Virus record (IMG/VR): IMGVR_UViG_3300021517_000007
Coordinates: 1 to 48,745 of that record
DNA: 48,745 nt
Direction: 5' to 3' (one strand)
Source of the DNA: a virus
A model generated the notes under the pieces. It searched no databases. It was not told the origin of the DNA and saw only the letters and a program-made list of their open reading frames with translations. Below, piece after piece: positions 1 to 48,745 of the stretch (position 1 is the stretch's first letter; each line of letters begins with the position of its first letter). The position numbers and the translations under genes are program-made.

Positions 1-69
1 ATGGATTCAATAAGGGTCAATCAGTCCGAAAATTGGCCGTATGGCCTCTCCCTCCCTACAACAGATTGA
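1..69 (+). CDS. 3' end of the small membrane ORF that begins near the other contig end
   Basis: This is the duplicated 3' end of the ORF described at 48424-48687. It begins at an internal in-frame ATG and stops at TGA 67-69. On the circular molecule it belongs to that gene and should not be counted twice. The next gene's ribosome site (TTGAGGTG) overlaps the stop, which suggests translational coupling. Confidence 0.5.
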   Translation: MDSIRVNQSENWPYGLSLPTTD

Positions 70-127
70 GGTGTTCGCCGTGATCGAAGATGAGCCAATC
101 GCGTTCGAGTCTGCGTCTGCTCATGCG
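1..127. repeat. Contig-end overlap, left copy
   Basis: Bases 1-127 are identical to 48619-48745. The simplest reading is that an assembler ended a circular path with its k-mer overlap, so the molecule is circular, concatemeric or circularly permuted, with 48,618 unique bases. A true 127-bp direct terminal repeat is possible, but the boundary falls inside coding sequence with no visible packaging signal. Confidence 0.95.
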
Positions 128-241
128 GATCGTGAACTCTCCGACAAGGAGTACGCCTATATGGCGGTCGAGGACGAGGATTACAGTGATCTGACCGTCG
201 ACTCTGACGTACTCGACGAAGCGAGTGAAGCCGATGACTGA
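80..241 (+). CDS. Small acidic protein, unknown function
   Basis: A 53-aa, strongly acidic protein made largely of Asp, Glu, Ser and Ala, with no membrane segment. GTG 80 is preferred because a TTGAGGTG ribosome site sits 6 nt upstream. An in-frame ATG at 41 would lengthen it to 66 aa but has no such site. The stop overlaps the amidase start. It lies between the putative holin ORFs and the amidase, so a lysis role is possible by position only. The family is not recognised. Confidence 0.6.
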   Translation: MIEDEPIAFESASAHADRELSDKEYAYMAVEDEDYSDLTVDSDVLDEASEADD

Positions 242-1046
242 ACTCTATTTGCCTGGAGCAGACCGGTCTTCGCAGTGGTATGCGAATAAGTACCGCGGCG
301 TCGTCTGGTCGGACGCGTTGTACAAGTGTGTCTGGCATACGACAGAGGGTACTTCCTGGCCGGGCTATTCTGGGGGCTCTACCGCTCCAACTATCACCAT
401 TGATCCTCGTACTGAACAGATTCGTCAACATTTCCCGGCTAATATGTCTTCTCGCGCCTTGGCAAATCTGCCAGGCGGCGTGGAGACTAACACGGATCGT
501 GCTTTTCAGATTGAGGTCATTTCGTTTTCGGATCGTGTTCTGTCCGATCGTTACCGAGGACTTTGGGTCGGAGACTTCACTGAGAAGCACCTAGCGTTTC
601 TGGCTCGCATTGCGCTCTGGTTGAATAAACATTGGGGGATTCCTCTGGCTCTCGTACCAAAGTTTACTCGCAACCCCAGGTATGGGCTGAGCGCGCCTCA
701 GAGGTTGTCCGGTCAAGCCTATAAAGCCTTTCGCGGCCATTTGCCGCATGCCTCGGTTCCAGAGAATTCGCACTGGGACACTGGCGCGTTGAATCTACCC
801 CAGGTTCTCAGACTTGCTCAAGGGAATTCGGAAGAAGGAGGCGAAACAGACGTGGCTCTCAGTGAGAAAGACATTGAAGCTATTGCGGCAAGAATTAATC
901 GGACCCTAGGAGACTACAATGCTAAGGGCGAGAAGAGAGACCCCAACAATCCAAGTCCGATGATGGGGAACGCGCGGTTGCGGCAGATCGAGAAGACGGT
1001 TCAACGTCTTGAAGCCAAGCTGGTCAAAATGGAAGAAGATGGCTAA
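234..1046 (+). CDS. Endolysin, N-acetylmuramoyl-L-alanine amidase
   Basis: Predicted zinc amidase that cuts the bond between muramic acid and the stem peptide during lysis. The N-terminal half has the Amidase_2/PGRP pattern: a VWHTTEG strand with the first zinc His, a conserved middle region, then HLPHA and a HWDTG segment resembling the canonical HxDPG metal motif. The last 70 residues are charged and helical (EKDIEAIAARINRTLG) and probably bind the wall or oligomerise. No signal peptide is seen, so a holin would be needed for export. ATG 234 overlaps the upstream stop; GTG 225 is an in-frame alternative. A LysM gene follows, which suggests catalytic and wall-binding parts are on separate polypeptides. 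Confidence 0.85.
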   Translation: MTELYLPGADRSSQWYANKYRGVVWSDALYKCVWHTTEGTSWPGYSGGSTAPTITIDPRTEQIRQHFPANMSSRALANLPGGVETNTDRAFQIEVISFSDRVLSDRYRGLWVGDFTEKHLAFLARIALWLNKHWGIPLALVPKFTRNPRYGLSAPQRLSGQAYKAFRGHLPHASVPENSHWDTGALNLPQVLRLAQGNSEEGGETDVALSEKDIEAIAARINRTLGDYNAKGEKRDPNNPSPMMGNARLRQIEKTVQRLEAKLVKMEEDG

Positions 1047-1085
1047 TAATCTTGTCGTCCGTCCAAACAAAGGAGACTGTGTACT

Positions 1086-1310
1086 ATGAGTAATGCCCGA
1101 TGGAGAGCTCTCCTTCAGGGTCTTCGGGATACTGCGGACGCGATTGAAGACGTCACTCCTGAGGCGTGCGATGGGCATGTGGTCAAGAAAGGCGATACGC
1201 TTTGGTCCTTGAGCAAAGAGTGGGGAGTGACCGTTGATCAAATCAAGGAAGCAAATCCTGGTTTGGATCCTAACAATCTTGATGTCGGCGATTGCATTGA
1301 ACGCCCTTAG
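1086..1310 (+). CDS. LysM-domain wall-binding protein
   Basis: A 74-aa protein. Residues about 28-72 form one LysM repeat: HVVKKGDTLWSLSKEWGV, then IKEANPGLDPNNLDVGD. LysM binds GlcNAc-containing glycans such as peptidoglycan. The N-terminal 27 residues are helical. AAAGGAG lies upstream of the ATG. The stop TAG 1308 is followed 2 nt later by a 9-bp GC hairpin, and the next gene (EEP nuclease) lies in the -1 frame with no start codon before its first core strand. A LysM-EEP fusion made by frameshifting is therefore plausible. As a stand-alone product it would be an accessory lysin or a virion wall-anchoring protein. Confidence 0.85.
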   Translation: MSNARWRALLQGLRDTADAIEDVTPEACDGHVVKKGDTLWSLSKEWGVTVDQIKEANPGLDPNNLDVGDCIERP

Positions 1311-1360
1311 ACGGGGGCGGAGAACCGGGCGAAAGTCCGCCCCCTAAACTAATTGTCGCC
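1302..1360 (+). promoter_or_regulatory. Candidate -1 frameshift site with hairpin/pseudoknot
   Basis: The LysM frame ends CGC CCT TAG at 1302-1310. Five nt after CCT a perfect 9-bp stem forms between GGGGGCGGA (1313-1321) and TCCGCCCCC (1336-1344). Loop bases GGCGA (1328-1332) can pair with TCGCC (1356-1360), giving an H-type pseudoknot. No U-tract follows, so it is not an intrinsic terminator. Slipping Pro-tRNA from CCT to CCC enters the EEP frame, which is open only from 1301, and reads a Gly/Pro-rich linker (LDGGGEPGESPPPK) into the first EEP strand. A one-base sequencing or strain indel would look the same. Confidence 0.5.
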
Positions 1361-1381
1361 ACGTTTAACAGTGCGCATCGG

Positions 1382-2011
1382 TTGATGCCGCACGCACACG
1401 ATTATAAGATTCTTTTTGAAAAATACCGTTGCGATGTTGTGCTGGGGCAAGAAAATACGGATCGGGACCCGGCAAGAAATGTTCCGGATGGTTGCCGATA
1501 CTTCCGTCCTGCGCCGGCCCGTAGCAACGTGCTCTATTGGGACCCGCGCAGGATTAATGCTATTTATAATGGTTACTTTAGACTTTCATCGCCAACGTTT
1601 TACAGTGAGCGTTGGCTGATCTGGCAGCATTTTTTGAAGGCGAACCGACATGCTCGAATCGGGGCGGTCCATTTGCCTGCTTTTTATAACAGAAAACCAC
1701 GCAATCGGATTGAATACGATAAACAGGAACTGAAAGTCGCTCGATGGTTCGAAGGCAATTCTGATCGGATCTTAGGCGGAGATTTTAACGGGAAAATCGG
1801 CGCGCCCCGTCTGCGCCATCTGTCGCCTTTGGGTCGCTGGTCCAAACCCGTTCCTTCCGGCCCAAAGGGCCAATCGATTGACTACGTTGGAGCTGTTAAA
1901 ACGGGGCGATGGTTTCCAATTCAAACCCAGACGCATAAACCCCGAAACGCCGACCATCGGGCCGTAATTGTGACTTTTCTTTGGCGACCAGCAAGGAGTG
2001 ACAATGGCTGA
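1382..2011 (+). CDS. Endonuclease/exonuclease/phosphatase (EEP) family protein, 5' end unresolved
   Basis: DNase I-like EEP-fold protein, a metal-dependent phosphodiesterase. Visible motifs are GQEN (metal-binding Glu), GGDFNGK (catalytic Asp/Asn), IDYV and a late ADHRAV (catalytic Asp-His). The first in-frame start codons are TTG 1382 and ATG 1385, yet the typical first core strand (IVATFNSAHR) is encoded upstream at 1352-1381 in the same open frame, and no ATG, GTG or TTG lies between TGA 1298 and 1382. The gene is thus either entered by -1 frameshift from LysM, started at a rare codon, or affected by an indel. Its role beside the lysis genes is unknown; host or competitor DNA is a possible substrate. 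Confidence 0.75.
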   Translation: MMPHAHDYKILFEKYRCDVVLGQENTDRDPARNVPDGCRYFRPAPARSNVLYWDPRRINAIYNGYFRLSSPTFYSERWLIWQHFLKANRHARIGAVHLPAFYNRKPRNRIEYDKQELKVARWFEGNSDRILGGDFNGKIGAPRLRHLSPLGRWSKPVPSGPKGQSIDYVGAVKTGRWFPIQTQTHKPRNADHRAVIVTFLWRPARSDNG

Positions 2012-2408
2012 TTCTGATATTCTGGCTCACTACGGCATCAAAGGTATGAAGTGGGGCGTTCGTCGAACTCGTGCCCAAATCGACTCCGATTCACCTGATG
2101 TAGTTGCGGTTAAAGCTACAACAGACAAAATTCGTCGTAATCGTGGGAGTACCGACCCGCTCTCAAACAAAGAATTGGAAGCGTTTAATCGTCGTCTCCA
2201 GCTAGAACGAACTTATAATGAGCTTGTTGGGAGGGCAGCTGATCGTAGTGCTTCCCGGGGAAGTCGATTTAAAAAAGAGGGGCAAAAATTTGTGCGTGAG
2301 ATCACACTCGACTCAGGGAAGCAAATTCTTAAGGGTGTTGTCACTGCGCAGGGAACAAAAGCTCTCAACGCGCAGGTAGAAGCGGCGTTGCAGAAAAAAA
2401 AGGGTTAG
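2004..2408 (+). CDS. Small basic HYG-motif protein (virion-associated?)
   Basis: A 134-aa basic, mostly helical protein. Residues 7-21 carry LAHYGIKGMKWGVRR, a motif common in head-region proteins of many phages; its function is not established as far as I know. The rest is Arg/Lys/Gln-rich and ends in a poly-Lys tail. AAGGAG lies just upstream of ATG 2004. It overlaps the end of the EEP gene and precedes the large terminase by 10 nt. The same motif appears twice in the 4867-5739 protein and in variant form in the RNA-polymerase-like protein at 38753, so it may be an assembly or packaging tag (inference). Confidence 0.7.
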   Translation: MADSDILAHYGIKGMKWGVRRTRAQIDSDSPDVVAVKATTDKIRRNRGSTDPLSNKELEAFNRRLQLERTYNELVGRAADRSASRGSRFKKEGQKFVREITLDSGKQILKGVVTAQGTKALNAQVEAALQKKKG

Positions 2409-2418
2409 GTGGTGACCA

Positions 2419-4164
2419 ATGAGCTTGTCTAATACTGCGGTTCCCGTATATTATGATGAATTTAGATCCGCGGTGCTCCGAGGCGAGATCCCTGTGAATC
2501 GGGAAATTTCGCTTGAGATGAACCGGATTGACGAGCTTATTGCAAACCCTAATATTTATTACGACGACGGGCCGGTCGAGGGCTTTATTCGTTATTGCGA
2601 GAATGAACTGACTCTGACTGATGGGCGTAATTTGTGGCTTATGCTTTCTTTTAAAGTTTGGGTTGAACAGTTACTAGGATGGTATTATTTTGTGGATCGC
2701 ACCGTCTATCAGCCTAACGAAGACGGGCGCGGCGGTCACTATGTTCATAAGGTTATCAAGAAACGCTTGACAAATAAACAGTATTTGATCGTGGCGCGGG
2801 GCGCAGCCAAGTCTATGTACGCCTCCGTCATTCAAAGTTATTTTTTAAATGTGGACCCAACCACTACGCATCAAGTGACAACTGCGCTTACGATGAAACA
2901 AGCCGAAGAGGTCTTGTCTCCTATCCGTACGTCCATTGTTCGGGCCCGTGGCCCTTTGTTCAAGTTTTTGACCGAGGGCTCGCTTCAGAACACTACTGGT
3001 AATCGTGCTCTCAGACAGAAACTCGTCGCAACCAAACGCGGGATCGAGAATTTCTTGACGGGTTCGCTTCTCGAGATTCGCCCGATGACCATTGATAAAG
3101 TTCAAGGGCTTCGATCGAAAGTTAATACAATTGACGAGTGGTTGTCCGGCGATTTGCGCGAAGATATTATCGGGGCGCTGGAGCAAGGTGCGTCTAAAAT
3201 TGACGATTATGTTATCGTTGCGATTAGTTCTGAAGGAACGGTGCGGAACGGCTCGGGCGACACTGTTAAGCTTGAACTTGCATCAATTCTCAAAGGGGAG
3301 TATTATGCGCCTCATGTTTCGATTTGGCATTATAAACTTGATACTCTCGACGAGGTAAATCACCCGGAGCTTTGGGTAAAAGCTAACCCCAATCTTGGCA
3401 TCACGGTAAGCTATGACACGTATCATTTGGATGTAGAGCGAGCTGAAAAGGTGCCCGCTGCTCGAAACGATATTTTAGCGAAGCGTTTTGGTATTCCCAT
3501 GGAGGGGTTCACTTACTTCTTCACTTACGAACAGACGTTGCCGCATTCGTCGCGGACTTTCTGGAAGATGGCCTGTAGTATGGGCGTCGATCTTTCCCAA
3601 GGCGACGATTTCTGTGCTTTTACGTTTTTATTCCCGTTACGGGATGGTTCGTGGGGCGTCAAGACTCGTAGTTATATTACCTCTTTAACAATGATGAAGC
3701 TTCCAGCGGCAATGCGTCTGAAGTACGACGAGTTTATTTCTGAGGGTAGTCTCCATGTTTTAGATGGAGCGGTTCTTGATCTGATGGAAGTTTATGAAGA
3801 CCTCGATGAGTTTATTGCCGCTCAAGACTACGATATTCGGGCGGTAGGGTATGACCCGTATAATGCGAAAGAGTTCATTGATCGATGGATCTCAGAAAAT
3901 GGTCCGTTTGGTGTGGAGAAAGTTCCGCAGGGCGTCCGTACCGAATCAGTTCCGCTTGGCGAGTTACGAAATCTTGCGGATGAGCGATTGCTTATATTTG
4001 ATGAGTTACTGATGTCGTTTGCGATGGGCAATGCGGTAACATTGGAAGACACGAACGGCAATCGCAAGCTCTACAAGAAGCGAAAAGATGCAAAAATCGA
4101 TAATTTCTCGGCCTTGCTGGATGCCTACGTAGCTTACAAAGTTCATAAGGGGTTGTTCGAATGA
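2419..4164 (+). CDS. terL: Terminase large subunit
   Basis: ATP-driven DNA packaging motor and nuclease acting at the portal. The 581-aa length fits HK97-type TerL. Walker A is ARGAAKS at about residues 126-132. Walker B is TIDEW, with Asp239 and Glu240 as metal-binding and catalytic acids. The C-terminal RNase H-like nuclease begins GVDLSQGDD (Asp391) and continues with VGYDPYNA and a late DNFSALLDAY segment. The gene overlaps the next by 4 nt (ATGA). A candidate small subunit is not adjacent; it lies at 42999. Confidence 0.93.
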   Translation: MSLSNTAVPVYYDEFRSAVLRGEIPVNREISLEMNRIDELIANPNIYYDDGPVEGFIRYCENELTLTDGRNLWLMLSFKVWVEQLLGWYYFVDRTVYQPNEDGRGGHYVHKVIKKRLTNKQYLIVARGAAKSMYASVIQSYFLNVDPTTTHQVTTALTMKQAEEVLSPIRTSIVRARGPLFKFLTEGSLQNTTGNRALRQKLVATKRGIENFLTGSLLEIRPMTIDKVQGLRSKVNTIDEWLSGDLREDIIGALEQGASKIDDYVIVAISSEGTVRNGSGDTVKLELASILKGEYYAPHVSIWHYKLDTLDEVNHPELWVKANPNLGITVSYDTYHLDVERAEKVPAARNDILAKRFGIPMEGFTYFFTYEQTLPHSSRTFWKMACSMGVDLSQGDDFCAFTFLFPLRDGSWGVKTRSYITSLTMMKLPAAMRLKYDEFISEGSLHVLDGAVLDLMEVYEDLDEFIAAQDYDIRAVGYDPYNAKEFIDRWISENGPFGVEKVPQGVRTESVPLGELRNLADERLLIFDELLMSFAMGNAVTLEDTNGNRKLYKKRKDAKIDNFSALLDAYVAYKVHKGLFE

Positions 4165-4898
4165 CTGTTCGTGCTGGTAGTTCGAGTGTGACCGCAATGT
4201 ACGCGGGAACTTCTCCTCTTCTAAAGGCTTATGTGGGGACTAATCTTATTTATGAGAGCGGCGAAGAGCCGGAGCCTCCTACCGAGCCTATCGTTGTAGG
4301 CTCGTCTGCGTCTGCCACAAACTTTTTAACATCTTATACCCCCGATCTTCCTTCCGGTCTGCAGGATGGAGACTGGTTGGTGTGCGGGATGTCAGTATCT
4401 GATTCTTCGGGTGGTGTGACCGTAACGTCCGACCATTCGGATTGGACTGAGGATAATTTGCTTTCAAACCAGGGGACCACCCAAAGAGCGCTTTATGTAG
4501 CAACATATTTTGACGGCCTTGAGATGCCGTCTTGGTCTCTTTCTGCTAGTCGAAAATGTAGCCACGTTTGCGTGGCTGTGCGTAACCTGACGTCGTTTGT
4601 TCGATCTACCCAAAACCAGCCAGATACGAACACGGTAGCGCCCGCCCCAGCGGTCACGGCCGACGGCGAAGGGCTGTTGGTTAGACTTTGGGTTCGCAAA
4701 GACAATAAGTCGACGTCCGTTACTCTGCCAGCCGGTCACACCTTAATAAATCAGGCTCTTGCCGCGTCGTCTGGATCGAGCGCCCATGCGGTTGCCGCGC
4801 AGGCGCCTATTTCCTCTGCCGGAACAATTCCCGCTGCTAGTGTCACCTGGTCGGCTTCGTCAGGTAATGGCACGGGATGGTCTATTGCTATTGCGTAA
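4161..4898 (+). CDS. Putative virion surface protein, lectin-like
   Basis: A 245-aa Ser/Thr/Ala/Gly-rich protein. The first 32 residues form a compact beta segment (AYVGTNLIYE) resembling N-terminal anchors of phage head fibres or minor structural proteins. After an acidic Pro linker (EEPEPPTEP), residues 45-245 look like an all-beta jelly-roll of the carbohydrate-binding type, with alternating hydrophobic strands and aromatics. It sits between terminase and portal and overlaps the terminase stop, so it should be co-expressed with head genes. Decoration or host-surface binding is an inference; no catalytic motif is visible. Confidence 0.6.
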   Translation: MTVRAGSSSVTAMYAGTSPLLKAYVGTNLIYESGEEPEPPTEPIVVGSSASATNFLTSYTPDLPSGLQDGDWLVCGMSVSDSSGGVTVTSDHSDWTEDNLLSNQGTTQRALYVATYFDGLEMPSWSLSASRKCSHVCVAVRNLTSFVRSTQNQPDTNTVAPAPAVTADGEGLLVRLWVRKDNKSTSVTLPAGHTLINQALAASSGSSAHAVAAQAPISSAGTIPAASVTWSASSGNGTGWSIAIA

Positions 4899-5739
4899 GG
4901 AGGAAAGTTGGTGGACACTACCCCCCTGGATCAGATATTCGCCGTCTGATTACACTCTAGAGCAATGGTATGAGGCGTGTTTGATTCGTCCGGCTCGGAA
5001 TGAATTGCGCTCCAAAGCCCAATGCAAGCTGCCAGTGAAGACGCCCAGCGGCGTGCTGAATAAGAACGCAATATTTGCGGCTGCGGCTGCACTTGCAGGA
5101 GCTCGTGCGCCTTTGCAGGCGACGAAAGACGAGAAAACAAAAGCGGCGCGAACGCTTGTGAAGCTTTATGAGCAGATGGTTCAGCCTGTACCTGAATCCG
5201 TGCGGAGTCTGTCGGATAGCTCATTGGCTCATTACGGCGTTAAAGGAATGGCCAGGGGCGAAAGTTTAACAGAAATCTCCAATCGAAAATTTAGGTATGA
5301 ACCTCTGTTTACCTTGACGAAAGGACTTGGCATGGATTCTGAACCGTCGGCAAATGAGGCCCAACGTTTTTCAGAAGAGCTCGCGCATTACGGGGTCAAA
5401 GGAATGCGCTGGGGCGTGAGAAAGGATCGAGCGTCATCTAGCGGCCCATCCGGCCCGACTCGTGCGCAAAGGAGACAGGCTCGGGACGCCGAAATTTTGG
5501 CTGCCCGGAAAACAGTCCAAGCGTATCAAGTTCGGTCTCTTCGGAACGAATTGAATTTTTATAAATCGCTAGTTACTGGCGGGAGAAAAGAGGCCTTCCG
5601 CATTTTGCGTCGTGACGCCAAGGAATTTGCTAATTCGCCCGAACTCAAAATTGCTCAGAGACGTACAACAGGCGAAAAATGGCTTCTAGGGGCGGGGGCC
5701 GCGCTGTTTGTGGTTGGTGCAACTCGGCCCAGACGGTAA
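4867..5739 (+). CDS. Head-region protein with two HYG motifs, start uncertain
   Basis: The long frame ends at 5739. A segment near the N-terminus (QCKLPVKTPSGVLNKNAIFA and the helix after it) resembles the DUF6582-like module of phage head proteins. Two copies of the HYG motif follow: LAHYGVKGMARGE (5224-5262) and LAHYGVKGMRWGVRK (5386-5430). The C-terminus is basic and ends in a hydrophobic segment (WLLGAGAALFVVGA), possibly membrane-seeking. ATG 4867 is the nearest ATG but overlaps the upstream gene. An ideal AAGGAGG (4897-4903) instead points to GTG 4911 in another frame, which would need a +1 shift, perhaps at the C6 run 4921-4926. TTG 4981 is a third option. The role is unknown; portal and scaffold genes follow. 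Confidence 0.65.
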   Translation: MARDGLLLLRKEESWWTLPPWIRYSPSDYTLEQWYEACLIRPARNELRSKAQCKLPVKTPSGVLNKNAIFAAAAALAGARAPLQATKDEKTKAARTLVKLYEQMVQPVPESVRSLSDSSLAHYGVKGMARGESLTEISNRKFRYEPLFTLTKGLGMDSEPSANEAQRFSEELAHYGVKGMRWGVRKDRASSSGPSGPTRAQRRQARDAEILAARKTVQAYQVRSLRNELNFYKSLVTGGRKEAFRILRRDAKEFANSPELKIAQRRTTGEKWLLGAGAALFVVGATRPRR

Positions 5740-5778
5740 TCCAGGGTAGACGGCGGTTGTAAGGAAGGGAGGTGAAGA

Positions 5779-7071
5779 ATGGCGCTTATTTCTAGTAAAC
5801 TCAAACACGCATGGAATGCGTTTAACGGGAGACCAGAGGAACCTCCTGCATACGAGCAGCCAGTGTCCGTTTCGTATAGTAGTCTGCGACCGGATCGGAC
5901 ACGAATTGTAGTAGCAAACGAGCGATCTTTGCTTTCGTCTATCTTGACGCAAATGAGTGTCGATGTAGCGGCGTATCCCATTCGACATGTGCGCTTGGAT
6001 CATGACGATCGATTTGTGGAAGAGATTGACAGCGGTCTCAATTATTGTCTAAGGCATGAAGCCAACATTGATCAAGCCGCGCGAGCGCTCCGGCAGGACA
6101 TTGCTCTTACACTTTTTGATAAAGGTGTCGCGGCGGTCGTTCCGGTTGAAACATCGGTGAGCCCTAACGAAACCGGTGGCTATGATATTCGTAACTTGCG
6201 GGTCGGTGAGATTCTTTCTTGGTACCCGGAGCACGTCCAGGTCCGGCTTTATAACGAAAAGATTGGCCGACGGGAAGATATCGTTCTAGCCAAGCGGATG
6301 GTTGCAATTGTTGAAAATCCGCTATATTCAGTAATGAATGAACCAAATTCCACCTTACAGCGACTGATCCTGAAATTGGGCATGTTGGATACGGTTGACA
6401 AAGAGTTCAGTTCCGGAAAGTTGGATCTGCTTATTCAACTGCCCTACGTCATCAAGTCAGAAGCTCGGCGCCAGCAGGCGGAGCAACGTCGAACTGATAT
6501 TGAGTTTCAGTTGCGCCGTAGCCAGTACGGAATCGCCTATACTGACGCCACTGAAAAAGTAGTTCAGTTGAATCGCCCGGTTGAGAATAATTTGCTCGAA
6601 CAAGTCGAGTACCTGACAAAACTTCTGTATACTCAGCTCGGTATTAATGATAGTGTGATGAATGGCACAGCGGACGAGAAGACTATGACGAACTATATGA
6701 ATCGGACGATTGAACCCGTGCTCGCCGCGATTACTGAAGCTATGTCTCGGGCCTTCCTCACAAAGACCGCGCGATCACAAAAACAGCTTGTCATGGCCTT
6801 CACAAGTCCGTTCCGCCTCGTTCCGGTGAGTCTTATGGCCGAACTCGCCGATAAGTTCACTCGAAACGAGATCCTGACGTCGAATGAAGTGCGGCAGCTC
6901 TTGGGAATGCGTCCAGCCCTCGATCCGAAGGCGGATCAACTCCGAAACAGTAACATGCCTCACGCAGATGAGGTGCCCTCAAGCGGGGATGTTGAGGCGG
7001 ACGAAGTCGATGCGGCTTTGGCTGCGCTCGAAGGGACGTTGGACTCAGCACTGGCAGAGTTCGGAGGATAA
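5779..7071 (+). CDS. Portal protein
   Basis: A 430-aa portal protein forming the dodecameric ring at the packaging vertex and docking the terminase. It follows GGAAGGGAGG and ATG 5779. Recognisable portal features are the N-terminal stretch SILTQMSVDVAAYPIRHVR, the central alpha/beta core (DLLIQLPYVIK, YGIAYTDATEKVVQL), the stem/clip region NNLLEQVEYLTKLLYTQLGI followed by DSVMNGTADEKT, and the C-terminal helices (EILTSNEVRQLLGM). The acidic C-terminal tail may contact capsid or scaffold. Its position directly upstream of scaffold-like and capsid genes supports the call. Confidence 0.88.
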   Translation: MALISSKLKHAWNAFNGRPEEPPAYEQPVSVSYSSLRPDRTRIVVANERSLLSSILTQMSVDVAAYPIRHVRLDHDDRFVEEIDSGLNYCLRHEANIDQAARALRQDIALTLFDKGVAAVVPVETSVSPNETGGYDIRNLRVGEILSWYPEHVQVRLYNEKIGRREDIVLAKRMVAIVENPLYSVMNEPNSTLQRLILKLGMLDTVDKEFSSGKLDLLIQLPYVIKSEARRQQAEQRRTDIEFQLRRSQYGIAYTDATEKVVQLNRPVENNLLEQVEYLTKLLYTQLGINDSVMNGTADEKTMTNYMNRTIEPVLAAITEAMSRAFLTKTARSQKQLVMAFTSPFRLVPVSLMAELADKFTRNEILTSNEVRQLLGMRPALDPKADQLRNSNMPHADEVPSSGDVEADEVDAALAALEGTLDSALAEFGG

Positions 7072-7077
7072 ACTGTC

Positions 7078-7653
7078 ATGCTCGACGCCCAAGCATTTAT
7101 CCTAGCTCATGCCGATCGGCCGTATGACCCACAAAAAAGCCGAGAGTACTATCTACGGACCCGCGAGTTAAAGGGGCGAAAGACGGGGCGATCTAACGAG
7201 CCGTCGGGTCCGAAAGATCGCGGTCAATCAACATTTAAATCAGACTTGAAGGCGCGACAGGAGGCGTCCAGAGTTCGTAGGGAAGCCGTTGAGGCGCAGA
7301 TTAAGCGCTTGGAAACAAAACTTGCCCGTTTAGATGAGGTTCTAAAAAAACTAGTTGCTGAAGCTAAACTGCGGTCGGGTCAGGACCCGGAAAAAGTTAA
7401 GCCCTCGCCAAAGAAACCCGCAAACACGCCTAAAGATAAAGCAGAGAAATTGACTCCTCGGGAAAAGAAAGAAGCCGCCGAGCGGGCCAAGGAAGCTCGA
7501 GAGAAAGAACAGAAAACCAACCCTTCCCAAGAACTTCTCGAGTTGGAACGCAAAATTGCGGAGACGAGAGTTAAAATTAAAGAGGCGTTAGAAACGGCCA
7601 AGAGAAAGTCTGCCCAACGGCGAGAGAGAAAAGCTCAGCAACCTAGTGATTAG
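7078..7653 (+). CDS. Coiled-coil, Lys/Glu-rich protein, scaffold candidate
   Basis: A 191-aa highly charged protein. Residues 16-35 carry YDPQKSREYYLRTRELKGRK, a motif seen near the start of head-region proteins in other actinobacterial phages. Residues about 60-190 are almost entirely helical with heptad-like spacing (VEAQIKRLETKLARLDEVLKK) and Lys/Pro/Glu linkers, which suggests a long coiled coil. Placement between portal and protease-capsid is the usual scaffold site. No enzymatic motif is visible. The start ATG follows the portal stop by 6 nt and is probably coupled. Confidence 0.65.
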   Translation: MLDAQAFILAHADRPYDPQKSREYYLRTRELKGRKTGRSNEPSGPKDRGQSTFKSDLKARQEASRVRREAVEAQIKRLETKLARLDEVLKKLVAEAKLRSGQDPEKVKPSPKKPANTPKDKAEKLTPREKKEAAERAKEAREKEQKTNPSQELLELERKIAETRVKIKEALETAKRKSAQRRERKAQQPSD

Positions 7654-7663
7654 AGGGGTTCTA

Positions 7664-7741
7664 ATGAGTCTTATCAAATCCGAAACGGCACTCCAGGCCG
7701 TTGACACTAACCAGGAAGGAGACAGTCAAAATGGAAGCTGA
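7664..7741 (+). CDS. Possible 25-aa leader ORF before the protease-capsid gene
   Basis: An ATG at 7664 preceded by GAGGGGTTCTA opens a 25-codon frame starting MSLIKSETALQAVD and stopping at TGA 7739-7741. It overlaps the start of the protease-capsid gene by 11 nt in another frame. The opening resembles the first residues of prohead proteases, so it may be a coupling leader or a remnant of a longer N-terminus. Support is weak. Confidence 0.25.
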   Translation: MSLIKSETALQAVDTNQEGDSQNGS

Positions 7742-9686
7742 TTTCAGCGGTTACGCCACGAAGGCGGGTCTCAAGTGCTCCGACGGCCGAGTCATTACGC
7801 CTGATGCTTTCAAGCACATGGATGGGCATCGCGTGCCGCTAGTTTGGCAGCATGGCCATAAGTCCCCTGAGAATGTTTTGGGACATGCAATTCTCGAAGC
7901 TCGTGACGATGGCATGTACGCGTATGGTTTCTTTAATTCAAGCCCATCTGGTTTGAATGCTAAGACTTTGGTGCAGCACGGTGATATTACCCGCATGTCT
8001 ATCTATGCAAATCGCCTAGTCGAGCGAGCGAAGCAGGTTTTGCACGGCGCCATTACTGAGGTCAGTCTGGTCCTGTCCGGCGCCAATCCCGGAGCCCTTA
8101 TCGATTATGTAGCCGTTGCCCACGCGGACGGTGAGATTGAACATTTGGAAGACGAGGCCGTCATCTACACTGGACTACTTCTCGAACACGAGTCTTTGAA
8201 CCCGGAGGTTGCACACGTGGAGAAAACCGAGAGTGGCTCCGAGAAGGAGCTCACTATTCAGGATGTTTATGACTCAATGACTCAAGAGCAGAAGGATGTC
8301 CTGCATTATATGGTGGGGGCGGCGCTTGAGCAGGCAGCCGAAGAGTCCGACAATGTGGCCCAGTCGGCAGACAGCGAAGAGCAAGACCAGCTTACACATT
8401 CTCACATGGAAGGTGACACCGAAATGACCCGTAACGTTTTCGAGCAGGACTCCACGCCCTCGTCGGGCCCAGTTCTTTCGCACAGTGATCTTCAGGCAAT
8501 TGTGGCAGACGCTCAGCGCGTCGGGTCGCTTCGTACCGCGTTCGAGAACTACGCTCTGCAGCACGGTGTGGAGAATCTCGACGTGTTGTTCCCAGACGCC
8601 AAGATGGTCGGCGAGATTCAGCTTGATTCCCGTCGGACCGAGTGGGTTTCGGGCGTGATGTCTGGGGTTCGGAAGAGTCCCTTCTCTCGGATTAAGTCCG
8701 TGAGCGCCGATCTGAAGTTTGACGAGGCTCGTGCGAAGGGCTACGTCAAGGGGACGATGAAGAAGGAAGAGTTTTTCTCGCTCTCGCGCCGCGTCACCAC
8801 TCCCCAAACCGTCTATAAGAAGCAGAAGCTCGATCGCGATGACGTGATTGATATTGTGGACCTGGACGTTGTCGCGTTCATGAAGGGCGAGATGCGTCTG
8901 ATGCTCGAGGAGGAGATTGCCCGCGCCATCTTTATTGGTGACGGGCGTGACCCGGGCGACGAGGACAAGATTCTCGAGACTCATATTCGTCCCATTGCGA
9001 AAGACCACCCGTTCTTCGCAGTGCCTGTGACGGTCAACCTTGGTGACGCTGACTCCTCGTACGAGGAGCTGGTTGACGCCTTGGTTCGGGCCCGTCGTCT
9101 CTATAAGGGCAGTGGTACGCCAACATTCTACACCTCTGAGACTGTCCTTTCCGAGATCATGCTGGTTAAAGACGGCGACGGGAAGCGCCTTTACAAGACC
9201 GTTGCTGAGGCGGCTACCGCGATGCGCGTCGCTAACATTGTCGAGGTGGAGGCGTTCGAGTCTGATCCGTCGCTGGTTGGCGTTGTCGTCAATCTTACGG
9301 ACTATGTTATTGGCGCCGATCGAGGCGGCCAGACGAGTCTCTTCGATGACTTTGATATTGATTACAACCAGTACAAGTATCTCATCGAGGCGCGGCTGTG
9401 TGGCGCTCTGAACAAGCCGCATTCGGCTCTGGTTGTGCGCAACTCCGGAGCAGCCGATGACGAGGTGAAGCCAAACGCTCCGACGTGGGACAGCTCTACC
9501 TACACGGTGACGATTCCGACGCAGACCGGCGTGGTTTACCAGGACTCCAACGGTGACGAGCTCACGGGCGCTCAGGTTCTTGACGCTGGGGAGGTTCTGA
9601 CGGTCTATGCCGTGGCTGGCGATGGCTACTACGTGGCGCCGGGCAGTCGTACTCAGTGGAGCTACCTCCGCCCGACCGGAAGCTGA
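7731..9686 (+). CDS. Prohead protease fused to HK97-fold major capsid protein
   Basis: One 651-aa polypeptide. Residues 1-150 are an HK97-type prohead serine protease, with His in PLVWQHGH (H41/H43) and the nucleophile motif ITEVSLVLSGANPG (Ser112). An acidic linker rich in Glu/Gln/Ser (about 150-230) may act as a scaffold/delta domain. Residues about 231-580 are the capsid (DLQAIVADAQRVGSL, FIGDGRD, GADRGGQTSLFDDFD). The last 75 residues look like a small Ig-like beta domain. AGGAAGGAGA precedes ATG 7731. An in-frame ATG at 8424 has its own GGAAGG site, so free capsid might also be made. Codons here are more GC-rich than in neighbours, as expected for the most abundant protein. Confidence 0.92.
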   Translation: MEADFSGYATKAGLKCSDGRVITPDAFKHMDGHRVPLVWQHGHKSPENVLGHAILEARDDGMYAYGFFNSSPSGLNAKTLVQHGDITRMSIYANRLVERAKQVLHGAITEVSLVLSGANPGALIDYVAVAHADGEIEHLEDEAVIYTGLLLEHESLNPEVAHVEKTESGSEKELTIQDVYDSMTQEQKDVLHYMVGAALEQAAEESDNVAQSADSEEQDQLTHSHMEGDTEMTRNVFEQDSTPSSGPVLSHSDLQAIVADAQRVGSLRTAFENYALQHGVENLDVLFPDAKMVGEIQLDSRRTEWVSGVMSGVRKSPFSRIKSVSADLKFDEARAKGYVKGTMKKEEFFSLSRRVTTPQTVYKKQKLDRDDVIDIVDLDVVAFMKGEMRLMLEEEIARAIFIGDGRDPGDEDKILETHIRPIAKDHPFFAVPVTVNLGDADSSYEELVDALVRARRLYKGSGTPTFYTSETVLSEIMLVKDGDGKRLYKTVAEAATAMRVANIVEVEAFESDPSLVGVVVNLTDYVIGADRGGQTSLFDDFDIDYNQYKYLIEARLCGALNKPHSALVVRNSGAADDEVKPNAPTWDSSTYTVTIPTQTGVVYQDSNGDELTGAQVLDAGEVLTVYAVAGDGYYVAPGSRTQWSYLRPTGS

Positions 9687-9707
9687 TTTATATTTTGAGG
9701 AGCTGAG

Positions 9708-10031
9708 ATGGCAAAGTTTTCTGGGGTTGTCGGTTACGGGCAAAACGTCCAGACGGCCCCCGGCGTTTGGGTAGATCAGATTGTTGAGCGGCTATATTTT
9801 GGAGACGTTGTTCGAAATGTGAAACGGTCTGACGTGGGCCAATACCTCAACAATGATATTTCGGTAACGAACTCGATTAGTATTCTTGCCGATCCTTACG
9901 CATTTGAACACTTCTTTGCCATCCGTTACGTGGAGTGGGCGGGGGCTAAGTGGACTGTGACAGAGGTCGAAGTTCAAAGCCCCCGCCTTCTTCTTAGGCT
10001 CGGAGGTGTTTATAATGGCCCGACGGCTTGA
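9708..10031 (+). CDS. Head-closure / head-tail connector protein
   Basis: A 107-aa mostly beta protein (VVGYGQNVQTAPGVWVDQIVE, AIRYVEWAGAKWTVTEVEVQ) with the size and strand-rich pattern of siphovirus stopper or head-closure proteins. It follows the capsid gene and precedes a tail-terminator-like gene, the usual connector order. GAGGAG precedes the ATG. Its end overlaps the next gene by 17 nt. The role is inferred from position and size. Confidence 0.65.
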   Translation: MAKFSGVVGYGQNVQTAPGVWVDQIVERLYFGDVVRNVKRSDVGQYLNNDISVTNSISILADPYAFEHFFAIRYVEWAGAKWTVTEVEVQSPRLLLRLGGVYNGPTA

Positions 10032-10320
10032 GTTGCAACAAAGGTTAGAACAAGTGCTGGGCTCGAGTGAAGTCTATTTTCAGCCGCCTACAAACATCCA
10101 GCTTCAGTACCCATGCATTATTTATAAACGATCTCGCATGGATACTAATTTTGCAGATAATAACCCGTATACTCATACGCGGCAGTATACGGTAACGATC
10201 ATTGCTCGGGATCCTGATACCAGTCTTGTTAGCGCCGTTGCGGCGCTGCCGCGGTGTACCCACGACACTTTCTTTACCGCCGACAATCTGAATCATGACG
10301 TTTTCTCGCTCTATTTCTAG
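10015..10320 (+). CDS. Tail terminator / tail-completion-like protein
   Basis: A 101-aa protein. Features typical of minor tail or terminator proteins are an N-terminal helix (RRLELQQRLEQVLG), then FQPPTNIQLQYPCIIYKRS and a strand (TRQYTVTIIARDPDTSL) followed by a FFTADNLNHDVFSLYF end. GGAGGTG lies 6 nt upstream of ATG 10015; GTG 10006 is upstream in frame. It sits between the connector and the major tail protein, where tail-completion proteins normally map. Confidence 0.65.
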   Translation: MARRLELQQRLEQVLGSSEVYFQPPTNIQLQYPCIIYKRSRMDTNFADNNPYTHTRQYTVTIIARDPDTSLVSAVAALPRCTHDTFFTADNLNHDVFSLYF

Positions 10321-10331
10321 GAGGAATAGAA

Positions 10332-10991
10332 ATGGCACAGCTTCTGACTTGGGATCAGCCTGGAGAGAGGTTCTATGAGACCGGCGTTGACCATGGCGTG
10401 CTCTATCTGCTGACGGCAGGAGAGTATGACACGGGGTTCGCTTGGAACGGGCTGGTTTCCGTCACTGAGTCCCCTTCGGGTGCTGAAGCTTCGGCTCAGT
10501 ATGCCGATAACATCAAGTATCTGAACCTGATCTCTGCTGAGGAGTTTGGGTGCACGATCGAAGCTTTTACTTACCCGGACGAGTTTGCTCAGTGTGATGG
10601 CTCGGCGGAGCCCACTCCTGGTTTGTTCCTCGGCCAGCAACCTCGCCGCTTGTTTGGGCTGTCTTATCGAACGATCGTGGGTAACGACCTTGAGAACAAT
10701 GCTCTGGGTTACAAGCTGCATCTTGTTTATGGGTGCTTGGCGGCTCCGACGGAGAAGAGCTATACTACCGTAAATGATTCGCCAGAGGCTATTACTTTCA
10801 GTTGGGAGATTAGTACGACTCCGGTGCCCGTGATTGGTTACAATCCAGTCTCCAGTTTGACGATTGACAGTCGGACTACAGACGACACTGCCTTGGCCGA
10901 GCTCGAGGCAATTCTCTATGGTGACGACGTGGTCCCGGAGGAGCCGCGGCTTCCCTTGCCGGATGAGGTCATCACCCTGGTGACACCATAA
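10332..10991 (+). CDS. Major tail (tube) protein
   Basis: A 219-aa protein with the pattern of an actinophage major tail protein: GERFYETGVDHGVLYLL, FAWNGLVSVTESPSGAEA, YADNIKYLNLISAEEFGCTI, FGLSYRTIVGND, YKLHLVYGCLA and FSWEISTTPVPV. It polymerises into the tail tube. GAGGAATAGAA precedes the ATG. Codon choice is GC-rich like the capsid, in line with high expression. Two shorter paralogues follow at 11573 and 12271; this copy is the likely main tube subunit because it is the best adapted and directly follows the terminator gene. Confidence 0.9.
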   Translation: MAQLLTWDQPGERFYETGVDHGVLYLLTAGEYDTGFAWNGLVSVTESPSGAEASAQYADNIKYLNLISAEEFGCTIEAFTYPDEFAQCDGSAEPTPGLFLGQQPRRLFGLSYRTIVGNDLENNALGYKLHLVYGCLAAPTEKSYTTVNDSPEAITFSWEISTTPVPVIGYNPVSSLTIDSRTTDDTALAELEAILYGDDVVPEEPRLPLPDEVITLVTP

Positions 10992-11016
10992 AGAACAGAC
11001 GATAGGAGAGTAGAGA

Positions 11017-11559
11017 GTGCTTGTCATCCAGTTGCCGGAACAGGAATTCTTTAACGAGAGCGATCAAACCTTCTTCACGTCTCCGGGTTTGACTCTTCAG
11101 TTGGAGCACTCTCTGCTCTCCCTGTCAAAATGGGAGTCTCTGCACGAAAAGCCGTTCCTTACAAATTCTGAAAAGACCGATGAAGAAGTTCGGTCGTACA
11201 TCTCTTGCATGGTTATGGCTCCGGAAGACGTTCCTCCGGAGTTCGTTAAGCTTTTAACGTCTGATCATTACAATGCAATCACAAACTACATTGACCGGAA
11301 GATGACAGCCACATGGTTCTCCGAAAAACCGAAAAAATCGGATTCTGAGATCGTGACCGCCGAGGTCATCTATTATTGGATGACTTCCTTTGCGATCCCG
11401 TTCAGTTGTGAAACTTGGCATCTAAATCGATTACTGACTTTGATTAAGGTGTGTACTGCGAAGACCCAGCCACCGAAGAAGATGAGGCAGTCCGATATTC
11501 TTGCGCGGAATCGCGAGTTGAACGCCCGACGTAAAGCCGCGCTCCATACGAGAGGCTAG
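11017..11559 (+). CDS. Tail assembly chaperone-like protein
   Basis: A 180-aa protein starting at GTG 11017 behind ATAGGAGAG. It matches a widespread siphovirus family located just after the major tail gene, with hallmarks LQLEHSLLSLSKWESLHEKPFL and KTDEEVRSYISCM in the first third and a basic C-terminus. Family members are usually predicted to act as tail assembly chaperones that bind the tape measure. I see no second overlapping reading frame for the usual frameshifted G-T product; the next gene is instead a tail-tube paralogue. Confidence 0.65.
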   Translation: MLVIQLPEQEFFNESDQTFFTSPGLTLQLEHSLLSLSKWESLHEKPFLTNSEKTDEEVRSYISCMVMAPEDVPPEFVKLLTSDHYNAITNYIDRKMTATWFSEKPKKSDSEIVTAEVIYYWMTSFAIPFSCETWHLNRLLTLIKVCTAKTQPPKKMRQSDILARNRELNARRKAALHTRG

Positions 11560-11572
11560 GAAGGAGTAAATC

Positions 11573-12262
11573 ATGCCTCGGTTAGTTTGGGGGTTGTTAA
11601 ATGAAAAGACATATGAATTGGGCGTCGACCGCGGCGTATTTTATCCTCCGGATGGGCCTGGTGTGGCATGGCCGGGCCTTCGGGTGATTGATACTATCAA
11701 CGCGAACCAGAATCTAGCCGATAAGTATTTTGAGGGACAAAAATTTGCTACGGATTTCGATCGTGCCGACATCCAGCTGCGGATCGGTGCCTATGCCGCC
11801 CCGGCTGGATTTGCTGCTTATGACGGTCTAGCCAAGTTGGCCCCGGGGGTATATGCAACACATCAGCCTCGAGAACGTTTTGGGTTTTCTTTCCGCACAT
11901 TGGTGGGAAACGCGGCGCGCGGTCAGGATTACGGCTATAAAATTCATATCGTCCACAATGCGGTAGCATTTTCGACGGAGACCGTGTATGCTACATTGAC
12001 GTCTTCTGCCGAGCCAACTCTGAAAGAGTGGCAGGTGCTGACAATTCCGTATCATAAGCATGAGTTTACTTGGTTCGATCCTCAAGACGATTATACGTAT
12101 CGACGGAAGCGGGGGATATTTGCACCCGGGGCTTACTTTGTTGTTTCTTCTCGAAGTGTCAGTCCCGAAAAACTTGCTTACGTCGAGGATGTTCTGTACG
12201 GAACGAGCCAGACTGAGCCCGAGCTTCCCGCGCCTTCTGAATTGATCGAGATGTTGCGTTAG
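11573..12262 (+). CDS. Tail-tube paralogue 2
   Basis: A 229-aa protein clearly related to the 10332 tail protein: KTYELGVDRGVFYPPDG, VAWPGLRVIDT, RERFGFSFRTLVGN, YGYKIHIVHNAVAF and the C-terminal VEDVLYGT followed by acidic residues and EL.EML. Compared with copy 1 it has an extra segment after EFTWFDPQDDYTYRRKRG. AGGAAGGAG precedes the ATG. Codon use is less biased than in copy 1, which suggests lower expression. It may form a specialised ring of the tube, such as the tail tip, but that is inference. Confidence 0.75.
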   Translation: MPRLVWGLLNEKTYELGVDRGVFYPPDGPGVAWPGLRVIDTINANQNLADKYFEGQKFATDFDRADIQLRIGAYAAPAGFAAYDGLAKLAPGVYATHQPRERFGFSFRTLVGNAARGQDYGYKIHIVHNAVAFSTETVYATLTSSAEPTLKEWQVLTIPYHKHEFTWFDPQDDYTYRRKRGIFAPGAYFVVSSRSVSPEKLAYVEDVLYGTSQTEPELPAPSELIEMLR

Positions 12263-12270
12263 GAGACCTC

Positions 12271-12885
12271 ATGACACGACTCTCTTGGGAGACTCTTCCT
12301 AGGACTTTTGAATCCGGGATCGATCGGGGAGTTTTGTTTTTCGATAACAATGAGTCTGTCGAGTGGAACGGCTTGGTGTCCTTGACAGAGGATGTTGCGG
12401 CGGTCCCAGGGAACCCACTATATTTTGACGGGATTTGCTACAACGTTGAACAAGATCTGTCAGATTACTCTGCTAAGGTCGGCGCGTATATTTATCCCTA
12501 CATGCTCGAGGATCACATTCTGGCTCTTTGCGACGGTCGTACTTTCGTGGGGGATCAGTCGCCTTCGTCCGTGTTCGGATTCAGTTATCGTACGCGCACT
12601 GGCGAAGGGTATCGGATTCATATTGTCTACAATGTGGTTGCGACCATCGAAACAACGTCTTACGAAACAATCAGTGCTACACCCACTTTGAAACCGTTTA
12701 CCTTTATATTTAGAACCACTCCAGTGCCAATTGCTGGGGCTCGTCCCTCCTCTCATATTTTTGTTGACTCAAATGAAGCCAACTCCTCCAAGATCTACGA
12801 GATTGAAAAGATTCTCTATGGGTCTGACGAGGCTCATCCCAGACTGCCGCCGGTTGCGGAAGTGGTCTCCTTGTTCAATGCTTGA
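12271..12885 (+). CDS. Tail-tube paralogue 3
   Basis: A 204-aa third member of the family: RTFESGIDRGVLFFDN, VEWNGLVSLTEDVAA, FGFSYRTRTG, YRIHIVYNVVAT, FRTTPVPIAG and a C-terminal EIEKILYGS. It keeps the TTPVP block shared with copy 1 that copy 2 has altered. TAGGAG precedes the ATG and it starts 8 nt after paralogue 2. Codons are less optimised than copy 1. A minor ring or adapter role in the tail tube is inferred. Confidence 0.75.
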   Translation: MTRLSWETLPRTFESGIDRGVLFFDNNESVEWNGLVSLTEDVAAVPGNPLYFDGICYNVEQDLSDYSAKVGAYIYPYMLEDHILALCDGRTFVGDQSPSSVFGFSYRTRTGEGYRIHIVYNVVATIETTSYETISATPTLKPFTFIFRTTPVPIAGARPSSHIFVDSNEANSSKIYEIEKILYGSDEAHPRLPPVAEVVSLFNA

Positions 12886-12900
12886 TTGAAGGGAGCAATT

Positions 12901-13275
12901 GTGTTTTCGTTTTCGTCCTCGGGCTCCTTTCAGAAGACGGAGGCTCTCCTGCAAAAGATGGCGGCCGGACAAGCCTTAGATATTCTGGCAAAGTATGGCG
13001 ACATCGGCGTTGCAGCGTTGCAGGCGGCTACCCCTGTTGACAGTGGTGTTACCGCCCAGTCGTGGTACTATGAAATTAAGAAAGAACGTGATACCTATTC
13101 CATCATCTGGGGCAATTCACACGTGGTGGATGGGGCGCCCATCGCGGTTCTACTGCAGGTAGGCCATGGCACTCGAAACGGCGGGTATGTTCAAGGCCGT
13201 GACTACATTAACCCCGCAATTCGTCCGATATTTGACGCGATGGCCGCTGAGGCTTGGAAGGTGGTGACTTCCTGA
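12901..13275 (+). CDS. HK97 gp10-like neck/tail-completion protein
   Basis: A 124-aa protein from GTG 12901 (GAAGGGAG upstream; TTG 12886 is an in-frame alternative). It has the HK97-gp10 pattern: a helical N-terminus, ATPVDSGVTAQSWYYEIKK, then LLQVGHGTRNGGYVQGRDYI and NPAIRPIFDAM. Family members act at the head-tail joint or in tail completion. Here it lies just before the tape measure rather than with the connectors, because the tail-tube paralogues are inserted between them. Its stop overlaps the tape-measure start (TGATG). Confidence 0.75.
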   Translation: MFSFSSSGSFQKTEALLQKMAAGQALDILAKYGDIGVAALQAATPVDSGVTAQSWYYEIKKERDTYSIIWGNSHVVDGAPIAVLLQVGHGTRNGGYVQGRDYINPAIRPIFDAMAAEAWKVVTS

Positions 13276-16200
13276 TGGCAACCGTTGAAAGTCGAATTCT
13301 CACGATGAAATTCGACAACAAAGATTTTCTAACTGCGGCGTCGGTCACGATGGCTGCCATCAGCAAGCTTAAAGACGCCATGAACTTTGGTTCTTCACAA
13401 AAAGCGCTTCAAAATGTGGGGGCCGAAGCGTCTAAAGTGAATTTGAACAATTTGGAGCAGTCGGCTGGTCGAGTGAGTACCGCCTTCCTCGGCATGGCGA
13501 CGGTTGCTATTACGGCGTTGGCAAACATCACAAATCGGGCCGTCGACGCCGGGATTAGTCTTGTTAAATCTCTTACTCTTGAGCCCGTCATGCAAGGTTT
13601 TCAAGAGTACGAGCTAAATATTCGGTCTATTCAGACTATTTTGGCAAACACTAATGACACAAACTTGCGCCAGGTTAATGATGCGCTTGATGAGCTGAAC
13701 GAGTACGCCGACAAGACGATTTATAACTTTGCCGAGATGACTCGGAATATTGGTACGTTCACCGCAGCAGGCGTGAACCTCGACACCTCAGTTCAGTCGA
13801 TCAAGGGCCTGGCGAACCTGGCGGCGATCTCAGGGTCATCCTCGCAGCAAGCGTCCACTGCAATGTATCAGTTGTCACAGGCGATTGCCGCTGGCAGCGT
13901 CAAGTTGATGGACTGGAATTCGGTCGTCAACGCGGGTATGGGTGGGCAGGTCTTCCAGAAAGCTTTGTTCGAGACGGGCAAGGCACTCGGAACGATCGAA
14001 AATGTTCCCATTGATACGACTTTCAAGCAGTGGACCGACGCAGGCAATACATTTCGGGGGTCCTTGGAGAAGGGTTGGGTTACTAGTGAAGTTCTAACAA
14101 CCACTCTCCAAGGCTTCACTGGGGAGATGTCCAAGGCTGAACTTCAGGCGAAAGGCTTTACTGCCGAGCAAATTGCTCAGATTCAAGAGTTGGGTAAAAC
14201 CGGTGTTGAGGCTGCGACTAAGGTAAGAACTTTTACTCAACTTATGGATACGGCCAAAGAAGCCGTTGCCTCAGGATGGTCGGAATCTTTCCGTACAGTT
14301 ATCGGTAACTTTAATCAGGCAACGAACCTGTTCACGCGTATTAGTACTGTATTTGGCAATATTACTGAAGAGTCGTCGAGCGCGCGAAATGAGCTGCTGA
14401 GCGGCTGGGCTAAAGCCGGTGGTCGCACTGATCTGATCGAAGGCCTCGCGAATATTTTCAAGGGGCTCGGATCGGTATTGCAAACGGTACGCGAAGCATT
14501 CCGTGATGTATTTCCACGTACGACAGTTGACGATCTCGTTAATATGACGGCGCGATTCCGAGAGTTCACCGAAGGGCTCATTCCGTCTCAGGAAACCCTT
14601 GAACAAATCGGGCGCATTGCTACAGGGGTCTTCTCAGCCTTGTCGATCGGCATCAAAGTCATCAAGGGTATTGCGGGCTTTATATTTGACTTGGCTGCGG
14701 CGCTGTTTGGCGCGTCGGGCGGCTTCCTCGAGATCGCGGCTAAGGTGGGCGATTTCTTCAAGAAGGTTGACGATGGGGTACCTCAGGTTAGTGTGCTGAG
14801 TGGTGTTGTCGAAAGTGTTACCACAGGTGTTCAAGGGTTGAGTGACGCTTTCAAGCGCTTTGGCGATTTTGTTGCGCCAATCCTTTCGCAAATTGGAGAG
14901 TTCGGCAAGTCTGTTAGAGAACGCTTTTCTGAGGTATTTGCCGGCATCGACTGGTCGTCTATATTTACGCTGGGCGGCGCAGCCGGGGCAGGGGCTCTGG
15001 CGGTAGCGATCCGCAAACTTGTCAGCGAAGGCTTCGGGGTGTCGTTGGATCTGTCTGGTGGGTTCTTGGACAGCGTCAAGGACTCGTTGCAGGGGCTGAC
15101 CGGCGTTCTCGAAGGCATGCAGCAAAATCTGAAAGCCAATGCTCTGCTCAAGATCGCTGGGGCTATCGCGATTCTAGCAGGGGCGCTAGTAATCTTGTCT
15201 ATGATCAACGCCGCAGATCTAGCGAAAGCGATTGGAGCGATGTCTGCGGGATTTGCAGTGTTGCTTGGCGGCATGGCAATCATGGACCGAATTGTTGACT
15301 CCCCCGCAGCTGTTAAGATGCCGGCGCTCGCGGCGGGCCTTGTCCTGTTGTCAACGTCCTTGCTTATTCTTGCGGCTGCTCTAAAGCGGTTGAGCGGCCT
15401 CAGCTGGGAAGAGATTGCTAAAGGTCTTGTTGGCATTGCGGGCGGTTTGCTTGCCCTGACGAAGGCGGCCAATGCCTTGGCCAAGGACCCCAAGGGGTTG
15501 ATTAGAGCCGGGCTCGGGATTATCGCAATTGCGACGGCAATGGTTATTCTTGCGCAGGCTCTAGAAGACTTGGCCGCGTTGAGTTGGAGTGACCTTGCCC
15601 GAGGCCTGACTGCTGTAGCCGCGGCTTTGATCGTCATCAGTCAAGGCATGAAGATGATGCCGCCCCTTAAAGGGCAGGCTGTGAGTCTGGTTATTATTGC
15701 AGGAGCGTTGCTCCTTCTCTCCAAAGCAATTCAGTCTTTTGCGGGGCCAGAGCTTAAAGAGTCGGGCAAGGGCTTGCTGGTGATGGCCGCCGCCTTAGTT
15801 ATTTTGGCGAAAGCTATGAGCAAAATGCCTACCAACATGCTTGCGAACGCGGCAGCCTTGCTCGTGTTGTCTGGCGCTCTCCTCATCATCAGCAAAGTTG
15901 TTCAGACGTTTGGCGGGATGTCAATCGGCGAGATTGCTAAAGGTCTTATTACGCTTGCGTTGGCGCTGACTATTATTGGTGTTGCTTTGGCAGCTATGTC
16001 GGGTACCATGGCAGGCGCAGGCGCGTTGCTTGTAGCGGCAGCCGCCATTGCTATATTTATCCCAGTTATTACGTCATTGAGCGAATTGAGTTGGGGCGAC
16101 CTGGTAAAGTCGCTTATCTCCTTTACGATCGCAATGACTTTGCTCTTTGCGGCGGGCGTTGCCTTTGGATCCGCTGCCCCTTTGATTGCGGCTGGTGGGG

Positions 16201-17519
16201 CGGCACTGATTGTGTTTGGGTTGGGCCTATCTGCTGTAGGCGCAGCGTCTCTTATATTTGCCGCAGCCTTCTATGTCGCGATCAAAGCAGTTCAGGTGGG
16301 CGTTCAAATTATTCGCGACGGATTCGAGCATGTGGCCACAGCAATCCCGCGGCTTGCGAACGCCTTGGCCAGAGGCATGATCGAGTTCGTCGCGACGATT
16401 GGGAAAGGTGCCACAGAACTGGTAAAGGCGTTCTCTGCCTTGTTGGGCGCACTTTTGGACGCGGTCATCCAGAACGTCCCAAAGATGGGTCAAGCATTCC
16501 GCACTCTAGTGCTCGAAGGAATTAAGAATATTCGGGCCTTGTTCCCGACGTTGATCACTGTTGGCTTCGAGATGTTGGTTCGTCTGATGCGTGGGATCCG
16601 GGATAATATTCCGCAAATTGTCCGGCTGGGCAGCGATATTGTTGTTCGTTTCTTGAACGGTCTGGCGAGCAACATGAACCGGATTGTTACGGCTGGCGTC
16701 AACGTTGTGGTAAAGTTTATCAACGGTGTGTCCAACAATATGTCGCGGGTCGTGAACGCTGGGATCAATCTTATTACTCGGTTCATTCGAGAGGTTAGTC
16801 AGGGAGCAAATAAATTGGTGAACGAGGGCGCCGATGCGGTGATTAAGTTTATCAATGGCGTCGCGACCACTATCAGAAATCGTTCGGGCGACTTGCGCGC
16901 GGCGGGTGCAAATCTGGCTGGCGCAATCATTGATGGCATGACGGGTGGGCTTGCGAGCGGAGTTGGTCGAGTTGTGGCCGAAGCGCGTCGAATCGCCATT
17001 GCCGCCCTTCAGGCTGCCAAGGATGTGTTTGGCATCAACTCGCCGGCGCGAGAAACAATGCTTCTGGGCCGATATTTCGACGACGGCCTCGTTGTCGGGC
17101 TGGATAACAATTCCAAGCAGGTTCAGAAGTCTGCCGCGCGGGTCGGGAATGCTGCTATTAGTGCGATGAAGGCGTCGTTGAAAGACATGGACAAGATGAT
17201 GGACGGCGATCTGAATATTCGCCCAGTCGTGGCGCCTGTTCTAGACCTTACTTCGTTCCGTAAAGACGCAGCGACAGCCAACGCGTTGCTTCGTAATGGT
17301 AGGCTTACCCCTCAGGTCTCTGTGAATCGGGCCGGAGATATTGCTCAAGCGCGGGCGGTAAGTGCTCAGGCGTTTGCGCAGCAAGCGGAGCTCGCTCGGC
17401 AAGCTCGCGTAGAATTTAAGCAGTACAACAACTCGCCCAAGGCTCTGAGCGCTTTGGAAATCTATCGGAATACGCGCAATCAATTGGATCTCGCAAAGGA
17501 GGCTTTGAGTCAGCTATGA
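13275..17519 (+). CDS. Tail tape measure protein
   Basis: At 1414 aa it is the longest protein in the genome. It sets tail length and is ejected with the DNA. The N-terminal third has the tape-measure domain (SIQTILANTNDTNLRQVNDA, NFAEMTRNIGTFTAAGVNL, YQLSQAIAAGSVKLMDWNSV). Residues about 620-1000 are repeated hydrophobic Ala/Leu/Ile helices, likely membrane-inserting. Residues about 1050-1200 hold near-repeats of a VVKFINGV/NNMSRVVNAG type. The C-terminus is charged and helical. ATG 13275 overlaps the previous stop. At about 1.5 A per residue the tail would be near 200 nm (estimate). Confidence 0.93.
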   Translation: MATVESRILTMKFDNKDFLTAASVTMAAISKLKDAMNFGSSQKALQNVGAEASKVNLNNLEQSAGRVSTAFLGMATVAITALANITNRAVDAGISLVKSLTLEPVMQGFQEYELNIRSIQTILANTNDTNLRQVNDALDELNEYADKTIYNFAEMTRNIGTFTAAGVNLDTSVQSIKGLANLAAISGSSSQQASTAMYQLSQAIAAGSVKLMDWNSVVNAGMGGQVFQKALFETGKALGTIENVPIDTTFKQWTDAGNTFRGSLEKGWVTSEVLTTTLQGFTGEMSKAELQAKGFTAEQIAQIQELGKTGVEAATKVRTFTQLMDTAKEAVASGWSESFRTVIGNFNQATNLFTRISTVFGNITEESSSARNELLSGWAKAGGRTDLIEGLANIFKGLGSVLQTVREAFRDVFPRTTVDDLVNMTARFREFTEGLIPSQETLEQIGRIATGVFSALSIGIKVIKGIAGFIFDLAAALFGASGGFLEIAAKVGDFFKKVDDGVPQVSVLSGVVESVTTGVQGLSDAFKRFGDFVAPILSQIGEFGKSVRERFSEVFAGIDWSSIFTLGGAAGAGALAVAIRKLVSEGFGVSLDLSGGFLDSVKDSLQGLTGVLEGMQQNLKANALLKIAGAIAILAGALVILSMINAADLAKAIGAMSAGFAVLLGGMAIMDRIVDSPAAVKMPALAAGLVLLSTSLLILAAALKRLSGLSWEEIAKGLVGIAGGLLALTKAANALAKDPKGLIRAGLGIIAIATAMVILAQALEDLAALSWSDLARGLTAVAAALIVISQGMKMMPPLKGQAVSLVIIAGALLLLSKAIQSFAGPELKESGKGLLVMAAALVILAKAMSKMPTNMLANAAALLVLSGALLIISKVVQTFGGMSIGEIAKGLITLALALTIIGVALAAMSGTMAGAGALLVAAAAIAIFIPVITSLSELSWGDLVKSLISFTIAMTLLFAAGVAFGSAAPLIAAGGAALIVFGLGLSAVGAASLIFAAAFYVAIKAVQVGVQIIRDGFEHVATAIPRLANALARGMIEFVATIGKGATELVKAFSALLGALLDAVIQNVPKMGQAFRTLVLEGIKNIRALFPTLITVGFEMLVRLMRGIRDNIPQIVRLGSDIVVRFLNGLASNMNRIVTAGVNVVVKFINGVSNNMSRVVNAGINLITRFIREVSQGANKLVNEGADAVIKFINGVATTIRNRSGDLRAAGANLAGAIIDGMTGGLASGVGRVVAEARRIAIAALQAAKDVFGINSPARETMLLGRYFDDGLVVGLDNNSKQVQKSAARVGNAAISAMKASLKDMDKMMDGDLNIRPVVAPVLDLTSFRKDAATANALLRNGRLTPQVSVNRAGDIAQARAVSAQAFAQQAELARQARVEFKQYNNSPKALSALEIYRNTRNQLDLAKEALSQL

Positions 17520-18337
17520 TTGTATTTGACGCAGTCCGGCTCATTGGTCTGACCGAGATCGACTTGCCGATCTTTGGGGTCAAGGCGACCGACCCGTATC
17601 AAGTTGCTCATATCGACGGTTTAGGTCCGCCTGAACTCGATGTCGTTCTCGCCGAGACGCATACTCCGGGCGGGGTGTTTGTAGATCGGCGCTCGCAAGG
17701 CAGGCAGATTGTTGCTCGGGTGGGCCTTAACCCTGATTACAAGATTGGCCAAACAGTCTCCGATTTGCGTTACTATCTGTACGGGCTGCTGAGTCCGGGC
17801 GTTGATCCGGCAAATCAGTCCATTCGCGTGGTTTTTCTCTCCCAGAACGAAGCTGTTGTTGAGACGGTTGGTTACGTTAAGCGTATTGAGATTGTTCCGT
17901 TCAATAAGAAACCAGAAGTCCAGATTACGATCGATTGTCTAGGACCTTATCTGGAAAAGCCGGACGTAACCCGTTTTATCCCGCCGGCAACAAGTACGTG
18001 GACAATTGACAATGTGGGGCTCGCTCCTACCGGCGTGGCCTTTGAGATTAAATTTCTGACAGCCGTTTCGACTTTCTCTATCGCAATTCAAAATGGAACC
18101 TTTATGGACTTCCAATCGGCTTTTGCAGTAAACGATCGTCTGATTGTTGATACGAATCAGGCCACGCGACAGGTTAAACTAAAAAGAGAGGCTTCGTTTA
18201 TCCGATTTTTGGAGATGCTGACAGCAGAATCGAAATGGTTAACGCTACATGGCGGCACGCACGTCGTTCAGACATCCAATCCCTCGCAGTTTGAATGGAT
18301 CTCTTTTGAGTATCGTAGCCGGCATTGGGGGATCTAG
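17516..18337 (+). CDS. Distal tail protein (Dit-like)
   Basis: A 273-aa protein overlapping the tape-measure stop by 4 nt. It is beta-rich, with GPPELDVVLAETHTPGGVFV, GRQIVARVGLNPDYKIGQTV, a YYLYGLLSPG turn and a C-terminal galectin-like half (DCLGPYLEKPD, EWISFEYRSRHWGI). That size, order and two-domain look fit the Dit or Sipho_tail family forming the hexameric hub between tube and baseplate. Confidence 0.82.
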   Translation: MIVFDAVRLIGLTEIDLPIFGVKATDPYQVAHIDGLGPPELDVVLAETHTPGGVFVDRRSQGRQIVARVGLNPDYKIGQTVSDLRYYLYGLLSPGVDPANQSIRVVFLSQNEAVVETVGYVKRIEIVPFNKKPEVQITIDCLGPYLEKPDVTRFIPPATSTWTIDNVGLAPTGVAFEIKFLTAVSTFSIAIQNGTFMDFQSAFAVNDRLIVDTNQATRQVKLKREASFIRFLEMLTAESKWLTLHGGTHVVQTSNPSQFEWISFEYRSRHWGI

Positions 18338-19522
18338 ATGTCTACTTTAGATTTCCTTGTTTTGAGCTCGTCGACCTTTTTGCCAGTGGGCGATCCGATT
18401 ACGCATTATCATTCATTGATCTGGACTGAGCGCTTCGCCGAGCCTGGCGAGTTTCAGCTAGAGACGTATGCGGTTCGTAAGACTTTGGCTGTGTTGCCCA
18501 TGGAAACCCTAGTCAGTCTGCGCCAGACAACTGAGGTAATGATGGTCGAGAATATCCGCATTGAAACGGATGACGCCGGCATTGAGAAGCTTATTGTGTC
18601 TGGGAGATCTATCACGTCATTTCTGAATCATCGCGTCTTGGGGAGAAAGCGAGCTCAGCGGTACAAAGCATTCTCGCACTCACCGCTTGCATCAGCTTTA
18701 CGATTGATTTACCATGCCCTACATGAACGGTCCACGTATGACTATACTCGGCAGCCTCCGGTTGTGAGCGCGAAGAATTCGAACGATGGAGTCTTAAACA
18801 CTGTCGTCACGGATAGCACCACCGATATTACGAGCGGCAACGCGGGGCCGATCAAGCAACGGTTTATTCGTCCGGGCCCAGCGCTGCCCGAAGTTCAGAA
18901 ATTTTTACGGTATCGCCCTTATGGTTTTCGGACGATCCGACCGCCTTCCTCAGGGCGCGTAATAGATATTGATTCGTCTACAGGTGCTGTTACGGGCGCG
19001 ACAAATACAAACATTACTGCCCTGCGGTGGGACGTGTATCGCGGATTTAACAAGAGCCATGGCCAGACTACGTACGCCATTGTGATCTTTGACACTGAGA
19101 TCGACGATTTGATCCGGCCGAACTATACCTTCTCTATGGATATTTACCATAACGAGGCAGCGATTCTTGTTAATAACGGCATCGTTATTGCTCGTCGCCC
19201 GGAAGGGCAGCTAACCGGTCTTAGTCGTCGAGTGTTTTATATTGACGGGGGCGATCCCGAAGAAGGGTATGATAACACTGAGTGGAACGAGCATAATGTT
19301 GACGAAGGCGAACGTATTCTCGAAGCCCATCTAAAACTGCAAGCTGTCGACGGCGAGGTGTCTACACGATCGCAATGGGTCTACGGGCAGGATTATTTTC
19401 TGGGGGATATTGTCTCGGTCCGTGGCCGATATACGCCTATGGTGCGTGCTCGTGTTACTGAGTATATTCGTACTGATACCCCTGAGGGGTTTGAGGCATA
19501 TCCGGCGTTTACATACCTATAG
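18338..19522 (+). CDS. Gp37-like tail/baseplate protein (ReqiPepy6 family)
   Basis: A 394-aa protein starting directly after the Dit-like stop. The N-terminus (YHSLIWTERFAEPGEFQLE, MVENIRIETDDAGIEKLIVS, GRSITSFLNHRVLG) matches the siphovirus ReqiPepy6 Gp37-like family found in actinobacterial phages, and the C-terminus (QDYFLGDIVSVRGRYTPMV, RARVTEYIRT) is typical of the same family. It probably acts as the hub or tail-tip protein after Dit. It closes the left structural block; fibres are encoded far away at 43.7-48.4 kb. Confidence 0.82.
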   Translation: MSTLDFLVLSSSTFLPVGDPITHYHSLIWTERFAEPGEFQLETYAVRKTLAVLPMETLVSLRQTTEVMMVENIRIETDDAGIEKLIVSGRSITSFLNHRVLGRKRAQRYKAFSHSPLASALRLIYHALHERSTYDYTRQPPVVSAKNSNDGVLNTVVTDSTTDITSGNAGPIKQRFIRPGPALPEVQKFLRYRPYGFRTIRPPSSGRVIDIDSSTGAVTGATNTNITALRWDVYRGFNKSHGQTTYAIVIFDTEIDDLIRPNYTFSMDIYHNEAAILVNNGIVIARRPEGQLTGLSRRVFYIDGGDPEEGYDNTEWNEHNVDEGERILEAHLKLQAVDGEVSTRSQWVYGQDYFLGDIVSVRGRYTPMVRARVTEYIRTDTPEGFEAYPAFTYL

Positions 19523-19531
19523 GAGTTTAGC

Positions 19532-19735
19532 GTGGAAATGTATCTAGTAATTCTAGTGCTTCTCGGTCTGAATCTGTTATATTTGTATTATCATCGGCGC
19601 AAAACAGACGGTGTTATTTTGATCACTGAACATGATGGTAAAAAGTTGTTCAGTTTGGAGCTTAATGTCGATCCGTTAGACATGGAGCATAAGAAACGCG
19701 TTATATTTTCGGTAGAGCGGTCTGACCGCGATTGA
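19532..19735 (+). CDS. Small membrane-anchored protein
   Basis: A 67-aa protein starting at GTG 19532 behind AGGAG. Residues 3-20 (MYLVILVLLGLNLLYLYY) form a single membrane helix, followed by a basic stop (HRRK) and a soluble beta-like tail ending SVERSDRD. It is the last gene of the tail operon and its stop lies just downstream of the P1 upstream box. Function is unknown. Confidence 0.7.
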   Translation: MEMYLVILVLLGLNLLYLYYHRRKTDGVILITEHDGKKLFSLELNVDPLDMEHKKRVIFSVERSDRD

Positions 19736-19762
19736 TACACGTCATATAATGACACCCTCTAC
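19726..19762 (+). promoter_or_regulatory. Phage promoter P1
   Basis: CCGCG at 19726-19730, a 14-nt spacer, then TATAAT 19745-19750 followed by GACACCCTCTAC. It matches the recurring TCGCG-N14-TATAATGAGACC consensus with three changes. It overlaps the end of the preceding small gene and drives the gene starting at 19776. No -35 hexamer is seen at the usual distance. Confidence 0.7.
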
Positions 19763-19775
19763 CGAAAGGAGCACC

Positions 19776-20060
19776 ATGTTGCGCCGTAAGACTAAAGAGA
19801 AGTCGAAGCTTGATGAGGCTATTGACGAGATTTTCTCGGAAATGGCCGGCTTGACATCAGACTCTGACGAGTATGCCGCGATGGCAGACCAGCTAACGAA
19901 GCTTTATGCGCTGAAGGAAATTGACCGCCCTCAGCGCGTGAGCCCGGACGCTTGGGCTGCCGTACTTGGTAACCTTGCCGGAATTCTGGTGATTGTCGGT
20001 TATGAACGAACTCACGTCATCACCTCGAAGGCTCTGCCTTTCTTGCGTATTCTGCGCTGA
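19776..20060 (+). CDS. Small phage protein with C-terminal membrane segment
   Basis: A 94-aa protein starting ATG 19776 behind GAAAGGAG. A basic N-terminus (LRRKTKEKSKLDEAIDEIF) is followed by a helix with acidic patches (SDSDEYAAMADQLTKLYALK), and residues about 65-82 (WAAVLGNLAGILVIVGYE) form a hydrophobic segment. This architecture recurs among small proteins of actinobacterial phages. It is a single-gene unit between P1 and an intrinsic terminator. Function is unknown. Confidence 0.8.
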   Translation: MLRRKTKEKSKLDEAIDEIFSEMAGLTSDSDEYAAMADQLTKLYALKEIDRPQRVSPDAWAAVLGNLAGILVIVGYERTHVITSKALPFLRILR

Positions 20061-20088
20061 CCGTAACCCCGGACGATTGAAGGTAAAG

Positions 20089-20120
20089 GCTAAAGCTCCC
20101 TACAAGGAGTTTTAGCTTTT
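20089..20120 (+). terminator. Intrinsic terminator T1
   Basis: An 11-bp stem, GCTAAAGCTCC (20089-20099) with GGAGTTTTAGC (20106-20116), loop CTACAA, followed by TTTT. The CTAAA...TTTAG stem ends and the ACAA loop recur in the other cassette terminators. Confidence 0.85.
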
Positions 20121-20180
20121 GCCCACACTTCGGATAAATTGAAAATCTAAAAATTCCCCGGAGCAAAAATTGTAGGAAGG

Positions 20181-20217
20181 TCGCGGAAATAACACGTAGT
20201 ATAATGAGACCCCCTAC
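20181..20217 (+). promoter_or_regulatory. Phage promoter P2
   Basis: TCGCG at 20181-20185, 14-nt spacer, TATAAT 20200-20205, then GAGACCCCCTAC. It drives the 39-aa ORF at 20235. The spacer differs from the P3/P6 version (TTGCATGC is replaced), which helps define the invariant positions. Confidence 0.8.
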
Positions 20218-20234
20218 TAATGAAAGGAAAGACC

Positions 20235-20354
20235 ATGACCCTTTCCGCCGCTCGCGCGACTGTGGTGACCTATCTCTTTGACGAAGACCTTAGAGAGAAG
20301 CGTCGCCAGACCCGCGCAACCCGCCGGATCGAAGACATGGCTGTCGTTCGATAG
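20235..20354 (+). CDS. 39-aa basic protein
   Basis: A small ORF with its own promoter (P2), a GAAAGGAAAG ribosome site and a terminator. The product is Arg-rich (LREKRRQTRATRRIEDMAVV) with a short hydrophobic start and no clear membrane span. The cassette organisation is the main support for it being real. Function is unknown. Confidence 0.6.
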   Translation: MTLSAARATVVTYLFDEDLREKRRQTRATRRIEDMAVVR

Positions 20355-20361
20355 CCGTCTT

Positions 20362-20394
20362 AAGACAAGACTCCCACACGGAGTCTTAGTCTTG
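20362..20394 (+). terminator. Intrinsic terminator T2
   Basis: AAGACTCC pairs with GGAGTCTT around a CACAC loop, and flanking AAGAC/GTCTT extend the stem with one bulge. The U-tract after it is weak (CTTGGTT). Confidence 0.7.
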
Positions 20395-20400
20395 GTTAGG

Positions 20401-20437
20401 TCGCGAAAATTGCATGCCATATAATGAGACCCACTAC
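20401..20437 (+). promoter_or_regulatory. Phage promoter P3
   Basis: TCGCG 20401-20405, spacer containing TTGCATGC, TATAAT 20420-20425 and GAGACCCACTAC. It drives the 47-aa membrane protein at 20452. Confidence 0.85.
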
Positions 20438-20451
20438 TTAAGGAGAAGACC

Positions 20452-20595
20452 ATGACCTGGACTGAACTCTGCCAGAAGAACGTTGACCACTACAACCAGA
20501 GCCCGACCGTTCACAACACTATCACTGTTGCGTACGGCGCGGCCGTCGTTGGACTGCTCATCGTTGCTCGGCGCCGTTTGGCCAAGACCCGTTAA
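20452..20595 (+). CDS. 47-aa single-span membrane protein
   Basis: A small protein starting behind TAAGGAGAAG. The N-terminal half is soluble (WTELCQKNVDHYNQSPTVHN), then AYGAAVVGLLIVA spans the membrane, followed by a basic RRRLAKTR tail. The positive-inside pattern places the C-terminus in the cytoplasm. It is an independent unit between P3 and T3. Function is unknown. Confidence 0.7.
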   Translation: MTWTELCQKNVDHYNQSPTVHNTITVAYGAAVVGLLIVARRRLAKTR

Positions 20596-20608
20596 CCAGT
20601 AGTTCTAA

Positions 20609-20645
20609 AGCTATAGATCCCCACAAGGATCTATGGTTTTGTTTT
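20609..20645 (+). terminator. Intrinsic terminator T3
   Basis: ATAGATCC (20613-20620) pairs with GGATCTAT (20627-20634) around CCACAA, followed by GGTTTTGTTTTT. Confidence 0.85.
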
Positions 20646-20659
20646 TGGAGCCGATGGCA

Positions 20660-20696
20660 TCGCGAGAATCGCATGCTGTATAATGAGACCCCCTAC
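20660..20696 (+). promoter_or_regulatory. Phage promoter P4
   Basis: TCGCG, spacer AGAATCGCATGCTG, TATAAT at 20679-20684, then GAGACCCCCTAC. It drives the 60-aa protein at 20713. Confidence 0.85.
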
Positions 20697-20712
20697 CGAA
20701 AGGAAGATTGAA

Positions 20713-20895
20713 ATGAACGGCTCCACCGTCGCACTCCTGATCGTGACCACTACCAACCTCGCCGCCACCCTGGGCATTGCATACGCAGCCGTCAAGGGTA
20801 AGCAGCAGGTTGAGCAAGAGGTTGCTGATCTGAAGACCAAGACGAACAAGACCGTCTCCAAGCTCAAGGCTGCTCTTGAGGACCTGGAGGTCTGA
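20713..20895 (+). CDS. 60-aa membrane protein with coiled coil
   Basis: Starts at ATG 20713 behind AAAGGAAG. Residues 5-27 (TVALLIVTTTNLAATLGIAY) form one membrane span; residues 28-60 are a Lys/Glu/Leu helix with heptad-like spacing, suggesting coiled-coil self-assembly beneath the membrane. An upstream in-frame ATG at 20683 is part of promoter P4 and is unlikely to be used. It sits between P4 and T4. Function is unknown. Confidence 0.75.
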   Translation: MNGSTVALLIVTTTNLAATLGIAYAAVKGKQQVEQEVADLKTKTNKTVSKLKAALEDLEV

Positions 20896-20899
20896 TGAC

Positions 20900-20939
20900 T
20901 TTAGCCCCCTAACACGGGGCTAAGGTTTTCTTTTTTTTG
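20900..20939 (+). terminator. Intrinsic terminator T4
   Basis: CTTTAGCCCC pairs with GGGGCTAAG around CTAACAC, followed by a long T-tract (TTTTCTTTTTTTT). It is the strongest terminator in the region. Confidence 0.9.
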
Positions 20940-20956
20940 TTTGAAGGGAAGCACAA

Positions 20957-21076
20957 ATGGGCGACGTCATTTCCGCCATTATTCTTCTGTTGATGTTCGG
21001 GCCATATTTCCTGTCGCTCATGGCTGAAGATCTGATCGAACTGCGTCACCGCCGACAACTACAGGAGGACCAGTGA
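20957..21076 (+). CDS. 39-aa membrane protein
   Basis: A small ORF starting at ATG 20957 behind GAAGGGAAG. Residues 4-22 (VISAIILLLMFGPYFLSLMA) form a membrane span, followed by a charged tail. It ends in GTGA overlapping the next start, so the two are probably translationally coupled. It begins the next operon after T4; no consensus promoter precedes it, so expression may rely on readthrough or another promoter type. Confidence 0.6.
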   Translation: MGDVISAIILLLMFGPYFLSLMAEDLIELRHRRQLQEDQ

Positions 21077-21255
21077 GATCGTCGGTTCCAGGCGACATCT
21101 GGGTTTTAGCGGCATATATCTTTCTCAGTACGTCGTTTCTCTTATGCTCGTTTGTCACGGTCTTATTGACGCGAGCATATTATTACCAAATAAAGCGTGA
21201 ACGTGAAATTCGACTATTAGAACAGATGATGGAGAGGAGTGACGATGTTGACTGA
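21073..21255 (+). CDS. 60-aa membrane protein
   Basis: Starts at GTG 21073 behind AGGAGG, overlapping the upstream stop by 4 nt. Residues about 9-32 (IWVLAAYIFLSTSFLLCSFV) form a membrane helix, followed by a basic/acidic helix (QIKREREIRLLEQMMER). Its end overlaps the next start. Likely co-translated with both neighbours; function unknown. Confidence 0.7.
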   Translation: MRSSVPGDIWVLAAYIFLSTSFLLCSFVTVLLTRAYYYQIKREREIRLLEQMMERSDDVD

Positions 21256-22027
21256 TGTGATGCGGATGTCGCAAAAGTTTCTCGTCGACAATGCGCCTAC
21301 ATTACTTGCAACTGTAGGGCTTGCCGGGGTTGTTACAACGACGGTGCTTGCGTCACAAGCCGGTTTTCGAGCCGCCTATATTCTCGAGGAGGAGAAAGAC
21401 CGGCGGGCAGACGACGCAGCTCAGAACTATGTCGTTGCCGAACCGTTGGCTCAAGAAGACATCGTCTCGTTGACGTGGCGTCTTTATATTCCCGCGGTAG
21501 CAAGTGGTGTAGTCTCTTGCGCGTGCCTGATCGCCGCCGTATATGTCAGTAATCGTCGGACAGCCGCCATGGTCGCTGCATATTCTCTGACAGAGCGCGC
21601 GTTCACCGAGTATAAGCACAAGGTTACCGAGCAGCTGGGCTCAAGTAAAGAACGGGCACTGAGAGACGAGATTGCGCAAGATCGGGTACGTGATAACCCT
21701 GTTCGCAATCAACCCATTATTCAAGGTGTAGGCACAGTGCTGTGCTATGACCTCTACGCAGGGCGATATTTCTACAGTGATATGGAGGCAATGAGGAGAG
21801 CAGAAAACTACATTAACAAGAAGATCATCAACGACTTCTACGCGTCTCTGAGCGATCTGTACAATCAACTTGGTCTAGATCTAACGAAGTTCTCTGACGA
21901 CATCGGTTGGAATTCAGACCTGCTCTTGGAGTTGCGGTTCTCTACCACCATGGCAGACGACGATCGGCCGTGCATTGTCATGGATTTTATGGTGAGTCCG
22001 ACACGACACTACAACCGTGTGAGTTAG
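21245..22027 (+). CDS. Two-span membrane protein, DUF6353-like (copy 1)
   Basis: A 260-aa protein starting ATG 21245 behind GGAGAGGAG. Residues about 20-45 (LATVGLAGVVTTTVLASQAG) and 78-102 (AVASGVVSCACLIAAVYVSN) form two membrane helices with a charged region between and a soluble C-terminal domain (YFYSDMEAMRRAENYINKKI). It is clearly paralogous to the 24856 protein: shared TTTVLAS/TTVLAS in the first helix, and AYSLTERAFTEYKHKV against AYNGLDRAFKLYRDRV. I place it in the DUF6353-like phage membrane family from memory. Biochemical role unknown. Confidence 0.75.
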   Translation: MLTDVMRMSQKFLVDNAPTLLATVGLAGVVTTTVLASQAGFRAAYILEEEKDRRADDAAQNYVVAEPLAQEDIVSLTWRLYIPAVASGVVSCACLIAAVYVSNRRTAAMVAAYSLTERAFTEYKHKVTEQLGSSKERALRDEIAQDRVRDNPVRNQPIIQGVGTVLCYDLYAGRYFYSDMEAMRRAENYINKKIINDFYASLSDLYNQLGLDLTKFSDDIGWNSDLLLELRFSTTMADDDRPCIVMDFMVSPTRHYNRVS

Positions 22028-22065
22028 ACAACATTTAAACCCCCTATATTTAAAGGAGCATCACA

Positions 22066-22443
22066 ATGTGGAAGAAGATTGGCAAGTACGCGGCAATTAC
22101 CACGGTCGGCATCTTGACCTTGGCGGGCTGCGCGGATAGCGGCCCCACTTGGCAAGAAGAAATGCGGGCCGAGCTGGATGAGGTGTTCTACGAGGGTGGG
22201 CAGGACCCCGAGGAATTCTGCCAGGCGCTGGCTTTCTTTGGCGTGGACACGTCAGAGCAGATGGGCGCCATGTTGTTCACCTTTGCGGGTGATGAGTTGC
22301 CGGATCGCGACACCTTGGTTAGTGAGGTATCCGAGCTCGCGCCAGACAACGACCTTCTGGCAAAGTTGCCGGAGGATCTGACAATTGGCGACGTCGTTGA
22401 CGAGGCGGGAGCGTATATTCTCGAGCTCTGCGAGACCGAGTAA
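22066..22443 (+). CDS. Phage lipoprotein
   Basis: A 125-aa lipoprotein. Positively charged N-terminus (MWKKIGKY), hydrophobic core, and lipobox LAGC with Cys22 as the predicted lipidation site. The mature part is acidic and rich in Asp/Glu, with two later Cys residues (EEFCQAL and LELCETE) that could form a disulfide outside the membrane. AAAGGAG precedes the ATG. Phage lipoproteins often mediate superinfection exclusion at the host surface; that role is inferred here from localisation alone. Confidence 0.8.
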   Translation: MWKKIGKYAAITTVGILTLAGCADSGPTWQEEMRAELDEVFYEGGQDPEEFCQALAFFGVDTSEQMGAMLFTFAGDELPDRDTLVSEVSELAPDNDLLAKLPEDLTIGDVVDEAGAYILELCETE

Positions 22444-22474
22444 TCGCGAAAATTACATCCTCTATAGTGAGACC
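22444..22474 (+). promoter_or_regulatory. Phage promoter P5
   Basis: TCGCG 22444-22448, 14-nt spacer (AAAATTACATCCTC), TATAGT 22463-22468, GAGACC. The -10 has one change (TATAGT) and CCCCCTCAC comes slightly later. It drives the 75-aa protein at 22501. Confidence 0.75.
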
Positions 22475-22500
22475 AAACCCCCTCACAGGAAGGAAACACC

Positions 22501-22728
22501 ATGTCCCACACCCCGACCCCCGCTCCCGCGGCCGACGCTCCTAGCGAGTCGAAGACCGTGATCGTGGTCGACTGGAAGGCCCTTGGGAAGCGCGTCGCCA
22601 TTGTTGGCGGTACGCTTGCCGCCGGCCTTCTGCTCGGCTACGCTCTCACGTCGACGACCTCCGAGGAGTCGGACGACTGCGAGAACAAGCCGGAGAAGAC
22701 GGACGAGTCGACCCCCGACGAGATCTGA
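22501..22728 (+). CDS. 75-aa membrane protein with acidic tail
   Basis: Starts behind CAGGAAGGAA. A Pro/Ala-rich N-terminus, basic WKALGKR, a membrane span (VAIVGGTLAAGLLLGYAL), then a highly acidic C-terminus (SEESDDCENKPEKTDESTPD). Codons are strongly GC-biased, suggesting high expression. It is a stand-alone cassette between P5 and T5. Function is unknown. Confidence 0.75.
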   Translation: MSHTPTPAPAADAPSESKTVIVVDWKALGKRVAIVGGTLAAGLLLGYALTSTTSEESDDCENKPEKTDESTPDEI

Positions 22729-22737
22729 GTCCACAAA

Positions 22738-22775
22738 AGCTAAAGAGCCCCTAACAAGGCTCTTTAGTTTTTCTT
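22738..22775 (+). terminator. Intrinsic terminator T5
   Basis: CTAAAGAGCC (22740-22749) pairs with GGCTCTTTAG around CCTAACAA, then TTTTTCTTT. Confidence 0.9.
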
Positions 22776-22789
22776 TGGGAGGAGTTGTT

Positions 22790-23140
22790 TTGAGGAAAGC
22801 AGAGTTTGACGCCTTGTTGGGGCATATTTTCCAACAAGTCTCGTCAGTCTTAACTTTTAAACGAGGCGAGTACGCCAAGGAGGTCGACGTTCTAGCGAAC
22901 TTTACTACCGCTGCGAATCTGCAGCATACAAGTCGCCCGGGCGCCCTTGCGGGGATGCTGGCGAAGCATACGGTGTCGATATTTGATATGGCGAAGTCTC
23001 CTCATACCCACTCGCTCGAAGAGTGGGACGAAAAGATTATCGATCATATTAACTATCTGATTTTGTTATATGCGATTCTGGTTGAGGAACTGAACCCGCC
23101 GCGGACAGACCCAGACGACACGGAGGACGAGGATGTATAA
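22790..23140 (+). CDS. DUF1599 / nucleotide modification associated domain 1-like protein
   Basis: A 116-aa all-helical protein with the family signature: KRGEYAKEVDVLANFTTAA (E...D and NF), LAGMLAKHTVSIFDM, and EEWDEKIIDHINYLILLYA. This resembles MazG/HisE-type nucleotide pyrophosphohydrolases; the related Nmad1 domain is linked to phage nucleotide modification. It may alter dNTP pools or help make modified DNA. TTG 22790 is chosen because GGGAGGAG lies about 5 nt upstream; no ATG is available before the conserved core. Its end overlaps the next gene by 8 nt. Confidence 0.7.
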   Translation: MRKAEFDALLGHIFQQVSSVLTFKRGEYAKEVDVLANFTTAANLQHTSRPGALAGMLAKHTVSIFDMAKSPHTHSLEEWDEKIIDHINYLILLYAILVEELNPPRTDPDDTEDEDV

Positions 23141-23645
23141 GCAGACTATCACCTACGAAGATTTCAACGGGAATACGCAGACAAGCACGCTATATTTCAA
23201 CATCACCAAGACTGAGCTAGTCGACCATCTGCATCTTGGAGAGAAGATGCAGGAAATCCAGTCCATGCTCGAGGGGGACGTTCGCGAGGTAACTCTGCCG
23301 GAACTTACCAAGATTTTGGCACTGGTCAAGGAGATTGTGCGGCTATCCTACGGGGAGCGTAGCGCTGACGGGCAGCGCTTCTCTAAGTCGGATGATATTT
23401 GGATGGCGTTCAAGGACACCGCGGCGTATGACGCGTTTCTGTTCTCTTTGTTCGAAAATCCGGAGAAGGCCGCTCAGTTCATGTTGGCGGTGATGCCTAA
23501 CGATCTTATTCAGCAGGCGCAGCGCGCTACGGTCGAAACCGTTCCTTTGGCTGAGCCCGAGATCACAGAGACGACACTGTCGCAAGCGGAGTTGGAGTCG
23601 ATGTCGAGAGAGCAGCTTCTCGCGCACCTTCAGAATCGCGCGTAA
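23133..23645 (+). CDS. Conserved phage protein (KQTITYEDFNG family)
   Basis: A 170-aa protein, ATG 23133 overlapping the upstream stop. The N-terminus (YKQTITYEDFNGNTQTSTLY) and later SYGERSADGQRF and TAAYDAFLFSLFENPEKAAQFM blocks match a family I know from many phages of Gram-positive hosts. Some members are labelled tail assembly chaperone, but this gene is far from the tail operon, so I keep the function open. The C-terminal 50 residues are acidic and helical. Confidence 0.7.
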   Translation: MYKQTITYEDFNGNTQTSTLYFNITKTELVDHLHLGEKMQEIQSMLEGDVREVTLPELTKILALVKEIVRLSYGERSADGQRFSKSDDIWMAFKDTAAYDAFLFSLFENPEKAAQFMLAVMPNDLIQQAQRATVETVPLAEPEITETTLSQAELESMSREQLLAHLQNRA

Positions 23646-23662
23646 GCACAGGGCATGACGGG

Positions 23663-23718
23663 AGCCAGCAAGGGGTTTTCCTGTAGGGGGTTGGCCCCTA
23701 TACCGGATGCTGGTTTTA
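23663..23718 (+). terminator. Structured RNA / composite terminator
   Basis: In the 194-nt gap after the 23133 gene, CCAGCA (23665-23670) pairs with TGCTGG (23708-23713) followed by TTTT, enclosing an inner hairpin TAGGGG (23684-23689) with CCCCTA (23695-23700). The result is a closed two-stem structure that may terminate transcription before P6. It is followed by TTTTAAACGAC, similar to the conserved core of the two RNA elements at 31962 and 32739. Confidence 0.5.
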
Positions 23719-23785
23719 AACGACAGCCGAAGAACCTGTTGGCGTAGCTACCGCCCACGCCACGAGTTGAACATGCGCCCGTCTC

Positions 23786-23822
23786 TCGCGAAAATTGCAT
23801 GCCGTATAATGAGACCCCCTAC
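23786..23822 (+). promoter_or_regulatory. Phage promoter P6
   Basis: TCGCG 23786-23790, spacer AAAATTGCATGCCG, TATAAT 23805-23810, GAGACCCCCTAC. This is essentially the consensus sequence. It drives the 87-aa membrane protein at 23840. Confidence 0.88.
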
Positions 23823-23839
23823 AGAAAGGAAGCATCCCC

Positions 23840-24103
23840 ATGCGCACCGAGACCAAAATTCGGATCGCTCGATCGTTTGTACGGTATGTCGTCGCCTCTA
23901 GTGTGGCTGGCGCTACTAGCCGGACTTTCTCGTCTAACGGAATGGAAGACGATAGCCCTTTGCAGAAAATGCAGATTGCTATCGGCTCCATCACGTTGGG
24001 CGCGATTGCCGGACAGTACGCTGCCAACTATGTTGACAATGCACTGTGCACGATCCTCGATCCTGACACCTCTGGAACGACTGAGGACACCCCTACCCCC
24101 TGA
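23840..24103 (+). CDS. 87-aa membrane-associated protein
   Basis: Starts behind AAAGGAAG. The N-terminus is basic (RTETKIRIARSFVRYVVAS), residues about 47-66 are Ala/Gly/Ile-rich (QIAIGSITLGAIAGQYAANY) and probably membrane-embedded, and the C-terminus is acidic and Thr/Pro-rich. It forms a single-gene cassette between P6 and T6. Function is unknown. Confidence 0.75.
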   Translation: MRTETKIRIARSFVRYVVASSVAGATSRTFSSNGMEDDSPLQKMQIAIGSITLGAIAGQYAANYVDNALCTILDPDTSGTTEDTPTP

Positions 24104-24116
24104 GAACCTCTCAGAG

Positions 24117-24153
24117 CTAAAGATCCCCACAAGGATCTTTAGTTTTTATTTTT
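24117..24153 (+). terminator. Intrinsic terminator T6
   Basis: CTAAAGATCC (24117-24126) pairs with GGATCTTTAG (24133-24142) around CCACAA, then TTTTTATTTTT. Confidence 0.9.
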
Positions 24154-24173
24154 GACTAATGGAAGGTTATATT

Positions 24174-24845
24174 ATGGAAGAGTTTCCTCCAAACACGCGC
24201 ACAGCGTTCCAGCAGCCGGCGCCTCCTCCCGCCCCGCCGGCTGAAGACAAGAAGATCGAGAAGGTCGTTGTCAACCGTGTGGTTCGTAGAAAACGGTCTC
24301 TTGGCAGTCGAGTCCGTGAGACGTTCCTAGGGGCCGATGCGCAGAACGTTCGACAGTATGTGGTTCTTGACGTGCTTATTCCCGCTGCGAAAGACATGAT
24401 CACTGATGCGGTGAGCGGCGGAATTGAGCGGCTCTTATTCGGGGACAGTCACTACTACAATCCGAGAGTTCGGTCTGGGCGTGGTGGCCGACCGCGAGTT
24501 TACACTCAGTACGAGCAGTACGCCGGGCGTGGTAGCCGAACGCGTCCGCCTTTTCCGGACGACAGACAGCCTCGCCGAGAGTTGAGTCGGAGAGCCCGTA
24601 CTAGCCACAATTTTGAAGAGGTGGTTCTAACAACACGGGCCGAGGCGCACGAAGTCCTGGATCGGATGTATGATCTGCTCGATCGCTATCAGCACGTGTC
24701 CGTCTCAGATCTCTACAACCTGCTGGATCTGACTCCGGCGTACACCGACGCCAATTGGGGTTGGTACGATCTAAGTGGCGCCAAAGTCCGGCGGATCTCG
24801 TCCGGATATTTGCTCGATCTCTCGCAACCCGAACCACTGGACTGA
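24174..24845 (+). CDS. Basic Arg/Pro-rich protein of the membrane module
   Basis: A 223-aa protein. ATG 24174 is preferred (GGAAGG 7 nt upstream) over ATG 24159. A Pro-rich start (QQPAPPPAPPAEDKK) is followed by a basic segment (VNRVVRRKRSLGSRVRETFL), a helix DVLIPAAKDMITDAV, a long Arg/Gly/Tyr-rich low-complexity stretch (residues about 95-145) and a C-terminal helical domain (LDRMYDLLDRYQHVSVSDL). It heads the operon with the two membrane paralogues. The basic disordered stretch could bind nucleic acid; this is inference. Confidence 0.7.
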   Translation: MEEFPPNTRTAFQQPAPPPAPPAEDKKIEKVVVNRVVRRKRSLGSRVRETFLGADAQNVRQYVVLDVLIPAAKDMITDAVSGGIERLLFGDSHYYNPRVRSGRGGRPRVYTQYEQYAGRGSRTRPPFPDDRQPRRELSRRARTSHNFEEVVLTTRAEAHEVLDRMYDLLDRYQHVSVSDLYNLLDLTPAYTDANWGWYDLSGAKVRRISSGYLLDLSQPEPLD

Positions 24846-24855
24846 AAGGACTAAG

Positions 24856-25809
24856 ATGAACAAGTTGCAACTTATTAGAAAAGCCATGTCACCAGCCGTC
24901 TCCCAAAAGATGGGGCGGCTGGTCTTGGCGGGCAAGGTTAACTCGCCTCATATTCTGTTCGGTGCGGGCGTGGTAGGATTTGCGGCAACCACCGTTCTGG
25001 CGTCGCGGGCGACTCTCCGCGTCGATGAGGTTCTGCAGAAGACGCAGCAGGACCTGCAGAACGTGCGCACTGTCGAGCAAGACTCCGAGATGGTGGCCAA
25101 GCATCACTATACGGAGGAAGATGCACTGCGGGATCGCATCTATATTTACACGCGGACCTTTGTTGACGTGGGTCGGCTGTACGCCCCCACAATCTTGGTG
25201 GGCACCCTGACCGTCGCCGCGTTTGCTCGTGCGCACTTCATCCTCAACACTCGTGTGGCTGCCCTGACGGTGGCATACAATGGACTGGACCGGGCGTTCA
25301 AGCTGTATCGCGATCGGGTTCGGCAGGAATTCGGTGAGGAAGTTGAGCGTGACCTGCGTTACGACGCATATTCTGAGCGCGTGGCGATCGAGAACAAAGA
25401 CACAGGTTCGAAAGAGGTAGTTGAGCGTAAGCGTATCGGAGAGACCGCATATTCGCCGTATGCTCGTTTCTTTGACGAGTACAACCAGCATTGGCAGGAC
25501 GTGCCGCACGCCAACTATCTGTTCCTGCGCGCTCAGCAGAACTATGCGAACGATTTGCTTAAGGCAAAGGGACATGTGTTCCTGAACGAGGTCTACGACA
25601 TGCTCGGAATGGAACGGTCCAAAGCTGGGCAGGTTGTTGGCTGGCGCATCAACGAGGACGGAACCGGAGACAACTATATTGACTTCGGGTTCCTGCACGG
25701 AGATGATCCGCGTTTGCGGGATTTTGTAAACGGGCGCGAGCTGTCCGTGTTTCTCGATTTTAACGTGGATGGCGTCATTGTCGACCGAGTTAACTTTCGA
25801 GAGGTGTGA
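24856..25809 (+). CDS. Two-span membrane protein, DUF6353-like (copy 2)
   Basis: A 317-aa paralogue of the 21245 protein. ATG 24856 follows GAAAGGACTAAG. Helices at residues about 33-55 (ILFGAGVVGFAATTVLASRA) and 112-135 (PTILVGTLTVAAFARAHFIL) flank a charged helix. The shared signature is AYNGLDRAFKLYRDRV. The C-terminal domain (KGHVFLNEVYDMLGMERS, VVGWRINEDGTGDNYIDFGF) resembles that of copy 1 in INDFYASLSDLYNQLGL and DDIGWNS. Codons are GC-rich. It probably acts in the same membrane complex as the 25815 protein. Confidence 0.75.
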   Translation: MNKLQLIRKAMSPAVSQKMGRLVLAGKVNSPHILFGAGVVGFAATTVLASRATLRVDEVLQKTQQDLQNVRTVEQDSEMVAKHHYTEEDALRDRIYIYTRTFVDVGRLYAPTILVGTLTVAAFARAHFILNTRVAALTVAYNGLDRAFKLYRDRVRQEFGEEVERDLRYDAYSERVAIENKDTGSKEVVERKRIGETAYSPYARFFDEYNQHWQDVPHANYLFLRAQQNYANDLLKAKGHVFLNEVYDMLGMERSKAGQVVGWRINEDGTGDNYIDFGFLHGDDPRLRDFVNGRELSVFLDFNVDGVIVDRVNFREV

Positions 25810-25814
25810 ATTCT

Positions 25815-26585
25815 ATGAACCTGATTCGGGCGATGCTTGCTCATAGGGTAACGTCCCCGTTTGGCTTCTACGCGTTGGGGCTCGGCGTCGGAGCAACCGT
25901 GGGCGGAATTCTCGTGCGGCAAGCTATGGCAGAGCGCTCTGAGGATATTCTGCAAAAGGAGGTGAAACGAGCCCAGCTATATTACAAAACTCTGTATAAG
26001 CGAGAGGAATACGAGGTCGTGCCGGCCCCAAACGGCGAGGAGAACGCCAAGCCGGCACCGCTGGGAGAGGTCGACACCGATTACGCAGTCTATACAGATT
26101 ACGCCCGACTCTATACAGTGCCGGAGCGTTCTAACGCCGACGGCCCCAATAAGGACGATCCGATCCCACTCGAAAAACTGCAAGAAGCGTCTTATCATCC
26201 GGTATCGGACGAACGCCCAGAGCCGGGCCGCACTCCATATTTGATCACAGAAGAAGAGTTTCGCTACAACGAACCCAGCAATGCTCAGGTCGAGTGGACC
26301 TATTACGAAGAAGACGGAGCTCTAGTCGATGAGACAGATACCGTCGTCTCGTTGCCTGAGCGCACAATTGGGGAATACGCCGATCTCAGTCGTTTCGACG
26401 AGTATTCGGACGACAATGTTTGTGTCTATATTCGTAACGACCAGCTTCGCCTAGACGTTCTGATCACTATCGACTACGGCTCGTGGGAGAAGAACGTTCT
26501 GGGGTATGACGAGGAAGATAGTCTGCAGCACGATGCAGCACGCGCCTTCCGGAAAGTCCGAAAGTTTCGGAGTGATGATGGGTGA
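25815..26585 (+). CDS. Membrane protein related to the DUF6353-like pair (copy 3)
   Basis: A 256-aa protein. GAGGTG lies 8 nt upstream of ATG 25815; the GTG at 25806 overlaps the previous stop. One N-terminal span (YALGLGVGATVGGILVRQAM) is followed by a charged helix (SEDILQKEVKRAQLYYKTLY), a Pro/acidic linker and a C-terminal domain (RLDVLITIDYGSWEKNVLG). The layout follows copies 1 and 2 with only one hydrophobic helix, so I treat it as a diverged relative. Overlap with the next gene (GTGA) suggests coupling. Confidence 0.65.
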   Translation: MNLIRAMLAHRVTSPFGFYALGLGVGATVGGILVRQAMAERSEDILQKEVKRAQLYYKTLYKREEYEVVPAPNGEENAKPAPLGEVDTDYAVYTDYARLYTVPERSNADGPNKDDPIPLEKLQEASYHPVSDERPEPGRTPYLITEEEFRYNEPSNAQVEWTYYEEDGALVDETDTVVSLPERTIGEYADLSRFDEYSDDNVCVYIRNDQLRLDVLITIDYGSWEKNVLGYDEEDSLQHDAARAFRKVRKFRSDDG

Positions 26586-27127
26586 GCCAATACCTTGACG
26601 ATCGATATTTGGAGTGGCTCTATGAGCTCATTCTGTCGTCGCGCGTCAAGAATCCCAATCGCACGTGTCATCGTCTGTTTAATCAGCTTTATCTCAAGGA
26701 GTTTATCTGGTTTATCCCCAACGATGATAACCGTCTAGAAGACGGACGAGTGCTGCGCGAAGAATTCTTGGACACACATGATATTTCCGAAGCCGATTTG
26801 TTCTGGCCTGGCCAAAAATGCTCCGTCCTTGAGATGCTAGTGGCGCTTACACGCCGCTTTGCTTTTCTCGCCGGGGGAGATCCGCGTAACCATTTTTGGC
26901 TTTTTCTCCGTAATTTGTCGTTTCCGCCGTGTTCCGATCGGGATTATAGTCGTAACCCTGCCGTAGAAAGGGAGATCGACGAGATTCTGGATCGGTTTAT
27001 TTGGCGAACCTACGATTACAATGGATCGGGAGGGTTGTTTCCACTGATGCATCCGCCCCGAGACCAACGAAATACAGAAATCTGGTATCAGATGAATGCT
27101 TACGTCATCGAGAAGGAGGGAGTTTAG
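26582..27127 (+). CDS. Conserved protein upstream of the DNA polymerase
   Basis: A 181-aa protein starting at GTG 26582, overlapping the previous stop by 4 nt. It is rich in aromatics and charges (YLDDRYLEWLYELILSSRV, LYLKEFIWFIPNDDNRLEDG, REEFLDTHDIS). I have seen this type of protein next to phage replication genes but know no function. Replication accessory activity is suggested by position, 3 nt before the polymerase fusion. Confidence 0.7.
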   Translation: MSQYLDDRYLEWLYELILSSRVKNPNRTCHRLFNQLYLKEFIWFIPNDDNRLEDGRVLREEFLDTHDISEADLFWPGQKCSVLEMLVALTRRFAFLAGGDPRNHFWLFLRNLSFPPCSDRDYSRNPAVEREIDEILDRFIWRTYDYNGSGGLFPLMHPPRDQRNTEIWYQMNAYVIEKEGV

Positions 27128-27130
27128 CCG

Positions 27131-30100
27131 GTGGACTTCTTCAAGGCAAAGGTTCGAAAGAACGGAAAGAAGACCGAAGTCTACCCTGAATTCCTCAGTC
27201 GTAAGTCGCGAGACTTGATGACGCGCGGCGGGAAGTTTTATGCCATCTGGGACGAGGAAGCGGGGCTCTGGTCGACGGATATTTACAGGGTGGTTGAGCT
27301 TGTCGATGCAGAGCTCCGCCGAGTCGCCGCGGAGTTTGATCAGCCTTATATTCGCTGGATGGAAGAGCACTCTACCGGGTCGCATGACGCATTTTTGCGC
27401 TATGTGCGGAACAACGAGAACAATTATCATCAGTTGAACCAGTTCCTGGCGTTCTCCAATACGAAAGTCAAGAAGACCGACTACATCAGCCATCGTCTTG
27501 ACTACGCCCTAGAGGATGGTGCACACGACGCATGGGACGAACTGGTTGGAAAGCTATATTCTGAGGAGGAGCTCGCTAAGATTGAGTGGGCAATCGGCTC
27601 CGTTGTGGCGGGAGACTCTGTCGACATTCAGAAGTTTATTGTGCTTTATGGCTCCGCGAAGACCGGTAAATCCACAGTCCTTCATATTATTGAGCGTCTA
27701 TTCTCCGGCTATACGAACGTCTTTGACGCGAAGGCGCTCGGGTCCAACGGGACCTCTTTTGCCTTGGAGGTCTTCAAAGAGAACCCGTTGGTGGGAATCC
27801 AACACGATGGCGATTTGTCCCGGATTGAGGACAACACCAGGTTGAATTCGTTGGTCTCTCATGAGAATATGGTGATCAACGAGAAGTATAAATCTCAGTA
27901 TAATGTACGCATCAACACGTTTCTGTTTATGGGCACTAACAACCCCGTCAAGATTAGTGACTCTCGGTCTGGTTTATTGCGGCGACTGATCGATGTCCAA
28001 CCAACCGGAAATTTGCACACGTTTGATCATTATCAAGTGTTGATGTCGAGGATCGAATTTGAACTCGGCGCTATTGCATCGCACTGTCTTCGAGTGTATC
28101 AAAGCATGGGCAAGAATTATTATGACAACTACCGCCCCACGAAGATGATGTATTCAACCAACGTGTTCTACAACTTCGTCGAAGCATATTTGCCCGAGTT
28201 GAAAGCGCCGGACGGGATTACCCTTAAAAGGGCCTATGCTTTGTATAAGGAATTCTGCACCGAGTCAAACAACAAACCGATGCAGATGCAGATATTTCGT
28301 AACGAGATGATGAATTACTACGAGAATTTCGTAGAGAGAACGATGGTCGACGGTCAGGAGGTGTACAGCTTGTTCAAAGACTTCAAGCTGGAGAAGTTGA
28401 CTGGGGTCGCTCCGTCGTCGCCTAAATCGTTCTCAATCAATCTGGCTCAACGCCGATCGTTGCTTGACGATATTTTGGCAGACATGCCGGCTCAGTACGC
28501 CACAGAAACAGGTAAGCCTAGTAAGCGTTGGGGCTTAGTCAAGACCACCCTGACCGATCTGGACACTTCGCTGGTGCATTACGTCAAGATTCCTAAGAAT
28601 CATATTGTGATCGATTTCGATTTGCGCGATGAAAGTGGAGAGAAGTCCCTCGATAAGAATCTTGAAGCTGCTAGTGCGTGGCCGCCAACCTATACTGAGT
28701 TGAGTATGAGCGGGAAAGGGCTGCATCTGCATTATATTTACAACGGCGACATCAAAGAACTAGATAACGAGTACTCTCCGGGCATTGAGATTAAAACTTT
28801 GCTCGGGGACTCGTCTCTTCGCCGTAGGCTGTCGCGATGCAACGACCATGAAGTTGCGCAAATCACAAGCGGGTTGCCTATGAAGGAGAGAAAGATGATC
28901 GATGTCAAACAGATCAAATCTGAGCGCGGGCTTCGAGAGATGATTGCTCGAAATTTGAGAAAGGAGATTCATCCTAACACGAAGTCGTCAATCGACTTCA
29001 TCAAGAAGGTCTTGGATGACGCATATTCTTCTGACTTGAGCTATGATGTCACAGATCTGCGGTCCTCGATCGTGGCTTTCGCCAACAACAGCACGAACCG
29101 ACCGTTGGAATGTCTGCGGCTTGTCAGGGAGATGAAGTTTAAGTCGGAGGATCGTACAGTCTCTATCTCCGGAGAAGGCGACGCGCTCGTATATTTCGAC
29201 GTTGAGGTGTACCCTAACCTGTTCGTGTTGTGTTGGAAGTTTGAGGGCGATCACCCTGTTGTGCGGATGATCAATCCGAAGCCCGATGACATCGAACCTC
29301 TTCTTGCTCAAAAGCTCGTGGGGTTCAACAACAGACGCTATGACAACCATATTTTGTACGCTGCGTTCTTGGGTTACGACAATGAGCGTTTGTATAGACT
29401 CAGTCAAGCTTTGATTGTGGACAAGAACCGCAACGCCACCTTCGGCGAGGCGTATGGGCTATCTTACGCCGATGTGTACGACTACTCGTCCAAGAAGCAA
29501 GGACTGAAGAAGTTCCAGATCGAGCTCGGCATCGTCCACAAAGAGCTCGACCACCCGTGGGACGAGCCGGTGCCAGAGGAGCGTTGGATCGAAGTTGCCG
29601 ACTATTGCGCCAACGATGTCGTTGCAACGGAGAAAGTCGCGGAGTCCAGGGCCCAGGACTTTGTCGCGAGACAGATTCTCGCTTCGATCAGCGGGCTCAG
29701 CGTCAACGACACTACGCAGAAGCACACGGCGCGAATCGTATTTGAGGGAGACCCCTCTCCTCAAGGCTCATTCGTCTATACAGATCTCAGCGAGTTGTTT
29801 CCGGGTTATATTTTCGAGGGCGGCAAAAGCTCTTACCGTGGCGAGGATCCTAGTGAAGGCGGGTACGTATACGCTGAACCAGGGATGTACGAGAATGTTG
29901 CGGTTCTTGACGTTGCCTCGATGCACCCGACGTCTATTCGCCTTCTAAATTTGTTCGGGCCTTATACAAAGAACTTTAACGATCTGCTCGACGCGCGGCT
30001 CGCCATTAAGAAAGGCGATTATTCTGCTGCGGCGCAGATGCTAGATGGAAAATTAGCTTCTTTTATCTCAGACGCTGATACCCAGTCCGCCAAAGACTTG

Positions 30101-30832
30101 TCTCATGCGTTGAAGATCGTCATCAATATTGTCTATGGCCTAACCAGTGCCAAATTTGATACGGTGTTCCGCGATCCTCGAAATAAAGACAACATCGTCG
30201 CGAAGCGTGGCGCTTTGTTCATGATTGATCTCAAGCATGCCATCCAGGAACAAGGCTTCCCGGTAGTGCATATTAAGACGGACTCAGTCAAGATCCCTAA
30301 TGCCACGCCCGATATTATTCAGTTTGTAACCGAATTTGGCGAGCGATACGGGTACACGTTCGACCACGAGAAGACATACGAGAAATTCTGTCTTGTCAAC
30401 GACGCCGTTTACATCGCCCGAGAAGGCGACAAATGGGACGCTGTCGGCGCTCAATTCCAACACCCATATGTCTATCGAACTTTGTTCACGCATGACGAGA
30501 TCCACCTCCAAGACTTGTGCGAAGTCCGTTCGGTAACCAATGGCGCCATCTACATCGATTTCGGCGACGAGCGTATGCACTTTGTCGGACGGTCTGGAAG
30601 CTTCGTTCCGGTCCGCGAAGGCACAGGCGGCGGTACGCTTTACCGAGTCAAAGACGGGCGCAAGTACGCGCTGTCTGGGACAAAGGGATATTTCTGGAAG
30701 GAGGCCGCCGTCGTTAAGGAATTGGGTCCATCGGAATGGCAGAACATCGATAAATCGTTCTATCAAGCTCTGGTCGAAGACGCCGTAGACACCATTGAAC
30801 GTTTCGGCTCGTTCGAAGCGTTCGTTAGCTAA
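27131..30832 (+). CDS. SF3 helicase - primase-polymerase - family B DNA polymerase fusion
   Basis: A 1233-aa protein starting at GTG 27131 behind GAAGGAGGG. Residues about 150-330: SF3 (D5-like) helicase, Walker A GSAKTGKST at 174-182, a GIQHDGDLSRIEDN block near 220 and GTNNPVKISDSRSG near 268. Residues about 480-600: archaeo-eukaryotic-type primase motifs VIDFD (about 494) and SGKGLHLHY (about 527). Residues 685 to the end: family B polymerase, with ExoI FDVEVYPN (D690/E692), ExoII GFNNRRYDN, ExoIII YCANDVV, motif A DVASMHPTSI (D927), motif B KIVINIVYG (K995) and motif C KTDSVKI, where Lys1049 replaces the first Asp of DTDS and Asp1051 is kept. It carries unwinding, priming and synthesis on one chain. 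Confidence 0.9.
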   Translation: MDFFKAKVRKNGKKTEVYPEFLSRKSRDLMTRGGKFYAIWDEEAGLWSTDIYRVVELVDAELRRVAAEFDQPYIRWMEEHSTGSHDAFLRYVRNNENNYHQLNQFLAFSNTKVKKTDYISHRLDYALEDGAHDAWDELVGKLYSEEELAKIEWAIGSVVAGDSVDIQKFIVLYGSAKTGKSTVLHIIERLFSGYTNVFDAKALGSNGTSFALEVFKENPLVGIQHDGDLSRIEDNTRLNSLVSHENMVINEKYKSQYNVRINTFLFMGTNNPVKISDSRSGLLRRLIDVQPTGNLHTFDHYQVLMSRIEFELGAIASHCLRVYQSMGKNYYDNYRPTKMMYSTNVFYNFVEAYLPELKAPDGITLKRAYALYKEFCTESNNKPMQMQIFRNEMMNYYENFVERTMVDGQEVYSLFKDFKLEKLTGVAPSSPKSFSINLAQRRSLLDDILADMPAQYATETGKPSKRWGLVKTTLTDLDTSLVHYVKIPKNHIVIDFDLRDESGEKSLDKNLEAASAWPPTYTELSMSGKGLHLHYIYNGDIKELDNEYSPGIEIKTLLGDSSLRRRLSRCNDHEVAQITSGLPMKERKMIDVKQIKSERGLREMIARNLRKEIHPNTKSSIDFIKKVLDDAYSSDLSYDVTDLRSSIVAFANNSTNRPLECLRLVREMKFKSEDRTVSISGEGDALVYFDVEVYPNLFVLCWKFEGDHPVVRMINPKPDDIEPLLAQKLVGFNNRRYDNHILYAAFLGYDNERLYRLSQALIVDKNRNATFGEAYGLSYADVYDYSSKKQGLKKFQIELGIVHKELDHPWDEPVPEERWIEVADYCANDVVATEKVAESRAQDFVARQILASISGLSVNDTTQKHTARIVFEGDPSPQGSFVYTDLSELFPGYIFEGGKSSYRGEDPSEGGYVYAEPGMYENVAVLDVASMHPTSIRLLNLFGPYTKNFNDLLDARLAIKKGDYSAAAQMLDGKLASFISDADTQSAKDLSHALKIVINIVYGLTSAKFDTVFRDPRNKDNIVAKRGALFMIDLKHAIQEQGFPVVHIKTDSVKIPNATPDIIQFVTEFGERYGYTFDHEKTYEKFCLVNDAVYIAREGDKWDAVGAQFQHPYVYRTLFTHDEIHLQDLCEVRSVTNGAIYIDFGDERMHFVGRSGSFVPVREGTGGGTLYRVKDGRKYALSGTKGYFWKEAAVVKELGPSEWQNIDKSFYQALVEDAVDTIERFGSFEAFVS

Positions 30833-30846
30833 CGCAGGAGGAATAG

Positions 30847-31335
30847 ATGGGTAGTGAGCTTCGCGCTTGCGAGCCAACTGTTGTGATGCAAGATGTGCGG
30901 CTTATTTTCCGCAACTTCTCAGGGAAGGAGGGGATGTATAATCGAGAAGGAGATCGAAACTTCGGCGTTCTGATTCCGTCGCAGTCTGAAGCAGACCACC
31001 TTGAGGACTGCGGCTACAACATTAAATACCTGCGGGCAAGAGAGGAAGGCGATCTTGATCAGCCGTGGCTGCCAGTCGCGGTTAATTTCAAAGGCCGGCC
31101 CCCTACCGTCATCCAGATCACGTCTCGTGGACAGACGCGTCTCTCCGAGGCAGATGTGGAGATGCTGGATTGGGTCGATATTAAGAGCTGCGATCTTATT
31201 GTCCGTCCGTATGAATGGAAAGTCCAGGGTAAAAGCGGAATCAAGGCATATTTGCAGTCGCTCTACGTGACTATTATCGAAGACCCATTGGCTCTGAAGT
31301 ACGCAGAGTTTGATGGGGATGAGGCTAGTGTTTGA
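30847..31335 (+). CDS. Single-stranded DNA-binding-like protein
   Basis: A 162-aa protein behind GCAGGAGGAATAG. The first strand block (VMQDVRLIFRNFSGKEGMYN, then GDRNFGVLIP) and the PWLPVAVNFKGRPPTVIQI and VRPYEWKVQGKSGIKAYLQ segments match the OB-fold SSB-like family encoded next to DNA polymerases in many phages. It would coat single-stranded DNA at the fork. The usual very acidic SSB tail is short here (AEFDGDEA). The position 14 nt after the polymerase fusion supports the role. Confidence 0.78.
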   Translation: MGSELRACEPTVVMQDVRLIFRNFSGKEGMYNREGDRNFGVLIPSQSEADHLEDCGYNIKYLRAREEGDLDQPWLPVAVNFKGRPPTVIQITSRGQTRLSEADVEMLDWVDIKSCDLIVRPYEWKVQGKSGIKAYLQSLYVTIIEDPLALKYAEFDGDEASV

Positions 31336-31591
31336 CAGCGACGTATATAGCCCTTTGTTCGAAGTTGTAAAAAAGTATGAATGGATGGGAGATGCGTTGT
31401 GCGCGCAGTTTCCAGACTCGTTTATATTTGACGGCAGAGGTAACTGGGCGCGCCAGGGTCTTGTAAGGCAGGCCCAGAACATCTGCTACGATTGCCCTGT
31501 TCTCGCACAATGTAAAAGCTGGTCCACTAAGGTGCACGCTGGGCCAGTGCGTTGGAAAGGCGTCGTCGTTGCCGGCGTCTATTATCGTTGA
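31319..31591 (+). CDS. WhiB-family transcriptional regulator
   Basis: A 90-aa protein with four cysteines spaced C28-X27-C56-X2-C59-X5-C65 (ALCAQF, NICYDCPVLAQC), the [4Fe-4S] ligand set of WhiB proteins. The Trp/Gly turn is altered (GVYYR instead of GVWGG). WhiB proteins bind the host SigA region 4 and are known only from actinobacteria and their phages, so this is the best host marker here. It may redirect the host polymerase or repress host wbl genes. The start is uncertain: ATG 31319, with ATG 31313 and GTG 31328 also possible; all overlap the SSB gene. Confidence 0.85.
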   Translation: MRLVFDSDVYSPLFEVVKKYEWMGDALCAQFPDSFIFDGRGNWARQGLVRQAQNICYDCPVLAQCKSWSTKVHAGPVRWKGVVVAGVYYR

Positions 31592-31612
31592 CTCACAAGA
31601 GGAGAAAGTCAA

Positions 31613-31951
31613 ATGGGTGTCAGCCCGGAGCTGTACAAGCGTAAGCCGTTCGAGGTCGAGGCCGTTCAGGTCACCGAGGACAACCTGGAGGATGTCGCCG
31701 ATTGGTGCGATGGCGAGGTGCGTTACACCGCATCGAGGACGCCGTTCGTCAAGGTGAACGTGCAGCGCCCCTTGTCGACGGGGCAGACTCGAGCGTTTGC
31801 TGGGGACTGGGTTCTCTACGCGGGACGAGGCTTCAAGGTGTATACCACTCGCGCATTCGAGAGCAACTTCGAGCCGGTGACTGATCTGGGCGAGGAGCTC
31901 GTTCTCATCAATCCGGAGCCTGAAGTCAAGGTCTTCAGTCACACTAGCTGA
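31613..31951 (+). CDS. PGDYG-type small phage protein
   Basis: A 112-aa protein behind AGAGGAGAAAG. The pattern RKPFEVEAVQVTEDNLEDVADWCDG, GDWVLYAGRGFKVYT and FESNFEPV is that of the small beta protein family usually described as PGDYG-like and common in phages. Here the core reads AGDWVLY. Its biochemical role is not known. Codons are GC-rich, suggesting good expression. Confidence 0.7.
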   Translation: MGVSPELYKRKPFEVEAVQVTEDNLEDVADWCDGEVRYTASRTPFVKVNVQRPLSTGQTRAFAGDWVLYAGRGFKVYTTRAFESNFEPVTDLGEELVLINPEPEVKVFSHTS

Positions 31952-31961
31952 GACAGGAAAG

Positions 31962-32020
31962 ATAGGGGATGGAGCGGCGCCGGTACCGCTCATCTTAAAC
32001 GACTCAACAGAGCGCCCTAT
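31962..32020 (+). ncRNA. Candidate structured RNA element 1
   Basis: Closing stem ATAGGG (31962-31967) with CCCTAT (32015-32020). Inner stem GAGCGG (31972-31977) with CCGCTC (31986-31991), extended by GAT/ATC across a bulged G. The 3' strand carries the core CTTAAACGACTCAACAG. Loop GGCGC (31976-31980) could also pair with GCGCC (32012-32016). A second element at 32739-32802 has the same layout and core with different but still paired stems. It lies 25 nt upstream of the holin-like start, so a leader or riboregulator is possible. Confidence 0.5.
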
Positions 32021-32045
32021 ATTCTACTTGCAAAGGAGATTAGTC

Positions 32046-32258
32046 ATGGACTTGGTGCTCGAGTCGAGAAAAGCCCTTCTATCGGGCTTGTTCGCTGCCA
32101 TCGCATATCTGGTGCCGCTGGTCGACGATGGACTGCTATGGAGTGAGATCCTGCAAGCTGTGGTGGCTTTTGGCGTTGCGGCCGGCGTTACCTGGGCCGT
32201 TCCAAACAAGCATTATGTGCGAGTCGCACCTAAGCAAAATGTGGGCGATGATGGATGA
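32046..32258 (+). CDS. Holin-like small membrane protein
   Basis: A 70-aa protein, ATG 32046 behind AAAGGAG. Two hydrophobic helices (ALLSGLFAAIAYLVPLV and ILQAVVAFGVAAGVTWAVPN) are separated by an acidic turn (DDGLLWSE). The helix-turn-helix layout and the AGV.TWAVPN end resemble small phage holins of Gram-positive systems. It lies far from the amidase, so it could be the holin, an antiholin or simply a membrane protein. Confidence 0.6.
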   Translation: MDLVLESRKALLSGLFAAIAYLVPLVDDGLLWSEILQAVVAFGVAAGVTWAVPNKHYVRVAPKQNVGDDG

Positions 32259-32421
32259 GTTCAACACTGACCCAAGCGACTGGGCTACTCATTTTCTCGC
32301 GGTTTTTGGCGATCGCATTCAGGGGAGTGTCCCCGACCACAAAACTCTAACCGTCTGGTTCCAACGCGCTATTGAGGCCGGCCGCCAAGAAGCCCTAACT
32401 TTGCAGGGGCGCAGTCGTTGA
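32251..32421 (+). CDS. Small protein, unknown function
   Basis: About 56 aa; starts are possible at ATG 32239, 32248 or 32251, all overlapping the previous gene's end. The product is DEFNTDPSDWATHFLAVFGD then a helical IEAGRQEALTLQGRSR tail. The stop overlaps the next ATG. Its overlaps with both neighbours fit a translationally coupled operon. No family is recognised. Confidence 0.5.
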   Translation: MDEFNTDPSDWATHFLAVFGDRIQGSVPDHKTLTVWFQRAIEAGRQEALTLQGRSR

Positions 32422-32663
32422 TGTGGGTTAAACGATTCTGGCGTAATCTTGTTGACTTGTCCGATCTTACTATTTACCGCGTGCAACGGGAAAAACCGAT
32501 ATGGCGCCGGACATGGCAGACGGAATGGGAAAATTGCGAGTGGGCTGCCCGAAGCTATACCCGAGTTGGCGTGGTAGTCGTGTCTGCGGTTCGACGGACG
32601 TGGAGCGAAAAGCATGAGGAACGGTATGTTGCGTTTCGACGGGCGGTAAGAAAGATGCGCTAG
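32421..32663 (+). CDS. Basic Trp/Arg-rich protein
   Basis: An 80-aa basic protein beginning MWVKRFWRNLVDLSD, with WRRTWQTEWENCEWAAR and a Val-rich stretch (RVGVVVVSAVRRTW). ATG 32421 overlaps the upstream TGA. Amphipathic helices with many Trp and Arg suggest peripheral membrane contact. It ends at promoter P7. Function is unknown. Confidence 0.55.
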   Translation: MWVKRFWRNLVDLSDLTIYRVQREKPIWRRTWQTEWENCEWAARSYTRVGVVVVSAVRRTWSEKHEERYVAFRRAVRKMR

Positions 32664-32665
32664 CC

Positions 32666-32696
32666 TCGCGAATTTTACATCGTCTATAATGAGACC
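32666..32696 (+). promoter_or_regulatory. Phage promoter P7
   Basis: TCGCG 32666-32670, 14-nt spacer (AATTTTACATCGTC), TATAAT 32685-32690, GAGACC. Unlike the other promoters the CCCCCTAC extension is replaced by a perfect hairpin. Confidence 0.8.
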
Positions 32697-32737
32697 ACAA
32701 CGACTGTTTAGTCGTTGAACAATGGTCTATATTTTTC
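32692..32737 (+). ncRNA. Candidate short RNA at the P7 start site
   Basis: CAACGACT (32698-32705) pairs perfectly with AGTCGTTG (32710-32717) around GTTT. Flanking AGACCA (32692-32697) can pair with TGGTCT (32723-32728) across an AACAA bulge, and ATATTTTT follows. Transcription from P7 would begin at or next to this hairpin and meet a T-run about 45 nt later, as for a tiny RNA or an early attenuator ahead of the downstream genes. Confidence 0.45.
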
Positions 32738-32738
32738 G

Positions 32739-32802
32739 TCGGGGATCCGCAGAAGAAGTTTCGCACCTAGCTGCGGCTCTTAAACGACCAACAGGCGCCC
32801 GG
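32739..32802 (+). ncRNA. Candidate structured RNA element 2
   Basis: Closing stem TCGGG (32739-32743) with CCCGG (32798-32802), one G-U pair. Inner stem CCGCAG (32747-32752) with CTGCGG (32771-32776). The 3' strand carries CTCTTAAACGACCAACAGGCG, which matches the core of element 1 (31962-32020) apart from one- and two-base differences, while the stems differ in sequence but remain paired. It lies 27 nt upstream of a 26-aa membrane ORF. Confidence 0.5.
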
Positions 32803-32828
32803 AACCCCTGCGGCGAAAAGAGCAAAAT

Positions 32829-32909
32829 GTGGAAGACCTGCTATTCGTGCTAGTCATCACGTTCATTGTCTTGGTCTGGATCCTGGTTATATTCACGATT
32901 ATCCGGTAG
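32829..32909 (+). CDS. 26-aa membrane peptide
   Basis: GTG 32829 opens a 26-codon frame of almost pure membrane helix (LLFVLVITFIVLVWILVIF) ending TIIR. The ribosome site is weak (AAAAGAG). The stop TAG overlaps the AGGAGG used by the next gene, so translation of one should feed the other. The size is typical of tiny phage membrane peptides; function unknown. Confidence 0.5.
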   Translation: MEDLLFVLVITFIVLVWILVIFTIIR

Positions 32910-32917
32910 GAGGCGCT

Positions 32918-33169
32918 GTGTCCACCCACGATTTGATCTGGTACAAGAATCGGCGAACACCCGAAGTCGTTTTCACAGGTCGGCCCGGAACAAAAGGCGG
33001 AGCTGGAACCGCAGCCGGTCCCGTGATCAAACGTCGGCCAGCAACCGAGGACGAAGAGAAGATGATCGCCCGAGGCGAATGGGTGCGTGTGACACCGTCG
33101 GGCAAGAAACCGAACGACCGCGGATATTTGTCCGACCAGCAAAGTAAAATCCGTCCCAAATTTAACTAG
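32918..33169 (+). CDS. 83-aa basic protein, unknown function
   Basis: GTG 32918 follows TAGGAGG. The protein is basic and Gly/Pro-rich (RTPEVVFTGRPGTKGGAGTA, WVRVTPSGKKPNDRGYLS) without membrane segments. It may be partly disordered. Part of a run of small tightly spaced genes from 32.8 to 34.4 kb. No family is recognised. Confidence 0.6.
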   Translation: MSTHDLIWYKNRRTPEVVFTGRPGTKGGAGTAAGPVIKRRPATEDEEKMIARGEWVRVTPSGKKPNDRGYLSDQQSKIRPKFN

Positions 33170-33181
33170 ACAGGTGAAGAC

Positions 33182-33406
33182 GTGGAATCATCGGACCCGA
33201 CACGAATCATTCTTGACAGATTGTTAGGACGCGCCATCTACGCCAAGATGATAGCCGCGCGCGATAATAACCCGTGGTTGCGCTATATCTTGTTGACGCA
33301 AGAGGAACAGAACTTTTTGCGAATTGGCCCCCATACGAAGGATCGCATAATTGGCGGTCTCGTTATCATCACGCCCGAAGAGATCTCGTTACCGGAGGGA
33401 ATCTGA
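33182..33406 (+). CDS. 74-aa protein, unknown function
   Basis: GTG 33182 follows CAGGTGAAGAC. Residues form a mixed alpha/beta pattern (TRIILDRLLGRAIYAKMIAA, YILLTQEEQNFLRIG, GGLVIITPEEI). The stop is 1 nt before the next ATG. No family is recognised. Confidence 0.6.
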   Translation: MESSDPTRIILDRLLGRAIYAKMIAARDNNPWLRYILLTQEEQNFLRIGPHTKDRIIGGLVIITPEEISLPEGI

Positions 33407-33407
33407 A

Positions 33408-33689
33408 ATGAGCTTTGACCGAAGCGCCGTGGACATGGATAAGCAAATCGCGATTTGGGCCAAGAACAATACAGTCTTGCAAGTCACTCTCTGGCTGCCC
33501 GATGGTCCCGAGCCGCATCAGGGAAGTATCGAGCTCTATCAGGGTGTGATCGAGTATATTCTACCAATGCACGTTGTAATGCGCACGCAAGACGCGCGGA
33601 CAATTGCGTTTCCCAAGTATGACTTCTCGGTAGGGCGCTGGTATCAAATCGACGTTCTTAAGGAGACTGGAGATGCGGAAACAGCGTAA
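33408..33689 (+). CDS. 93-aa beta-rich protein, unknown function
   Basis: ATG 33408 follows GGAGGGAATC. Strand-rich core (VLQVTLWLPDGPEPHQGSIE, LYQGVIEYILPMHVVMRTQD) resembling a small beta-barrel. It overlaps the next gene by 17 nt. No family is recognised. Confidence 0.65.
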   Translation: MSFDRSAVDMDKQIAIWAKNNTVLQVTLWLPDGPEPHQGSIELYQGVIEYILPMHVVMRTQDARTIAFPKYDFSVGRWYQIDVLKETGDAETA

Positions 33690-33882
33690 TTGGGTGTACA
33701 TAAATCTCTTGGGGCGGACGATTGATATTTATCAAACAAACAACCCTCACCTGTATTCGGGCGTGGTTTGGGACGGAACGCGTCGTATCGGTTATTTGCT
33801 CAAACTTCGATCAGTTGTCGTCTTAATTTGCTATCGTCCGGGCCCTGTTAAAACAAATTCAGCTCCGCGCAAAACAGAATAA
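33673..33882 (+). CDS. 69-aa basic protein, unknown function
   Basis: ATG 33673 follows AAGGAGACTGGAG inside the end of the upstream gene. The product has strands (NWVYINLLGRTIDIYQTNN, GYLLKLRSVVVLICYR) and a basic tail. No family is recognised. Confidence 0.55.
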   Translation: MRKQRNWVYINLLGRTIDIYQTNNPHLYSGVVWDGTRRIGYLLKLRSVVVLICYRPGPVKTNSAPRKTE

Positions 33883-33921
33883 AACCAACCCCCTTCTTGT
33901 GTAACGAAATCGGAGGACCTA

Positions 33922-34134
33922 ATGAGATCAAACCGCGTCCCGTATCCGACTGACAGGCGCGTTAAGAGTATGGTCTATGACAAGACGACCAACACTCTCT
34001 ACGCAAGCGTGACTGAAGCAGAAAGAGCGCTGTCCCTGCCTAAAGGCACTATTTGGGATGGAATTCGAACCAACGTCACACCCAGAGGGCACAAATTCGT
34101 TCTCCTCTCTCTGGACCCCATTTTTCGCCACTAA
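33922..34134 (+). CDS. NUMOD1-like DNA-binding protein
   Basis: A 70-aa protein, ATG 33922 after GGAGG. The sequence VYDKTTNTLYASVTEAERAL followed by SLPKGTIWDGIRTN fits the NUMOD1 DNA-binding module of HNH/GIY-YIG homing endonucleases, where the helix pair contacts the target. No nuclease domain is attached, so it is either a free DNA-binding protein or what is left of a homing endonuclease. Confidence 0.6.
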   Translation: MRSNRVPYPTDRRVKSMVYDKTTNTLYASVTEAERALSLPKGTIWDGIRTNVTPRGHKFVLLSLDPIFRH

Positions 34135-34160
34135 TCACCGACCTATATTTGGAGACTTCT

Positions 34161-34418
34161 ATGGTTTCGTATCAAGACGCAGTCAACGCAGCGGCTCGTG
34201 CATGGGATGGTGTTGACCTAACAGACATCTGTCTGCACGAGCATTGTGCCTTGAACCACACGGCTGACCAACTGATGCGTCGTGAGTATTTGCGCGGGCA
34301 AGTCGAGTTAATTAGCGAACTTGGTTTGGACAGCTCTGCAGCTTGGATGGACGATGACATGCGAGTTCTACGTATTGCTCGAGCTATCCAACGTGCGGTA
34401 GACGGTAAGCAGCCGTAG
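34161..34418 (+). CDS. 85-aa helical protein, unknown function
   Basis: ATG 34161 follows TTTGGAG. Helical acidic protein (YQDAVNAAARAWDGVDLTDI, CLHEHCALNHTADQLMRREY) with His and Cys residues that could bind metal (CLHEHC). It is the last gene before terminator T7. No family is recognised. Confidence 0.6.
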   Translation: MVSYQDAVNAAARAWDGVDLTDICLHEHCALNHTADQLMRREYLRGQVELISELGLDSSAAWMDDDMRVLRIARAIQRAVDGKQP

Positions 34419-34431
34419 CGCCGACGCCAAA

Positions 34432-34463
34432 AACTAAAACTCTCACAAGGGGTTTTAGTTTTG
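34432..34463 (+). terminator. Intrinsic terminator T7
   Basis: AACTAAAACTC (34432-34442) pairs with GGGTTTTAGTT (34450-34460, one G-U pair) with a CACAA-containing loop, followed by TTTT. Same style as T1-T6. Confidence 0.85.
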
Positions 34464-34481
34464 CCTCGGAGGGAGATATTT

Positions 34482-34919
34482 ATGGTCAACACTTTTCTGC
34501 CTGAGATTGGTTATTATGAATCACTCACACGTCTAGACCAAAAACGCCTTGGAAAGCAGCGGGTCGAGACGATGCAGATCCTCAAGGCTTTGCGTGGGGA
34601 GACTAAGGGGTGGCGCACGCATCCCGCAGCTCGCATGTGGCAAGGCTACGAGGGATCGCTTTGCGCATATGGGCTGATCTCCTGCCGAGTCTGGCGAACC
34701 CGTGGATACGCAGACTCTCTACTGCCATATTTCACACAGATGCTAAAGGAATACCCGGATCGCCAGGTTCCGTGGTGGCACGGGATCAAAGAATTTCATC
34801 GCTCGCATCAGAGCAATCTCATCCGGAAGGATCCAGGTCGATACAGTCTGATGTGGCCGGGGGTGCCAGCGGATCTACCATATTATTGGCCGGTCTCGCG
34901 GGAATCACATGTTGTATAA
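34482..34919 (+). CDS. MSMEG_6728-like protein, pyrimidine-dimer DNA glycosylase-related
   Basis: A 145-aa protein starting at ATG 34482 behind GAGGGAG. The pattern NTFLPEIGYYESLTRLDQKR, LGKQRVETMQILKALRG, GWRTHPAARMWQGYEGSL and RGYADS is that of the MSMEG_6728 family, related to T4 endonuclease V type repair glycosylases. A role in repair of UV-damaged phage DNA is likely from family knowledge. The last 8 codons overlap promoter P8, so coding sequence and promoter share DNA. Confidence 0.75.
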   Translation: MVNTFLPEIGYYESLTRLDQKRLGKQRVETMQILKALRGETKGWRTHPAARMWQGYEGSLCAYGLISCRVWRTRGYADSLLPYFTQMLKEYPDRQVPWWHGIKEFHRSHQSNLIRKDPGRYSLMWPGVPADLPYYWPVSRESHVV

Positions 34920-34932
34920 TGAGACCCCCTAC
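34896..34932 (+). promoter_or_regulatory. Phage promoter P8
   Basis: TCGCG 34896-34900, 14-nt spacer (GGAATCACATGTTG), TATAAT 34915-34920, GAGACCCCCTAC. It overlaps the 3' end of the upstream gene and is followed at once by a terminator-like hairpin. Confidence 0.8.
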
Positions 34933-34948
34933 ATGGGGGTACAGTTTT
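34924..34948 (+). terminator. Hairpin with T-run immediately after P8
   Basis: ACCCCC (34924-34929) pairs with GGGGGT (34935-34940) around TACAT, then ACAGTTTTG. A transcript from P8 would end within about 25-30 nt. It may be an attenuator, a tiny RNA, or the remnant of a cassette whose gene was lost. Confidence 0.55.
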
Positions 34949-34949
34949 G

Positions 34950-34986
34950 TCCGCCGGCCTTGCGAGCATATAATCAGACCCCCTAC
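34950..34986 (+). promoter_or_regulatory. Phage promoter P9 (divergent variant)
   Basis: TATAAT 34969-34974 followed by CAGACCCCCTAC, with TTGC upstream. The TCGCG box is degenerate (TCCGC). It drives the HNH gene at 35001 and the helicase after it. Confidence 0.65.
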
Positions 34987-35000
34987 TGAAAGGAAGTGCG

Positions 35001-35312
35001 ATGGATCTCGAGCAGTGGTTGGCGATCCCCGAATTCCCCAACTACCTTGTGAGCGACTGGGGGCGCGTCTACGATATTCAAAAGAAGAGGCTAGTCCCAT
35101 ACGCTTTGCTCAAGTTGCAGGAAGGGGCCACGACGACGTCCTATTTGACCGTACAACTGACCAATGCAGACGGGCGCACCTGGCGCGTAGTGCACCGCCT
35201 CGTCGCAAAGGCGTTCGTTCCTGGTTTTGAGCCGGGCGGGCTTGTCGCGCATCTGGACGGGGATACGTTCTACAACAACGCGTCCAATCTTGCATGGACC
35301 TCGGACACGTGA
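35001..35312 (+). CDS. NUMOD4/HNH-type homing endonuclease
   Basis: A 103-aa protein. NUMOD4 motif WLAIPEFPNYLVSDWGRVYD at the N-terminus, then an HNH-like core: VVHRLVAKAFVPG, VAHLDGDTFYNNASNLAW. GAAAGGAAG precedes the ATG. Such proteins cut DNA at specific sites and spread by homing, often next to essential genes, here the SF2 helicase. The stop overlaps the helicase GTG start. Confidence 0.8.
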   Translation: MDLEQWLAIPEFPNYLVSDWGRVYDIQKKRLVPYALLKLQEGATTTSYLTVQLTNADGRTWRVVHRLVAKAFVPGFEPGGLVAHLDGDTFYNNASNLAWTSDT

Positions 35313-36442
35313 AGCTATATCCGCATCAGGAGGAGGCTCTCGCGAAGTTGTCGACGGGCAAGATTCTGTATGGTCCTGTGGGTTCGGGCAAGACGTTGAC
35401 CGCTCTGGTATATTACCAGCGGAACCACAGTGACCGTAAGCTGCTTGTCATCACCACTGCGAAGAAGCGGGACAGCGGTGACTGGGAACGAGAGGCGGCT
35501 TTGGTAGGAGTAACGGAGTTGACCGTCGACAGTTGGCAGAACTTGGCGAAATATACGGATGCTGAGGGTATATTTCTCATTGCGGACGAACAGCGACTGG
35601 TTGGGTATGGGGCCTGGGTCAAGGCGTTTCTGAAGGTCGTCAAAGACAACCCTTGGATTTTGTTGTCGGCAACGCCGGGCGACACATGGATGGATTACGT
35701 TCCGGTCTTTATCGCAAATGGGTTCTACAAGAACAAGACGGATTTCACCCGGCAACATGCCGTGTACAATACTTTTACCAAGTTCCCTAAAGTCGATCGC
35801 TACGTTGGTCTTACCAAACTGTACAAGCTGCGTGCGCAGATTCTTGTGGGGATGACTTACCGATCGCATCTTGACCGAGAGTTCGTTGAAACACCTGTGC
35901 AATACGACCGTGAGAAGTATATTCAGGTGTGGCGGGATCGTTGGGACGTCTTCAAAGAGGCACCGATCGAGACTATCTCCAACACCTTCTACGTAGCAAG
36001 AAAGGTCTTGAATACGGACGAGACAAGGTTCCTTGCGGTGAGGGCTTTGCTGGAAAAACATCCCCGTTTAGTTATATTCTACAACTTTGACTATGAGCTT
36101 GCGATCCTGCGGGAGCTTGCCGAAGATGTAGCAGTTGCGGAATGGAACGGGCATCGTCATGAAGACATCCCGACCTCAGATTCCTGGGTATATTTGGTGC
36201 AGTATCTGGCCGGGGCCGAAGGATGGAATTGCACTGAGACTAACGCTATGTGCTTTTATTCGCTTACTTATTCGTATCGCATGTATAAGCAAGCGCAAGG
36301 ACGAATCGATCGTCTTGACTCACAGCATGAGAAGTTATATTACTACACGTTGATGAGTGCGGCGCCTCTGGATCGGGCAATTCGCGAAGCGCTTCGGCGA
36401 AAGCGTTCTTTCAACGAGTCTAGTCGCTCGGCATATTTGTAA
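35309..36442 (+). CDS. SF2 DNA helicase
   Basis: A 377-aa SNF2-like/DEAD-type helicase. Q-motif region LYPHQEEALAKL, Walker A GPVGSGKT (residues about 22-29), motif II IADEQ (a DEAD variant), motif III LLSATPGDTW, and motif VI QAQGRIDRLD. It translocates on duplex DNA in replication, repair or recombination. GTG 35309 is coupled to the HNH stop; an in-frame ATG at 35294 is upstream. The tRNA gene begins 7 nt after the stop. Confidence 0.87.
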   Translation: MKLYPHQEEALAKLSTGKILYGPVGSGKTLTALVYYQRNHSDRKLLVITTAKKRDSGDWEREAALVGVTELTVDSWQNLAKYTDAEGIFLIADEQRLVGYGAWVKAFLKVVKDNPWILLSATPGDTWMDYVPVFIANGFYKNKTDFTRQHAVYNTFTKFPKVDRYVGLTKLYKLRAQILVGMTYRSHLDREFVETPVQYDREKYIQVWRDRWDVFKEAPIETISNTFYVARKVLNTDETRFLAVRALLEKHPRLVIFYNFDYELAILRELAEDVAVAEWNGHRHEDIPTSDSWVYLVQYLAGAEGWNCTETNAMCFYSLTYSYRMYKQAQGRIDRLDSQHEKLYYYTLMSAAPLDRAIREALRRKRSFNESSRSAYL

Positions 36443-36449
36443 GGGGTTT

Positions 36450-36522
36450 GGGCCTCTAGCTCAATTGGCAGAGTAGCGGACTTTTAATCCGTAAGGTGTG
36501 GGTTCGAGTCCCACGGGGCCCA
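36450..36522 (+). tRNA. tRNA-Lys (anticodon TTT)
   Basis: A 73-nt cloverleaf. Acceptor GGGCCTC (36450-36456) pairs with GGGGCCC (36515-36521), discriminator A 36522. D arm GCTC...GAGT, anticodon arm GCGGA-CTTTTAA-TCCGT giving TTT, T arm GTGGGTTCGAGTCCCAC. CCA is not encoded. It reads AAA/AAG. Promoter P10 begins 2 nt after it. Confidence 0.95.
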
Positions 36523-36523
36523 C

Positions 36524-36560
36524 GCGCGAAAATTGCAGGGCATATAATGAGACCCCCTAC
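36524..36560 (+). promoter_or_regulatory. Phage promoter P10
   Basis: GCGCG 36524-36528, spacer AAAATTGCAGGGCA, TATAAT 36543-36548, GAGACCCCCTAC. It drives the 89-aa protein at 36578. Confidence 0.85.
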
Positions 36561-36577
36561 TATTTGAAAGGACCGAG

Positions 36578-36847
36578 ATGAACCCCTATTATCTTGCCCG
36601 AGTGATTGTTGTTGGGGCATCCTCCGCCCTTGCAGGTGTTAAGATTGCAAAGACCGTTCAGGCGGGACGAGCTGCACGCGAAGAGATTCTTGAGAACCAT
36701 TATCGAGAGCTTGCCGCGATCAAGCTCGCCGGCCGACGAGTCAACGACAAACTTGACATTCACGGATTGAAGTATGCCCCAGACGCAGAAACACTCATGA
36801 GCGAGTTTAAATGGGAGATCATTATCGCTAACGAAGAGCTGAAGTGA
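36578..36847 (+). CDS. 89-aa membrane-anchored helical protein
   Basis: ATG 36578 follows GAAAGGACCGAG. The N-terminal segment (YLARVIVVGASSALAGVKIA) is a short membrane anchor, followed by a charged helix (GRAAREEILENHYRELAAIK) and an acidic C-terminus. It is a single-gene cassette between P10 and T8, like those at 19.7-24.1 kb but placed beside the putative origin. Function is unknown. Confidence 0.75.
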   Translation: MNPYYLARVIVVGASSALAGVKIAKTVQAGRAAREEILENHYRELAAIKLAGRRVNDKLDIHGLKYAPDAETLMSEFKWEIIIANEELK

Positions 36848-36863
36848 TCTCACACCCCCAAAA

Positions 36864-36895
36864 AACTAAGGTGCCCACACGGCATTTTAGTTTTA
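36864..36895 (+). terminator. Intrinsic terminator T8
   Basis: AACTAAGGTGCC (36864-36875) pairs with GGCATTTTAGTT (36881-36892; two G-U pairs) around a CACAC loop, followed by TTT. Confidence 0.8.
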
Positions 36896-36897
36896 TC

Positions 36898-37260
36898 TTC
36901 CAGGCTAAAAAAAGGACAAAACGGACATTTCGGGTCGGGAAAAATATGAGATACCAAGCGTTTTTGAAAACTGGTCGGGAAATCGGGAAAAATGTTGGCC
37001 AAAAAAGGGCCAAAAAGAGGGTAAATTTGAAAATTTTAGTGCAAAAACAGGGGGTTTCATTGTCAATAAGAGGGCCTAAAATGTGTACAAATCGGACATT
37101 TAGGACATTTTGGTCGGGAAAACGGGAAAAATATACCCCCTTTCTAAGACTTTTTGGAAAGTAAAAAAAATAGAGAAAAAAACACGTTCTCCAGAAAACT
37201 TTTTGGGTCGAAAATCGATGTTTTTCCCGACCCTTTTTCCCGACCCTACAAAACCGTTAA
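36898..37260. repeat. A-rich noncoding block with iteron-like repeats; candidate origin
   Basis: The only gap over 300 bases (36848-37284) lacking a convincing gene. GGTCGGGAA-type copies lie at 36933-36947, 36973-36994 (with a second half repeat) and 37112-37135. Two perfect inverted copies, TTTTTCCCGACCC, lie in tandem at 37221-37233 and 37234-37246. CGGACATTT also occurs at 36922 and 37093, with AGGACATTTT at 37102. The block is far richer in A than its neighbours and sits among replication genes, as expected of an origin with initiator iterons. A transcription-control region is an alternative. Confidence 0.5.
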
Positions 37261-37284
37261 TTTCCATCCGATCGAGGAGGTTCG

Positions 37285-37821
37285 TTGACCGGTTTTCGAA
37301 GGATCCCCGAAGTCCCCAGATACGCTGTGGATGCTTTTGGGGCGGTAGTCAATCTCGACACAGATCGACTGCTCCGTCCTTGCTCAAACCAACAGGGTCG
37401 TTACTATGTGGGTTTGTATGTCAACGGTGAGCGACGCATTTGCCCGGTTGCGTTTCTTGTGGCACGCGCTTTCTTAGATCCCCCGCCGTCCGAATACTTT
37501 GATAGTGTCATACATCACGATTACGACCTATCGAACTCGCATGTCGATAATTTGTCTTGGCGCCCTCGATGGTTCGCGATGAAGTACCACCATCAAGGTC
37601 ATCGTCTTGGTCTATATACGTTCTGGCCATATTCGTGGGTGCGACGTAAACAAGTGATCAACTTGGACACGAACGAGGTTGTGGGGAACGCTTGGATCAC
37701 GTGCATGTTCTACGGGATCCTCCTTCATGATCTTTTTGCGTCTATTCAAGAAGGCGAGCCGGCGTTCCCAACTTCTTACCGTTTTGCGTTCTTCGCGCGA
37801 TCTGACCAAAAAAGCATATAA
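37285..37821 (+). CDS. NUMOD4/HNH-type endonuclease
   Basis: A 178-aa protein starting at TTG 37285 behind GAGGAGG. RRIPEVPRYAVDAFGAVVNL is a NUMOD4-like start, then CPVAFLVARAFLDPP and VIHHDYDLSNSHVDNLSW form the HNH core. A C-terminal extension (WVRRKQVINLDTNEVVGNAW) may be a further DNA-binding part. It borders the repeat block, so it could target that region or have homed beside it. Confidence 0.78.
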   Translation: MTGFRRIPEVPRYAVDAFGAVVNLDTDRLLRPCSNQQGRYYVGLYVNGERRICPVAFLVARAFLDPPPSEYFDSVIHHDYDLSNSHVDNLSWRPRWFAMKYHHQGHRLGLYTFWPYSWVRRKQVINLDTNEVVGNAWITCMFYGILLHDLFASIQEGEPAFPTSYRFAFFARSDQKSI

Positions 37822-37824
37822 CCT

Positions 37825-37860
37825 CCCGGCGCATACCTCGCATATAATAGATAAAGGACC
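37825..37860 (+). promoter_or_regulatory. Possible promoter-like site before the nuclease genes
   Basis: CATATAATAGATAAAGG: TATAAT at 37843-37848 in an 88-nt gap. It shares the -10 and an upstream stretch resembling P9 but lacks the TCGCG box and GAGACC, so it may be a different promoter class serving 37910-41434. Confidence 0.35.
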
Positions 37861-37909
37861 TAGATAAAGCCTTTTTGATTTTGCTCTTTCGTCGGGCGAG
37901 GGAGGTTCG

Positions 37910-38206
37910 ATGGCTGTTCGTGAGTCGCGCTTTCAACGCCACGTCGTTGACGCGCTCAAGCAAATGTTTCCTGGTTGCGTTGTGATTAAGAACGATCCGC
38001 AAAACCGTCAGGGGTTGCCTGATCTTTTGGTTTTGTTTGGGTCACGATGGGCGATGCTTGAGGTTAAGTCATCCTTAAATTCTCGTCGTCGTCCTAATCA
38101 AGCATACTACGTCCAGATGCTCGGCCAGATGTCGTTTGCGGCTTTTATCTCTCCCGAGAATGAAGAAGAGGTTTTGAATGATCTTCAATATGCATTCACG
38201 CATTAG
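37910..38206 (+). CDS. VRR-NUC endonuclease
   Basis: A 98-aa nuclease behind GGGAGG. VRR-NUC pattern: ESRFQRHVVDALKQMFPG, GLPDLLVLFGSRWAMLEVKS (catalytic PD...EVK of the PD-(D/E)XK fold) and a final YYVQMLGQM helix. Stand-alone phage VRR-NUC proteins are thought to act as structure-specific or Holliday-junction nucleases. Its end overlaps the next nuclease gene by 29 nt. Confidence 0.85.
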   Translation: MAVRESRFQRHVVDALKQMFPGCVVIKNDPQNRQGLPDLLVLFGSRWAMLEVKSSLNSRRRPNQAYYVQMLGQMSFAAFISPENEEEVLNDLQYAFTH

Positions 38207-38738
38207 GGATCAGCATGCGTTTTTAAGTCCGAGCCGGTACCACTGGTTAAACTACTCGGACGAGAAACTTGACCGGGCGTTCTTGGCTTCGCAAGCTGCG
38301 AAACGTGGAACAGAGTTGCATAGTTTTGCGCATCAAGCGATCCGTCTCGGCGTTAGACTTCCGGATACTTCCGGTTCATTGAACAGTTACGTGAACGACG
38401 GAATCGGCTACCGCATGACGCCTGAGCAACCACTATATTACTCGGATAATGCGTTTGGGCACGCGGACTGTATTTCTTTTCGACGTAATGTCCTTCGTGT
38501 CCATGATTTGAAGACTGGGACGGTTCCCGCCTCGTATCATCAACTCGAGATTTACGTGGGCCTCTTCTGCCTTGAATATAAGATGAACCCCGTAGACTTT
38601 GAAACTGAGCTGCGGATCTACCAGAACAATGAGGTGCGTGTACACCATCCTGATGCTGACGTTATCTTTCACGTCATGGATCGGATTATCACTTTTGACA
38701 AGCGCATCGAATCCATTAAGGAAGAAGCCCGATCCTGA
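38178..38738 (+). CDS. RecB/Cas4-like PD-(D/E)XK nuclease
   Basis: A 186-aa protein. GAAGAGG lies 6 nt upstream of ATG 38178. Motifs: AAKRGTELHSFAHQAIRLG (RGT..H helix), FGHADCISFRRNVLRVHDLK (GxxD ... DLKTG) and HQLEIYVGLFCLEY (Q...Y). These match phage exonucleases of the Cas4/RecB class. A role in recombination or DNA end processing with the VRR-NUC partner is likely. No Fe-S cysteine set is visible. Confidence 0.8.
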   Translation: MIFNMHSRIRDQHAFLSPSRYHWLNYSDEKLDRAFLASQAAKRGTELHSFAHQAIRLGVRLPDTSGSLNSYVNDGIGYRMTPEQPLYYSDNAFGHADCISFRRNVLRVHDLKTGTVPASYHQLEIYVGLFCLEYKMNPVDFETELRIYQNNEVRVHHPDADVIFHVMDRIITFDKRIESIKEEARS

Positions 38739-38752
38739 GAGGAGATAAGATC

Positions 38753-41434
38753 TTGTTCGTTATTACGGAAGATGAGACCAATTCCCTTCAGCATTACGGC
38801 ATTCTTCGTCGTTCTGGTCGTTATCCTTGGGGCTCCGGCGGCAACGTCGCAAATCGTAGTAAATCTTTTTTGGATTACGTATCGTCAATGCAGAAGCAAG
38901 GGATGACAGAAGCTCAGGTTGCGGAAGGCGTTGGTCTCACGACTAAAGAACTTCGGGCGCTGAAGTCGATTGCTAAGGCGGAAGCAAGAGCGGCTGATAT
39001 TACGTTTGCGCAGCGCCTCAAAGCAAAAGGCGCCGCGAATACGGTCATCGGGGAGCGGTTGGGTATCAATGAGAGTTCTGTTAGAGAGCTGTTAAAAGCC
39101 GGCCAGCTTGATAAGACTCAGCAGTTGCGCAACATTGCAGACGTGTTGAAGTCAAACGTTGACGAAAAAGGTATGATCGATATTGGTACCGGCGTCGAGC
39201 GTCAGTTGGGTATCAGTAAGGAAAAGCTTGCGGCGGCCGTTGCAATGCTTTCCGAGGAAGGTTATGCAACTCGGTCGTTCAAGATTGAGCAGGTTGGAAC
39301 TGGCTTGTTGACCGAGTATAAAGTACTGGTTCCTGAGTCGGTAACGCAGAAGGAAGCGTGGGCAAACCGTGCGAATCTACGTCAGATCAATGAGTTCTCT
39401 GATGATGGAGGTCGCACAAACCTTGGCCTTCTTCCTCCATTGTCGGTGGATTCAAAGCGAATTGGAATTAATTACGCAGAAGATGGCGGCGCCGATGCCG
39501 ATGGTGTGATCTTTGTGCGCCCGGGCGTGGCTGATTTGTCACTTGGTGGAGGTAATTACGCGCAGGTCCGGGTTGCTGTTGATGGGACGCACTTTCTCAA
39601 AGGGATGGCTGTCTACAAAGATGATCTGCCTGCCGGCGTCGACTTGGTTTTTAATACTAATAAGTCGAGTACGGGCAATAAGCTTGACGCTATGAAGCCT
39701 ATGAAGACCGTCGGCAAGACGGGTGAGATTGACATGGACAACCCATTCGGTTCATCCATTAATCGCCAAATCATCTCGCTGGGTGCGGATGGCAAGCCAA
39801 AAGTTACATCTGCTATGAACCTCATCTATGAAGAAGGAACCTGGGACACTTGGAACCGACAGTTGTCATCTCAGTTTCTTTCTAAGCAGGATGTAAAGCT
39901 TGCCAGGCAGCAGCTTGATTTTCTCTACAATAAAAACGAAACTGCGCTCGATGAGATTATGTCGTTGACAAATCCTGTCATCAAGCGCGACCTGTTGCGG
40001 AAGTTCGGTGATGAGGCCGACGCCGCCGCCGTACATCTTGCTGCGGCCGCCATGCCAAGGCAGTCTACTAAAGTTCTTATTCCGTCGAATTCGATGAAGC
40101 CTACTGAGGTGTATGCTCCTACGTATCGTAATGGCGAACGTGTGGTGCTAGTCCGGCACCCTCACGGTGGGACGTTTGAGATTCCTGAGTTGGTAGTTAA
40201 CAATCGGGACCCGGCAACAAAGAAACTGTTGGGTAACGCCCCAGACGCGATTGGTATCAACGCTGAGGTAGCTAAGCGTTTGTCTGGTGCAGACTTTGAT
40301 GGGGATACGGTCATTGTCATTCCGAACGATCGAGGGCAAGTCAAAACCTCTCCGCCTCTGAAGGCGTTGCAGAACTTCGATCCCATCAGAGAGTATCCCG
40401 CCTATGAGGGTATGCCGACGATGCGCAGTGATCGTAAACAGATGGAGATGGGTTCCATCTCAAATCTGATTACTGACATGACTATCATGGGCGCAACACA
40501 AACGGAAATTGCTAGAGCTGTTAAACATTCCATGGTTGTTATCGATGCTGAGAAACACAATCTGAATTACAAACAATCGTATCTAGACAACGGAATCCCT
40601 GCTCTAAAAGAGAAGTATCTGGGGCGATCCGATAAAGGCGCATCCACGTTGATCTCTCTTGCAGGTTCTCGCGTTGATGTTCCCGAACGCCAGCCGCGGC
40701 GTATGTCTAAAGGTGGCCCGATTGATCCCGCCACAGGACGTAAAGTGTATGAGTACACTGGCCGTACCTACGTCGACAAGACTGGTAAAGTCGTCTCGAA
40801 GACACAACGAAGCGAGAAGCTTGCGGAAACCGACGACGCATTTACGCTGTCTGCGGGGACGCGAATTGAGACTGAGTATGCGACTTACTCCAATCGGATG
40901 AAAGCGCTTGCGAATCGGGCTAGGAAAGAAAGTCTTGCGGTCAAAAACATTCCCTATTCTCCCTCAGCTAAGAAGGTGTATGAGAAAGAAGTTAAGTCGC
41001 TGGATGCCAAGCTTAACCTGGCTGAGAAGAACGCCCCTCGAGAACGCCAGGCTCAAATTGTAGCCAATGCTATCCGGGCTGCAAAACGGCGCGACAATCC
41101 CGACATGACTCGGGAGGAGAAGAAGAAGATCGATGGTATGGCGTTGGTCGAGGCGAGAGCTAGGACTGGTGCAGGGAAAGCTCGTATCGACATCTCGCCT
41201 AAGGAATGGGAAGCGATTCAAGCAGGCGCTATCACAACTAGTAAGCTCGAATCAATTCTAAGGAACTCCGATGCAAAGAAGGTAAAGGAATTGGCCACTC
41301 CACGTACATCTCTTTTGATGACTTCTACGAAGACCTCTCAGGCTAAGGCTTTGCTTAAGCAGGGCTACACTCAGGCAGAAGTGGCTGACGCTATTGGGGT
41401 AAGTCTCACCACTCTTAAGACTAGTCTCGCTTAG
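38753..41434 (+). CDS. RNA polymerase-like protein with DFDGD catalytic motif and HYG tag
   Basis: An 893-aa protein, TTG 38753 behind GAGAGGAG. Residues 13-29 carry LQHYGILRRSGRYPWGS, a variant of the HYG motif. Helix-turn-helix segments: EAQVAEGVGLTTKELRALK (about 53-71), NTVIGERLGINESSVRELL (about 97-115) and a C-terminal YTQAEVADAIGVSLTTLKTS. The core keeps LSGADFDGDTVIVIPN, with Asp514, 516 and 518 equivalent to the metal-binding DxDGD of beta-prime and YonO-like polymerases. An upstream block (THFLKGMAVYKDD, Lys283) may be the second psi-barrel with its active-site lysines. I infer a single-chain DNA-dependent RNA polymerase, possibly virion-packaged. Confidence 0.75.
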   Translation: MFVITEDETNSLQHYGILRRSGRYPWGSGGNVANRSKSFLDYVSSMQKQGMTEAQVAEGVGLTTKELRALKSIAKAEARAADITFAQRLKAKGAANTVIGERLGINESSVRELLKAGQLDKTQQLRNIADVLKSNVDEKGMIDIGTGVERQLGISKEKLAAAVAMLSEEGYATRSFKIEQVGTGLLTEYKVLVPESVTQKEAWANRANLRQINEFSDDGGRTNLGLLPPLSVDSKRIGINYAEDGGADADGVIFVRPGVADLSLGGGNYAQVRVAVDGTHFLKGMAVYKDDLPAGVDLVFNTNKSSTGNKLDAMKPMKTVGKTGEIDMDNPFGSSINRQIISLGADGKPKVTSAMNLIYEEGTWDTWNRQLSSQFLSKQDVKLARQQLDFLYNKNETALDEIMSLTNPVIKRDLLRKFGDEADAAAVHLAAAAMPRQSTKVLIPSNSMKPTEVYAPTYRNGERVVLVRHPHGGTFEIPELVVNNRDPATKKLLGNAPDAIGINAEVAKRLSGADFDGDTVIVIPNDRGQVKTSPPLKALQNFDPIREYPAYEGMPTMRSDRKQMEMGSISNLITDMTIMGATQTEIARAVKHSMVVIDAEKHNLNYKQSYLDNGIPALKEKYLGRSDKGASTLISLAGSRVDVPERQPRRMSKGGPIDPATGRKVYEYTGRTYVDKTGKVVSKTQRSEKLAETDDAFTLSAGTRIETEYATYSNRMKALANRARKESLAVKNIPYSPSAKKVYEKEVKSLDAKLNLAEKNAPRERQAQIVANAIRAAKRRDNPDMTREEKKKIDGMALVEARARTGAGKARIDISPKEWEAIQAGAITTSKLESILRNSDAKKVKELATPRTSLLMTSTKTSQAKALLKQGYTQAEVADAIGVSLTTLKTSLA

Positions 41435-41445
41435 GAGAACGAGTG

Positions 41446-41706
41446 ATGAGTGATAACACTTACGCGATGTTAACTACTACTGACAATCCGTGGAATCCTT
41501 TCACCCACTTCAAAGAGTGGGAAGCTTTTGATCGTCGATCGGGGTACCACACTCTTAGCCTGCTGGCTCGAGTCGCGAGAGTTTCCTTCGAACTTTCAGA
41601 AGAACAACAGAAAGAAGCAGTACAGCAAGCTATTGACGAGATTGTGACCTACAACCTTTTAGGTAAATACCGAAAAGTTTACTCCTCGTCGCAAACAACG
41701 AATTAA
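41446..41706 (+). CDS. Conserved small phage protein
   Basis: An 86-aa protein behind TAGGAG. The pattern AMLTTTDNPWNPFTHFKEWE, RRSGYHTLSLLARVARVSFE, LSEEQQKEAVQQAIDEIVTY and GKYRKV is a conserved family in many phages of Gram-positive hosts, usually close to the RNA-polymerase-like and terminase genes. Mostly helical. Function is not known. Confidence 0.75.
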   Translation: MSDNTYAMLTTTDNPWNPFTHFKEWEAFDRRSGYHTLSLLARVARVSFELSEEQQKEAVQQAIDEIVTYNLLGKYRKVYSSSQTTN

Positions 41707-41927
41707 AAAATTAAAATAGGGGGGAGGGCCCGCCAAAACCGAGACCCCCTCCATATCGCCGCGTCCCTAAAATTTCTCCGGCGGGTCGTTTGAGGGGGTA
41801 AAAGTGGGGCCAAACTATGCCAAAAGCTTTCTTCGCAGACTTGACGGTCCTTAAAAGTTGATTTTTGGTCGTAGAAAGTGTGTAAAACCCCTGTCGAAGT
41901 GCCTCAAAACTTTTAAGGAGGGGCTCC
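41707..41927 (+). other. Structured GC-skewed gap, candidate packaging (cos/pac) or control region
   Basis: No gene is seen in these 221 bases. GGAGGG (41723-41728) can pair with CCCTCC (41747-41752), and CCCGCC (41729-41734) with GGCGGG (41780-41785). Several G4-G6 and C5 runs are present. It ends with the AAGGAGGGG ribosome site of the 41928 gene. It precedes the membrane/TerS/HNH block, a place where packaging sites can occur. There is no direct evidence of cutting. Confidence 0.35.
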
Positions 41928-42377
41928 TTGAAACTCCGTAGAGACGTAACAACGGTCATAGCTATCATTGCGGACCTTGTTATCTATCAGATCACTCTGA
42001 TCTTGTTTGTGCTTCTTCCTATTTTTAGACCATTGCCCGGGCTCGAACCGGAAGTTAACACGTTGACGTCCATCGAAATCGTGTTTGCGGTTGTTGGCGT
42101 GGTTCTTACGATTCTTCTCATAGGCCGTTTGTTGGAGCGCCCCTATATTTTTCTGAACCAGTGGGCCTATCTCTTTGTTGTGGGTTATGGGCTTACTGTC
42201 CTTGTGGCGTTCCTGATAGTTGCACCTACTCAGGTCATTGTCCCGCCTAACGCTAAAATTGTAATTGGTTTTACAATTTGTATCGGCATTGTCGGGGCGG
42301 CAGGAGCGCACTTGCTAGACGGTGGCGCTGGTCGTCCTCTTTCTTCTCAACTTGATCGCTATCTCAGGCGGAGGTAG
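41928..42377 (+). CDS. Multi-span membrane protein
   Basis: A 149-aa protein starting at TTG 41928 behind AAGGAGGGG. Four hydrophobic helices (IIADLVIYQITLILFVLLPI, IVFAVVGVVLTILLIG, YLFVVGYGLTVLVAFLIV, IVIGFTICIGIVGAAGA) and a basic end (LDRYLRRR). Its layout resembles that of the 42552 protein (4 spans, WAYL motif in the third), so the two may be paralogues or partners. A holin or membrane-remodelling role is possible but unproven. Confidence 0.75.
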   Translation: MKLRRDVTTVIAIIADLVIYQITLILFVLLPIFRPLPGLEPEVNTLTSIEIVFAVVGVVLTILLIGRLLERPYIFLNQWAYLFVVGYGLTVLVAFLIVAPTQVIVPPNAKIVIGFTICIGIVGAAGAHLLDGGAGRPLSSQLDRYLRRR

Positions 42378-42379
42378 CC

Positions 42380-42571
42380 ATGGTTGTTTTACTGTTTTTT
42401 CAGGCACCGCCTTCAGGAACGGATCCTTTGGCTCTTCTCTACTTTGCGTTGGCTGGGTTGGTTACGATTCTCATCGAGACTCTACGCAGGTGGATCAAAC
42501 ATCGAATGGATCTTTGGGAGGCCAAACATCCCTTGCCAGAGAGAAGGAAAGATGACTCCAAAACCGATTGA
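42380..42571 (+). CDS. Single-span membrane protein
   Basis: A 63-aa protein, ATG 42380 behind GGCGGAGG and 2 nt after the previous stop. One membrane helix (LALLYFALAGLVTILIETLR) is followed by a basic, charged cytoplasmic tail (RRWIKHRMDLWEAKHPLPER). It overlaps the next gene by 20 nt. Holin-like in size; its place in a three-gene membrane set suggests a complex. Confidence 0.7.
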   Translation: MVVLLFFQAPPSGTDPLALLYFALAGLVTILIETLRRWIKHRMDLWEAKHPLPERRKDDSKTD

Positions 42572-42986
42572 GCAGCGTTTCTTTGCTTTGTTTGGCCGTG
42601 AGCAAGCTTTTTGGACCGCTGTGTGTTCTCTGACGGCTTACAACCTTGCGTTGATCGTGTTTGGTTTCTCGCCAACGTTTTTTATCGTAGGCTCCGCCGA
42701 ACGGACTCTTGAGTATTTCGTGGGTACGTTGTCGGTGGTTGCATTGGTATTTATGTGGGGCCATAGTTTTAATCGCTTTGTCGTTGTGACTCGTTGGGCC
42801 TATCTGATGATGGTTTTCGGAGCGATCTTAACCATCATCTTATTCTTCTCAGGGCTCGAAACTAACTTGATCGATGGCGTCGGCGAAGTCGTGGTCTTGC
42901 TTCTAATTCTGACCGGCGGTTTGGTGGCGACCTCGATGCACATTGAGCATGGGGGACGAAAGACACTCCGTCGCCACAAAGGATAG
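42552..42986 (+). CDS. Multi-span membrane protein
   Basis: A 144-aa protein, ATG 42552 behind GAGAAGGAAAG. Four helices (AVCSLTAYNLALIVFGFSPT, FVGTLSVVALVFMWGHS, WAYLMMVFGAILTIILFFSG, EVVVLLLILTGGLVATSMHI), basic tail (RKTLRRHKG). It shares the RWAYLMMVFG / QWAYLFVVGYG block with the 41928 protein, evidence for relatedness. Function is unknown. Confidence 0.75.
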   Translation: MTPKPIEQRFFALFGREQAFWTAVCSLTAYNLALIVFGFSPTFFIVGSAERTLEYFVGTLSVVALVFMWGHSFNRFVVVTRWAYLMMVFGAILTIILFFSGLETNLIDGVGEVVVLLLILTGGLVATSMHIEHGGRKTLRRHKG

Positions 42987-42998
42987 AAAGGAGTTGTT

Positions 42999-43328
42999 AT
43001 GGCGCAACGCCGCAAGGAGTCGGAACCGCGGCGCCCGCCGGCACGGACTCCTGAAGAACAAGAGCAGCGCCTCGTGTTGTTAGCTACTAATCTCGCTGAG
43101 AAGCAGCTCCGAGATGGTACTGCCACCGCGCAAGTGATTACTCACTATCTGCGTCTTGGGTCCACTCGTGAAGCCTTGGAACAGGAAAAGCTGGCCCGTG
43201 AGAACAAGTTGCTAGATTCTAAGACGGAGTTGTTGGAGTCGGCCAAGCGAGTAGAAGAGCTCTATGAAAGCGTTCTCGACGCTATGCGGTCGTATTCCGG
43301 TCACACTGACGAGGCATACAATGGTTAG
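42999..43328 (+). CDS. Terminase small subunit-like protein
   Basis: A 109-aa helical protein behind GAAAGGAG. Conserved segments: RTPEEQEQRLVLLATNLAEK, QLRDGTATAQVITHYLRLGS and LEQEKLARENKLLDSKTELL, ending in a YESVLDAMRSYSG helix. I know this family just upstream of HNH and head-tail genes in many phages; it is sometimes labelled small terminase, a plausible DNA-recognition role. The distance from terL (about 8 kb across the circle join) is unusual. Its end overlaps the HNH start. Confidence 0.55.
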   Translation: MAQRRKESEPRRPPARTPEEQEQRLVLLATNLAEKQLRDGTATAQVITHYLRLGSTREALEQEKLARENKLLDSKTELLESAKRVEELYESVLDAMRSYSGHTDEAYNG

Positions 43329-43728
43329 ACGTTATACCGAGCTGATTCAGATGAGTCAGTTTGAAGATAGATTTGACTATTTGGTTCTGCGTGGATCTGT
43401 TGGGTTGTCTACGTTCGGACACGATCGTTGGTTGAATCAACGCTTCTACATGTCGGCTCAATGGCGAGCACTTCGGACCCACGTCATTGCAAGAGATCTG
43501 GGTTGTGATCTTGGTGTCGTCGGGTATGAGATTTATGAGCGTGCTTACATTCATCATATGAACCCAGTCACTGTCGAAGATTTAGTTCACGGACGGGACG
43601 AGGTTTTGGATCCGGAGTTCTTGATCACTACGACTCATGATACTCATAACGCAATCCATTACGGCGATCGGAATTTACTCCCGAAACCCTATGTTCCCCG
43701 CCGTCCTAATGATACTAAGCTTTGGTAG
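43321..43728 (+). CDS. HNH endonuclease
   Basis: A 135-aa protein; ATG 43321 overlaps the upstream stop. HNH pattern: MSAQWRALRTHVIARDLGCD, then YIHHMNPVTVEDL and LDPEFLITTTHDTHNAIHYG, matching the phage HNH family linked to terminase and packaging. In HK97-like systems such an HNH protein helps terminase cut cos DNA. Its neighbour here is the TerS-like gene, which supports a packaging role. Confidence 0.85.
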   Translation: MVRRYTELIQMSQFEDRFDYLVLRGSVGLSTFGHDRWLNQRFYMSAQWRALRTHVIARDLGCDLGVVGYEIYERAYIHHMNPVTVEDLVHGRDEVLDPEFLITTTHDTHNAIHYGDRNLLPKPYVPRRPNDTKLW

Positions 43729-43767
43729 CACCAATCAAAATGGAAGCTTTTAAGGAGGTTCGCCCCA

Positions 43768-44160
43768 ATGACTGACAGTATCTTGACCAGTACAAAGAAG
43801 ATTCTTGGTCTTGCCGAGGAGTACACCGTCTTCGACTTAGACATTATGACGCACATTAATTCGGCGTTGATGTACGTAAGTCAGTTGGGGATCGGCCCTG
43901 CAGAGGGGTTCTCTGTCGAAGGGCCCGAAACGACTTGGGAAGAGCTTCTGGGCAATTCTCAGATGCTCAATCCGGTTAAGTCTTACGTCTATCTTCGCGT
44001 GCGTCTACTTTTCGATCCTCCGAATACGTCGTTCCTCATCAATGCGCTTGAGGACCAGCTCCGAGAGATGGAATGGCGCCTAAACGTTTATCGCGAGGGC
44101 AATGCTTGGAGTCCACCCCTCCCGTTTGACACTGTGCTGATCGACGGCGGCAGCCCCTAG
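43768..44160 (+). CDS. Gp6-like head-tail connector / conserved structural protein
   Basis: A 130-aa helical protein behind AAGGAGG. The pattern DSILTSTKKILGLAEEYTVF, MTHINSALMYVSQLGIG, PVKSYVYLRVRLLFDPPNTS and REMEWRLNVYREG fits a conserved phage family with gp6-like connector character, often encoded next to collagen-like fibres. Position here, directly before the tail fibre gene, is consistent. Connector function is family-based inference. Confidence 0.65.
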   Translation: MTDSILTSTKKILGLAEEYTVFDLDIMTHINSALMYVSQLGIGPAEGFSVEGPETTWEELLGNSQMLNPVKSYVYLRVRLLFDPPNTSFLINALEDQLREMEWRLNVYREGNAWSPPLPFDTVLIDGGSP

Positions 44161-44169
44161 GAGAAGCTC

Positions 44170-45729
44170 ATGACAATTCAACCTTTCACTATTCGTCTTC
44201 GCCGGGGCACCGATGCACAGTGGACTCTGGCTAACCCAATTCTCAGTTCCGGTGAACCTGCATATGTCACAGATCTTAATCAGTTCAAGATCGGTGATGG
44301 GGTTACTCCTTGGACTGAGCTCCCTTATACTACAGGGATTCCTGGTCCTCCCGGTGAAGACGGACCGGTTGGCCCGCCAGGACCTGTTGAAGAAGCACCC
44401 CTGGATGGCGAACAATACGCTCGGCGAGATGGGACCTGGACTGCCGTAGTCGGTGGGGGAGGGGCTGGAATTACCGATGCCCCCGCCGATGGCACCATCT
44501 ATGCGCGGTATAACAATTTCTGGCTGGATATTGATGAGCGATATTTGTCCGTTGCCGACGGCGCGGTTTTTAATACTGCTCTGGCCGGGAAAGAGAACGT
44601 CGGCGTGGCGTCGACTTTGCTGTCGCAGCACACCGCTGCCACCAATCCTCATACGCAATATTTGAGAGACGCCCCAAGTAATGGATCGCAATACGTGCGG
44701 CAAAACGGGACTTGGGCTGTAACAGTCGCCCCAGACGACGCAGTCGAGGAGGCTCCTAATGATGGCCAACAGTATGTAAGACAGAACGGGGCCTGGGCTA
44801 TTCTGGTTGGCGGCAGCGGTATCACTGAGGGCACCGCTAACGCTCGATATTTGTGGCAACAGCGCCCCAAGACTGACGCGGATTATGCCATTACCGACCC
44901 CACGAACATGCAGGTTGCACAGTTCAATATTGTGAACGATGCGTCGCCGGCTGCGAACTGGCCTGATCGGTTGCATTTCAAGTACGATGGTGTCCGCACT
45001 GGTGGATTTAATGAGTTCGGCGAAGGCAGGTTCGATCCGGCCAAAGATAGCACTGTGGCTTTGCGTGTGCATGGGTTCAAGAGTGGGTCGACACCAGCTT
45101 CTCTGGGTGACTTCTTTGAGGTCCGCGAGGCCCGTAATGTTGGGGACATTATTATGGGTGTGGGCCTAAACGGAACGACGCTGCGCCGCAAGATGACAAT
45201 CATCAATTCGAGTAAAGATGTAGGCGGTTTGGTGGTTGAGCGGACGGCGACGTCCACCACCATTACCGACGCTGACATTGTGGACATTCGGTACGGGGGT
45301 AAACGAGCGACGTGGGTCAACGAGAAGGGGAACCTTAGGACGTCGAATGACGCCGCTCCTGGTGAAGTGGCTATGAAGATCATTGCTCGGGATCAAGCCG
45401 AGGGCGGCTCCGGCAACATGCTCGAAGTTTTGAATCTCGCTGGCGCTGTTCAAATGCGGATTGGGGTTCTTGGGCGAGTTAACTTCAACAAAGGCATTCG
45501 TACCGTGGGCAGCACTTTGGAGATTCGAAATTCTACAGAGGCTGACCAGACGGTTGTCGAGCAGTTAACTGGCGGGGATTTGCAGCTTACTCCAGCTAAC
45601 GACGTGAATCTCGTTGGTGGCCGCATTAAAGAAGATGGCCAGACGGTTTGGCGTCAATGGGTAGGGTCCCAGGCCGCTTATGATGCAATTGGCACTAAAG
45701 ATCCAAACACATTGTATGCAATCGTCTAG
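44170..45729 (+). CDS. Tail fibre with Mtd-like N-terminus and collagen-like linker
   Basis: A 519-aa protein behind TAGGAG. Residues 8-54 match the major tropism determinant N-terminal domain (IRLRRGTDAQWTLANPIL, SSGEPAYVTDLNQFKIGDGV). A short Gly-X-Y region (PGPPGEDGPVGPPGPV) follows, then four repeats of an APxDGxQYxRxxGxW type (44395-44810), a beta-rich body and a C-terminal YDAIGTKDPNTLYAIV end. It probably recognises the host surface. The 46754 protein shares both the N-terminal domain and the C-terminal end. No diversity-generating retroelement is nearby. Confidence 0.85.
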   Translation: MTIQPFTIRLRRGTDAQWTLANPILSSGEPAYVTDLNQFKIGDGVTPWTELPYTTGIPGPPGEDGPVGPPGPVEEAPLDGEQYARRDGTWTAVVGGGGAGITDAPADGTIYARYNNFWLDIDERYLSVADGAVFNTALAGKENVGVASTLLSQHTAATNPHTQYLRDAPSNGSQYVRQNGTWAVTVAPDDAVEEAPNDGQQYVRQNGAWAILVGGSGITEGTANARYLWQQRPKTDADYAITDPTNMQVAQFNIVNDASPAANWPDRLHFKYDGVRTGGFNEFGEGRFDPAKDSTVALRVHGFKSGSTPASLGDFFEVREARNVGDIIMGVGLNGTTLRRKMTIINSSKDVGGLVVERTATSTTITDADIVDIRYGGKRATWVNEKGNLRTSNDAAPGEVAMKIIARDQAEGGSGNMLEVLNLAGAVQMRIGVLGRVNFNKGIRTVGSTLEIRNSTEADQTVVEQLTGGDLQLTPANDVNLVGGRIKEDGQTVWRQWVGSQAAYDAIGTKDPNTLYAIV

Positions 45730-45749
45730 CCCCGTCAAAGGAGATCGTT

Positions 45750-46733
45750 GTGGTTGAAGTCCCGACCTCGGCTGAGTTTGAAGAGTATAAGGCCAGCGCA
45801 AAGGCGCAGCAAGAGAATTTTGAAAAGCAGTTTTTGGACTTCAAAATGGAAGTACTTGCCCGTCTAGACGAGCCTGACGAAGACGGCGGTTCCGATCCCG
45901 GTGACGGCGAGCCTTCCGAAGGGGTGATCCCGGGTCATCAGCCGAGCAAGATTTATCTCGGATGGGCCCACCCTCTGCCTACTTACGAAGATGAAGTTGC
46001 TCGTCTAGGCTTGCCTGGTGTGCAGCGTTATTATTGTAAGCCGACCGAGCTTGAAAAAGAACGGTCAGTGGCGCAGACGGCGTGGGCACGGGGCTCGTTG
46101 CCGTGGGGATCGTTTTCGGGCCTTAATTTTACTGACGCTGATTTTGAGCGTCGGGTTTTGGAGTACCAGACATGGTCTCAACCGGCATTGATCACGTGGG
46201 CGCATGAGCCCGTGGGCGACATGACGTATGATCACTATACACGTACCTGGCGGCGTCTTCTGGATGTTGCGGATCGGCTTGGTGGCACTGGCCAAGTAAC
46301 GTTGTGCCCTATCATGAATGGATTTCCTTGGGGCGCGCATGACACGTGGACTGACACTGAGATTGCTGAATGGTTCCCCCAAGATTTGTTGGAGCGCTGG
46401 AAGCTTTTAGGAATGGACGTCTATCACGGCGGCACCCTTAGCGACCCCAAAGATGGGCCCGCAAACCGCGTGGGCCGAATTCTGAAGTGGGCAGAGCGGG
46501 CTCGGTACGCTGGTTTGTTTGGTTTCGGCGAAACTGGTACGCATACTGCTGACGAATGGGTTTCTACTTGGTCGGTTATCGTGGCTTCCAAACGATTTAT
46601 GACTGTGGCTTGGTTTAATTCGACGCGGAATAACCGTCCGGGCGTTAATTGGTATCTGGCTGATGGTGAACCACGGACGCGGGAATTTCTTAAGTCGCTG
46701 GCTTCTTCCGATTGTGCGTGGCTCTCCAAGTAG
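45750..46733 (+). CDS. TIM-barrel glycosidase-like tail protein
   Basis: A 327-aa protein from GTG 45750 (AAAGGAG upstream). Residues 1-55 are a coiled coil plus Asp/Gly/Pro linker. The rest resembles a (beta/alpha)8 glycoside hydrolase: IYLGWAHPLPTYEDEVAR, ALITWAHEPVGDMTYDHYTR (a candidate acid/base Glu in WAHEP), CPIMNGFPWG, and YAGLFGFGETGTHTADEW (candidate nucleophile Glu). The spacing is reminiscent of GH26-like mannanases, but the family cannot be settled by eye. It lies between two collagen-type fibres and probably cuts host-surface polysaccharide during adsorption. Confidence 0.6.
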   Translation: MVEVPTSAEFEEYKASAKAQQENFEKQFLDFKMEVLARLDEPDEDGGSDPGDGEPSEGVIPGHQPSKIYLGWAHPLPTYEDEVARLGLPGVQRYYCKPTELEKERSVAQTAWARGSLPWGSFSGLNFTDADFERRVLEYQTWSQPALITWAHEPVGDMTYDHYTRTWRRLLDVADRLGGTGQVTLCPIMNGFPWGAHDTWTDTEIAEWFPQDLLERWKLLGMDVYHGGTLSDPKDGPANRVGRILKWAERARYAGLFGFGETGTHTADEWVSTWSVIVASKRFMTVAWFNSTRNNRPGVNWYLADGEPRTREFLKSLASSDCAWLSK

Positions 46734-46753
46734 CTACGGGTAAGGAGCGTTTG

Positions 46754-47260
46754 ATGTATGTAATTCGAATTCGGCGAGGAACTGAAAGCGAATGGCTCAA
46801 CTCAAATCCTATCTTGCTAGACGGTGAGATCGGGTTCGTTACCGATCTTAGAGTTTTTTATATTGGGGATGGAATTACGCCCTTCTCAGAGCTCGGCGAA
46901 GCGTTGGCGACTGGTCCTCAGGGCATCCAAGGTCCTGTCGGTCCGCCTGGGCCTCGTGGAGAGGGCGTTACTATTGTAGGAGTTGTGCCATCGTTTGCAA
47001 ATTTGCCGGTTAGCGCTGATCTGAACGATTTGTACATTACCGAAGACACCAACAACGGTTATATTTGGGATGGTTCTGATTGGGTCAACATCGGGCCGAT
47101 GCAGGGGCCTCAAGGTGAGCAGGGGCCTCAAGGTGAGCAGGGGCCTCAAGGTGAGCAGGGGCCTCAAGGTGAGGCAGGCCAATGGTGGAGCGGGACCCTT
47201 GCCGAGTATGACGCGATTGTTACTAAAGATCCTGATACGCTTTATGTCGTTGTGGGGTGA
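46754..47260 (+). CDS. Short collagen-like fibre protein, Mtd-like N-terminus
   Basis: A 168-aa protein; ATG 46754 has TAAGGAG 7 nt upstream. Residues 2-48 repeat the tropism N-terminal domain of 44170 (VIRIRRGTESEWLNSNPIL, VFYIGDGITPFSEL). A Gly-X-Y linker (GPQGIQGPVGPPGPRGEG), a TIVGVVPSFANLPVSADLND carbohydrate/fibre module, and GPQGEQ repeats follow. The end EYDAIVTKDPDTLYVVVG matches the C-terminus of the 44170 fibre. It probably trimerises as an accessory fibre. Confidence 0.82.
   Translation: MYVIRIRRGTESEWLNSNPILLDGEIGFVTDLRVFYIGDGITPFSELGEALATGPQGIQGPVGPPGPRGEGVTIVGVVPSFANLPVSADLNDLYITEDTNNGYIWDGSDWVNIGPMQGPQGEQGPQGEQGPQGEQGPQGEAGQWWSGTLAEYDAIVTKDPDTLYVVVG
47102..47173 (+). repeat. 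Four perfect 18-bp tandem repeats (collagen-like)
   Basis: CAGGGGCCTCAAGGTGAG occurs four times head to tail, encoding GPQGEQ-type triplets in the 46754 gene. Perfect identity suggests recent expansion or slippage, so copy number may vary between isolates or assemblies. Confidence 0.97.
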
Positions 47261-47263
47261 CTC

Positions 47264-48421
47264 ATGCCTCTTCTCAATACTGCGGACGATGTCAAGCTCG
47301 GCGAGCAACAAATCTTATTCGTGGCGCTTGGGCAGGATCTAGTTTGGCCCCTCGCCGAAGGTGGGCAACCCAAGATTAGTTCGGTGTCTTCGGCGGGCAC
47401 ACTGTCTGTGTCTTGGGACGAAGTGGTTAACGCTGAGTTGTATGAGCTTCGTAGAAATGGTGAGCTTATCGCGACTCAAGTCGGCCGCATTTACAATGAT
47501 TCCGGGTTAGATTGGGGTGCGTCTTACTCATACCGGGTTACGCCGATCATATTTGGCGTCCCTGGGACTGAGTCGCCAGTAAGTATTAATGCGGTAATTC
47601 CCAAAGGGAAAGTTGGCGCGCTTTCAGCCTCTTCCAGAACGCTGACGAATGTGACCGTGTCTTGGGCCGTCGTTCCTGGCGCGACGCATTATGAAATTCG
47701 CCGGAACAACGTTGTTATTGGCACTCAGACCGGCACCAGCAAAGCTGTGTCGACTTCTGAAGACACATCTATCAATATTTATGTCCGACCGTTCCGAAAT
47801 GGGATTCTTGGGCTGAACAGTTCTATTTACACCTACTATTCGGGGCGGTCTGAGGAGCGCGATCAAGGTAGCCGACAGGACATGGTCTTTGAGCCGAGTA
47901 AAGTCGATTCTTGGCGTCCAGTTGATGGCTGGTCTTGGCTAGCAAACATCGCGGCACAGGGTTATTTCACAGCCGCCTACGGAAACTATAAGGGTGTTAT
48001 TTTCTATGGTAGTAACGGTGTCCGCGGAGCCTTACGCGATCGTCTCGGCACGAACGGTGTGGATCGTCAGTTAAAAGGATCTTGCACGAGCGCTGAGGTA
48101 TATTTGTTCAAGAAGGCGGGCGTTGGTACAAGTGGAACGGTAACAACGAATATCCATGTCTCGAATTCGGACGCCGGAGGACCAGAGCCTGGTGGACAGA
48201 ACTCCGTCTCCAGAACCTCCACGTCTGGTGGGAACGGTAAGTGGTACAACATCTCCGACGCTAATGGGCAACGCCTTGGCGATGGCTCTTTTTCCAGCTT
48301 GATGCTACGTAACGATGGTGCAGCCGATTACGCGCAGTTTACGGATGGTCGGCTCCGTTTGTCGTGGTCTTGGAACTATGTGGTACAAGCCGCCAAGGCT
48401 AATACTTGGGGGTTAGCATAA
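47264..48421 (+). CDS. Tail protein with two FN3 domains
   Basis: A 385-aa protein starting 3 nt after the previous stop. Residues about 33-115 and 122-190 are fibronectin type III domains (TLSVSWDEVVNAELYELRRN, SYSYRVTPI; NVTVSWAVVPGATHYEIRRN, INIYVRPFRNG). The C-terminal 190 residues are Gly/Ser/aromatic-rich and beta-like (GWSWLANIAAQGYFTAAYGN, GGNGKWYNISDANGQRLGDG), probably the receptor-binding part. Together with the neighbouring fibres it forms the adsorption apparatus. Confidence 0.82.
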   Translation: MPLLNTADDVKLGEQQILFVALGQDLVWPLAEGGQPKISSVSSAGTLSVSWDEVVNAELYELRRNGELIATQVGRIYNDSGLDWGASYSYRVTPIIFGVPGTESPVSINAVIPKGKVGALSASSRTLTNVTVSWAVVPGATHYEIRRNNVVIGTQTGTSKAVSTSEDTSINIYVRPFRNGILGLNSSIYTYYSGRSEERDQGSRQDMVFEPSKVDSWRPVDGWSWLANIAAQGYFTAAYGNYKGVIFYGSNGVRGALRDRLGTNGVDRQLKGSCTSAEVYLFKKAGVGTSGTVTTNIHVSNSDAGGPEPGGQNSVSRTSTSGGNGKWYNISDANGQRLGDGSFSSLMLRNDGAADYAQFTDGRLRLSWSWNYVVQAAKANTWGLA

Positions 48422-48423
48422 GT

Positions 48424-48687
48424 ATGGGTAGATCGTCGTCTACGGCTGGAGGTGAGATCGGTGCGTTCGGATTTTATTGGCGTGATGACTTTGATCCTGG
48501 TGGTCATCATCTTGTTACTGATGCTTCTTTAATCCTAGTCTCGGCATTGGTTCTTAGTCTTGTTTGTGCTGTGTCGTTAGTGTGGTTGCAGATATTTGAC
48601 CATGAGGTTAAGGTGATAATGGATTCAATAAGGGTCAATCAGTCCGAAAATTGGCCGTATGGCCTCTCCCTCCCTACAACAGATTGA
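48424..48687 (+). CDS. Small membrane ORF, holin candidate
   Basis: An 87-aa ORF beginning 2 nt after the FN3 stop; GGGGG about 11 nt upstream is a weak ribosome site. A membrane helix (ASLILVSALVLSLVCAVSLV) is followed by WLQIFDHEVKVI and a soluble tail ending LSLPTTD. It ends at TGA overlapping the ribosome site of the acidic protein, just before the amidase, the usual holin position. The true start is uncertain: a shorter form starting at ATG 48619 is possible. Positions 48619-48687 are duplicated at 1-69. Confidence 0.5.
   Translation: MGRSSSTAGGEIGAFGFYWRDDFDPGGHHLVTDASLILVSALVLSLVCAVSLVWLQIFDHEVKVIMDSIRVNQSENWPYGLSLPTTD
48461..48532 (+). CDS. Overlapping 23-aa membrane peptide
   Basis: GTG 48461 has GGAGG 8 nt upstream and opens a 23-codon frame of nearly pure membrane helix (SDFIGVMTLILVVIILLLML), stopping at TAA 48530-48532. 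It lies inside the 48424 ORF in another frame. Its ribosome site is better than that of the longer ORF, so either could be the gene, or both could act as a holin/antiholin pair. Confidence 0.45.
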   Translation: MRSDFIGVMTLILVVIILLLMLL

Positions 48688-48745
48688 GGTGTTCGCCGTG
48701 ATCGAAGATGAGCCAATCGCGTTCGAGTCTGCGTCTGCTCATGCG
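48619..48745. repeat. Contig-end overlap, right copy
   Basis: Identical to bases 1-127; see the left copy. It covers the end of the small membrane ORF and the start of the acidic protein gene. Confidence 0.95.

Follow-up and report, generated by a model that had tools for sequence, protein, structure and literature searches.

The crAss-like phage phi14:2 packages a two-barrel RNA polymerase, gp66, into its virions. Two single-chain polymerases of the siphovirus P23-45 are described in PMC10770324, the non-virion gp64 and the virion polymerase gp96, which is fused to the tape measure; the same paper lists altogether 23 two-barrel families. YonO of SPbeta, a characterised phage enzyme of the superfamily, is DNA-dependent, and its promoter sequence was not determined in the study concerned (PMC5467207).

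The stretch of viral DNA analysed here, called the window, is an IMG/VR virus record 48,745 nucleotides long and encodes a predicted polymerase of this known kind, represented by the packaged crAss-like gp66, the tape-measure-fused gp96 (PMC10770324) and YonO (PMC5467207). Its family, phrog_4291, may already be included as sequence among the 23 families. The N-terminal tag and the set of promoter-like elements that accompany it appear to have been undescribed so far (Table 1).

In the proposed way of working, the closest described system is phi14:2 gp66, a packaged two-barrel polymerase, but gp66 has 2166 residues and the structural match to it is weak (6vr4, E 0.017 and 0.06). We know of no tag common to gp66 and the window polymerase. 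The sequence-only reading had pointed to the crAss-like phages as the known viral relatives; gp66 was rejected as the closest relative because of the weak fold match, the nearest solved structures being QDE-1 and the P23-45-type gp64. The P23-45 enzymes are also single-chain two-barrel polymerases of siphoviruses. However, gp96 is a tape-measure fusion, whereas the window polymerase stands by itself, carrying a short tag of the head type and helix-turn-helix (HTH) ends, and the window yielded a single polymerase where P23-45 has two. YonO shares the colinear motifs RxPH, DxDGD and SNxIT in a marginal profile alignment (hhalign, E 0.063), but its consensus has no such N-terminal tag. QDE-1 and the RDR enzymes, eukaryotic RNA-interference polymerases, share the DxDGD triad and the predicted two-barrel fold of the core with the phage enzyme, but the identity is about 12-15%, and the phage enzyme differs from them in its HTH ends, its N-terminal tag and the promoter-like elements of its genome.

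Table 1. Positions of the features of the window, with the evidence on which each was placed
Feature	Position	Strand	Basis
Single-chain two-barrel RNA polymerase (predicted), phrog_4291, 893 aa	38753..41434	+	profile, tblastn, AlphaFold2, Foldseek
N-terminal tag, residues 12-30, LQHYGILRRSGRYPWGSGG	38786..38842	+	alignment, model, genome survey
Helical N-terminal region that includes an HTH, residues 39-134	38867..39154	+	profiles, model
First barrel region (predicted), beta-like, residues 236-360, invariant K283, G284, K304	39458..39832	+	alignment, models, Foldseek
Second barrel region (predicted), beta-prime-like, residues 438-526	40064..40330	+	alignment, models, Foldseek
Catalytic DFDGD, residues 514-518	40292..40306	+	translation, alignment
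Two post-catalytic-barrel helices, residues 559-623, bridge-helix/trigger-loop-like	40427..40621	+	alignment, model
C-terminal HTH, residues 858-892	41324..41428	+	Pfam; HTH and sigma region 4 profiles in most members
Nuclease (phrog_93) and exonuclease (phrog_3953) genes	37910..38738	+	conserved neighbours immediately 5' of polymerase
Small ORF after polymerase	41443..41706	+	counterparts after polymerase: 1706 orf75's neighbour orf76, Scap1 gp56, Mudcat gp95
Tagged protein just 5' of terminase, HYGIKGMKWG at 2028-2057	1998..2408	+	motif search
Tagged protein between terminase and portal, HYGVKGMRWG at 5386-5415	4759..5739	+	motif search
Promoter-like element, copy 1	19726..19752	+	pattern scan
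Promoter-like element, copy 2	20181..20207	+	pattern scan
Promoter-like element, copy 3	20401..20427	+	pattern scan
Promoter-like element, copy 4	20660..20686	+	pattern scan
Promoter-like element, copy 5	22444..22470	+	pattern scan
Promoter-like element, copy 6	23786..23812	+	pattern scan
Promoter-like element, copy 7	32666..32692	+	pattern scan
Promoter-like element, copy 8	34896..34922	+	pattern scan
Promoter-like element, copy 9, weaker (TATAATCAGACC at 34969)	34950..34976	+	intergenic repeats
Promoter-like element, copy 10, last before polymerase-containing gene run	36524..36550	+	pattern scan

Predicted fold and relatives of the polymerase

The polymerase ORF begins with TTG and matched phrog_4291, named 'RNA-dependent RNA polymerase' in PHROGs, over its full length in the profile search (1280 bits). 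In a tblastn search of the phage collection, homologues were found in 250 phage records, with 80% or more of the query aligned in all but one (249), and the genera represented were Arthrobacter (95), Gordonia (55), Streptomyces (54), Lactococcus (13) and others. Because of the full-length match and the 250 records, the reality of the ORF as a conserved protein is, judged by sequence comparison, far beyond chance. A frequent database label of the homologues is 'helix-turn-helix DNA-binding domain protein', and one record (FP_oengus) has 'putative RNA polymerase'. Homologues were also present within two bacterial contigs, possibly as prophages (L082 10001-12748, a Clostridiales MAG, and L083 10001-12778, Butyrivibrio).

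The catalytic segment of the ORF reads GADFDGDTVIVIPN (GADFDGD, residues 512-518). Residue conservation was assessed from an alignment of 67 sequences, in which the DxDGD triad proposed earlier (Asp514/516/518) was invariant, as were F515, G517, K283, G284 and K304; the upstream lysine-bearing block of the sequence-only reading thus recurs in all the aligned relatives as K283 and G284. The DxDGD lies in the predicted second barrel, where the two-barrel superfamily has it. In the helices following the catalytic barrel, the motifs MGxxSNLITDM and HSMVVIDAEKH were invariant or nearly so, and the SNLIT portion aligned with YonO.

The AlphaFold2 model of the whole chain had a pLDDT of 78.9, and that of the core (residues 226-722) 88.5, with a pTM of 0.77. 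Two strand-rich (beta-barrel) regions were predicted, the first including the invariant K283 and K304. When the models were compared with the PDB using Foldseek, QDE-1 ranked first both with the whole chain and with the core, where the alignment extended over about 530 columns at E 1e-9 with probability 1.00; next came the P23-45-type gp64/gp62 (E 1e-6 to 3e-8) and plant RDR2. A predicted structure lacking paired barrels, which would have refuted the sequence-only reading, was not obtained; the TM-scores of the core against QDE-1 were moderate (0.44-0.49), so that the predicted pairing rests on the Foldseek alignment and the secondary structure.

The Pfam scan was made with 41 alignment rows. 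The RdRP family, to which QDE-1 and RDR belong, was matched by 36 of the 41 members (best E 7e-5) and the sigma region 4 profile by 40. The HTH segments suggested near both ends were recovered as Pfam HTH_7, at its cut-off, at residues 862-889, and as phrog_664, 'DNA binding protein', on two stretches of the N-terminal part (whole-protein E 2.4e-10, best stretch residues 43-128). The protein's own sequence had no match in the PDB, and its profile matched nothing there but HTH chains, designed repeats and other unrelated chains. Because of the Foldseek matches to QDE-1, gp64 and RDR2, the Pfam RdRP matches and the motifs colinear with YonO, the assignment to the two-barrel RNA polymerases is near certain at the level of profiles and predicted structure.

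The RefSeq and PHROGs name implies an RNA-dependent RNA polymerase that makes complementary RNA in the host. The Pfam RdRP match agrees with this name, as does the nearest solved structure, that of QDE-1, of which there are structures with RNA templates and with DNA templates. However, the phage is a DNA phage with no apparent RNA stage, the HTH segments at both ends are of the DNA-binding type, promoter-like elements are present on the DNA and YonO is DNA-dependent (PMC5467207), and we consider this explanation very improbable. No description of an actinophage RNA-dependent RNA polymerase was found in the open-access literature.

The polymerase gene is situated outside the head block, and downstream of it the window has the small conserved ORF, then an HNH gene, then tail-fibre genes. 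The genomes of annotated relatives have it as their final large gene, after which comes, in the circular sense, the lysis, terminase and head block; the position just before the late block, noted from the window alone, is thus also that of the relatives. The tail-fibre gene cluster (Mtd_N and Phage_tail_C domains; 43768-48421) is located between the HNH and endolysin genes, distant from the tape-measure gene. The window also encodes a 1233-aa phrog_4210 protein annotated as DNA polymerase (27131-30832). GP55 of Lactococcus phage 1706, at the matching place, was described as a four-in-one replicase (PMC12205980), and the 1233-aa protein is therefore probably a further member of the GP55-type replicases.

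N-terminal tag and probable virion packaging

The N-terminus of the polymerase carries a conserved tag with the consensus LxHYG..R.SGRYPWGSG. Six of its residues were invariant (H14, G16, S21, G22, R23 and Y24), and its conservation exceeded that of most of the enzyme, while AlphaFold2 predicted the segment to be disordered. The sequence-only reading had described an HYG motif shared with head-region proteins. The HYG itself (residues 14-16) is indeed common to the two head-region ORFs of Table 1, but the continuation is not, and since GRYPWGSG and not GMKWG follows the HYG, the polymerase tag is a variant of the head-protein tag. The ORF between the terminase and portal genes also has a degenerate second tag, HYGVKGMARG, at 5230.

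In relatives, the 25-aa tag of the head-block proteins corresponds to Pfam PF23847 (DUF7211; HYGxxGMKWG), the function of which is unknown in Pfam. The polymerase had no match to PF23847 in the Pfam search. Its tag resembles the first half of the domain but has GRYPWGSG in place of GMKWG; the first 12 residues of the tag were within the top 1.5% of background HxG sites when scored against the head-tag profile.

The survey of the tags covered six frames of 17 genome sets, altogether 807 kb. HYGxxGMKWG was found 30 times, always on the terminase strand and in 29 cases at -2.1 to +3.2 kb relative to where the terminase gene starts; two of the 17 sets had no such tag. The polymerase-type tag was present on the polymerase in all 16 genome sets covering its gene. 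One further match to its pattern, in a 74-aa frame (G013 at 274), was rejected as chance, the other 16 being within polymerase ORFs. The phage collection has 245 records with the head tag, and their genus counts nearly match those of the polymerase when the two are compared as counts.

The DUF7211 carriers of relatives include a GNAT acetyltransferase, amidase-fold and LigT-like proteins and annotated membrane proteins. In Arthrobacter phage Paella (L281 9746-16159), eight consecutive genes between the terminase and portal genes start with the tag, several of them annotated as membrane proteins. Tagged proteins with GNAT and/or glutamine-deamidase (papain-fold) domains were found in Gordonia phage Secretariat (L280 9829-11379) and Arthrobacter phage Sporto (L282 5302-6363), and these are possible injected proteins. 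The open-access literature contained no description of the tag, nor of DUF7211 as a packaging signal.

Lactococcus phage 1706 has a full-length homologue of the polymerase, orf75 (37% identical), which its depositors labelled 'structural protein' (EU081845). The same label was given to orf7, which bears two HxGxxGMKWG motifs. Outside the late cluster of 1706 the label is found on orf62, orf71 and orf75, which suggests that it may denote detection in virions. The paper behind the label is Garneau et al. 2008 (Virology 373:298). RefSeq NC_010576 replaced 'structural protein' of orf75 by 'RNA-dependent RNA polymerase', hiding the evidence of virion presence.

Because of the orf75 label and the tag common to head-block proteins, it is probable, as read from sequence and annotation, that the short end tag brings the window polymerase into the virus particle. 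Alternatively, as with YonO or P23-45 gp64, the two-barrel polymerase could be synthesised in the infected cell and act as a non-virion enzyme, its tag serving otherwise, for example in portal or membrane binding. The nearest phage structures are of the non-virion gp64/gp62 type, and the polymerase gene is downstream of the same series of promoter-like elements and could therefore be expressed early or in mid infection. Against this are the orf75 label in the original record and a tag that is common to head-block proteins and conserved above most of the enzyme, and we regard a non-virion enzyme as unlikely.

Promoter-like element

The intergenic repeats of the window yielded the element TCGC-N7-RCA-N5-TATARTGA(GACC), present in ten copies, all on the + strand and spanning from 19.7 to 36.6 kb, with no copies in the head/tail block. 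Nine of the copies deviate from the pattern at two positions or fewer, where dinucleotide-shuffled sequence would be expected to give 0.04. A tRNA-Lys (ttt) gene (36450-36523) is directly upstream of the last copy, and the tRNA was the only match of the Rfam search.

All 16 surveyed genomes had the element, with 124 copies on the coding strand, one on the opposite strand and one in mononucleotide-shuffled sequence. Of the coding-strand copies, 122 were located 17 kb or more beyond the terminase start, outside the head/tail block, and 104 were followed by a ribosome-binding site and a start codon, in most cases some 30 nt past the TATA. The geometry is rigid, the TCGC box starting 19 bp and the RCA box 8 bp upstream of the TATA. 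The same spacing was found in Mudcat and BitterVaud1, and variants of the element in 1706 and P078; the layout spans actinophages, a Bifidobacterium phage and, as variants, Lactococcus phages.

When IMG/VR was scanned with a strict form of the element and nothing else, the polymerase was encoded, among the matches listed, in 33 of the 34 contigs that reached 40 kb or more. Also among the matches listed were 12 contigs longer than 30 kb without a polymerase match, ten of which, including the sole exception above 40 kb, carry the same terminase; most of the polymerase-less contigs are therefore probably fragments of the same lineage.

The TATAAT of the elements is a perfect sigma-70 -10 box that a host sigma factor could use, and repeated intergenic motifs of unknown function are reported from other actinophages (PMC7302621). 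The elements might instead be read as promoters by the RNA polymerase of the host, or serve a phage regulator as operators, the phage enzyme transcribing something else. The sigma-70 promoter reading was rejected because there is no -35 box at the right spacing (17 bp). The conservation also extends past the TATAAT, the TCGC and RCA boxes are rigidly placed, and the layout persists across actinophages, the Bifidobacterium phage and, with variants, Lactococcus phages; as a whole, the host-promoter or operator explanation seems rather unlikely. The polymerase probably starts early genes from promoters of its own.

The open-access literature gave no description of the promoters of phages with the phrog_4291 polymerase family, and none came from searches on actinophage intergenic promoters or two-barrel polymerases. 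The available parts of Arthrobacter, Rhodococcus and Microbacterium genome papers contained nothing on the phrog_4291 polymerase or the element.

Proposed mechanism and its meaning

We consider it reasonably likely that the ORF encodes a tagged, capsid-packaged polymerase that is ejected and transcribes early and middle genes. The product would be a single-chain, two-barrel, DNA-dependent RNA polymerase, sorted into the procapsid by its disordered N-terminal tag of a DUF7211-type variant and ejected together with the phage DNA. The terminal HTH modules would then help it to recognise TCGC-N7-RCA-N5-TATARTGA promoters, from which early and middle genes would be transcribed. The co-occurrence of polymerase, terminase, tag and element does not prove that they act jointly, because all four are inherited within one phage lineage. 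The location of the polymerase gene away from the head block, the moderate TM-scores, the TATAAT that a host sigma factor could use and the marginal profile match to YonO also count against the proposal.

A broader reading is put forward more tentatively, as quite possible though not quite probable. In this large siphophage lineage of Gram-positive hosts, DUF7211 and its GRYPWGSG form could be a general virion-cargo tag, packing the polymerase and also the tagged acetyltransferase, amidase-fold, phosphoesterase-like and membrane proteins of relatives. Infection would then be started by a built-in transcription system reading a compact promoter of its own, one that is retained among hosts differing widely in base composition.

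If the proposed mechanism is true, hundreds of sequenced phages, many of them from teaching programmes, hold an unrecognised self-sufficient early transcription system labelled 'HTH DNA-binding protein', and a compact orthogonal pair of polymerase and promoter would be gained. DUF7211 would receive a function as a virion-cargo tag, and with it a list of candidate injected proteins, and packaged two-barrel polymerases would become testable in cultivable laboratory phages.
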